Shown: positions 1-33,651 of the stretch, piece after piece
Numbering within the stretch: the first letter of the stretch is position 1
Layout of the letters: the number at the start of each line of letters is the position of its first letter
Assembly: GCA_023664775.1 (NCBI GenBank)
Contig: JAMPEW010000032.1
Coordinates: 1 to 33,651 of the forward strand
Source of the DNA: Clostridium sp.
GTDB lineage: Bacteria > Bacillota > Clostridia > Lachnospirales > Lachnospiraceae
Direction of reading: 5' to 3'
DNA: 33,651 bases
Made by a program: the position numbers and the translations under genes
Notes under the pieces: model-generated
What the model was told of the DNA's origin: nothing
The model's input: the letters and a program-made list of their open reading frames with translations, nothing else
The model's database searches: none

Positions 1-2
1 GA

Positions 3-173
3 CGATTGATTGACCTTTTGGGAAATGAAATGATTGTACGGCAGAAAATCAGACAAACGAGAATGCTCGCAAGAGAAACAAACGGCACTACATTTTATAA
101 TTTAACGCCTGAAAAAATAAGGCTTGCAGTGATGCTTAAGGATTTTGGCAACACTCCCGGGCATGTAGCATAA
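3..173 (+). CDS. C-terminal fragment of an unidentified protein
   Basis: An open frame enters from the left edge and stops at TAA 171-173, giving 56 residues that end in NTPGHVA. The other two plus-strand frames stop within the first 13 bases, so this is the only plus frame that can carry a gene across the edge. The visible part is basic and probably helical (RQKIRQTRMLARE) with no motif I can assign. The stop codon lies inside a 7-bp inverted repeat (161-180). The start lies outside the window, so family and length are unknown. Confidence 0.5.
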   Translation, partial: RLIDLLGNEMIVRQKIRQTRMLARETNGTTFYNLTPEKIRLAVMLKDFGNTPGHVA

Positions 174-180
174 TACATGC
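161..180 (+). terminator. Probable terminator hairpin over the stop of the first gene
   Basis: A perfect 7-bp stem (GCATGTA / TACATGC) with a 6-nt loop is followed 9 bases later by a run of seven T. The T-run is further from the stem than in a textbook intrinsic terminator, so termination strength is uncertain. Confidence 0.4.
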
Positions 181-328
181 AATTTGGACATTTTTTTATC
201 ACTAAATTTTTCTTTTCATAACTGCACAAAAATGTTATTATAATAACAATATAAACAAATTTTACAAATAACAATTTATATGATAGGAAAATATAAAATT
301 ACGTTTTAAAATTACATATACTTGTATG

Positions 329-382
329 ATAGGCAATTGCGAAGCTTAGCGATTTCAAAAAGTGAGTTTTGCAATTACCTAT
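329..382. repeat. Inverted repeat ATAGGYAATTGC
   Basis: ATAGGCAATTGC at 329-340 is the reverse complement, with one mismatch, of GCAATTACCTAT at 371-382. The interior begins with the small palindrome GCGAAGCTTAGC. It sits in the 236-base spacer between the edge gene and the gene at 410, 28 bases before its start codon. It could be a mobile stem-loop element or a leader structure. A possible -10 (TATAAT) lies just before base 240, but no good -35 accompanies it. Confidence 0.45.
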
Positions 383-409
383 GTACTTGTAAGAAGGGAG
401 GCAGTCACT

Positions 410-997
410 ATGAGCCATAAACGGCATGCTCCATATGCTGACGATGATATTTACAAGGATTTTTTCTTCACACGTGTAAGACGGACAGTTTACAAGTGGT
501 GGTGTGTTATTTATAAACCGGTATATAGGCTTATACACAATGGCGAATGGCCTGAGGAAAAAGAGCCGGGCTATGTGCCTCCCCAACAGGAGGACGCCAC
601 CTCGGACTATGCTACGCAGATGGCAGATAAGCTTATGCAGGAAAGACAGGATGCCGTAAACCAAACCGTATCCAGCCAGACAAATACACAAACTCCTGCC
701 CCAAGCGAAAACGTCGCTTCTGATGATTCCTCCACGAAAATAACCGGCTGGGATGACTCCTTTGACGTCTCAGGCATGTCAGAGGGCTATGTTGACCTTG
801 CAAAAGAAATTGTGGAACGGCTTGCAAGGGAAGCTGCCGAGGACGAGGCAAAAAAGCAGGCGGAGATAGAACAGGCAAAACAGGCAGCCGCAGAGCAAGC
901 ACGCTTAGAAGAAATTATGCGTTCAAATAAGGTTGATATTTCACAATACATTGAAGAAGGCAGGGCGCAGGCAGCCGCAGATTTTCAAAATAATTAA
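410..997 (+). CDS. Hypothetical acidic protein with C-terminal Ala/Glu-rich helix
   Basis: This 195-residue protein is of no family I recognise. The frame is open further upstream, but the ATG at 410 follows a good ribosome binding site (AGAAGGGAGG), so that start was chosen. Residues 1-45 are basic and aromatic (YKWWCVIYKPVYRLI). They could sit at the membrane surface, but no segment is long enough for a clear transmembrane helix. Residues 50-125 are acidic and rich in Ser, Thr and Gln, so probably disordered. Residues 130-185 form a charged Ala/Glu/Gln/Lys helix, likely a coiled coil. Only 11 bases separate it from the lipoprotein gene downstream, so the two are probably co-transcribed. Function is unknown. 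Confidence 0.7.
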   Translation: MSHKRHAPYADDDIYKDFFFTRVRRTVYKWWCVIYKPVYRLIHNGEWPEEKEPGYVPPQQEDATSDYATQMADKLMQERQDAVNQTVSSQTNTQTPAPSENVASDDSSTKITGWDDSFDVSGMSEGYVDLAKEIVERLAREAAEDEAKKQAEIEQAKQAAAEQARLEEIMRSNKVDISQYIEEGRAQAAADFQNN

Positions 998-1008
998 AGG
1001 AGAAGTGT

Positions 1009-1512
1009 ATGAATAAAAAAAATCCAATCAAAAAATCAATACTATTTATACTTATATTAGCCTTTGTGCTAGGTACATTGTCAGGCTGTGCTGATAATCC
1101 GAAAAGCTTTACACAGCAGGAGCTTACCATTACCTTGACCGACGCTTTTAAATTAGAAAAAAGAGATGGCTTTGATATATATTTATCCAGTGAAAATGTT
1201 GTTTTCTCTGCTGTACAGGAAACCTCCCAGGAGCTTGAGCTTGCAGGCTACGAAATCAGCTCATTAAATGATTATTGCCAGGAAATTCTTGCACTTAACA
1301 ACACACAGAAGGATCAGCTTATAAGCAGAAACAATTATTATTATTTTACAAACTCCAAAACGGTTGACGGGGCAAAATACACATATGTCCACTGCATGTT
1401 TACATTTGCAGATTCCTACTGGATTTGTGAGTTTGTATGTAAATCAAAACACTACAACCGCCTTGAGGATAAAATTCTTTCATGGGCTGATTCAATTACC
1501 TTCTCACACTAA
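1009..1512 (+). CDS. Putative lipoprotein of unknown function
   Basis: A 167-residue protein with a lipoprotein signal: a Lys-rich start (MNKKNPIKK), a hydrophobic core and a lipobox (LSGC) with the acceptor Cys near residue 27. It should be lipid-anchored on the outer face of the membrane. The mature part is a small globular domain of about 140 residues without a motif I can name. AAAGGAG precedes the ATG at good spacing. The gene follows the 195-residue protein by 11 bases. Its last four bases overlap the end of the convergent dehydrogenase gene, so the two transcripts must run into each other. Confidence 0.75.
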   Translation: MNKKNPIKKSILFILILAFVLGTLSGCADNPKSFTQQELTITLTDAFKLEKRDGFDIYLSSENVVFSAVQETSQELELAGYEISSLNDYCQEILALNNTQKDQLISRNNYYYFTNSKTVDGAKYTYVHCMFTFADSYWICEFVCKSKHYNRLEDKILSWADSITFSH

Positions 1513-2471
1513 AGGCTGTCATTGACAACATTTTGGGGCTGTCCTGTTGTCCACTTGAAAAGGTTATCGGCAACAACGGCAAATAAATTTTCCCTTGTCT
1601 GCTTCGGCGCCCATGCTACGTGGGGCGTTATGGTACAATTCTTTGCATTTTTTAAGGGACAGTCCTCACGCATCGGCTCTAATGTAAGCACGTCTATTCC
1701 TGCGCCTGCAATCATGTCATTATTTAGCGCATCGGCTAAATGCTGCTCATTCATAATTCCACCTCTTGCAGTATTAACAAAATACGCTGTTTTTTTCATC
1801 ATTGCGATAGTGTCCTTATTTATCATTTCCTTTGTGGCATTGGTAAGGGGACAATGTATCGTTACAATATCCGAATTTTCCAACAAGTCAGAAAGACTTA
1901 CCGACCTTACGGGAGGCTTTATTTTTTCGGGCGAGCGTGTATAGGCAAGCACCTTCATGCCAAAGGCTGTAGAAAGCTCTGCTACCCGCCTTCCAATATC
2001 GCCGTAACCGATAATGCCTATGGTCATATCCGTAAGCTCATAGGTTGGAATGTAAAAACGGTTAAAAACCTTATCCTTAATCCATCCACCATTATCAACT
2101 AAATCTGCATATTCCTTTATTTTATTAAAATGATTTAGAATGAGGGCGAAGGTGTGCTGCGCTACAGAGTTTGCAGAATACGCTGGAACATTGCATACCG
2201 TTATGCCGTGTCTTTTTGCCGCTTCAATGTCAACATTATTGTAACCCGTAGCAAAAAGGCCCACATATTGAAGCTTCGGGCAGGCTTCAAATACAGCCTC
2301 CGTTATGGGACTTTTGTTGCAAAGAACAGCCTCTGCATCTCCAATTCTTTCGGCAACCATCTCATCAGGCGTAAACCCAAAAACCACAAGCTCACCCAAG
2401 GAAGCAATTTCCTTGAGGGAAACATCACCGTCCCTTGTTATCGTCTCGTAATCTAAAACTACAATTTTCAT
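1509..2471 (-). CDS. D-2-hydroxyacid dehydrogenase (glycerate/hydroxypyruvate type)
   Basis: A 320-residue NAD(P)-dependent D-2-hydroxyacid dehydrogenase, a cytosolic enzyme interconverting 2-oxo and 2-hydroxy acids. The family layout is complete: an N-terminal substrate domain, the Rossmann signature GYGDIG at 155-160, catalytic Arg236 in NTARGG, Glu265 in DVLTLEP and His284 in ITPHVAW. The length is normal for the family. Overall resemblance is to the glycerate dehydrogenase/hydroxypyruvate reductase branch, but the substrate cannot be fixed from sequence. The ATG follows AAGGGAG by 8 bases. It is a single gene, convergent with the lipoprotein gene, and its upstream DNA is filled by a hairpin array and a nadC remnant. 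Confidence 0.9.
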   Translation of the reverse strand: MKIVVLDYETITRDGDVSLKEIASLGELVVFGFTPDEMVAERIGDAEAVLCNKSPITEAVFEACPKLQYVGLFATGYNNVDIEAAKRHGITVCNVPAYSANSVAQHTFALILNHFNKIKEYADLVDNGGWIKDKVFNRFYIPTYELTDMTIGIIGYGDIGRRVAELSTAFGMKVLAYTRSPEKIKPPVRSVSLSDLLENSDIVTIHCPLTNATKEMINKDTIAMMKKTAYFVNTARGGIMNEQHLADALNNDMIAGAGIDVLTLEPMREDCPLKNAKNCTITPHVAWAPKQTRENLFAVVADNLFKWTTGQPQNVVNDSL

Positions 2472-2511
2472 GCTACATCTCCCTTACTTTGAACGTCGCC
2501 ACATCCTAATT

Positions 2512-2628
2512 TTGCTTCGCAATATGTTCCGATTTACAAAGTAAATCGAGAACCCTGCAGCGGCACAGTGTCACGGCGACTGTATTGCCGGACATACTAC
2601 ATGTCAAGTTTTCATAGAAAACTTGACA
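2512..2628. repeat. Array of four short perfect hairpins
   Basis: Four palindromes follow one another. They are TTGC-TTC-GCAA (2512-2522), CGATTTAC-AAA-GTAAATCG (2530-2548), a bulged CGGCACAGT/ACTGTATTGCCG stem (2561-2590), and TGTCAAGTTTTC-ATA-GAAAACTTGACA (2602-2628), a perfect 12-bp stem with a 3-nt loop. No reading frame covers them. The array lies upstream of the dehydrogenase and next to the nadC remnant. Similar triloop hairpins occur at 6042 and around 30769-30891. Confidence 0.6.
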
Positions 2629-2637
2629 CAACCATAT

Positions 2638-2714
2638 TACTACAATAGCTTCATATTTTTAAGGCTGATTCCGTCTCAGCTTTTCCTGCCACACACTTTA
2701 CTGCCACACGCTTT
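2638..2714 (-). pseudogene. Decayed duplicate of the 3' end of nadC
   Basis: Bases 2638-2669 nearly repeat the last codons of the intact nadC gene (3793-3824), including the 17-base block GCTTCATATTTTTAAGG. From about 2668, bases ATTCCGTCTC onward repeat an internal part of nadC starting near 3926, with a few substitutions. About 100 bases of nadC are missing at the joint. Reading is lost and only about 77 bases remain. The remnant and the intact gene flank the lipoprotein gene, which points to a past duplication or recombination here. Confidence 0.8.
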
Positions 2715-2765
2715 AAAATCATCAATTGTTCATTCATAATAACCATCATTTGTCATAGTTCGTAA

Positions 2766-2800
2766 GTTATCATAAAAGTGCCTATGTTTTTAATGATAAC
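2766..2800 (-). terminator. Hairpin downstream of the YD-repeat lipoprotein gene
   Basis: GTTATCAT and ATGATAAC form an 8-bp stem extended by AAAA/TTTT pairing, starting 15 bases after the lipoprotein stop. No clear U-run follows on the minus strand, so it may be a terminator or an mRNA-stabilising end. Confidence 0.4.
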
Positions 2801-2814
2801 CTTAGAACTGTGAT

Positions 2815-3765
2815 TTATAATTGTGTGTATTCGTAAATAGTATAGTCAGATATATCCATGTCAGAATCGGTACTGACATAATTGCAATCCATTCGTATCT
2901 TCCGACCATTTTCATCATACTGATATTGATATTTGTCTGTACTAGAAACCGTATCTACATCCGTTTTCCTTATTACTTCTTCAGATATAAGATTACTGTT
3001 ATCGTCATATTCATAGCTATGGAATATGGTTTTTTCACTGTCTGCATATACTTGTTCGGACGAGAGCATATTGCCAATGTCATCGTAGATATTGGTGGTA
3101 GTGGAGATAATTGCACCTGTTTCAGAACGTTCTCTGCAAACAAGGATTTTGCCATTCTCTCCATAGTCGCAGTCGGAATAGTCCTCTGACATTTCCAGTA
3201 ACACAACTCCCTCCTGATCATAAACAATCGTATGCGACATAATATGGTTACCATATTCATCAAAGACAGCTTCACTTTCCCCTTTCAGTCTGCTAGTCCC
3301 ATCATAGCTTTTTGTCTTTTCAACATTATCATGATACTCCGTTTCGGTATACTCTCCCGTATCGCTTATACTCTTGTGATAGATTTTTTTGCCGTTCTCA
3401 TCATATTTATATTCGTCGTGACTTATAAGTGTCTCTTTGCCATCGAAGCTGACATATCCCCAAGCCACATTATCGTCATGCGCATTTCGATATTTTACGA
3501 TTGTTTCCCACACTTCACCGCCCCTATAGGAAGTTTCTGTAACCTTCAAAACTGCGTCTTCAGGAACATCAATCTCTTTTGTGACAGTCTCCGTATCTTC
3601 AGAAATCACATCTGTTGCAGTCATGGTATCTGCGGCAGTATCTGTAGCACTTGTCTCTGATACAGCTTGTGTATCATTATTCCTTTCCTCACACCCTGCC
3701 AACAGACAGCCAACAGCCATAAGACAGATAAATTTTTTCAACTTCCTAAGGTTCACTTTTTTCAT
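2815..3765 (-). CDS. Lipoprotein with YD/RHS-like repeats
   Basis: About 316 residues. The N-terminus is a lipoprotein signal (MKKVNLRKLKKFIC, then LLAGC with the acceptor Cys near residue 25). A Thr/Asp-rich linker follows, then repeated units of the type YDENGKKI, FDEYGNHI, YDDIGNML, YDDNSNLI and YDENGRKI. These are the spacing and consensus of YD (RHS) repeats, which build beta-sheet shells; here there are only about five to six, far fewer than in true Rhs toxins. The frame is open to a TTG at 3789, but the ATG at 3765 fits the signal peptide and lies 12 bases after GGGAG. The gene sits between the decayed and intact nadC 3' ends and looks inserted. Likely a cell-surface protein; its role is unknown. 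Confidence 0.75.
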   Translation of the reverse strand: MKKVNLRKLKKFICLMAVGCLLAGCEERNNDTQAVSETSATDTAADTMTATDVISEDTETVTKEIDVPEDAVLKVTETSYRGGEVWETIVKYRNAHDDNVAWGYVSFDGKETLISHDEYKYDENGKKIYHKSISDTGEYTETEYHDNVEKTKSYDGTSRLKGESEAVFDEYGNHIMSHTIVYDQEGVVLLEMSEDYSDCDYGENGKILVCRERSETGAIISTTTNIYDDIGNMLSSEQVYADSEKTIFHSYEYDDNSNLISEEVIRKTDVDTVSSTDKYQYQYDENGRKIRMDCNYVSTDSDMDISDYTIYEYTQL

Positions 3766-3794
3766 TTTCCCAAACATCTCCCTTTGCAATCATA

Positions 3795-4649
3795 CTACAA
3801 CGGCTTCATATTTTTAAGGCTGATATCCATAATCGGAGCCGAATGGGTAAGTGCTCCTGCTGATACATAATCCACCCCGATATCAGCTATCTCGGCAAGC
3901 CGTTCCTTTGTCACATTTCCCGAACATTCCGTCTCGGCTTTTCCTGCTACACGCTTTACTGCCTCACGCATTGTAGCATTGTCCATATTGTCAAGCATAA
4001 TGATGTCGGCGCCCGCTGCTATCGCCTCGTCAAGCTGCTCCAGCGTTTCCACCTCAACCTCAATTTTTCGGACAAAGGGCGCATATTCCTTTGCCATGCT
4101 TACTGCCTTTGTAATGCTTCCTGCTGCGCCTATGTGGTTATCCTTTATCAGTATGCCATCGGAAAGGTTGTATCTATGGTTTGTGCCTCCGCCTACCTTG
4201 ACGGCATATTTCTCAAAGGGACGCATATTAGGCGTTGTCTTTCTCGTATCAAGCAGCTTCGTTCTTTTCCCTGCAAGCTCCTTTACCAAGCTGTTTGTAA
4301 AGGTTGCAATTCCACTCATGCGCTGAAGATAATTAAGCCCTGTCCTCTCGCCTGAAAGAAGCGCCCTGATATCTCCCTTTATCACACCGATAATCTGTCC
4401 GTTCGTCACAAAATCTCCATCCCTGACGTCTGTTTCAAATACAGCCTCGTCATCAAGCAGCTCAAAGGTTCTTGTAAATACCTCAAGTCCACATATGATT
4501 CCGTCCTGCTTGCATATAAGCTGGGCACTTCCCTTACGCGCCTCCCGCATAACTGCATTTGTTGTAACGTCCTCGCTTGTAATATCCTCTCTCAGTGCAT
4601 TTAAAATGTACCTGTCTATGGTTACCCTATTTGTCACACCATTTATCAT
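3795..4649 (-). CDS. nadC: Nicotinate-nucleotide pyrophosphorylase (carboxylating), NadC
   Basis: A 284-residue quinolinate phosphoribosyltransferase. It converts quinolinate and PRPP to nicotinate mononucleotide, CO2 and PPi, the third step of de novo NAD synthesis. Family signatures are present: SGERTGLNYLQRMSGIAT, the basic DTRKTTPNMR near residue 133, GGGTNHRYNLSDG near 150, KDNH near 168, and LDNM in the C-terminal barrel. The length is normal. Its ATG lies inside the 3' end of nadB (23-base overlap), so the two are translationally coupled. No nadA is in the window. A decayed copy of its 3' end lies at 2638-2714. Confidence 0.95.
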   Translation of the reverse strand: MINGVTNRVTIDRYILNALREDITSEDVTTNAVMREARKGSAQLICKQDGIICGLEVFTRTFELLDDEAVFETDVRDGDFVTNGQIIGVIKGDIRALLSGERTGLNYLQRMSGIATFTNSLVKELAGKRTKLLDTRKTTPNMRPFEKYAVKVGGGTNHRYNLSDGILIKDNHIGAAGSITKAVSMAKEYAPFVRKIEVEVETLEQLDEAIAAGADIIMLDNMDNATMREAVKRVAGKAETECSGNVTKERLAEIADIGVDYVSAGALTHSAPIMDISLKNMKPL

Positions 4650-5928
4650 AAAATTCTCCGTCCCTTCTTTTTATTTCTTCCATAATGATTTGCCTGTTTT
4701 TCTCATCCCAAGCTTCAATGTCCTCATATTCCTCCAATGAAACAGGCGGCTCACGATACTCTATATGTTCCGTCTCCTCACTGATAATCCACCCTGCCCG
4801 TTCCGAAAATACAAGGCTTTCCAAAAGGGAATTGCTTGCCAGACGGTTCGCTCCATGAACGCCGTTGCACGCTGTCTCGCCTACTGCAAAAAGACGCTTT
4901 ACCGAGGTTCTTCCATATGTATCTGCAAGTATGCCTCCCATAAGATAATGCTGTGCAGGTGTTACGGGGATATCCTCCTTGCTAAGGTCATATCCCACCT
5001 CAAGACAGTGTCTGTATATATTCGGAAACCGTCTTGTAATTTCCTCCTTCGGCATATGCTTTATGGACAGCATAACAAAGGGACGTCCGTCCTCATCCAT
5101 CTGCTTTCTGATTGCCTCAGTCACAACGTCACGGGGCAGAAGCTCATCCACAAAACGCTCTCCCTTTTTATTAACAAGAATTCCACCCTCTCCCCTCACG
5201 GATTCGGAAATGAGAAACTTCCGATTTTTTGCCTCCTCATAAAGCGTTGTGGGGTGAATTTGTATATAGTTAATATTTTGAAGCTTAACCCCATGTCTTA
5301 AAGCAAGTGCAAAGCTGTCGCCCGTTATATGCCTGAAATTTGTGGAATGGGTAAACAATCCTCCGATGCCTCCTGTTGCAAGCACAACCTGTTTGGCATA
5401 CACTGCCCTTACGGCATCCTTTTCCTTTATGACAACGCCATGGCACACATTATCCTCTATAATAAAGTCAAGCATTTTTGTGTATTCCTTCAGGGTAATG
5501 TTTTCACGCTCCCTTACGTTGTTGAGCAACTTATTTGTGATTTCCTTGCCTGTAACGTCCTTGTGGTGCAAAATTCGGTATGTAGAATGGGCGCCCTCCC
5601 TTGTATACTCATAGGTGCCGTCCTCATTTATGTCAAACTTGACGCCGTACTCTACAAGCCTGTCCATAATCATCGGAGAATTTTCAATCATAACCTTTAC
5701 CGAGTCCTGATTATTCTCATATCTGCCTGCCCGCAAGGTGTCCTCAAGAAAGCTGTCAAAATCCGCAGGCTCCTTCAAGGTGCATATGCCTCCCTGCGCC
5801 AAATAAGAATCGCTGTTTTCAATCTTATCCTTTGAAATCAGCAACAGCTTATATTTTGGTGCTACGGACAATGCCGTAAAAAGTCCTGCCACTCCCGTTC
5901 CAACAATAATAACATCGTATTTATCCAA
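4627..5928 (-). CDS. nadB: L-aspartate oxidase, NadB
   Basis: A 433-residue flavoprotein that oxidises L-aspartate to iminoaspartate, the first step of de novo NAD synthesis. The N-terminal dinucleotide-binding motif is GTGVAGLFTALS (about 11-22). Further signatures are SYLAQGGI, HITGDSFALALRHG, RGEGGILVNKKGERF near 246, AQHYLMGGI, and NRLASNSLLES near 361. It is about 100 residues shorter than E. coli NadB because the C-terminal helical domain is reduced. I believe this is usual in clostridial forms. The start is a TTG preceded by AGAGGAA at 8 bases. It forms an operon with nadC, driven by a promoter at 5968-5996. Confidence 0.94.
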   Translation of the reverse strand: MDKYDVIIVGTGVAGLFTALSVAPKYKLLLISKDKIENSDSYLAQGGICTLKEPADFDSFLEDTLRAGRYENNQDSVKVMIENSPMIMDRLVEYGVKFDINEDGTYEYTREGAHSTYRILHHKDVTGKEITNKLLNNVRERENITLKEYTKMLDFIIEDNVCHGVVIKEKDAVRAVYAKQVVLATGGIGGLFTHSTNFRHITGDSFALALRHGVKLQNINYIQIHPTTLYEEAKNRKFLISESVRGEGGILVNKKGERFVDELLPRDVVTEAIRKQMDEDGRPFVMLSIKHMPKEEITRRFPNIYRHCLEVGYDLSKEDIPVTPAQHYLMGGILADTYGRTSVKRLFAVGETACNGVHGANRLASNSLLESLVFSERAGWIISEETEHIEYREPPVSLEEYEDIEAWDEKNRQIIMEEIKRRDGEFYDKWCDK

Positions 5929-5967
5929 TGTACCGTTCCTCTTTTTACCTTAAATTTATACTTAGTA

Positions 5968-5996
5968 ATAATGGCATAAAGTGTTTATAATGTCAA
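5968..5996 (-). promoter_or_regulatory. Promoter of nadBC
   Basis: Minus strand TTGACA, 17-base spacer, CATTAT; a near-consensus vegetative promoter ending 40 bases before the nadB start. Its -35 box lies inside the spacer of the opposing murC promoter. No operator that I can recognise (for example for a niacin-responsive repressor) was seen. Confidence 0.65.
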
Positions 5997-6012
5997 TGAA
6001 TTATGCTATACT
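5984..6012 (+). promoter_or_regulatory. Candidate promoter of murC
   Basis: TTTATA, 17-base spacer, TATACT on the plus strand. The -35 is weak (4 of 6) and the -10 good (5 of 6). It would give a leader of about 120 bases that contains the hairpins at 6028-6120, and it physically overlaps the divergent nadBC promoter. Confidence 0.45.
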
Positions 6013-6027
6013 ATGTCCTAAGGGGGA

Positions 6028-6120
6028 CCCTCGCAGCAGGGACCAGCGAAGCTGGTGGATTCCTATTTTAATTATAAGCAATTGTGGGACGTTCACAGAA
6101 AACATGCGTTTCACAATTGT
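6028..6120 (+). repeat. Hairpin-rich murC leader
   Basis: CCCT/AGGG and ACCAGC-GAA-GCTGGT (6042-6056, triloop) are followed by an 8-bp long-range stem CAATTGTG (6079-6086) with CACAATTG (6112-6119). All lie in the untranslated leader of murC. The GCGAAGC apex is shared with hairpins near 340 and 2512. I do not recognise a known riboswitch class. Confidence 0.5.
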
Positions 6121-6140
6121 TTCTATGAAAGGCGAACATT

Positions 6141-7523
6141 ATGTATAAAGTAGATTTTAATAAGCCCTGTCACGTTTATTTTATGGGCATCGGCGGCATA
6201 AGCATGAGCGGGCTTGCAGCAATTCTTCTTAAGGAGGGATTTACCGTATCAGGCTCTGATATGAAGGAATCAGATATGACAAATAAACTAAAAGAGCTTG
6301 GGGCATCTGTCATAATCGGTCAGGCGGCAGAAAATATACAAGCTACGATAGATTTGGTTGTGTATACTGCGGCAATCGGAACAGACAATCCCGAATACGT
6401 CATGGCATGTGAAAAAAATATACCAATGCTCACAAGGGCACAGCTCTTGGGACAGATTATGAACAACTACAAATATTCCATTGCAGTCAGTGGAACACAC
6501 GGAAAAACAACTACAACCTCCATGATGTCCCATGTGCTGCTTGCGGCAGATACCGACCCTACGGTTTCCATCGGCGGCATACTGGATGTAATAGGTGGAA
6601 ATATCCGTGTGGGAAGCTCCGAATATTTTGTGACGGAGGCATGTGAGTACACAAACAGCTATCACGCCTTCAACCCGTACATAAGCATCATATTAAATGT
6701 TGATGCAGACCATCTTGATTTTTTTAGCGGCATAGAGGAAATTGCGGCCTCCTTTAAAACCTTTGCCGAGAAGCTTCCTGACGACGGGCTTCTTGTGGTA
6801 AACGGAGACATGGACTATACAGATTATATATGCAAGGATTTAAACTGCGACATTCACACCTTCGGTCTTAATGAGGGAAATATGTACTCTGCCACAGACA
6901 TAACCTTTGACGAGGAGGGACACCCGACATACACTCTTGTTGTAAACGGCGAGAAGAAAGACACAATCTCGCTGCATGCGACAGGAATCCACAATGTTTC
7001 AAATTCCCTGTCGGTTATTGCCGTTGCCGCAAGGCTCGGCATATCCATGGAGCATATAAAAGCAGGCTTATTTTCGTGCAGCAGCGCCAAACGGCGTTTT
7101 GAACACAAGGGCATTACCAAAAACGGCGTCATTGTAATTGACGATTATGCGCATCACCCTACGGAGATAGCCGCAACCCTTGCCGCCGCACAAAACACGC
7201 CGCACAATGAGCTTTGGTGCGTGTTCCAGCCGCATACATATACAAGAACCTACGCCCTTTTAGATGAATTTTCCAAGGCGCTTTCCGTATGCGACCATGT
7301 TCTTCTTGCAGACATCTATGCCGCAAGAGAAAAAGACACAGGCATGGTTTCATCAAAAAATCTTTGTGACGGCATAAACAAAATGGGCGGCAATGCAGTT
7401 TATTTAGGTGAATTTGATAAAATAAAAGACTATGTCGAAAAAAATTGTAAAAAAAATGATTTGTTGATAACTATGGGAGCCGGAAATGTCGATTCAATTG
7501 GAAATTCTCTCTTAAAAAAATAG
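6141..7523 (+). CDS. murC: UDP-N-acetylmuramate--L-alanine ligase, MurC
   Basis: A 460-residue cytosolic Mur ligase adding L-alanine to UDP-MurNAc with ATP, the first peptide step of peptidoglycan synthesis. The N-terminal nucleotide-sugar loop is GIGGISMSG (16-24), and the ATP loop is SGTHGKTTTTSMM near 117-128. Later come EACEY, NVDADHLDFF in the central domain, and DDYAHHPTEI with FQPHTYTRT in the C-terminal ligase domain. The length is typical. AAAGGCG precedes the ATG. It runs with its own leader and ends at a terminator (7541-7578). Two DnaA boxes directly abut its stop codon, separating it from the replication genes that follow. Confidence 0.96.
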   Translation: MYKVDFNKPCHVYFMGIGGISMSGLAAILLKEGFTVSGSDMKESDMTNKLKELGASVIIGQAAENIQATIDLVVYTAAIGTDNPEYVMACEKNIPMLTRAQLLGQIMNNYKYSIAVSGTHGKTTTTSMMSHVLLAADTDPTVSIGGILDVIGGNIRVGSSEYFVTEACEYTNSYHAFNPYISIILNVDADHLDFFSGIEEIAASFKTFAEKLPDDGLLVVNGDMDYTDYICKDLNCDIHTFGLNEGNMYSATDITFDEEGHPTYTLVVNGEKKDTISLHATGIHNVSNSLSVIAVAARLGISMEHIKAGLFSCSSAKRRFEHKGITKNGVIVIDDYAHHPTEIAATLAAAQNTPHNELWCVFQPHTYTRTYALLDEFSKALSVCDHVLLADIYAAREKDTGMVSSKNLCDGINKMGGNAVYLGEFDKIKDYVEKNCKKNDLLITMGAGNVDSIGNSLLKK

Positions 7524-7541
7524 TTATCCACATTATCCACA
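7524..7541 (+). promoter_or_regulatory. Two abutting consensus DnaA boxes
   Basis: TTATCCACA occurs twice with no gap (7524-7532 and 7533-7541), immediately after the murC stop. Both match the DnaA consensus TTATNCACA exactly. They lie upstream of genes for a DnaD-domain protein and a helicase loader. Confidence 0.65.
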
Positions 7542-7578
7542 GGGCTATCCACCATATGTAAGGGTGATAGCCCTTTTG
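7541..7578 (+). terminator. Intrinsic terminator of murC
   Basis: AGGGCTATC (7541-7549) pairs with GATAGCCCT (7566-7574), extended by CACC/GGTG, and is followed by a T-rich tract. It begins on the last base of the second DnaA box. Confidence 0.75.
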
Positions 7579-7665
7579 ATTTTTGTTTACATAACTAAAA
7601 TTAAAAATACACGATTTTAAGCCCATAACTTCCAGTAACAAAATTATGGTAACATACAATCAACA

Positions 7666-7683
7666 TTATCCACATTATTAACA
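7666..7683 (+). promoter_or_regulatory. Third DnaA box with an adjacent degenerate box
   Basis: TTATCCACA at 7666-7674 matches the DnaA consensus. It is directly followed by TTATTAACA (7675-7683, one mismatch). The pair ends 35 bases before the -35 of the DnaD-gene promoter and repeats the back-to-back arrangement seen at 7524. Confidence 0.6.
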
Positions 7684-7718
7684 TTTTTCCATTTTTCTCC
7701 CACCGAAAAGACGTTCTC

Positions 7719-7746
7719 TTGTATTTAAAAATACCTATGTTATAAT
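7719..7746 (+). promoter_or_regulatory. Promoter of the DnaD/helicase-loader operon
   Basis: TTGTAT, 16-base spacer, TATAAT, ending 24 bases before the first start codon. It drives at least the DnaD-domain gene and the overlapping ATPase gene, and prs may follow from the same transcript. Confidence 0.65.
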
Positions 7747-7770
7747 GCACATGACGAAGGTCAAAGGGGT

Positions 7771-8907
7771 ATGCAAAATATGAAAAATATTACGATTTCA
7801 ACAGAAAACAGTGAGACATATTCTTCGATTTCAAACTTTTTTATTGACTACTACATGACGGATGCAAATGGAGAGTTTGTAAAGGTGTACCTTTATTTAG
7901 TACGTTTGTTAAGCAACAATGCAGCCATAACCGTAGCAGAAATCGCAGACCATTTTAATCTTACTGAAAATGATATATGCCGTGCAATAAAATATTGGAT
8001 CAGCAAAAATGTACTCAGGCTGAACTACAACGGAAAGGGACAGCTAAGCGGCATCGTTCTCTTACCACTCCACCCTTCCGAGGACAGCCTTAAAATGTCC
8101 TCCGATGCAGTGTCTATTTTAAGACCGGACGACATGGATATTGTGGAAGCGGCTGAGCCTGAGGTACGTGTACATGATTTTGTCAAGCCTAAGCCGGCTA
8201 AAAAAACGGTGGACCTTACTGCTCCGCCGAAGCCAAAGCTTACGCCAAAGGACATTGACGAAAAGATGTCCGATGATGATTGGTCCGACATTGTGTATCA
8301 GGTGGAAACACTGTTTGGCAAGCAGATTTCAACGCGTGATGCTGAAACGCTTATTTACATATATGATGTTCTTAAATTCAGCGTTGACTTGTTTGAATAC
8401 CTGATTGAATATTGTACGACAATGAACAAAAAGAACTGCCGTTACATGGAGGCTGTTGCAATTGCGTGGTACAATGACGGAATCACAACAAGACAGCAGG
8501 CGAAGGAACAGTCAAGCGTAACAAATGGAATCACGCGTATTGTATTTAAGGCATTGGGAATACGACGTGCCAATCCAACCAACATTGAGCTTGCATACAT
8601 TTCCACATGGAGCAAGGATTTCGGCTTTTCAGCGGAAATGATAGAAAAGGCATGCGAGCGTGCCATAGAAGCAAAACCAAGCTCAGCTAACTTTGCATAC
8701 ATAAACGGAATTTTGGAAAACTGGAACAAAAACAATGTAAAGACATTTGAGGATATTGACCGATTAGACAGGGAGTTCGTTGCAAAGGCAAGCCGCAAAC
8801 AAAGCACTTCAAACATAAGCAGCTTTAATAACTTTAAGCAGACAAAGCTTGATAACGAGCTTACCGAAATGGAACAATTATTTCTAAAAGAGGTAAATAA
8901 CAAATGA
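7771..8907 (+). CDS. DnaD-domain replication protein
   Basis: A 378-residue protein of the DnaD/DnaB primosome family of Firmicutes, which remodels origin DNA and helps load the replicative helicase. Residues about 22-100 form the winged-helix N-domain (KVYLYLVRLLSNNAA, then an HTH around NLTENDICRAI). An acidic, Pro/Lys-rich linker runs to about 170. Two copies of the DnaB_2-type helical domain follow, at about 172-250 (containing YIYDVLKFSVDLFEYLI) and 255-335 (ending in AYINGILENW). Two nearby ATGs compete: 7771 has GAAGG at 10 bases, and 7780 has GGGG at 10 bases. The stop overlaps the next start (ATGA), so it is coupled to the helicase-loader gene. DnaA boxes lie just upstream. Confidence 0.88.
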   Translation: MQNMKNITISTENSETYSSISNFFIDYYMTDANGEFVKVYLYLVRLLSNNAAITVAEIADHFNLTENDICRAIKYWISKNVLRLNYNGKGQLSGIVLLPLHPSEDSLKMSSDAVSILRPDDMDIVEAAEPEVRVHDFVKPKPAKKTVDLTAPPKPKLTPKDIDEKMSDDDWSDIVYQVETLFGKQISTRDAETLIYIYDVLKFSVDLFEYLIEYCTTMNKKNCRYMEAVAIAWYNDGITTRQQAKEQSSVTNGITRIVFKALGIRRANPTNIELAYISTWSKDFGFSAEMIEKACERAIEAKPSSANFAYINGILENWNKNNVKTFEDIDRLDREFVAKASRKQSTSNISSFNNFKQTKLDNELTEMEQLFLKEVNNK

Positions 8908-9947
8908 GTTACTTTGCACTAAGCACAGAAGATATTATTCGCGGATATGAAAAAACAAGATTAAACAATAAGCGGCTGCTTCAAGAGAGACGTTTGGCTG
9001 TATATATCAAAATCCCCCGCATTGAGGAGCTTGATGAGCAGGCTACAAACTATCATATAGAAGCAGCTAAAAGGCGTGCCCTTGGTTTGGATAACGACAA
9101 GACCACTACCAACTCCACCAAGGAAAAAATCCACAAAATCAATGCTGAAAAGAAGCATCTTTTACTTGACGCAGGCTACCCTTCTGATTATTTAGAGCCT
9201 GTCTACAACTGTACGAAATGCAAGGATACAGGGTATATCGAGGTAAGCGACGATTCACACGCATTACCCCTTATCAGAAAATGCAACTGCTATACGAAGC
9301 AGATTATAGACTGCCTTTACATTCAGTCCAATCTTAAAAATGTGCTTCAAAAGGAGAATTTTGATACCTTTAATTTGGAATACTATAGCAATGTACAGGG
9401 CAGCCAGCAGTATTCTCCTAAGGAAAACATGAAAAATATACTAAAGCGCGCCCATGAATTTACGGAGGGCTTTCAGCAAACAAAAACTGAGCGTGGAAAT
9501 ATACTGATATACGGTGAAACGGGTATGGGAAAAACCTTTCTTACCAACTGTATTGCAAAGGAGCTTTTAGATACGGGACACTCTGTTCTATATCTTTCTG
9601 CAAGCGAGCTGTTTGAAAAGCTGATTGCAGATTATGTTATGAACCATAAAAAGGAATTGGAGGAGCTCTATCAATATACCTACACCTGCGAGCTTCTTGT
9701 TATAGACGATTTAGGCACAGAGCTTACAAACAATTTTGTGCTTTCCTCTCTGTTTGAGATAATTAATCAGCGCGGCGTATGCGGCAAGTCTACGCTTATT
9801 TCGACAAACCTTACAATGCCGCAGTTAAGGGAACGCTATTCCGAGAGGATAATGTCAAGAATAATAGCAGATTACATCGTATTTTATATGTACGGTGATA
9901 ATATAAGATATCAAAAGAGAAAAAATGCAATTAACTCAATTACATAA
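8904..9947 (+). CDS. DnaC/DnaI-like helicase loader ATPase
   Basis: A 347-residue AAA+ ATPase of the DnaC/DnaI/IstB type. Residues 100-130 carry a Cys cluster (C103, C106, C127, C129) that probably binds zinc, as in the N-domain of DnaI-type loaders. The ATPase core has Walker A GETGMGKT (204-211), Walker B LLVIDDLGTE (264-273), a sensor-1 STNL and a C-terminal Arg-rich segment (RERYSERIMSRI). IstB, the transposition helper, shares this core. However, coupling to a DnaD-domain gene (4-base overlap) and the zinc-type N-domain support the replication role of loading the DnaB-family helicase. No transposase is nearby. Confidence 0.9.
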   Translation: MSYFALSTEDIIRGYEKTRLNNKRLLQERRLAVYIKIPRIEELDEQATNYHIEAAKRRALGLDNDKTTTNSTKEKIHKINAEKKHLLLDAGYPSDYLEPVYNCTKCKDTGYIEVSDDSHALPLIRKCNCYTKQIIDCLYIQSNLKNVLQKENFDTFNLEYYSNVQGSQQYSPKENMKNILKRAHEFTEGFQQTKTERGNILIYGETGMGKTFLTNCIAKELLDTGHSVLYLSASELFEKLIADYVMNHKKELEELYQYTYTCELLVIDDLGTELTNNFVLSSLFEIINQRGVCGKSTLISTNLTMPQLRERYSERIMSRIIADYIVFYMYGDNIRYQKRKNAINSIT

Positions 9948-9964
9948 GCTATGGAGGAAAAATC

Positions 9965-11173
9965 ATGCCGGATTCAAGCAAACTAATTAATGTACCTGTA
10001 GGAAAGCTGGGTATCATCCCTCTGCAAAGCTGCAAAGCCTTAGGTGAAAAGGTTGACAGCTACATCGCAAAATGGAGAGCCCAACGGCACAACGAGCACA
10101 AGGATAATCTTACATTTACAGGATATGAAAAAGACTCCTATATTTTAAAGTCTGCCTGCCCGCGTTTCGGTTCAGGCGAAGCCAAGGGCACGCTATCTGA
10201 ATCAGTCCGTGGAACGGATCTTTACCTTTTGGTGGATGTTGTAAACCACAATATCGAATATTCCATCTGCGGCAAAAAAAATATGATGTCGCCTGACGAC
10301 CATTATTCTGATTTGAAGCGTATTATTGCGGCTATCGGCGGCAAATCAAACAGGATAACGGTTATTATGCCGTTTTTATATGAGAGCAGACAGCACAAAA
10401 GAAACAACAGGGAATCCTTAGATTGTGCAATCGCACTTCAGGAGCTTGTGGGAATGGGCGTTGACAATATCATTACATTTGATGCCCACGACCCAAGAGT
10501 GCAAAACGCCATTCCGAGAAGCGGCTTTGAAAATATTATGCCGACTTACCAGTTTATCAAGACGCTGCTCTTATCCACCCCTGACCTCAAGCTTGACAGC
10601 GACCATATGATGGTTATAAGTCCTGATGAGGGCGCCATGAACAGGGCAATTTATTTTGCAAACCATCTTGGCGTTGATGTGGGAATGTTTTATAAGAGGC
10701 GTGATTACACCACGATTGTAAACGGCAAGAATCCAATTGTGGCACATGAATTTCTTGGTGATTCCGTTGACGGCAAGGACGTGATTATCGTAGATGATAT
10801 GATTGCCTCCGGCGAAAGCATGCTTGATGTCGCAAGGGAGCTTAAACGCCGCAAGGCAAGACGTGTTTATGCGCTTGCAACCTTCGGATTATTTACAAAT
10901 GGTTTAGAGGTATTTGATGACTGTCATAAAGAGGGCATCATTGAGAAGGTAATTACCACAAACCTGACCTATCAAATGCCTGAGCTTTTTGAAAGATCAT
11001 GGTATGGCTCTGCCGACCTCAGCAAATATATTGCAACGCTGATTGACCACCTGAACCATAACGCTTCCATCAGTGGTCTGCTTGACCAGTCTGAGCGTAT
11101 TCAGGCACGTATTCAGGAATACAAGGAATGCGGAACCATTACACCGAATTATAAGGCACCAGAGCTTGACTAA
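9965..11173 (+). CDS. prs: Ribose-phosphate pyrophosphokinase (long form)
   Basis: A 402-residue PRPP synthetase, making PRPP from ribose 5-phosphate and ATP for nucleotide, His, Trp and NAD synthesis. Recognisable parts are MPFLYESRQHKR, FDAHDPRVQN near residue 168, the loop SPDEGAMNRA, and the PRPP-binding VIIVDDMIASGESM near 274-287. It is about 85 residues longer than standard bacterial enzymes, with extra sequence at the N-terminus (before residue 90) and a longer C-terminal tail. The ATG follows TGGAGG. It starts 17 bases after the helicase-loader gene and ends at a strong terminator, so it may be the last gene of that operon. Confidence 0.92.
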   Translation: MPDSSKLINVPVGKLGIIPLQSCKALGEKVDSYIAKWRAQRHNEHKDNLTFTGYEKDSYILKSACPRFGSGEAKGTLSESVRGTDLYLLVDVVNHNIEYSICGKKNMMSPDDHYSDLKRIIAAIGGKSNRITVIMPFLYESRQHKRNNRESLDCAIALQELVGMGVDNIITFDAHDPRVQNAIPRSGFENIMPTYQFIKTLLLSTPDLKLDSDHMMVISPDEGAMNRAIYFANHLGVDVGMFYKRRDYTTIVNGKNPIVAHEFLGDSVDGKDVIIVDDMIASGESMLDVARELKRRKARRVYALATFGLFTNGLEVFDDCHKEGIIEKVITTNLTYQMPELFERSWYGSADLSKYIATLIDHLNHNASISGLLDQSERIQARIQEYKECGTITPNYKAPELD

Positions 11174-11175
11174 AT

Positions 11176-11207
11176 AAAAAGGGGCTGTCACAGCCCCTTT
11201 TTATTTT
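11176..11207. terminator. Bidirectional terminator between prs and the YhaN-like gene
   Basis: AAAAAGGGGCTG-TCA-CAGCCCCTTTTT is a perfect 12-bp stem with A-runs on one side and T-runs on the other. It can therefore end prs on the plus strand and the convergent minus-strand gene. Confidence 0.9.
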
Positions 11208-12895
11208 TACATGGTAATGTATTCGTATTCAATTCCTGCATCATCAAGCTGCTGCTTTGCCCCCTGATTAGCTGTTAGAAGTATGACCTGCTCCGCACCG
11301 ACCTTTCCCATGCAGCGTATCAGATTTGATGCAAAGCTTTCGTTCCCCGTAAACCAATCTTCAACTACAATAGGCATGTTATCCTTGTTCAGCAGCTTTG
11401 CCGCCGAAAGCTTCATTGACATATATACCATTTTAAGGTCATCATAGGAGAGGGTGTCAATGCCGTTATAGCTTCCATCTTTGCCGACTGCTACCCGTCC
11501 ACTTATCTCAAAACGCACATCATCATATCTGCCGTTTGTAAGAGGCGCTATAAAATCGCCCGATGCCGTAAACAGATTTTTCATTTCCCCCTGTATATTT
11601 GTTGACAGCTCATTCACTGTATTGATTGCGAAATTAATTGCATGAAGCTCCTTCTGCATTTTCTGAAGCTCAGCCTCCACAATGCCAAGCTCATCGAGAA
11701 GCTCCTGCTTTCTCCTTTTATCCTCAAGCAAATCATGCTCCTCTGCCTTGAGATCCACCTTCTTTTCTATAAATTCCTCGGCAAAGGACATGTCTATTTT
11801 AACTTCATCCTCCTCCGCCTTCTTTTGCTCAAGCTCCTGTATGACCCGCTTAAAGTCCTCCTCCGAAGGCGTTGTGACATCACCGTCAAATACGCCCTTG
11901 GCATACAAACCCTCCACTATCGTTATGATTACAAATAATATCGTACAGACAACAAAGAGCTGTCTTACGCCCTTCTCAAACGGAAGAATATATACCATAG
12001 CCGTTATCACGGCAATGACAAATAAGCCGGTAAGCAAAATAAACCATAGCTTATCCGTTATTTTTTCCTCCTTGCTTTCGCTGTCTTCCTCCTCGTCTGT
12101 AAATGTACTGTTCTTTGTAAGTGCATCAAGATTATCACTTAAAGCGTCGTCCTCCTCATAGGTTACGCCCTTGTCCGTTTCAATCAGCTTTCTCGCTTCT
12201 CGCTTTCTCTTGGCAGTTTCCATTGCAAATTCTTCTTCGACTTCCTTTATTTCCTCTCTTACTGCCTTTAGCTTATCCTCCACGCCGTCATATCGTCCGA
12301 TTTGCTCACGTATGCCCTCAGTCTCACGCTCCAGCGACCTTGTATCATACTTTCTTTTTTCATCCTTCAAGGCTTCAACAATTTCTGTCTTATTAATGTC
12401 TGCCGAACCACACAACGTCATGTTGCCTGCATATTCCATCAGCTCGTTTGACAGTGTCCTTGCATTCTCTGCCTTCGGCTTTGAAATACATAGGCTGCCT
12501 GCATATGTGTTTCTGTCCGTATCAAAAAAAGTCTCACGGAGATTATTGCTATGCTTCAGCATAAGCTCTCTGCCTGTTTTTATGTCAAGCACATTTACCT
12601 TATCGCCCCGCTTTTGAAAATCACGCTCGATAAAATATGAACTTTCATCCTTTTTTACATATACCCTGCCCGAAGCATTTTTACCACTGACTGACTTTAG
12701 GCGCTCATAATTATCATCATTTTTCTCAATGCCCTTGAAACGGTTTATCCCGTAAAACATACCAACGACAAATTCCTTAAGACTAAACCGCTTTGCCTCA
12801 CTGTCCACACAGATAAGATTGATGCCTGCCTTAAGGTCTATTTCACTGTTATTAAATTTTCCAAAATCCTTAAGTGATAGCTTATTAAGATACAT
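11207..12895 (-). CDS. Rad50/YhaN-like protein with degenerate ATPase motifs and two membrane segments
   Basis: A 562-residue protein built like YhaN/SbcC. The N-terminal ABC half has the fold cues MYLNKLSLKDFGKF and, after a gap, YFIERDF. Coiled coil follows at about 185-235, two hydrophobic segments at about 280-335 (LWFILLTGLFVIAVITAMVY and LFVVCTILFVIITIV), more coiled coil to about 430, and a C-terminal ABC half. The Walker A site, normally GxNEAGKST, reads VDSEAKRFS: the glycines and catalytic Lys are gone. The signature LSxG reads LSYDD and Walker B reads VVEDWF. ATP hydrolysis is therefore unlikely. The start directly follows the stop of the phosphoesterase gene (TAAATG). Probable scaffold partner of that protein, likely membrane-attached. 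Confidence 0.8.
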   Translation of the reverse strand: MYLNKLSLKDFGKFNNSEIDLKAGINLICVDSEAKRFSLKEFVVGMFYGINRFKGIEKNDDNYERLKSVSGKNASGRVYVKKDESSYFIERDFQKRGDKVNVLDIKTGRELMLKHSNNLRETFFDTDRNTYAGSLCISKPKAENARTLSNELMEYAGNMTLCGSADINKTEIVEALKDEKRKYDTRSLERETEGIREQIGRYDGVEDKLKAVREEIKEVEEEFAMETAKRKREARKLIETDKGVTYEEDDALSDNLDALTKNSTFTDEEEDSESKEEKITDKLWFILLTGLFVIAVITAMVYILPFEKGVRQLFVVCTILFVIITIVEGLYAKGVFDGDVTTPSEEDFKRVIQELEQKKAEEDEVKIDMSFAEEFIEKKVDLKAEEHDLLEDKRRKQELLDELGIVEAELQKMQKELHAINFAINTVNELSTNIQGEMKNLFTASGDFIAPLTNGRYDDVRFEISGRVAVGKDGSYNGIDTLSYDDLKMVYMSMKLSAAKLLNKDNMPIVVEDWFTGNESFASNLIRCMGKVGAEQVILLTANQGAKQQLDDAGIEYEYITM

Positions 12896-13963
12896 TTATC
12901 TGTCTCCAACTCCCAGCAGCGCACCAATTCCATATTCAAGTGCCTTTTGTCTTATTTCCTCAGCTTCTTCGCTTTCCTCGTCCTTCATCCTGCTCATAAA
13001 TCTTCCCAAAAGGTTATTCTCATTGCCATGATACAGCTCGTCCACATTGTAATCATACTCTGTTCTGTCAATAACCTCATTTATGTTATACCTTCTGACA
13101 ATTCCACTCAAATTAATTTCAAGGCTGCTGTCAATCGTTCCCTTGAGCAGTATTCTGTATATATTTTCTTTTCCACGATTTTTTATCTCGGCTTCCACAA
13201 TGTCCAAAATGTCAGCATTTGTACTGTCAGGCTGAAGCTCAAGCGTCATGTTTATATAGCTTCTCTTATTGCTTGCCACCCATGAAATCGTTGTATTTTT
13301 TTCCTCGTCAACCTCTCCGTAAATGTAGCCCCTGCGTCCCGTATCCGTGTAATCAAGAGGCTCAAGACAGCCAGGAAATGCCATTTTATTTTTAAGGATA
13401 TGGGTCGGCTTTCGGATGTAGCCAAGGGCAATATAATCAAAGCCTGTTTTTGCAAGCCTGTCCTTTGAAAACGGCATATGATTTTTGTCTCCACCATGTC
13501 CGAGGAGAATGTTATATGCACCCTCCCTGCCCGGCTTTAATTTCTCAAGTATTTTAGATGTGTACTCAGGCTTTCCGTAGCTGTAGCCTGTAATACATAC
13601 ATTTATATCCTCAAAATATACATTTGCAGCCTTATCCCTCGGCATAATCAGCGTGTTTGAATTAAAATCATACTGCTCCCAGACCGAGTCCTCCCCGATA
13701 TAATCACAGGAACCTGCTATGATGACGGTTTTCGTCACTGAAAGCCTGTTCAGCTGCAAATCAAGATTTTTAAGCTCCTGCAGGGTTGGTGATGCATGAA
13801 AAAGGTTGCCTGAAATAAGAAGCAGCTCCACCTTTTTTTCCTCGCAGAGCTTTACAATATTTTTAAAGCTGTCCCATAATTCATCTGCTCTCTCATCACT
13901 CCATATTTTTGTCCTGTCAGGCTTCATGCCTAAGTGAACGTCAGATATGTGTATAAATTTCAT
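12896..13963 (-). CDS. Mre11/SbcD-like metallophosphoesterase with lost metal ligands
   Basis: A 355-residue protein of the calcineurin-like SbcD/Mre11/YhaO family, whose active members are DNA nucleases. Motif I is intact (ISDVHLG, D8 and H10). The other metal-binding motifs are changed: GDLF reads GNLF (N53), GNHD reads GSCD (84-87), and GHxH reads GYIR (181-184). Only His156 (LLGHGG) of the remaining ligands is kept. The fold is recognisable over its length, so the frame is under selection, yet two-metal nuclease chemistry looks impossible. It is the first gene of a two-gene operon with the Rad50/YhaN-like gene, with GAGGTG 8 bases before the ATG and a promoter at 14043-14071. Confidence 0.82.
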   Translation of the reverse strand: MKFIHISDVHLGMKPDRTKIWSDERADELWDSFKNIVKLCEEKKVELLLISGNLFHASPTLQELKNLDLQLNRLSVTKTVIIAGSCDYIGEDSVWEQYDFNSNTLIMPRDKAANVYFEDINVCITGYSYGKPEYTSKILEKLKPGREGAYNILLGHGGDKNHMPFSKDRLAKTGFDYIALGYIRKPTHILKNKMAFPGCLEPLDYTDTGRRGYIYGEVDEEKNTTISWVASNKRSYINMTLELQPDSTNADILDIVEAEIKNRGKENIYRILLKGTIDSSLEINLSGIVRRYNINEVIDRTEYDYNVDELYHGNENNLLGRFMSRMKDEESEEAEEIRQKALEYGIGALLGVGDR

Positions 13964-14042
13964 TTCAAAAGCACCTCATTTTAAGTGATTGTTTCCTGCA
14001 GCCATGTCTTCGGCATATCGCCTTTTGACATCATTAAATTTC

Positions 14043-14071
14043 ATTATAATACGAAATGGAAAAATGTGCAA
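14043..14071 (-). promoter_or_regulatory. Promoter of the phosphoesterase/YhaN-like operon
   Basis: Minus strand TTGCAC, 17-base spacer, TATAAT. The -35 begins only 5 bases beyond the end of the DUF3783 gene. The pair can thus be expressed apart from the B12 operon, although no terminator separates them and read-through is possible. Confidence 0.7.
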
Positions 14072-14075
14072 TTAT

Positions 14076-14453
14076 TTAGCCCTGTCTTTTTTGCATGGCT
14101 TCCCTTTCCCTTGCAAGCTCCTCATACAAATCAAGTATCGTCCAATTTATATTATGGCTTGTTGCAACCGCCTTAAAGCCCACGGACGGTATGCCTAAAT
14201 TTTTGAAGGTATCAAGTATACCGTCAAGCTCGCTGCCGCTCATGCCTGCAAGCAGCATCACAGGCTCGGCAAGGTCACCTTCCCCGTATTGTTCCCCTGT
14301 GCCCTCATGCCCCGGTATGCCCATATGATTTCCGATTGTCTGCAAAAATCTTTTTTTCGGTATTTTTTTGCACTCTATTTCGCATGCAAGACATATATCT
14401 GAAATTTTTTTGTGAATGTCATTCGGATAGCTATAAAGAAGTATCTTTTTCAT
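14076..14453 (-). CDS. DUF3783-type small protein
   Basis: A 125-residue protein beginning MKKILLYSYPND. The middle holds LLAGMSGSELDGILDTF and the segment GIPSVGFKAVATSHNINWT, which match my recollection of the DUF3783 family (unknown function, common in Clostridia). It has no signal peptide or membrane segment, so it should be cytosolic. Its start overlaps the end of the Cys-rich gene by 23 bases, which ties it to the cobalamin-riboswitch operon as the last gene. A role in handling imported corrinoid is possible but is only inferred from context. Confidence 0.7.
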   Translation of the reverse strand: MKKILLYSYPNDIHKKISDICLACEIECKKIPKKRFLQTIGNHMGIPGHEGTGEQYGEGDLAEPVMLLAGMSGSELDGILDTFKNLGIPSVGFKAVATSHNINWTILDLYEELAREREAMQKRQG

Positions 14454-14688
14454 GCAGATTTTTCCTTTCTAAAACTGCCTCATAGTTTTCTGCCCTGTGG
14501 GGAAAGGTGCAGCTTGTGCATTCCTTTATTTTTCTGCCGTTTACAGTTATGTACTTAGGATTTCCGGGACATTCTTCCATATCATATAACGGACAGAAGC
14601 AGAACAGACAGTTTATATGATTTATTCCCTCATGGCATGGATAATAGTTGCAGTCCCTATTTTCAAAATATTTATAGGAGTTTTGCAT
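14431..14688 (-). CDS. Cys-rich small (probably metal-binding) protein
   Basis: An 85-residue protein with conserved Cys pairs: RDCNYYPCH, NCLFCFCPLY, MEECPG and ECTSCTFPH. This is the pattern of the cysteine-rich small domain family (Pfam PF04071 in my recollection), a probable metal-binding module often found with cobalamin genes. The frame is open to 14730, but the ATG at 14688 lies 9 bases after GGAGG and begins MQNSYKYFENRDC, so that start was chosen. It overlaps the second ECF T gene by 17 bases and the DUF3783 gene by 23 bases, so it is part of the B12 operon. Its exact job is unknown. Confidence 0.75.
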   Translation of the reverse strand: MQNSYKYFENRDCNYYPCHEGINHINCLFCFCPLYDMEECPGNPKYITVNGRKIKECTSCTFPHRAENYEAVLERKNLHEKDTSL

Positions 14689-15574
14689 GAGCATCTTCCT
14701 CCCTGTGCGTTTTCTCATATTTAATTGCATTCACGATTTCTACTCCCATCGGCAGAAGCAGGAAGCAGGCATATGACAGATAAAACAGATACGACCAACC
14801 CTTAGGTTTATACATTATGATTTCAGGGTCATACAATATCGTTGTCTGATTGAGCATCACTGCCATAAGCGTAAGGGTTATGCCTATAAAAAGCATTATC
14901 ACAAGGCTTCTGTCCCTGTTATCAAAGCGGTATATGGAAAAGGATGTCCTATGCTTTAACGTATACCCCCTGCATTTCATTGACATAGAGCTTTCCATGT
15001 AATCCTCCAATGTCCATGTAATAACGATTGACAGTATGCGCAGTCTGTTTCTTATGCCGCCTATTATTGTGCCTTGTCCTTTTCCCATTCCAATTCCTTT
15101 TCTCGACATCGCTACAGCCGCATTTCTTTCCCTTATGCGTGAAAAGCTCCTGAGAAATATGGAAATGAAAAGTGAGAGTCTTGGGAACAGCCTGCCTGCA
15201 AGGTATATTACCTTATCGGTGGAAAAAACTGCAAGCAGACAAATAAAATTCATAATAAATGCCGCTATTGTCATTCCACGCACCAGCCCATAAAAAAGTG
15301 CCTCCGCCGTAATATTATTCCCTATAAAATTTTTTCTTATGTTTGTTATTCCAAAATGATTGTAATAAGAATACCACAAACAGTAAAGTACAACAAATAA
15401 AACTAATATAAAATTAAATACCAGCTCCCGCTTTCCATTTAATTTTATCGAATAGGCAAAGGAGGATAAAAAAGCGATGACAACATAAACAGGGTGATTA
15501 AAACAAAGTATAAATGTCATGGAAAATAAAAAATATATGAAATTAATACCCGGATGATAATTTTCAAATTTCAT
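14672..15574 (-). CDS. ecfT: ECF transporter transmembrane T component (second copy)
   Basis: A 300-residue membrane protein of the EcfT/CbiQ family, which couples the ATPases to the substrate-binding S subunit. Several hydrophobic helices precede two cytoplasmic coupling motifs of the X-Arg-X type, MSRKGI and MKCRGY (the usual Ala-Arg-Gly positions). C-terminal membrane segments end near LSYACFLLLPMG. SD GAGGAA lies before the ATG, 27 bases after the S gene. This is the second T protein of the operon, while only one fused ATPase and one S gene are present. It may pair with the other T, serve a different S subunit, or be a specialised paralogue. Confidence 0.85.
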   Translation of the reverse strand: MKFENYHPGINFIYFLFSMTFILCFNHPVYVVIAFLSSFAYSIKLNGKRELVFNFILVLFVVLYCLWYSYYNHFGITNIRKNFIGNNITAEALFYGLVRGMTIAAFIMNFICLLAVFSTDKVIYLAGRLFPRLSLFISIFLRSFSRIRERNAAVAMSRKGIGMGKGQGTIIGGIRNRLRILSIVITWTLEDYMESSMSMKCRGYTLKHRTSFSIYRFDNRDRSLVIMLFIGITLTLMAVMLNQTTILYDPEIIMYKPKGWSYLFYLSYACFLLLPMGVEIVNAIKYEKTHREEDAHAKLL

Positions 15575-15601
15575 GCAGATTCCTCATAAAAGATTACGAC
15601 A

Positions 15602-16303
15602 TCACGAAATGTCATATTTAACTTTAATTCTGTTTATTCTCTCCATAAACGGCTTGCACAAAAGAAGCAGCGTCATTGCGACAGCCACGCCATGTACGGC
15701 ATTTACAGACAGCCCCGATAAATAGATAGACCATGGCGTCATATCTCCCATCATTCCGTCCATCAGGAAAAAGGTTGATGTGTCTAACAGCGGTCCAACG
15801 ATAAGCACGATAAGTAAAAAGCCGAGCAGGGCAGTTACAAGCCTCTTATTTTCATTTATTATTTTTTTCTCGTACAGGATGCCTGCTATAAACCCTGCCA
15901 TTCCAAAGGCGAACATCTGCCACGGCGTCCACGCTCCCTGTCCAAAGGTGAGATCGCTTACAAAAGCAGACAACATTCCTGAAATAAATCCTGCTGTCGG
16001 ACCAAATGCCATTCCTGTTATCATAATAATTGCCGCCATGGGCTTAAAGTGTGGAACAAAAGAAAAAGCCATTCTCGATGCAACGGCAGCCGCACTCATA
16101 ACTGACACAAGGACGATCTCTGCCGCCTGTGGTTTTTTCCCTTCAAAGCCAAAAATAAACGGCATCATTCCACCGATAATAAGCAGGGTTGCAAATAAAT
16201 AAGACCGTCCATTGCCAAGCTTCCAAAAGACAAGCAGCAGCAAAATTGAAAATAACAGCATAACGATATATCCAACCCATCTTTTTACAGATTTTCCCTG
16301 CAT
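15602..16303 (-). CDS. ECF transporter S component, predicted cobalamin-specific
   Basis: A 233-residue integral membrane protein with about six helices. It contains the ECF S-subunit hallmarks: SAAAVASRMAFSFVPHFKP, then the Gly-rich ITGMAFGPTAGFISGMLSAF, and GQGAWTPWQMFAFG. S subunits bind the vitamin and decide specificity. Here specificity for cobalamin (CblT/CbrT-like) is inferred from the cobalamin riboswitch and the transcobalamin-like surface protein in the same operon, not from binding residues. The gene overlaps the ATPase gene by 19 bases, so S and A are translationally coupled. Confidence 0.85.
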   Translation of the reverse strand: MQGKSVKRWVGYIVMLLFSILLLLVFWKLGNGRSYLFATLLIIGGMMPFIFGFEGKKPQAAEIVLVSVMSAAAVASRMAFSFVPHFKPMAAIIMITGMAFGPTAGFISGMLSAFVSDLTFGQGAWTPWQMFAFGMAGFIAGILYEKKIINENKRLVTALLGFLLIVLIVGPLLDTSTFFLMDGMMGDMTPWSIYLSGLSVNAVHGVAVAMTLLLLCKPFMERINRIKVKYDIS

Positions 16304-17937
16304 AATGTTATCACGTCCTCCTCAGTTACAGCATTTGCAAATATGTGTCTGCTCATGCGGTTTGCCGATGTTGTATAAAAGCTGTTGCCCGAAAAAAACT
16401 TCCTTGCCGTATTTGTCGTTATCACTCCACCGTCAAAAAACATGCTCACGTAATCAGCATATTTTGCACAAAATTCTATGTCATGCGAAACCATCAATAT
16501 TGTAAGGCTCTCAAGCTCCCTCAAAATTCCCACAAGGCTCTGCTTAAAATAATTATCCATGCCCTTTGTGGGCTCATCCATAAGCAGTATTGACGGCTTT
16601 GTCAAAAGAACCTTTGCAAGTGCTGTCCTTTGCTGTTCGCCGCCTGATATATCGTATGGGTGTTTATCCAAAAGAGGACGAATCAGACATTTTTTTGCCA
16701 TAGCGTCCACTTCCTGTTCCGCCTCTCTGCCATGAACCATCTCCAGCAGCTCCTCCCTGACCGTTTTTTTCACGAACAGACTTTGCGGGTCCTGCGGCAG
16801 CATTGCCAAATGTCCCTGAAAAAGCTCGCCTTTTTTATATTTATCAAGCTTTTTTCCATCTATGATGACCGTTCCACTGTAGGGCTTTAATATTCCGCAT
16901 ATTGATTTTAAAAAGGTTGACTTTCCCGTACCGTTTCCACCTACAATGGCATAAAAGCTCCCCTTTGGCACAGAAATGGAAGCACCCTTCAGGACATCCG
17001 CCCCCTCCTTACTGTATCTGTACCACAGCTCCTTTGTCTTAATTGCAGGTTTTTCAGGCTCATCAGGTAAATCAGACTCATCAAGCCTGTCCCTTTTTAA
17101 AGCTTTGCCCGCAAGCTCCTTTGTAAGCCAGCTTCTTCCCTCTCTCACGGTAAGGGGACAGGCTGCCCTGCTGCCCACTCCGTAATATATCTGCATCGGT
17201 GCAGGCAGTGCCACAGCCATATCACTGTTTTCCTTTTTCAGCATGTCTCCCACAAGCCTTGGCGTGTCGCACGCAATAATCCTCCCCTCCTCCATGACAG
17301 CAACCCTGTCTGAGGCAGGAAACACCTCCTCAAGCCGATGCTCCGACATGATTATGGTGGTGCCAAGCTCAAGATTAATTTTCTTTATCGTCTGCAAAAA
17401 GTCCGATGCCGCAATGGGGTCAAGCTGTGATGTCGGCTCATCACATATGAGTGCCTTAGGCTGCATCGCCATAATGGAGGCAAGATTCAGAAGCTGCTTC
17501 TGCCCCCCTGAAAGCTCGTTTACATCTTTATAAAACCAGTCCTGTATTCCAAAATAGCTTGCCATTTCAGCCACCTTGAGCCTGATGGTCCTCGTGTCGT
17601 ACCCAAGGCTTTCAAGTCCAAAGGCAAGCTCATGCCATACCTTGTCCGTCACAATCTGATTATCAGGATTTTGCATGACATATCCTATTTGTGCCGCCTG
17701 CGTTCTCAAATCCAACGCCTCCACAGGCGTTTCCTCAAACAGCACCGTCCCTGATTTCTTTCCCTTAGGCGTGATAGGGGGCTTTAAATGTTTCAACAGT
17801 GTTGTTTTCCCGCTTCCGCTTTTTCCACATATTGTTATATATTCCCCCTGCTCAACCGTAAGATTAATATCAGTTAAAGCCTCACGCTCCCTGACAGGAT
17901 AGCAAAAGGTCAAATCCTTGATTTCAAATAGTGCCAT
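16285..17937 (-). CDS. ecfA: ECF transporter ATPase, two fused ATP-binding domains
   Basis: A 550-residue protein carrying both EcfA-type ATPase domains in one chain. Domain 1 has Walker A GKSGSGKTT (38-46), signature LSGGQKQ near 138 and Walker B ICDEPTSQLD near 163. Domain 2 has GGNGTGKST near 330, ISGGEQQ near 427 and LLMDEPTKGMD near 449. All catalytic motifs are intact in both halves. Most ECF systems use two separate A genes; fused forms are also common in clostridia. It powers import with the S and T subunits at the inner membrane face. It overlaps the first T gene by 28 bases and the S gene by 19 bases. Confidence 0.94.
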   Translation of the reverse strand: MALFEIKDLTFCYPVREREALTDINLTVEQGEYITICGKSGSGKTTLLKHLKPPITPKGKKSGTVLFEETPVEALDLRTQAAQIGYVMQNPDNQIVTDKVWHELAFGLESLGYDTRTIRLKVAEMASYFGIQDWFYKDVNELSGGQKQLLNLASIMAMQPKALICDEPTSQLDPIAASDFLQTIKKINLELGTTIIMSEHRLEEVFPASDRVAVMEEGRIIACDTPRLVGDMLKKENSDMAVALPAPMQIYYGVGSRAACPLTVREGRSWLTKELAGKALKRDRLDESDLPDEPEKPAIKTKELWYRYSKEGADVLKGASISVPKGSFYAIVGGNGTGKSTFLKSICGILKPYSGTVIIDGKKLDKYKKGELFQGHLAMLPQDPQSLFVKKTVREELLEMVHGREAEQEVDAMAKKCLIRPLLDKHPYDISGGEQQRTALAKVLLTKPSILLMDEPTKGMDNYFKQSLVGILRELESLTILMVSHDIEFCAKYADYVSMFFDGGVITTNTARKFFSGNSFYTTSANRMSRHIFANAVTEEDVITLCRENL

Positions 17938-18791
17938 TTTACTGCCTCCGTAACATTTATCACAATCGGTGTTGCAAAATATAATACCATAGCCGCAAGC
18001 CCCATGACAAAATAATCATTATCCATGCCGCTTATATTGATGCAGGGCAGAAATACAGCCTCAAGCCCCTTTTTCGCCTTACAAAACATGATACATAAAA
18101 TTAGTATAATTATCCACAGCATGAAAAGAACATCCCCTGCTTTCAATGAATATACCGAAAAGCGGCTCCGTTTCCCACAGCCATGCCCCCTGCATTTCAT
18201 ACTGTCCGCAGTGACAATTCCCTCCTCAAGCGACCACGAAAGCATTGCCAGCATAACATTTGCAGCCTCAACAGTTCTATTTTCACCGTCACATGACACC
18301 GCCTTCCTTGCAGAAGATATACTTTTCATATGAGTTCTGTAATAAGGCAAAAGCCGAAGTATCATGGAAAGAGCAAGTCCCACTGCCGGCACAAGCCCTC
18401 CAAATATATATAACAGCTTATCAGCCGTCATTACCTTATGATAAAAGAAAAACCATAAAATGACGGAAATAAACATAGCTGCAAGCACTATACCGTAGTA
18501 TAGTGCCTCCAGCGTAAATACACGTCCTCCAAAATAAGTAAACAATATCGTCTCTCCCCTTGTATTAAATACGGGGTTCGCCAGCGCAAGCAAAACATAG
18601 ATTGGAAGCATAGCACCAATAACCTTCCATGCTTCCCTGCCATGTGCATTGATATAACATATGGCAGCCATAACAAGGGAAAGCAAAGCAGCCACAGGAT
18701 GTATGGCAAGCATACTGATTATGATTGCCCCTGCAAAATACATAAAGCTAACGATGGGATTGTAAGCTGCAAATTTCTTTTCTCTACTCAT
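17910..18791 (-). CDS. ecfT: ECF transporter transmembrane T component (first copy)
   Basis: A 293-residue EcfT/CbiQ-family membrane protein. Hydrophobic helices occupy the first 140 residues. Coupling motifs follow (SSARKAV and MKCRGHGCGKRS), then C-terminal membrane segments (DVLFMLWIIILILCIMFC and a final helix around MGLAAMVLYFATPIVI). Its start overlaps the end of the large surface-protein gene by 8 bases, and its end overlaps the ATPase gene by 28 bases, so expression is tightly coupled. Residues around the MKCRG motif match those of the second T protein, suggesting an old duplication within this operon type. Confidence 0.88.
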   Translation of the reverse strand: MSREKKFAAYNPIVSFMYFAGAIIISMLAIHPVAALLSLVMAAICYINAHGREAWKVIGAMLPIYVLLALANPVFNTRGETILFTYFGGRVFTLEALYYGIVLAAMFISVILWFFFYHKVMTADKLLYIFGGLVPAVGLALSMILRLLPYYRTHMKSISSARKAVSCDGENRTVEAANVMLAMLSWSLEEGIVTADSMKCRGHGCGKRSRFSVYSLKAGDVLFMLWIIILILCIMFCKAKKGLEAVFLPCINISGMDNDYFVMGLAAMVLYFATPIVINVTEAVKWHYLKSRI

Positions 18792-21700
18792 TTTCCGACT
18801 TTTTTCTTTTTATGATAACCACTATAAGTCCAGCCATTGAAAGTGCTCCTATGGCAATCAAAATCCATATCATTCCATTTTCAGTGTTGGAAGCCGCTCC
18901 ATTTATAAGCTGTTCATAATCAGCATTCGTACCTATCACAGTGTAATTCGCATTTTCATATGCCGTAAATGTAAGATAGCCGTCTATCTCATCACATTTT
19001 ATTATGGCAGCCTCCGTTTCCTTACTTGCAGAAGGCACTGGAACGGTGGAAAGTGCCATAACATTACATTTCATGGCTGTTTCCCCACTATCAGCATGAC
19101 ATACAACAAATGCATTGGCATACCCCTGCATATCAGGCTTCGGTATGCGGACCGTAACGCCGTCAGCAAAATCATAGTCTTCATCCGTTATCAAATCCGT
19201 AATGCTTATGTTGTATGAACAAAGCTCCTGCATATCCTTATTTGGCATTTGATTCAGCCTGTCAATCACAGAATTGTCCAATGCCCTCTCATATACATTT
19301 AACTTATAATACCACTGAAGCCCGTCAATATCAATGCCGGATGACGCATCTCTATGGTTTATCGTTCCAATTGCTTCAAATACCTGTTGCAAATCCTCAT
19401 AGTTTTCTACCTCTGCCTGTTCTGCCTCCGTCAACATACTGTATTCGTTATAAAGCGCTATCGCCGTATCCATTTCCTCAGCAGTGATTTCTTCTACTTC
19501 TCCCTGCACAATTCTCTTTAACTCCTTGCCCAAGCTGTCCACTGCTCTATTTGTAAATTGTACTGCCCTGCTTTCAGAGTTTGCCCCACTGACAGCAGCA
19601 TCAGTCTTTTGTACGTTTTCTTCTATTTTATTTTCCGGCTTATTATCTGACTTACTATCAGCCTTTACAAGATTGCCGCCTATGGTAATTCCTCCTGGTC
19701 TTTTTACGTTGGAACCTCCTGCACCTTCCGAAGGCACCTTGTCCTCTGCCTTAGGCAAATCCTCAACAGGTTTTTCTTCCTCTGTTATAGGGGGCTGTTC
19801 CTCTGTCGGACTTTTTTCTTCCGTTGTCGGCAAATCCTCCTCTGGGTTTTTCTCCTCTGCTGTAGGAGGCGTTGGTACGGAAGGTTTATTTTTTTCCTCC
19901 TCCTTCAGTCTGTCATACTCTTTTCTTGCCGCCTGCAAAATATCGTAAGCCTTAACAAGCTCTTTCTCAGCAGCCGTAAGCTTCTCATATGCTTCCTCAG
20001 CCTCAATAATTGCAGCTTCACTTTCAAGCGTCACGCTTCCAATTGCACTGATAAGTGCATCCATGTCGCCGGCATTTTTTTCTGCCCTAAGCGTTTCAAA
20101 TATCTGTCTTGCATTGACAAGCGTACTATAATTTGTAATCTTTGCTTTTTCTTCCTCATCAAGCTTCTCATATGCTTCCTCTGCCTTAACAATTGCAGCT
20201 TCACTTTCAAGATTTACATCCCCTAAATTTATAATTTTGTTGATTACCTTAACGTAGGCGAGCACACCCACTGCCATAACGTTTGCACTGTCATTTTTAT
20301 AGTAAAGCGTTCCGTCCTTGTCACATATGATGCTCGTGATACAATACTGCTCATACCCCTTGGCATCATAAAGCTCAACAAGCTCCGCCTCATCTGCCGT
20401 GGTTGCCTCCGGTTTTACCTTTATCATGGATATTCCACCAGGCGTGTTGTTGTATGAGGAATAAAGATAGATATATCCCGTTGCCTGCTCATATGCTGTT
20501 GAAAGAAGCAGCGAGCACTGTGGATAACCCTTTAATCCTACGGCATAATACATTTCAAGCGTCTCTGCATCTGCAACGACTACATTTCCACTGGAGCCTG
20601 TTGAGGATATTCCGCTTCCGGTTGCAAAATAAACCTTTCCCTTATATACAATCGGCGTACTTGTGCTTTGTGCATTATAATTAACATGCTTAAGCTGTGA
20701 CAAAACTCCCGACGCATCTACCTTGGCACTGCACAAATGTCCACCCTTTGTCGTAAAATATACCCTTCCCGTGGCACTGTCATATGCCATCGAGGACCTT
20801 TGATCCCCCATGCCTTCAAGAACAAGCCTTGACACAATCTCCCCTGTTTCTTTTTTAAAGGAATACAGGCTTGCGTTTCCACTTGTTCCACTTGTGCCGT
20901 CATCAGTTCCAACTATAACATAGTCCCCTACAGCCACAGAGCCAGCCCAGTAAAAGCCGCCTGCCTGCGTATGCTTCCATGTTGCAAGCTTATCTTCATT
21001 TCCCCTTGTCGTGTCCTCATCCGTTACACTGATACATACATAGTTGGCATCCCTTGTCTCGCTATTCCAAAAGCCTGTATAGATATATCCGTCAGTATAT
21101 GTAATCGGAGATAACGATTGTCCTCCTAATCCATCTTTGTAAATCCAAAGCGAGTCAAGCGTCTTTGCATCAAACGCCTGTATTACTCCACCTGTTAGCG
21201 GACAAAATATCATTCCGTTTGCATATGCAGGAGGCGTATATCCCCAATTAGGCGCTGCCGCCATCGCTGTCTGGGCAAGTATCTCTCCCGTCTTTAAATC
21301 AAGCTTATATAGATTTGCTCCTGCCATAACAATCAGAGCATCATCCACAATTATCTGTACGCTTGGAGCGTTTCCCCAACCACTGCCCAGCTTTTTAGCC
21401 CACAAAAGCTCTGTTTCTTCAGCATTGATAGGCGTTTCTGCATCGGTAATGCCCATATTGACATCGCTGTCCCTAAAGTTCTTCCATTGGGTTTCCACCT
21501 CCTGTGGCTGATTTTCAGACGCCTTATCCAATGTGACATTGATTTCTCCACCAGTCGCAGGAACATCCCCTGATACACCAATGTAACCTGTTTTAGTAAC
21601 GGTATAGGAATAGTCCCCAGTGGAGAACAATCCCTCATAGCCGCCGTCTGTTTTCTTGAGTGGACGTCCGTTTTTATCATATACTATGACAACTGCATCC

Positions 21701-22749
21701 TCCGGTATGGTATTTACCTTGAGGATGGTCGATTTCTTTTTATCAATATGAACCGTATATATGTTTTCAAGCTTATCGGCTCCCTCTCCCACAGATACCT
21801 TAACAAGCACGTTGTCAACCCCCTGCATTGCAACAGCAGATGAGGAAGCGTCATTGTAGGTTACCGTGTAATTATCCTTTCTCGGTACAGCCTGAACTGT
21901 TACGCTATCTGCACCTTCAGGAATGGTAAGGGTATACTCAAAGGCATTATGCGAAAAGGTTTTATCCGTAAACTGCTCATACTCCCCCGTATCAAATGTA
22001 AGTCCCGTCAACGTAGGTATCACATTCAAATGGAACGTATAAGTAACCGCAGCTTTCCCTGTCCCTGAAGCCTCAATCGTAAATGTATTTTTTCCAGCCA
22101 AAACACATGGCGCATATATTTGCGTCTCTGAAGTTGCTTTCACATTTTTTGTTTCCTTCTTCTGTCCATCGCCATAGTAAATCGTTATTGTGTCATAGCC
22201 CGTATACGGCGTCACCTTAAAATAAAGGTTCGGATAATTATCATTTATGGAGCCAAGATTATATTCCTTTACTTCGGTAGAAAACACATTTTTTGTCTCA
22301 TATGTATTGGTTTCATTTCTAAGTATTACGCTTGCCGAGCTCGGTGAAAATTGCGTGCATATGATAAGAGATGCAAGTCCCTCCTCACTTACCGCAACTG
22401 CATTCACCGCTTCATTCGCACTTACATCTGCGACTTCCATTGTTGTCTTGACTGCATTTACAGCTTCGGTTTCCGTTGTTGCTTTGTCTGTATTTGCATC
22501 TGTGATTTCCGTCGTTGTTTTATCTGCATTTGCATCTACGGTTTCTGTTGTTATTTTATCTGTACTTGCAGCTATAGTTTCCGTTGTTATTTTATCTGCA
22601 TTTGCATCTGTCGGGGTACCTTCGCTTACCTCGTATATACTGTCTGACGGTTCTGCCGCATTTACATTGAACGGCATAAATGCAAGCGCCATACAGATTG
22701 CCAAAAAGGCGGCTATCACTCTCTTACCTTGTTTTTTGTATGCTGTCAT
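18784..22749 (-). CDS. Large surface protein: cadherin-like, PEGA and PQQ-like beta-propeller domains
   Basis: A 1321-residue exported protein. A signal peptide ends near residue 32 (FMPFNVNAA). Residues 49-120 are six degenerate 12-residue Thr-rich repeats. Two cadherin-like beta-sandwich domains span about 124-335, and a PEGA-like domain about 340-408 (LKVNTIPEDAVVIVYDKNG). A PQQ-type beta-propeller spans about 420-800, with blades such as LYKLDLKTGEILA and IQAFDAKTLDSLWIY. Two helical repeats at about 840-950 share EAEEAYEKL, with a third near 1093. A Pro/Glu-rich spacer lies at about 953-1016. A C-terminal helix (1293-1314) followed by KRKK anchors it in the membrane; there is no LPxTG. 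GGAGGAG precedes the ATG. Its riboswitch operon suggests corrinoid capture or release outside the cell. Confidence 0.85.
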   Translation of the reverse strand: MTAYKKQGKRVIAAFLAICMALAFMPFNVNAAEPSDSIYEVSEGTPTDANADKITTETIAASTDKITTETVDANADKTTTEITDANTDKATTETEAVNAVKTTMEVADVSANEAVNAVAVSEEGLASLIICTQFSPSSASVILRNETNTYETKNVFSTEVKEYNLGSINDNYPNLYFKVTPYTGYDTITIYYGDGQKKETKNVKATSETQIYAPCVLAGKNTFTIEASGTGKAAVTYTFHLNVIPTLTGLTFDTGEYEQFTDKTFSHNAFEYTLTIPEGADSVTVQAVPRKDNYTVTYNDASSSAVAMQGVDNVLVKVSVGEGADKLENIYTVHIDKKKSTILKVNTIPEDAVVIVYDKNGRPLKKTDGGYEGLFSTGDYSYTVTKTGYIGVSGDVPATGGEINVTLDKASENQPQEVETQWKNFRDSDVNMGITDAETPINAEETELLWAKKLGSGWGNAPSVQIIVDDALIVMAGANLYKLDLKTGEILAQTAMAAAPNWGYTPPAYANGMIFCPLTGGVIQAFDAKTLDSLWIYKDGLGGQSLSPITYTDGYIYTGFWNSETRDANYVCISVTDEDTTRGNEDKLATWKHTQAGGFYWAGSVAVGDYVIVGTDDGTSGTSGNASLYSFKKETGEIVSRLVLEGMGDQRSSMAYDSATGRVYFTTKGGHLCSAKVDASGVLSQLKHVNYNAQSTSTPIVYKGKVYFATGSGISSTGSSGNVVVADAETLEMYYAVGLKGYPQCSLLLSTAYEQATGYIYLYSSYNNTPGGISMIKVKPEATTADEAELVELYDAKGYEQYCITSIICDKDGTLYYKNDSANVMAVGVLAYVKVINKIINLGDVNLESEAAIVKAEEAYEKLDEEEKAKITNYSTLVNARQIFETLRAEKNAGDMDALISAIGSVTLESEAAIIEAEEAYEKLTAAEKELVKAYDILQAARKEYDRLKEEEKNKPSVPTPPTAEEKNPEEDLPTTEEKSPTEEQPPITEEEKPVEDLPKAEDKVPSEGAGGSNVKRPGGITIGGNLVKADSKSDNKPENKIEENVQKTDAAVSGANSESRAVQFTNRAVDSLGKELKRIVQGEVEEITAEEMDTAIALYNEYSMLTEAEQAEVENYEDLQQVFEAIGTINHRDASSGIDIDGLQWYYKLNVYERALDNSVIDRLNQMPNKDMQELCSYNISITDLITDEDYDFADGVTVRIPKPDMQGYANAFVVCHADSGETAMKCNVMALSTVPVPSASKETEAAIIKCDEIDGYLTFTAYENANYTVIGTNADYEQLINGAASNTENGMIWILIAIGALSMAGLIVVIIKRKKSENE
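22390..22605 (-). repeat. Six tandem 36-bp units in the surface-protein gene
   Basis: In-frame 36-bp repeats encode 12-residue units of the form ANADKITTETID, becoming more divergent toward the C-terminal side. They probably form a stalk after the signal peptide, and copy number may vary between strains. Confidence 0.75.
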
Positions 22750-22763
22750 TATTTTCTCCTCCT

Positions 22764-24269
22764 TTAATATACGCTTCCGCCAACATCTTCTCCAAGTCCT
22801 TTACAGGTGTAGCACCAAACCATAGTATCTCCATCAGCCATCACATAAGAGCTGCAGCCATAATTTGGAAACCAGCCATTTACCTTATACATCCAGCCTG
22901 ACTGACTTCCACAGTCAAACTCGTATAAATAATTGATACCCTCAATATAATAACTGCCGTAAAGGGGTGTATAAGAATATTCTATCTGTAACCCGTAATA
23001 GGAGCATACTCTTTTCAGCACGTCAAATGCCGTTTCGCCCTCCGTAAATTCTACTGTGGCAGTTCCCAATATAATTCCACTTTCAGGCACATATGCTTCC
23101 TTTCCCGGTTTCAAATCCTCAAGATTGTTTAATATGGTATCACACCTAATCTGCACTGTGCAGGTCATGACCTTTGGCTCTGCCTCCTCAGTAGTGGAAG
23201 GCGACTCTGTTACCTTACTTTCCTCAGTAACCGTCTGTGGCTTTTTCCCACCTCCAGCACTCTCCTCCTGTGGTTTTTTTCCACCTTCAGCAACTGCTGT
23301 CTGTGGTTTCTTTCCATTTTCTGCCTCTGTGGTATTTCCCTTTCCATCATTGTCAGATATGCCATGGTCCGTTTTATTTCCCTGAACGGTACTATTTTCA
23401 GCAGTTCCTCCACTTTCCGTCTCATTTAAGGCATCGCCACTTTCCGTATACGTTACGTCCGTCTGCGTATAATCCTGTATATATGCGTTCTCATTTTGCT
23501 GTGCTATACCATTGTCTTTTTCCCCGGAAGCATTTGCGTCCAAATAAACGATGTTCCCACTTCCATTTTGAAGCTCCTGTATCTCGCTCTGCCTTTCTGC
23601 GGCAAGTGCTTCAAATTCCACCTTTGTAAAACACAGCTCCTTGCTTTCACTAAGCTTTGATAAGAATGACAAATAAAATCCGTTTAAAGAGCTTATGCTT
23701 ATGTCGCCGGAATAAGTTTCTTCAGCCATAATGCACAGAAATGCTCCCGATAATATTTTCTCGTTCTGCTCTCCTGTGCTCACGGTTACTTCATCCGAAA
23801 ATACGCTTACAGTTATCGTTCCCGTCTGTGCACTTATGGAAAATATCCCTCTGTCACAGGTTATTATTGCATTTTCTGTACTGATTTGTGCGGGAATGTC
23901 ATTTTCTCCAAGGCATACAAGCATATCACCCGATATAAGCTGAATATCCATCAGCTCGCCATCAATTTTACTCACAGCCGCTGCTGAATTTTCCCCTAAT
24001 ATGTATTCTCCGCCAAAGCTTACTCTTGCTCCATTTCTTGTCGTTATTACATTTCCTTCCGTAATTTTCGACTTTTCATCTAAGGTGTATATAATGTCAT
24101 TTTTCTCAATGCTCACCACACCATAGACTTCGTTTACATCTATGCTGTTCTCCTTATGACCCACATATCCCTTTGTAACAGCAACTATCATTGCGCCGCA
24201 AAAGGCTATGACTACAATGAAAAGAACCATCAGAGCATTGTACAGCGTTTTCTTTTTCTTATTTTCCAA
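22764..24269 (-). CDS. Membrane-anchored surface protein with FecR-like and DUF4430 (transcobalamin-like) domains
   Basis: A 501-residue protein and the first gene after the cobalamin riboswitch. A basic start (MENKKKKTLYN) and one membrane helix to about residue 32 anchor it facing outward. Residues about 42-165 resemble a FecR beta domain (VITTRNGARVSFGG, then ENAIITCDRGIFSISAQTG). A charged linker carries three GKKPQ repeats. Residues 369-501 are a DUF4430 domain, related to the C-terminal part of transcobalamin. Its cues are YYIEGINYLYEFDCG, SGWMYKVNGWFPNYG and DTMVWCYTCKGLG, with several paired Cys. Human transcobalamin uses this fold to cover bound B12, so corrinoid binding is plausible. 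The start is TTG after AAGGAGGG. Fourteen bases separate it from the next gene. Confidence 0.88.
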   Translation of the reverse strand: MENKKKKTLYNALMVLFIVVIAFCGAMIVAVTKGYVGHKENSIDVNEVYGVVSIEKNDIIYTLDEKSKITEGNVITTRNGARVSFGGEYILGENSAAAVSKIDGELMDIQLISGDMLVCLGENDIPAQISTENAIITCDRGIFSISAQTGTITVSVFSDEVTVSTGEQNEKILSGAFLCIMAEETYSGDISISSLNGFYLSFLSKLSESKELCFTKVEFEALAAERQSEIQELQNGSGNIVYLDANASGEKDNGIAQQNENAYIQDYTQTDVTYTESGDALNETESGGTAENSTVQGNKTDHGISDNDGKGNTTEAENGKKPQTAVAEGGKKPQEESAGGGKKPQTVTEESKVTESPSTTEEAEPKVMTCTVQIRCDTILNNLEDLKPGKEAYVPESGIILGTATVEFTEGETAFDVLKRVCSYYGLQIEYSYTPLYGSYYIEGINYLYEFDCGSQSGWMYKVNGWFPNYGCSSYVMADGDTMVWCYTCKGLGEDVGGSVY

Positions 24270-24508
24270 TATGTAGTCTCCCTCCTTGTGTACAATTACA
24301 ACATCTTCGATGCTGTAGTTCGAAGCTTAGCAGGTTTTAATTCTGCCTATGGTCTGCCGCTCATATCATGTTGTAAAATGCTGAACATACGACTGAACTG
24401 TCAATCTAAAATAAGAAATCAGATATTTTTATGCTTCAACTGTAAAAAAGCGTACAAAAATAAGAAGCACAAAACGCCGCCCTACCTCAGAAGACTTCCG
24501 TTCGTAAT

Positions 24509-24667
24509 AACAATACAGGTCTCCCGACTTAGCCTTTATCCTACTAAGACACCTTCCCAAAGCAAAAGCTATGCTTCAGTGGCTGCAAATTTGCACGTCC
24601 CTTCGTAGGCAACACGGTTGCTGAGACACAGTGCCGGACTTACACCGGCTTCCGAGATGTATTGTTT
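24509..24667 (-). promoter_or_regulatory. Cobalamin (AdoCbl) riboswitch
   Basis: The minus strand carries the class hallmarks. The closing stem is AACAATACA (24659-24667) with TGTATTGTT (24509-24517). Inside it are GCCGGTGTAAGTCCGGCAC, GCCACTG, GGGAAGG and the B12 box AGTCGGGAGACCTG. It precedes the eight-gene B12 uptake operon, with about 240 bases of leader before the first gene. I could not define the terminator or anti-terminator of the expression platform with confidence. Confidence 0.95.
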
Positions 24668-24680
24668 TGCCTATCATTAT

Positions 24681-24709
24681 CTTATAACATATATTTTCCA
24701 ATTTGACAA
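24681..24709 (-). promoter_or_regulatory. Promoter of the B12 uptake operon
   Basis: Minus strand TTGTCA, 17-base spacer, TATAAG, ending 14 bases before the riboswitch closing stem. This is the expected place for its transcription start. Confidence 0.65.
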
Positions 24710-24883
24710 CAAATATCTGGAACACGGTTTTATATTCAATGCAGGATAAAGAAACTGTCTTATTCAGAAACTTCTCTAAATATGCATAATACTCAAATTT
24801 ATTTTCCAGCATTAAATACAAAACAATATATGACAAATTTATTCTATTTTAATTTGTTCATTGAGCAATTTAAACTTGATATG

Positions 24884-24907
24884 CTTACAATGAATTTTTA
24901 TTGTAAG
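24884..24907 (+). promoter_or_regulatory. Inverted repeat upstream of the XRE gene
   Basis: CTTACAAT (24884-24891) and ATTGTAAG (24900-24907) form an 8-bp inverted repeat with an 8-base gap, ending 16 bases before the ATG and overlapping AAGGAG. It could be the operator of the XRE regulator, or a hairpin hiding its ribosome binding site. The other DNA between 24270 and 24883 holds the riboswitch, its leader and its promoter. Confidence 0.45.
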
Positions 24908-24923
24908 GAGCAGCAATTGAATT

Positions 24924-25252
24924 ATGGTTAGTATTGAAAATTTGGGAAACAACATTAAAAGGAGGCGGCAAAATCTCGGCATGCATCAATATGAGCTTGC
25001 GGAAAGGCTTGCATATCCCCAAATCATTTATCTTCACTTGAAACAGGAAAAACAAGGCCAAACTTTGATTTGCTTTGTAAGCTGTGTGCCGAGCTTAATG
25101 TATCGCCTGATTATCTAATGCTTGGAAGCATACACTCAAACAATGTGCCACAGAATATCATAGACAAGCTTAAGCTTTGTTCAAACGACACACTTTATAC
25201 TGTTGACGGAATAATGGATATTCTTATAGAAAAGCAGGATAGACAGTGGTAA
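24924..25252 (+). pseudogene. XRE-family HTH regulator, frameshifted
   Basis: The first frame (24924-25118) begins with a good HTH_3 start (NLGNNIKRRRQNLGMHQYE, then LAERLAYP) and then runs out of homology. The second frame continues the domain (SLETGKTRPNFDLLCKLCAE, then LNVSPDYLMLGS) to a TAA at 25250-25252. Restoring one base between about 25016 and 25035 joins them into a normal 109-110-residue regulator with recognition helix and tail. So this is a one-base deletion in the HTH, either a true mutation or a sequencing error. As read, no functional DNA-binding protein is made. The ATG follows AAGGAG at an unusually long spacing of 13 bases. Confidence 0.8.
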
Positions 25253-25261
25253 AGTGTGAAT

Positions 25262-25365
25262 AAAAAAGCCTACCTTGTACTTTGCCGGTCTAGGTAGGCT
25301 TTAAGCACGCCTTGGGAGGCAACCCACCTTGTGGGCGGTTGTTTTCCCCCTTTTTGACTGTTGAT
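25262..25365 (-). ncRNA. Orphan copy of the type I antitoxin RNA element
   Basis: This stretch repeats the element that follows the toxin gene at 26731. It has AAGCCTACC...GGTAGGCTT as terminator stem (within 25262-25303) and a second stem around CAACCCACCTTGTGGGCGGTTG split over 25320-25341. The minus-strand promoter follows at 25366-25394. The copy begins right where the toxin stop codon would be, but the toxin frame is absent; the frameshifted XRE gene lies there instead. It would make an antisense RNA with no adjacent target, perhaps acting in trans. This is inferred from similarity to the second copy. Confidence 0.6.
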
Positions 25366-25394
25366 ATTATAGCATATGATAAAATTCAATGCAA
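25366..25394 (-). promoter_or_regulatory. Promoter of the orphan antitoxin-like RNA
   Basis: Minus strand TTGCAT, 17-base spacer, TATAAT. The promoter is still near consensus, so the orphan RNA is probably transcribed. Confidence 0.65.
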
Positions 25395-25479
25395 TATGCA
25401 GGCAGTCCCGATTGCAGCCAAATTACCAAATCACTACCGCCCTACTTACAAACTGGGAAAAATTCAGTTTCTAAAAGGG

Positions 25480-25508
25480 TTTCCAAAAAGCATTGTCCGA
25501 TGTATAAT
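25480..25508 (+). promoter_or_regulatory. Promoter of the Rpn-type gene
   Basis: TTTCCA, 17-base spacer, TATAAT, ending 26 bases before the TTG start. The -10 is perfect and the -35 is partial. Confidence 0.5.
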
Positions 25509-25534
25509 TAATGTATGAAAGAAGGTGATGTTCT

Positions 25535-26332
25535 TTGAGTACAACAGAGCAGATGCATCAAGAGGATTTAGAGCGTCTGAAATCACTCCGTTACATGGAC
25601 GATGATTTTATGACCGTCTGCCTTGAGGATAATTTTGAGGGCGTGGAGCTGATACTGCAGATTATTTTAGGAAAAAAGGACATAAAGGTCAAGTCAGTTC
25701 GGACTCAGGAAACGCTAAAGAACCTGCAAGGTCGTTCTGCTACGTTAGACGTTCATGCGGTCGATAGCGGCAACAGGGAATTTGACGTGGAAATCCAGAG
25801 GAACGATGCAGGAGCAGGTGCAAAAAGGGCAAGGCACAACAGCAGCCTTTTGGATGCACATATATTAAAGCCAGGAGAATACACGGAGGACATTCCCGAC
25901 AGCTATGTTATTTTCATTACGGAAAATGACGTAATGAAAGGAAACCAGCCGATATATCCCGTGGAGAGATATGTTACAATCGGGGAAAACAAGGTATTAT
26001 TCGGCGACGGTTCTCACATAATATATGTAAACGGCAAATACAGGGGCAGTGATGAAATCGGTAAGCTGATGCACGATTTTTCATGCACCGACCCTGACGA
26101 TATGAATTATGAGGAGCTTGCAAAAAAGGCAAGGTATTTTAAGGAAGATGCGAAAGGAGTTGCGACTATGAGCAAAATATTGGAGGATATGAGGAAAGAG
26201 GCGGCAAAGGACAGTGCCCGCAGGCTTTTAAAGGCAGACAAGATAAAGATTAGTGAAATATCTGAATTTTTCCCTGCTTTATCCGACGAGGATATTAAAG
26301 AAATTGAGGCTGAGGTTATGCAACCTGTATAG
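25535..26332 (+). CDS. Rpn-family PD-(D/E)XK nuclease / putative transposase
   Basis: A 265-residue protein of the Rpn/PDDEXK_2 group, called recombination-promoting nuclease or putative transposase. Near the start is the typical LRYMDDDFMTVCLEDN. The catalytic strand is LDVHAVDSGNREFDVEIQRN, with D72, E86 and Q88 as the D-ExQ metal-binding site. The C-terminus carries the family's charged tail (KILEDMRKEAAKDSARRLLK) and a short degenerate HTH-like end. The start is TTG after GAAGGTGATG. No terminal repeats or target duplication flank it, so it is not a visible transposon. It neighbours toxin genes and a broken regulator, a setting typical of accessory DNA. Confidence 0.82.
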   Translation: MSTTEQMHQEDLERLKSLRYMDDDFMTVCLEDNFEGVELILQIILGKKDIKVKSVRTQETLKNLQGRSATLDVHAVDSGNREFDVEIQRNDAGAGAKRARHNSSLLDAHILKPGEYTEDIPDSYVIFITENDVMKGNQPIYPVERYVTIGENKVLFGDGSHIIYVNGKYRGSDEIGKLMHDFSCTDPDDMNYEELAKKARYFKEDAKGVATMSKILEDMRKEAAKDSARRLLKADKIKISEISEFFPALSDEDIKEIEAEVMQPV

Positions 26333-26344
26333 GCATAAATTGTC

Positions 26345-26373
26345 TTCAAAATTTATTTTTCATGATATATTAT
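26345..26373 (+). promoter_or_regulatory. Candidate promoter of the first small toxin gene
   Basis: TTCAAA, 17-base spacer, TATTAT, ending 98 bases before the start codon. The implied leader holds the three-part pairing region at 26409-26464. Confidence 0.45.
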
Positions 26374-26408
26374 AAGCATTGGAAACCATAGAGCAAAAGG
26401 CGGCTCTG

Positions 26409-26464
26409 CCCTCCTGTTTTTATGGAGGGATTTTCAAAACCCTCCAAACGAATGAAACGAGGGG
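26409..26464 (+). promoter_or_regulatory. Switch-like leader able to hide the ribosome binding site
   Basis: Four segments line up: CCCTCC (26409-26414), GGAGGG (26424-26429), CCCTCC (26440-26445) and the ribosome binding site GAGGGG (26459-26464). GGAGGG can pair with either CCCTCC. If it pairs with the first, the second is free to cover the ribosome binding site (five pairs, CCCTC with GAGGG). If it pairs with the second, translation is open. The pairing is seen in the sequence; its use as a switch is inferred. Confidence 0.5.
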
Positions 26465-26470
26465 AATACA

Positions 26471-26602
26471 ATGTATATTACATATCAAGATTTAATTCAG
26501 ATAAGTATTTTCATTGTTACCCTTGCGAATTTGATTTATCAAATTTTCAAGGATAAAGAAAAACAGCCGCTGCTACTCGCAATAACAACGACTGCCTCAT
26601 AA
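26471..26602 (+). CDS. Small hydrophobic holin-like toxin candidate (first copy)
   Basis: A 43-residue protein starting MYITYQDLIQ, with one membrane helix (ISIFIVTLANLIYQIF), then KDKEKQ and a short hydrophobic tail. The layout (short start with YxDL, one helix, basic end) is that of holin-like type I toxins of the TxpA/BsrG kind in Firmicutes, which act in the inner membrane. The ribosome binding site GAGGGG is 6 bases before the ATG and can be masked by its leader. A small hairpin, CCTC/GAGG, lies over the stop (26595-26607). No clear antisense promoter was found for this copy, so its control may differ from that of the second copy. Confidence 0.6.
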   Translation: MYITYQDLIQISIFIVTLANLIYQIFKDKEKQPLLLAITTTAS

Positions 26603-26631
26603 TGAGGTAAGTGTCTTTTCAACAAACGCAA

Positions 26632-26660
26632 TTGTCATAAAAGAAAGAATATGGTAGAAT
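26632..26660 (+). promoter_or_regulatory. Promoter of the second small toxin gene
   Basis: TTGTCA, 17-base spacer, TAGAAT: near consensus, placed 71 bases before the start codon. Confidence 0.7.
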
Positions 26661-26693
26661 ACGAACGAGGAACAATCGTGTTACAAGGTGGTA

Positions 26694-26723
26694 ACCTCCC
26701 TATTCTTGAATTAGAGGGGAGGT
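26694..26723 (+). promoter_or_regulatory. Anti-ribosome-binding-site pairing in the toxin leader
   Basis: ACCTCCC (26694-26700) is complementary to GGGAGGT (26717-26723), the ribosome binding site of the 27-residue toxin. An upstream AGGT just before it can compete for ACCT. As in the first toxin gene, the leader can thus close off translation. Confidence 0.5.
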
Positions 26724-26730
26724 GGTGTAT

Positions 26731-26814
26731 ATGAGTACATACGAAGTTTTAACGCTGTTAATTCTTTTCGGAACGTTTCTTGTTGCACTGCTAACAACAA
26801 GCGAAAATAAATAA
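26731..26814 (+). CDS. Holin-like type I toxin (second copy)
   Basis: A 27-residue peptide, MSTYEVLTLLILFGTFLVAL followed by LTTSENK. The start MSTYE, the Phe-Gly in the helix and the short polar tail match the putative holin-like toxin family that includes TxpA and BsrG of Bacillus. Such peptides insert in the membrane and depolarise or damage it when overproduced. GGGGAGGTGG precedes the ATG. The stop codon leads straight into the AAGCCTACC stem shared with the antisense RNA. The gene has its own promoter (26632-26660). It is shorter than Bacillus relatives by about 10-30 residues. Confidence 0.78.
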   Translation: MSTYEVLTLLILFGTFLVALLTTSENK

Positions 26815-26898
26815 GCCTACCTTGTACTTGACGGTCTAGGTAGGCTTAAACACTTATCATGGAGGTCAACCACTTTGTGGGCGATTGCTCCTTTTATG
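26813..26898 (-). ncRNA. Antisense antitoxin RNA of the holin-like toxin
   Basis: A minus-strand RNA is expected to start about 6-7 bases after the -10 at 26904-26909 and to run toward the toxin gene. It would pass CCCACAAAGTGG and end at the stem AAGCCTACC/GGTAGGCTT (26813-26847), followed on this strand by TATTTATTTTC, a fair terminator. It overlaps the 3' end of the toxin mRNA, the arrangement of TxpA/RatA-type systems. The start point is inferred from the promoter. Confidence 0.68.
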
Positions 26899-26903
26899 TT
26901 CCC

Positions 26904-26932
26904 AATATACCACATTTAAAAGAGAGTTTCAA
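26904..26932 (-). promoter_or_regulatory. Promoter of the antitoxin RNA
   Basis: Minus strand TTGAAA, 17-base spacer, TATATT. It lies just past the stop codon of the MFS gene, 15 bases from it. Confidence 0.72.
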
Positions 26933-26946
26933 GTGTCTTCATCCCT

Positions 26947-28056
26947 CTACCAATAAGAAAATACAACTCCAGCAAGCGGCGAAAAAACTATCATGATTAC
27001 GGAGAAGGAAAACGACTCCACAGATGTGAGCGTTGCCCGCTGCTCTGACGGAAACATATCCTGCAAAATTGCATTAGTACGAACCTGTAATGCATCATCT
27101 CCGATTGCAGCCAAAAAGCCTCCTAAGGTCATGAGCAGACAGCTTCCCGAATGCTCTACAAAAACACCCGTCAATACAAGAAGCACTGACACGGCAAATG
27201 CATTTCTGTACCTGAGTCTTGGAAGCTTCAATATAAGCTTTGAACCAACGATGCCGCCCATTTCCATAAAGAACAGGGCAAAGCCCAGCCACCACCTAGA
27301 AATTCCCTTTTCGGGAAGCTTTGCCTGCAGGAAAAACAAAAGCAAAATGTCAACTGCTCCCACAAAGGAATTACAAAGCATTAATTTCATTACTTTTTTC
27401 CCTGCACGCTTTAAAAACAGCAGGCTCTCCCGAAAGCATCCAAGCAGCTCATGCCCTATGTAGGTTAGACTTGCTTTTTTTGCCCGTTCCTCTCTTTTGC
27501 CCACATAAACCTCACACAAGGACTTCAAAATAAAAATCTGTATCACACCTGCCACAAGGTCTGTACCGTATGCGATTTTATGACCGAGAAACAGGGCAAA
27601 GCCTGCGCACATGGTTGAAATTCCGCTGCACAGACGGTAAATAACAAGCGAATTTGCCTCATAACGCTCAAATTCATTTTCCATGCTTGCTATCTTGAGC
27701 GAATCATATGCCAGCGCATCTCCCGTACCCGATGAAAAATTATAGCCAAGCGCATGAAATGCGATGGATAGGCATACCATAAATAAATTGCATGATAAAA
27801 TCATTACAAGATTTCCAAGCATCCTCATAATCGTGCTTACAATCAGCATTTTCTTTCTGCCAAACACATCGGCAAATATTCCTGACGGAATTTCAAATAT
27901 AAGACTTGTTATGTGGAAAACGGTTTCCGCAATTCCTATTTCCACCAAGCTGTAGCCTCTTGCCGCTAAAATTGCAACCCATGCTCCCGTAAGCGACAAA
28001 TTTCCGAGAACGGAGGCTGTATATAACCTTGATATTTGTTTTTTAATTTTAAACAT
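26947..28056 (-). CDS. MFS transporter, possibly missing its last helix
   Basis: A 369-residue major facilitator protein of the drug-efflux-like type. The loop 2-3 signature is present as GIFADVFGRKKML. I count 11 hydrophobic helices: the protein ends at FSPLAGVVFSYW, inside what should be helix 11, and helix 12 (about 25-30 residues) is absent. The stop is followed at once by the promoter of the antitoxin RNA. The gene end may therefore have been replaced when the toxin module arrived, or the protein may simply be a short variant. AAGGAG precedes the ATG. The substrate is unknown. The 318 bases upstream contain short hairpins but no element I can name. Confidence 0.82.
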   Translation of the reverse strand: MFKIKKQISRLYTASVLGNLSLTGAWVAILAARGYSLVEIGIAETVFHITSLIFEIPSGIFADVFGRKKMLIVSTIMRMLGNLVMILSCNLFMVCLSIAFHALGYNFSSGTGDALAYDSLKIASMENEFERYEANSLVIYRLCSGISTMCAGFALFLGHKIAYGTDLVAGVIQIFILKSLCEVYVGKREERAKKASLTYIGHELLGCFRESLLFLKRAGKKVMKLMLCNSFVGAVDILLLFFLQAKLPEKGISRWWLGFALFFMEMGGIVGSKLILKLPRLRYRNAFAVSVLLVLTGVFVEHSGSCLLMTLGGFLAAIGDDALQVRTNAILQDMFPSEQRATLTSVESFSFSVIMIVFSPLAGVVFSYW

Positions 28057-28374
28057 AAAAAAATCTCCTTAACTTTAAATTTCATAACGGTTAAGAAGAT
28101 AATGCGACGTCCTTATGCTTCATAAAATTTTAGAAGCTGATAAAATATGTTTAACAATCAGTCTTAAAAAGGCGCACTATCCCCATATAAGGGAAAAAGT
28201 GTAACCTTTCTTCAGTTGTAGATTGCGATTTTTCCAAAACATAATATCTACCTCAATGCCAATATTAACATAAATAACACTCATGCACAAGCTTTTTTAT
28301 CTTCATTTGCCAATTGTTTTTCAACTGTAAAACAGGACATTTACTTGTTTTTCCGTTGTTTTCATATTATTTTA
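28057..28374. other. Intergenic DNA without a gene
   Basis: No coding frame was found. On the minus strand (leader of the MFS gene) a stem CACT...AGTG enclosing CCC/GGGG lies near 28165-28190, and CTTAAC/GTTAAG lies just before the ribosome binding site of the MFS gene, where it could partly hide it. I recognise no known riboswitch. Confidence 0.4.
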
Positions 28375-28402
28375 TTGACTTTTTATACCCTAAACTTATA
28401 AT
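28375..28402 (+). promoter_or_regulatory. Promoter of the type III glutamine synthetase gene
   Basis: TTGACT, 16-base spacer, TATAAT: a strong vegetative promoter that gives a leader of about 125 bases. Confidence 0.75.
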
Positions 28403-28417
28403 TAATGCATCTCCTAA

Positions 28418-28462
28418 CAGGATTTTTCATCCTGCCATAGGAAATTCGGAGGAATTTCCTAT
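28418..28462 (+). promoter_or_regulatory. Two hairpins in the glutamine synthetase leader
   Basis: CAGGAT/ATCCTG (28418-28434) is followed by ATAGGAAATTC-GGAG-GAATTTCCTAT (28437-28462), an 11-bp perfect stem with a 4-nt loop. Neither has a T-run, so they are not simple terminators. They may stabilise the mRNA or bind a regulator. Confidence 0.5.
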
Positions 28463-28533
28463 AAAGTAGAACAAGCTTGCAACAAACAGGCTTTAAATAT
28501 TTATAAAACAAAATCAGGGAAAGAGGTATACAT

Positions 28534-30633
28534 ATGTCAACAGAAATCCCAAAGCTTTTCGGAAGCCTTGTATTTAATGACGAGGTTATGCGAAACAAGC
28601 TTCCAAATGATATTTACAAGGCACTTAGGAAAACAATACAAAACGGAACCCATCTTGAGCTTGACGTTGCAAACTCAGTTGCCGTTGCAATGAAGGAATG
28701 GGCTGTAGAATTAGGCGCAACCCATTATTCCCACTGGTTTCAGCCAATGACGGGCTTCACAGCCGAAAAGCACGACAGCTTCATCAATATCGCAGGCGAC
28801 GGTCATGTTATTATGGAATTTTCCGGCAAGGAGCTTGTAAAGGGCGAGCCTGACGCATCAAGCTTTCCATCAGGCGGACTAAGAGCTACATTTGAGGCGA
28901 GAGGCTACACTGCATGGGACCCTACCTCCCCTGCATTTATAAAGGATAAAACACTGTATATCCCGACAGCCTTCTGCTCCTACAGCGGGGAAGCACTTGA
29001 CAAAAAGACGCCACTGCTCCGCTCCATGGAAGCATTAAATGAACAGGCTGTTAAAATGCTCCATTTACTTGGAAATAAAACGGTTACCGGAGTAAACATC
29101 ACTGTCGGTCCTGAGCAGGAATATTTCCTGATAGACAAGGATATGTACAAGAAACGCAAGGATCTGATTTTCTGTGGCAGAACCCTAATCGGTGCCCCTG
29201 CGCCAAAGGGACAGGAAATGAACGACCACTATTTCGGAATATTAAAGCCCCGTGTTTCCGCATTTATGCATGAGCTTGACGAGGAGCTTTGGAAACTCGG
29301 TATTCCTTCCAAAACAAAGCACAATGAGGTGGCACCTGCACAGCATGAGATGGCACCTATCTTTGAAAATGTAAACATTGCCACAGACCACAACCAGCTT
29401 ACAATGGAGATTATGCGGAAAATTGCCGACAAGCATAATCTTATCTGCCTGCTGCATGAAAAGCCCTTTGCAGGCATAAACGGAAGCGGAAAACATAACA
29501 ATTGGTCCATAAGCACAAATGATGGCGTAAACCTTTTAAAGCCGGGACGCACGCCCGCACAGAATATACAGTTTCTTGTGTTTCTTATGGCTGTAATTAA
29601 AGCCGTAGATGACTACGCAGATTTAATGCGTGTTTCTGCTGCCAGTGCAGGAAACGACCACCGGCTCGGTGCAAATGAAGCACCGCCTGCCATAGTATCC
29701 ATTTTTCTCGGCGATGAATTAAACGCTGTTTTAAAATCCATAGAAAATGATACCTATTTTGGCAAACAGGAAAAGATAGAAATGGACATAGGTGCAAATG
29801 TACTTCCTCACTTTTTCAGGGATACAACCGACAGAAACCGTACGTCACCATTTGCATTTACAGGAAATAAATTCGAGTTCCGCATGGTCGGCTCCGCCGC
29901 TTCCGTTTCGGGACCTAATATCATACTGAATACTGCCGTTGCCGAAGCTCTCGCACAGTTCTACACCGAGCTTGACGGAACAACGGAGGAGGACATGGAG
30001 CATGCTGTACATGAGCTTATTAAGCGTGCCATACGAAAGCATAAAAAGGTTATATTTGATGGAAACGGATATACTGACGACTGGGTAAAGGAGGCAGAGG
30101 CAAGAGGCTTATACAACCTGCCGACAACACCTGACTGTATGCCTTGTTTTATAAGCGAGAAGAATATAAACCTATTTACAAAGCATCACATTTTTACCAA
30201 GGAGGAAATTCTTTCAAGATATGAAATTCAACTTGAAACATATGTAAAGACAATTGTCATTGAGGCAAGGGCAATGGTTGACATGATTTCCAAGGATTTG
30301 CTTCCTGCCATAAATTCCTTTGCCGCCACAACTGCAAGGGAAGCGGCAGAAACAAAAGCCTACCTTCCTAACATATCCTGCACGGCACAGGACGCTCTCA
30401 TAAGACGGCTTACCTCCGATTACACGGACATGACGAATCTTATTGACAAGCTAAAGCACGAGCTTACCCAGCTTGGAGGCATAAGCAGCATGCAGGGAGC
30501 GGCAGACTACTGTCGGGACAAAATCATTGTTACAATGAATGAAATCCGCACGATTGCAGATGATGCAGAAGCCGCCATACCAAATGACTTCCTGCCATAT
30601 CCGACTTATGAGGAATTGTTGTTTTATTTGTAA
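28534..30633 (+). CDS. glnN: Glutamine synthetase type III
   Basis: A 699-residue GSIII enzyme that makes glutamine from glutamate, ammonia and ATP, the main route of ammonia assimilation. Length and motifs are those of type III, not GlnA type I. They are THYSHWFQPMTG, SFPSGGLRATFEARGYTAWD near 110-129, GPEQEYFLID near 191, NEVAPAQHEMAP near 263, and FAGINGSGKHNNWS near 311. The C-terminal helical region (YLPNISCTAQDALIRRL) is also typical. AAAGAGG lies before the ATG. It is a single gene with its own promoter and a terminator at 30651-30715. Confidence 0.96.
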   Translation: MSTEIPKLFGSLVFNDEVMRNKLPNDIYKALRKTIQNGTHLELDVANSVAVAMKEWAVELGATHYSHWFQPMTGFTAEKHDSFINIAGDGHVIMEFSGKELVKGEPDASSFPSGGLRATFEARGYTAWDPTSPAFIKDKTLYIPTAFCSYSGEALDKKTPLLRSMEALNEQAVKMLHLLGNKTVTGVNITVGPEQEYFLIDKDMYKKRKDLIFCGRTLIGAPAPKGQEMNDHYFGILKPRVSAFMHELDEELWKLGIPSKTKHNEVAPAQHEMAPIFENVNIATDHNQLTMEIMRKIADKHNLICLLHEKPFAGINGSGKHNNWSISTNDGVNLLKPGRTPAQNIQFLVFLMAVIKAVDDYADLMRVSAASAGNDHRLGANEAPPAIVSIFLGDELNAVLKSIENDTYFGKQEKIEMDIGANVLPHFFRDTTDRNRTSPFAFTGNKFEFRMVGSAASVSGPNIILNTAVAEALAQFYTELDGTTEEDMEHAVHELIKRAIRKHKKVIFDGNGYTDDWVKEAEARGLYNLPTTPDCMPCFISEKNINLFTKHHIFTKEEILSRYEIQLETYVKTIVIEARAMVDMISKDLLPAINSFAATTAREAAETKAYLPNISCTAQDALIRRLTSDYTDMTNLIDKLKHELTQLGGISSMQGAADYCRDKIIVTMNEIRTIADDAEAAIPNDFLPYPTYEELLFYL

Positions 30634-30650
30634 TTTGAAAGGCTAAAAAG

Positions 30651-30715
30651 GGGCTTGTCGCAGTAAGGATTTATGGCACATAATTGTTTACCCGTGACAA
30701 GCCCTCTTTTCTTTT
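30651..30715 (+). terminator. Terminator of the glutamine synthetase gene
   Basis: GGGCTTGTC (from 30651) pairs with GACAAGCCC (ending about 30704) around a long loop, and a T-rich tract follows. It lies 18 bases after the stop. Confidence 0.75.
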
Positions 30716-30733
30716 GTATTTTTATAACCCGGG

Positions 30734-31012
30734 CTATCTAAGCATATTAAGATATTTTGCTTTTCTCTGATAGAAAACTACGTTTTCTATCGGCATGGTT
30801 CTGTGAACCATGCTAATATTCGAACTTCGTTCTATTATAGCTTGTGTGGCACTCCCTTGAACTCGTACAAGCCATGCCGCAAAGCGGTATGTGTATTTTG
30901 AATTTGTCAACAAGACCGTTTAGAATACCCACATTTGATAATTTGCGATGAAACATCATCACATCTACTGCCTCCCGTTCCCTATCTAAGCACCTCAGGA
31001 TATTCTCCTTAT
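30734..31012 (-). repeat. Two diverged copies of an Rpn-tail segment
   Basis: CTATCTAAGCA plus about 20 further bases occurs at 30734-30764 and again at 30982-31012, about 24 of 31 positions alike. Read on the minus strand they encode QNILICLDS and ENILRCLDR, resembling the C-terminal tail of Rpn-type proteins. They lie just beyond the stop of the Rpn-type gene, so this 375-base spacer seems to hold eroded gene ends. Confidence 0.5.
30769..30891. repeat. Cluster of triloop hairpins
   Basis: Perfect or near-perfect palindromes follow one another: GATAGAAAAC-TAC-GTTTTCTATC (30769-30791), GCATGGTTC-TGT-GAACCATGC (30793-30813), GAAC-TTC-GTTC near 30822-30832, and CATGCCGC-AAA-GCGGTATG (30873-30891, one G-T pair). 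The architecture matches the array at 2512-2628, but the stem sequences differ. Confidence 0.6.
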
Positions 31013-31965
31013 ATTTCAAAGGACTGCCTTACGTTCTTAACATCCTCAACCTTACAATTACAGATTTCCGCAATTTCATTGTTATCATTTATGCCACTGC
31101 GTATTACCTTAAATATATCAGCTCCCAGCTTTAATCCCTGCTTGATTCCTTTTTTTATTCCATCTTCTTCAACCATATCAAACAACTCACACATATTTAC
31201 ACCCTCCTCTTTTTTTGTTTCGTCACAACAATTATAACATTGTTTCATTTCCTCAAATCTGTTATCCCCACTCAGTGCATCCAGCATATCAAGCACCTGT
31301 GGAACATGCACAAGCTTCTGCTCATTATCCCGCAGCACTGTTTTCAATGCCTCCTTGTCCTTTTTACATGCAAGAAAGTCTGCTATAACCCTGTAATCAG
31401 ATTTATATTTTTTTCTCACGCTTTCAGGCTGGTTTGCCATATGTATAACCTTAATCTTGTAATCATCTATCAAAGTTCCCCAAAAACCCTTATCCTTCTC
31501 TGATATATCGAGCATATCCATAAGTGATACCGGTTTTTCCCATTTTTCGGTTCCATAATAAAGTATATATGTAGCCACGGGCTTAAGCCTCTGCCAGTCG
31601 TGAATTTCCTTTGAAAATGCAGGATTTTTATTTTTACGGTTTTCTGCAATCAAGTTGTCTACCTGCTTCATATATGACGTATAATTATATCCCATGGCTC
31701 TTACAGGCATTATGTTGCTTATGGCACTTTGGTTTTCAAACCCAATAAATGCTATGGTTCCATGAAGCCCGTTAATCTGCTTTGCAACGTCACGAAACAG
31801 CATCCGCTGCTTTCCATCCTGAGACCTGTAATATCCCGTTGTCGGTGCACATTGCAAATTCTCAGGCAGTATTGTCTGTGCTCCGTTAAATAAATTTACA
31901 TTTGCAATATCTGCAAACACGTCATCTTCCTCTAGCAGACTTTTTTCTGCAATGTCTTTCTTCAA
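31009..31965 (-). CDS. Rpn-family nuclease / putative transposase (second gene)
   Basis: A 318-residue Rpn/PDDEXK-type protein, only distantly related to the one at 25535. Typical cues are FADIANVNLFNGAQTILPEN, a catalytic D59 in LFRDVAK, and E77-x-Q79 in IGFENQSAISN, then MPVRAMGYNYTSY. The C-terminal part is helical and ends with a short HTH-like tail (NNEIAEICNCKVEDVKNV). The frame is open to a GTG at 31986, but AGGAGG lies 7 bases before a TTG at 31965, which fits better. Diverged tail remnants just downstream suggest that gene ends have been exchanged. No inverted repeats flank it. Confidence 0.78.
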   Translation of the reverse strand: MKKDIAEKSLLEEDDVFADIANVNLFNGAQTILPENLQCAPTTGYYRSQDGKQRMLFRDVAKQINGLHGTIAFIGFENQSAISNIMPVRAMGYNYTSYMKQVDNLIAENRKNKNPAFSKEIHDWQRLKPVATYILYYGTEKWEKPVSLMDMLDISEKDKGFWGTLIDDYKIKVIHMANQPESVRKKYKSDYRVIADFLACKKDKEALKTVLRDNEQKLVHVPQVLDMLDALSGDNRFEEMKQCYNCCDETKKEEGVNMCELFDMVEEDGIKKGIKQGLKLGADIFKVIRSGINDNNEIAEICNCKVEDVKNVRQSFEI

Positions 31966-32205
31966 ATGCATTCCTCCTTTATGCACAGGAACACATTATT
32001 TCTTAAGTTCCTGCTTATTGTGTAATATGATGATTTTAAGCAAGAACTTTATCAGAATTTTTAGATTTTAAAAAAATACCGAACTATTTGATTGCTTGCT
32101 TATACGCATAATACCATATGTAACGGTAAAAAGCAAGGAGATACTATAATAAAATTTCAAAGCTCCCAGCAAATTTTCATCCGGTTATTTTTAATATTCC
32201 CATAC

Positions 32206-32233
32206 TTGTGTCCATAACAGTTTTCTGCATAAT
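32206..32233 (+). promoter_or_regulatory. Candidate promoter of the cupin gene
   Basis: TTGTGT, 16-base spacer, CATAAT, 101 bases before the start codon. The rest of 31966-32334 is AT-rich with no frame, hairpin or operator that I can support. Confidence 0.45.
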
Positions 32234-32334
32234 TAAATTTATTCCGCAATTTTTTACAATTCATTTTTTCTGCTGATTGATAGGATGGAAGCAGGCAAGG
32301 ATATTGCCAATAAAAATGGAAAGGACGTGTTAAA

Positions 32335-32730
32335 ATGGACGTTAAAAATCTGTTTGAAAAATTTGACGGGGAGGGGAAGCTGCTTTTACCTGATACAGAG
32401 GTTTCCTTTGATGCGATTCCATGGTCTAAGCATCCTGCATTTGACGGCGTGGCACTAAAGCATATTATCACATCCGAAAAGACAGGCGGGCAATTTAGTT
32501 ACCATCTTGTACGGATAGCCCCCAATAAAAAGATTGGCATGCACATTCACGAGAAGCAGCTGGAAACACATGAGGTAATCTCTGGTTCAGGCGTATGTGT
32601 AAACGACGGCGTCACGCTGCCTTACGAAGCAGGCATAATATCCTATTTTCCTATAGGTGTGCCACATGAAGTCACTGCGGGGGATGATGGACTTTGTCTG
32701 TTTGCAAAATTTATGCCTGCCCTCTGTTAG
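32335..32730 (+). CDS. Small single-domain cupin protein
   Basis: A 131-residue cupin. Motif 1 is visible as MHIHEKQLETHEVISGSG (His, His, Glu, His metal ligands) and motif 2 as YFPIGVPHEVTAG. The protein is a single beta-barrel that probably binds a metal. Cupins of this kind are often sensors or isomerases, and the substrate cannot be told. AAAGGACG lies 8 bases before the ATG. It converges on the AraC regulator gene with no bases between the two stops, a pairing that suggests a shared sugar- or stress-related role. Confidence 0.85.
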   Translation: MDVKNLFEKFDGEGKLLLPDTEVSFDAIPWSKHPAFDGVALKHIITSEKTGGQFSYHLVRIAPNKKIGMHIHEKQLETHEVISGSGVCVNDGVTLPYEAGIISYFPIGVPHEVTAGDDGLCLFAKFMPALC

Positions 32731-33480
32731 CTAAATCGCTTCAGAGGACAATTTGTATGTTGATGGCGGCAATCCTACATATTTCTCAAATTGCTTTATG
32801 AAGTGGCTTTGGTCGCAGAACCCCGTGGTCAAGGCTACTTCTGTTATTGTTTCAGCTTTGTGGATTAAACGCTGTGCCTTGCGGATTCGGTTCTGTATTT
32901 GAAACTGATGCGGCGTAAGCCCGACCTCTGCCTTGAAGCTTCTGATAAAGTGATATTTGCTGACGAAAGCATTTTTTGCCATTTCCTCAACAGTGAGCTT
33001 ACATTCCGGATATAATTCCAACTGTTTTTTTAAGTCGTGGATATATGGCGTTTTATTTTCAAGCTGCCAACCGGAAAAATCCACAATCTCCTCCAAGCGT
33101 TTTAGTATCAGTAATATTTGATACGGATTGATTTCCCCCATATTCAGAGCCTGCATCAGAAGATGTGTAATATGGTTTTGTATAACGGCAACATCCTCGT
33201 TCCTTACAACATTCTTCCCAATGCACAGGCTGAGCATGGTATAACACTCATGTGCCAAAATGCTATGCGGCACATACGGGAATATGACGAAGGTTTCATT
33301 TTGCCTATAAACCCTTGTTTCATTATTTTGGGTAAAAACAACCGAGCCTTCCAGTATGATGCCAATTGTCAGCACGGAAACATGGTTATGCAATGGGTAA
33401 GATATGGTTGAGTGATTACAGAAAATCAGCTCAATGCCCGTTTTGGCACTATACAAATAGCGGATATTGTTTGTTGTCAT
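32731..33480 (-). CDS. AraC-family transcriptional regulator
   Basis: A 249-residue regulator. The N-terminal part is a cupin-like effector domain (SYPLHNHVSVLTIGIILEGS, then VIFPYVPHSI). The C-terminal 100 residues hold two HTH motifs: KLTVEEMAKNAFVSKYHFIR with SFKAEVGLTPHQF, and TITEVALTTGFCDQSHFIKQ with FEKYVGLPP. This is the AraC/XylS fold in full. The frame is open to a TTG at 33495, but GAGGG lies 6 bases before the ATG at 33480, so that start was chosen. Both it and its convergent neighbour contain cupin folds. Target genes may lie beyond the window's right edge. Confidence 0.92.
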   Translation of the reverse strand: MTTNNIRYLYSAKTGIELIFCNHSTISYPLHNHVSVLTIGIILEGSVVFTQNNETRVYRQNETFVIFPYVPHSILAHECYTMLSLCIGKNVVRNEDVAVIQNHITHLLMQALNMGEINPYQILLILKRLEEIVDFSGWQLENKTPYIHDLKKQLELYPECKLTVEEMAKNAFVSKYHFIRSFKAEVGLTPHQFQIQNRIRKAQRLIHKAETITEVALTTGFCDQSHFIKQFEKYVGLPPSTYKLSSEAI

Positions 33481-33606
33481 AATTTTCCCTCGCAATCATC
33501 ATCCATTTCTTAGCATTGCTCCGTATGTTACTGTCACTTCATTCAAATAAAGCTTTTAGCAATGTTTTTTATAAACACGTGTGCCACAATCAACATTCTA
33601 CTGCCG

Positions 33607-33634
33607 ATTATAAAACATAGCTCTAAGGGTACAA
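33607..33634 (-). promoter_or_regulatory. Candidate promoter of the AraC gene
   Basis: Minus strand TTGTAC, 16-base spacer, TATAAT, about 125 bases before the ATG. A short inverted repeat (AAGGG/CCCTT near 33625-33643) covers the -35 and could be an operator. Confidence 0.45.
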
Positions 33635-33651
33635 ATATCCCTTGGCACGCT

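Follow-up and report, generated by a model that had tools for sequence, protein, structure and literature searches.

The locus described here raises the question why a bacterium of the Lachnospiraceae would keep both partners of a Mre11-Rad50-like complex after catalytic residues of both have been replaced. Mre11-Rad50 is an ATP-driven nuclease with a coupled motor and blade. In the window, which is the whole stretch of 33,651 nucleotides that was analysed, two adjacent genes code for the phosphoesterase-like protein D1 and the Rad50-like protein R1. An earlier note, made from the sequence of the window alone, had suggested that the pair is a conserved non-enzymatic complex, perhaps a membrane DNA tether, a sensor or an inhibitor of the canonical nuclease SbcCD.

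The D1-R1 pair and its altered motifs

The two open reading frames were found as reported before; they are full length and directly coupled, with the TAA stop codon of D1 abutting the ATG of R1 (Table 1). The pair had also been credited with a good promoter. This corresponds to one 10/12 match at 14070-14043, and the region contains eight such matches compared to a mean of 7.3 in shuffled sequences. The GC-rich hairpin behind R1 was seen by eye in the sequence and is absent from the scanner output.

Table 1. Features of the locus, with coordinates counted from the first base of the window
Feature	Position	Strand	Basis or remark
D1, predicted Mre11/SbcD-like pseudo-nuclease, 355 aa	12896..13963	-	open reading frame, Metallophos match, motif table, structure-profile match
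R1, predicted Rad50/YhaN-like pseudo-ATPase, 562 aa	11207..12895	-	open reading frame, motif table, AlphaFold and Foldseek
Central hydrophobic hairpin of R1, residues 279-331, two predicted membrane helices at the coiled-coil tip	11903..12061	-	
Promoter-like site 5' of D1, TGCACA-16-TATAAT	14043..14070	-	scan; not above shuffle expectation
GC-rich hairpin with flanking A and T runs, probable shared terminator	11181..11197		separates R1 from the convergent PRPP-synthetase gene
DUF3783 gene, upstream neighbour	14076..14453	-	retained close to the pair in some members of the genus
PRPP synthetase, convergent neighbour	9965..11173	+	locus marker in intact and degenerate species

For D1, the Metallophos profile was passed with 33.5 bits (cut-off 21.5), and the best solved-structure match of the D1 family profile was Mre11 (6e-26), so that a Mre11-type phosphoesterase fold is predicted. 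Of the eight catalytic positions, comprising the two-metal site and the catalytic histidine, D1 keeps D8, H10 and H156, while the other five are lost by D53N (GNLF), N85S and H86C (GSCD), and H182Y and H184R (GYIR). The assignment of motif residues in the window pair is based on the intact orthologous pair of genome G014, which could be aligned, protein by protein, with solved structures of Mre11 and Rad50. D1 stays under the cut-off of the SbcD profile TIGR00619 (26 versus 77.65 bits), as does the intact D1 orthologue of G014 (62.9 bits).

R1 retains only S483 and D513. Its Walker A motif reads VDSEAKRFS (N32S, G35K, K36R, S/T37F), its signature LSYDD (G485D) and its Walker B motif VVEDWF (D512E), so that six of eight ATPase positions are lost; for both proteins the altered motifs are those given in the earlier note. 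The best solved-structure match of the R1 family profile was Rad50 (1.8e-23), and the AlphaFold model of R1 (mean pLDDT 79.9, pTM 0.62) matched Rad50 3auy and 3av0 first in Foldseek (E about 4e-11, the first 3.6e-11), with a TM score of 0.40 by query and 0.58 by target. This points to a Rad50-like head with a coiled coil. For the Pfam family AAA_27 (YhaN, cut-off 22 bits), 14.7 bits were obtained with the window R1 and 49.6 bits with the intact orthologue of G014.

The two membrane helices claimed for R1 were supported by a hydrophobicity scan and by the model, in which helices 283-303 and 308-332 form a hydrophobic pair; anchoring in the membrane is a prediction from these data. Of the 89 R-like proteins, 88 have at least one hydrophobic segment, and 20 of these show just a single one. 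A CxxC motif, which forms the zinc hook at the coiled-coil tip, occurs nowhere in the window R1, and anywhere in the sequence in only 6 of the 89 proteins. From the residues present, D1 is predicted to have lost nuclease and R1 ATPase activity, and R1 would insert into the membrane and form a complex with D1.

The named neighbours of these pairs, called pair 1 in the following, are housekeeping genes, and the PRPP-synthetase gene flanks intact pairs (G005, G007, G008, G014, G018, G023) as well as degenerate ones (G000, G003, G004, G022, G029). An origin from a defence island or a phage was rejected on account of these neighbours and the lack of a strong PADLOC match for the window proteins: D1 gave no match and R1 16 bits to the LmuB model, compared to 64 bits for an intact R1 orthologue. 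In a phage collection six records were matched, the best being an unannotated faecal contig with 35% identity.

Conservation of the altered pair and selection on it

Within the genus, 35 of the 37 genomes carry pair 1. Scoring of 33 genus pairs gave 10 with both subunits intact, 23 with both degenerate and no mixed one; G016 and G024, in which R is split at contig ends, lie outside these 33 and enter the pair-2 table below through their D state. The family survey revealed 116 carriers outside the genus, 60 of which were fetched for motif scoring. Left out of the motif table were G138 (longer D frame), G087 and G041 (no R directly behind D) and G101 (contig end). Over all 89 scored pairs, both subunits have 8/8 positions in 53 and fewer in 27, with only D altered in 6 and only R imperfect in 3.

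Intact motifs in sister strains had been named in the earlier note as a sign of recent decay. Here, the three closest genomes share all altered residues of the window pair, while other species of the genus have fully intact orthologues, several of them at the same locus. Since this sharing extends to dS values of up to 0.61 at low dN/dS, the altered residues are conserved beyond chance. In the clade of the window, dN/dS is 0.014-0.040 for D1 and 0.064-0.093 for R1. D1 of G000 and G020 is 99.7% identical (dN/dS 0.014), more than the other neighbouring proteins compared, and in comparison to G003 and G004 its identity is second only to that of PRPP synthetase.

A slow conversion into pseudogenes would fit the graded loss of residues across lineages and the faster change of R1 relative to D1 in the clade of the window. 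The dN/dS of R1 is also somewhat higher in dead clades (0.041-0.115) than in two measurable intact pairs (0.039 and 0.051), so some relaxation is present, which counts against a fully maintained scaffold. However, the presence of the pair in nearly the whole genus and dN/dS values far below 1 argue against decay, as does the identity of D1 between G000 and G020, and in all genus copies lying on one contig the frames are open and coupled or nearly so. Slow decay is hardly credible on these grounds, recent decay was ruled out by the same dN/dS values and open, coupled frames, and the earlier statement that the pair is not decaying at random and that its joint loss is conserved is well supported.

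It was also considered that the replacements create a new site for catalysis or ligand binding, the pair being changed and not dead. D8, H10 and H156 are kept throughout the clade of the window, where the replacements are fixed in 4/4 genomes, and D53, where lost, is the conservative N in 14/14 rows of the motif table. The residues lost differ from lineage to lineage, unlike what one new chemistry would require, G214 (outside the table) has Q instead of N, and in the partner Walker A, signature and Walker B are gone as well, which makes a rewired enzyme quite improbable. The loss is specific to the active site: 31 dead D-like proteins, which have 6/8 positions or fewer, were compared at positions that are invariant to at least 95% in 56 intact ones, and retention was 0.93 outside the site but 0.50 inside it. 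This contrast is partly true by definition.

A tree of rpoB and rpoC favoured several losses within the genus. A single degenerate clade gave an AU p of 0.135 (0.107 for both genes without G022, 0.283 for rpoB alone); because this does not reject one clade, only three joint losses are counted as well separated, namely those in the genus, in G196 and in G076.

A second, motif-intact pair in genomes with an altered D1

The earlier note had suggested that the pair might act as an inhibitor or sensor of SbcCD, and the genome of the window does carry an intact SbcCD. However, SbcD above the family cut-off was found in 6 of 24 genus genomes with a degenerate pair compared to 6 of 11 with an intact one, and in G020, G021 and G035, all rated 100% complete, no SbcD-family match at E <= 0.001 was obtained besides the pair itself. 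Presence of SbcD thus shows no association with motif loss, and we consider this role highly unlikely. Frames of 537-638 aa with a D1-like match represent a third Mre11-like family; this was likewise rejected as a compensating factor, being carried by 7 of the 11 genus genomes with an intact pair and by 12 of the 24 with a degenerate one.

Motif loss instead tracks a second pair of the YhaO/YhaN type, named after the B. subtilis proteins and represented in Pfam by AAA_27. This pair 2 (D2 and R2) has the same gene order as pair 1 in the same genus. Its motifs are intact in 23/23 readable D2 proteins and 24/24 R2 Walker A sites, R2 being read to its end in 17 genomes; R2 of G003 scores 20.7 bits for AAA_27, just under the cut-off. 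D1 and D2 share only about 25% identity and are well separated on a tree. With regard to an acquisition of pair 2 by transfer, the pair-2 tree is poorly resolved.

Pair 2 was identified in 0 of 41 genomes with an intact D1 and in 23 of 34 with an altered D1 (Fisher 2.4e-11, with relatedness ignored). This association is new here and could not be seen from the window. The table covers 75 of 80 searched genomes, without G031 and G033 (no pair 1) and G041, G138 and G087 (unscored), and pair 2 was called below E 1e-30, because weaker matches fell on pair 1 or on the third Mre11-like family. A tree-aware test gave four independent pairs for the association, none against and three ties (p 0.125), which is suggestive only.

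In 250 genomes of the family, pair 1 was found in 118, pair 2 in 50 and both in 5, compared to 23.6 expected by a hypergeometric calculation that ignores relatedness and takes both searches to cover the same genomes. All five co-carriers have a degenerate D1. Seven of the 50 pair-2 proteins are distant (27-34% identity: G075, G078, G079, G115, G118, G146, G214), and those read from G075, G078, G118 and G146 are single-copy and may belong to neither of the two pairs. When 76 genomes with pair 2 (all 45 pair-2-only family genomes and 31 of 38 further order-wide carriers) were searched with a D1 profile, one clear new co-carrier was obtained, G214, found after the pair-2 table was made and with a wrecked D1. 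In the order-wide set of 392 genomes, with the searches again taken to cover the same genomes, 64 carry pair 1, 49 pair 2 and one, G027, both; this single overlap added no new test cases. In total, 24 co-carriers were found, 19 in the genus plus G076, G104, G128, G153 and G214.

The D1-profile search also returned weak, partial hits that cover about 90-160 N-terminal residues (E 1e-8 to 1e-12) and could hide very diverged D1 copies.

Eleven of the 34 D1-altered genomes lack pair 2: G000, G001, G020, G021, G035, G165, G196, G080, G109, G125 and G212, the last altered by a single substitution. Pair 2 was not found in G021 and G035, both rated 100% complete. G020, also rated 100% complete, has only a relic of D2, with no R2 within the surrounding 9 kb. 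For G000, the absence may be an assembly gap, since a gene flanking pair 2 in G003, G004 and G020 is also missing.

Inactive paralogues often regulate active ones, and the dead pair might tune pair 2 by binding to it or to its DNA substrate. All 24 co-carriers have an altered D1 (that of G022 by one residue only), and pair 2 is motif-intact wherever it was read, as a regulator would predict. The dead pair is nevertheless kept where pair 2 was not found or is a relic, D1 is strongly constrained between G000 and G020, and D1 and D2 are distant in sequence; a regulator is therefore rather unlikely.

We give about even chances to the reading that the window pair forms a complex tethered to the membrane, that pair 2 took over its enzymatic role, and that it persists as a selected non-enzymatic scaffold. 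The window pair is the orthologue of the pair 1 found in Lachnospiraceae, which would be a chromosomally encoded Mre11-Rad50-like complex at the membrane. In this complex, the phosphoesterase would be seated on the heads of a short Rad50 in the cytoplasm, and a transmembrane hairpin would form the coiled-coil tip. The ancestral complex may have had two roles, an ATP-gated nuclease and a structural hold at the membrane, most likely of DNA. With pair 2 in the same cell, the enzymatic role would become redundant, the nuclease site would be lost first and then often the ATPase site, and the structural role would keep D1 and R1 under purifying selection. The clade of the window would represent the end state, a scaffold outliving pair 2. 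Of the earlier proposal, the conserved joint loss is well supported and the membrane anchoring is supported by prediction, but the tie to SbcCD is not supported. That a two-subunit nuclease-ATPase repeatedly became such a selected pseudo-complex, in this order and as a paralogous pair took over the chemistry, is put forward tentatively, at somewhat less than even chances.

If so, the essential ancestral function of the membrane Mre11-Rad50 would be structural, requiring neither DNA cutting nor an ATP cycle. Joint loss under strong selection represents a natural experiment that parts the structural from the enzymatic role, with matched intact and dead orthologues available within one bacterial genus. 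The rule that pair 1 is catalytically altered where pair 2 is present can be checked in more genomes.

Comparison to known systems

In a literature search with little coverage of subscription papers, no description of a membrane Mre11-Rad50 or of a dead pair was found. Among the closest known systems is SbcCD/Mre11-Rad50 (archaeal structures 3auz, 3av0, 3qkt), with which the window pair shares its best family-profile matches, adjacent coupled genes and the first fold match of R1. In contrast to these, catalytic residues are lost in both subunits, a predicted membrane hairpin replaces the zinc hook of Rad50, R1 is about half as long as the SbcC of the same genome (562 versus 1060 aa), and D1 falls short of the SbcD family cut-off. 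YhaO/YhaN-type pairs are related through the intact R1 of G014, which passes AAA_27, and through pair 2 with its identical gene order and intact motifs, whereas the window R1 stays under that cut-off with its motifs lost.

LmuB of the Lamassu system is a Rad50 relative, and solved LmuB structures rank 3 and 5 among the fold matches of R1. For LmuB, a natural E-to-Q change in Walker B is reported (PMC10586767). LmuB partners an effector in defence systems, while pair 1 has a phosphoesterase partner, a predicted membrane hairpin and housekeeping neighbours.

A precedent for an inactive phosphoesterase is given by the B subunits of eukaryotic replicative DNA polymerases, in which a calcineurin-like fold is kept as a scaffold. 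The partners differ, however: there the phosphoesterase alone is dead, whereas in the window pair the ATPase partner is predicted to be dead as well.

Gene pair, family and surroundings

The genes for the Mre11/SbcD-like protein of the window, D1, and its Rad50/YhaN-like partner, R1 (together pair 1), lie head to tail, and the stop codon TAA of D1 immediately precedes the ATG of R1, as the earlier note had read it (TAAATG). D1 gave weak matches to Mre11/SbcD models, and for R1 no Pfam match exceeded a cut-off. Judged from sequence profiles, the family assignment of both is clear once relatives are aligned, with Mre11 as the top solved-structure match of the D-like family profile (6e-26) and Rad50 as that of the R-like profile (1.8e-23). 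The closest named database records are from Lachnospiraceae, most of them metagenome assemblies.

The AlphaFold model of R1 (mean pLDDT 79.9, pTM 0.62) has a Rad50-like head and a coiled coil. Its best fold matches are the Rad50 structures 3auy and 3av0, with an overall modest superposition (for 3auy, the first match, TM 0.40 by query and 0.58 by target). The two membrane helices noticed earlier correspond to hydrophobic helices predicted in this model at residues 283-303 and 308-332. At least one segment of a central hydrophobic region in the coiled coil was identified in 88 of 89 R-like proteins, and CxxC was absent throughout the chain in 83 of the 89.

Coordinates of the features in the window and of one related locus
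Feature	Position	Strand	Description
D1	12896-13963	minus	355 aa; calcineurin-like phosphoesterase domain, 33.5 bits against a cut-off of 21.5
R1	11207-12895	minus	562 aa; weak Rad50 match
Gene run downstream of the cobalamin riboswitch	14672-24269	minus	DUF4430 protein, 1321-aa beta-propeller/cadherin-like protein, ECF transporter parts
Cobalamin riboswitch	24497-24709	minus	55.7 bits; upstream of the gene run
Third-family example	L098:6129-7913 (genome G012)		locus read

Together, the riboswitch and the gene run resemble an uptake operon under B12 control that includes large surface proteins. In two relatives, G003 (L063:8716-11371) and G004, two genes lie between a DUF3783 gene and D1, one of which we take to resemble a membrane O-acyltransferase; they are absent at this place from the window's own genome (G000) and from its relative G020.

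Extent and pattern of the motif loss

An intact orthologue aligning with solved Mre11 and Rad50 served as motif reference. D1 of the window keeps three of eight catalytic positions and R1 two of eight ATPase positions, so that the loss of catalytic residues claimed for both partners is borne out. The 33 complete pairs of the genus comprise 10 intact in both subunits, 23 degenerate in both and none mixed. Outside the genus, 43 of 56 scored pairs are intact in both and four altered in both; D alone is altered in six (G080, G104, G109, G125, G153 and G212, the last at one residue), and R alone is imperfect in three, namely two single changes and G091, where R is split over two frames. R proteins with at most six of eight positions adjoin a D below 8/8 in 27 of 28 cases, the exception being the truncated R of G091. 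The losses in the two subunits are coupled and ordered, with the nuclease site apparently lost first.

In six lineages outside the genus (L138 of G104, L137 of G153, L146 of G128, L141 of G125, L156 of G109 and L148 of G080), the nuclease site is altered and the Rad50-like ATPase beside it is intact, either fully or for the most part; these are possible intermediates.

The lost D53 is N in all 14 rows of the motif table, and Q in G214, a genome outside that table. A set of 56 intact D-like proteins defined the positions with at least 95% invariance, and these were checked in 31 dead ones (at most six of eight positions kept): retention was 0.93 for 34 non-catalytic against 0.50 for eight catalytic positions, a contrast which is partly a consequence of the definition of dead. 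For R1, the same comparison gave 0.65 of 24 against 0.41 of six positions; this contrast is less sharp, so the R-like protein has undergone wider drift.

Selection within the genus and number of losses

An R1 homologue was found in 36 of the 37 genus genomes. The match in G033 maps to a different locus, so pair 1 is counted in 35. In every case where one contig holds both genes, D and R are neighbours and are coupled or nearly so. In the window's own clade (four genomes, dS 0.17-0.61), D1 has a dN/dS of 0.014-0.040 and R1 one of 0.064-0.093; two intact clades gave 0.036-0.088 for D1, and 0.039 and 0.051 for R1 (two pairs measurable, the others saturated). Between G000 and G020, D1 is 99.7% identical, R1 95.6% and five other comparable neighbour proteins 90.8-98.5%. 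Against G003 and G004, D1 (96.1 and 96.6%) stands behind PRPP synthetase alone (97.0 and 97.3%).

With these low dN/dS values and the presence in 35 genomes, decay of pair 1 is rejected, and the adjacency, coupling and conservation of D1 agree with the earlier view that the pair is not decaying at random. That note had named close homologues with intact motifs in sister strains as a sign of recent decay. Intact orthologues do exist in the genus at the same locus, but recent decay is unsupported at so low a dN/dS. D1 is fully intact in 11 of the 35 genomes, as are the R1 motifs in all 11 (those of G016 read from two pieces). A convergent PRPP-synthetase neighbourhood is common to intact (G005, G007, G008, G014, G018, G023) and degenerate (G000, G003, G004, G022, G029) pairs and also occurs beyond the genus.

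In trees of rpoB (43 genomes) and of rpoB with rpoC (33 genomes), G076 is sister to the intact G106, and G196 lies outside both. Joint loss thus occurred at least three separate times (the genus, G196 and G076), assuming no regain. The best tree implies additional losses inside the genus, where grouping of the degenerate members is not rejected (p 0.135, rpoB+rpoC).

Association with a second pair and proposed working

Genome G003 contains a second pair, consisting of D2 (370 aa, all motifs intact), well separated from D1 on a tree, and an adjoining R2 (696 aa, motifs intact) with a hydrophobic stretch in mid-chain seen by eye. A search covered 80 genomes, for 75 of which D1 had been scored. 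None of the 41 in which D1 is intact carries pair 2, against 23 of the 34 in which it is altered (Fisher 2.4e-11, uncorrected for relatedness); the other 11, about a third, lack it. Pair 2 motifs are intact in all 23 readable D2 and all 24 R2 Walker A sites, and signature and Walker B seem intact in the 17 R2 sequences that were read through to the C-terminus. A tree-aware count is small, with four independent pairs for, none against and three ties (p 0.125).

In a family sample of 250 genomes (E ≤ 1e-40 for pair 1, E ≤ 1e-30 for pair 2), pair 1 was present in 118, pair 2 in 50 (seven distant) and both in five, against 23.6 expected (hypergeometric 6e-10, ignoring relatedness); in these five (G027, G076, G104, G128, G153), D1 is degenerate throughout. 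An order sample of 392 genomes gave 64, 49 and one. As a check for a missed, diverged pair 1, a D1-profile search of 76 further pair-2 genomes and four controls gave one clear new co-carrier, G214. The pair 2 of G214, though distant at 30% identity, has all its motifs intact. The D1 of this genome, which has lost almost all catalytic residues beside an R1 with intact Walker A, agrees with the rule that D1 is altered where pair 2 is present.

The two families are not cleanly delimited in all genomes. In G075, G078, G118 and G146 (L340-L344), single-copy Mre11-like proteins have scores intermediate between those of the two pairs, and behind each lies a frame that starts like a Rad50-type ATPase.

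Other Mre11-like families behave differently from pair 2. An intact SbcCD, which the earlier note had proposed to look for, is present on a different contig of G000. However, the suggested link to it is not supported, since SbcD above the cut-off is not associated with loss (6/24 degenerate, 6/11 intact genus genomes). Nor is a third family of about 600 aa (12/24 and 7/11). It is represented in 19 of the 37 genus genomes by frames of 537-638 aa that give a D1-like match; the G012 protein, from the one locus read, combines in a single chain, by eye, a coiled-coil-like stretch at the C-terminus with two hydrophobic ones, has GEAD in place of GNHD and lacks a Rad50-like neighbour. In G138 (L135), a pair-1 type Mre11-like protein is encoded in a frame of 647-658 aa that is not directly followed by a Rad50-like gene, possibly a fusion or rearrangement.

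The dead pair also persists where pair 2 was not found, as in G021 and G035 (rated 100% complete). In G020, D2 is a relic of two fragments with the middle missing (L368, G020:C80). It adjoins the gene found next to pair 2 in G003, and the 9 kb taken around it contain no R2. In G000, neither pair 2 nor this flanking gene was found; since the gene is missing as well, the absence is possibly an assembly gap. The dN/dS of 0.014 for D1 between G000 and G020, with pair 2 not found in the one and a relic in the other, argues for a role independent of pair 2, unless its loss was very recent in both.

Near pair 1 lie genes for DnaB_2 (replication initiation and membrane attachment) and a DnaA/IstB-type ATPase, which are convergent, are not operon partners and prove nothing about DNA tethering; it is by inference that pair 1 would hold DNA, and likewise which DNA it would be. 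All statements on activity are drawn from sequence. In the family sample, 44 of 50 carriers of pair 2 lack pair 1, as far as the E ≤ 1e-40 and D1-profile searches could show. In genomes where the chemistry comes from pair 2, pair 1 would be either absent or kept as a scaffold. Intact and dead forms have one architecture in common, a phosphoesterase beside a Rad50-like protein with a central hydrophobic region in its coiled coil and, mostly, no CxxC. On the likeliest reading, pair 1 is a complex tethered to the membrane, whose structural role never required catalysis.
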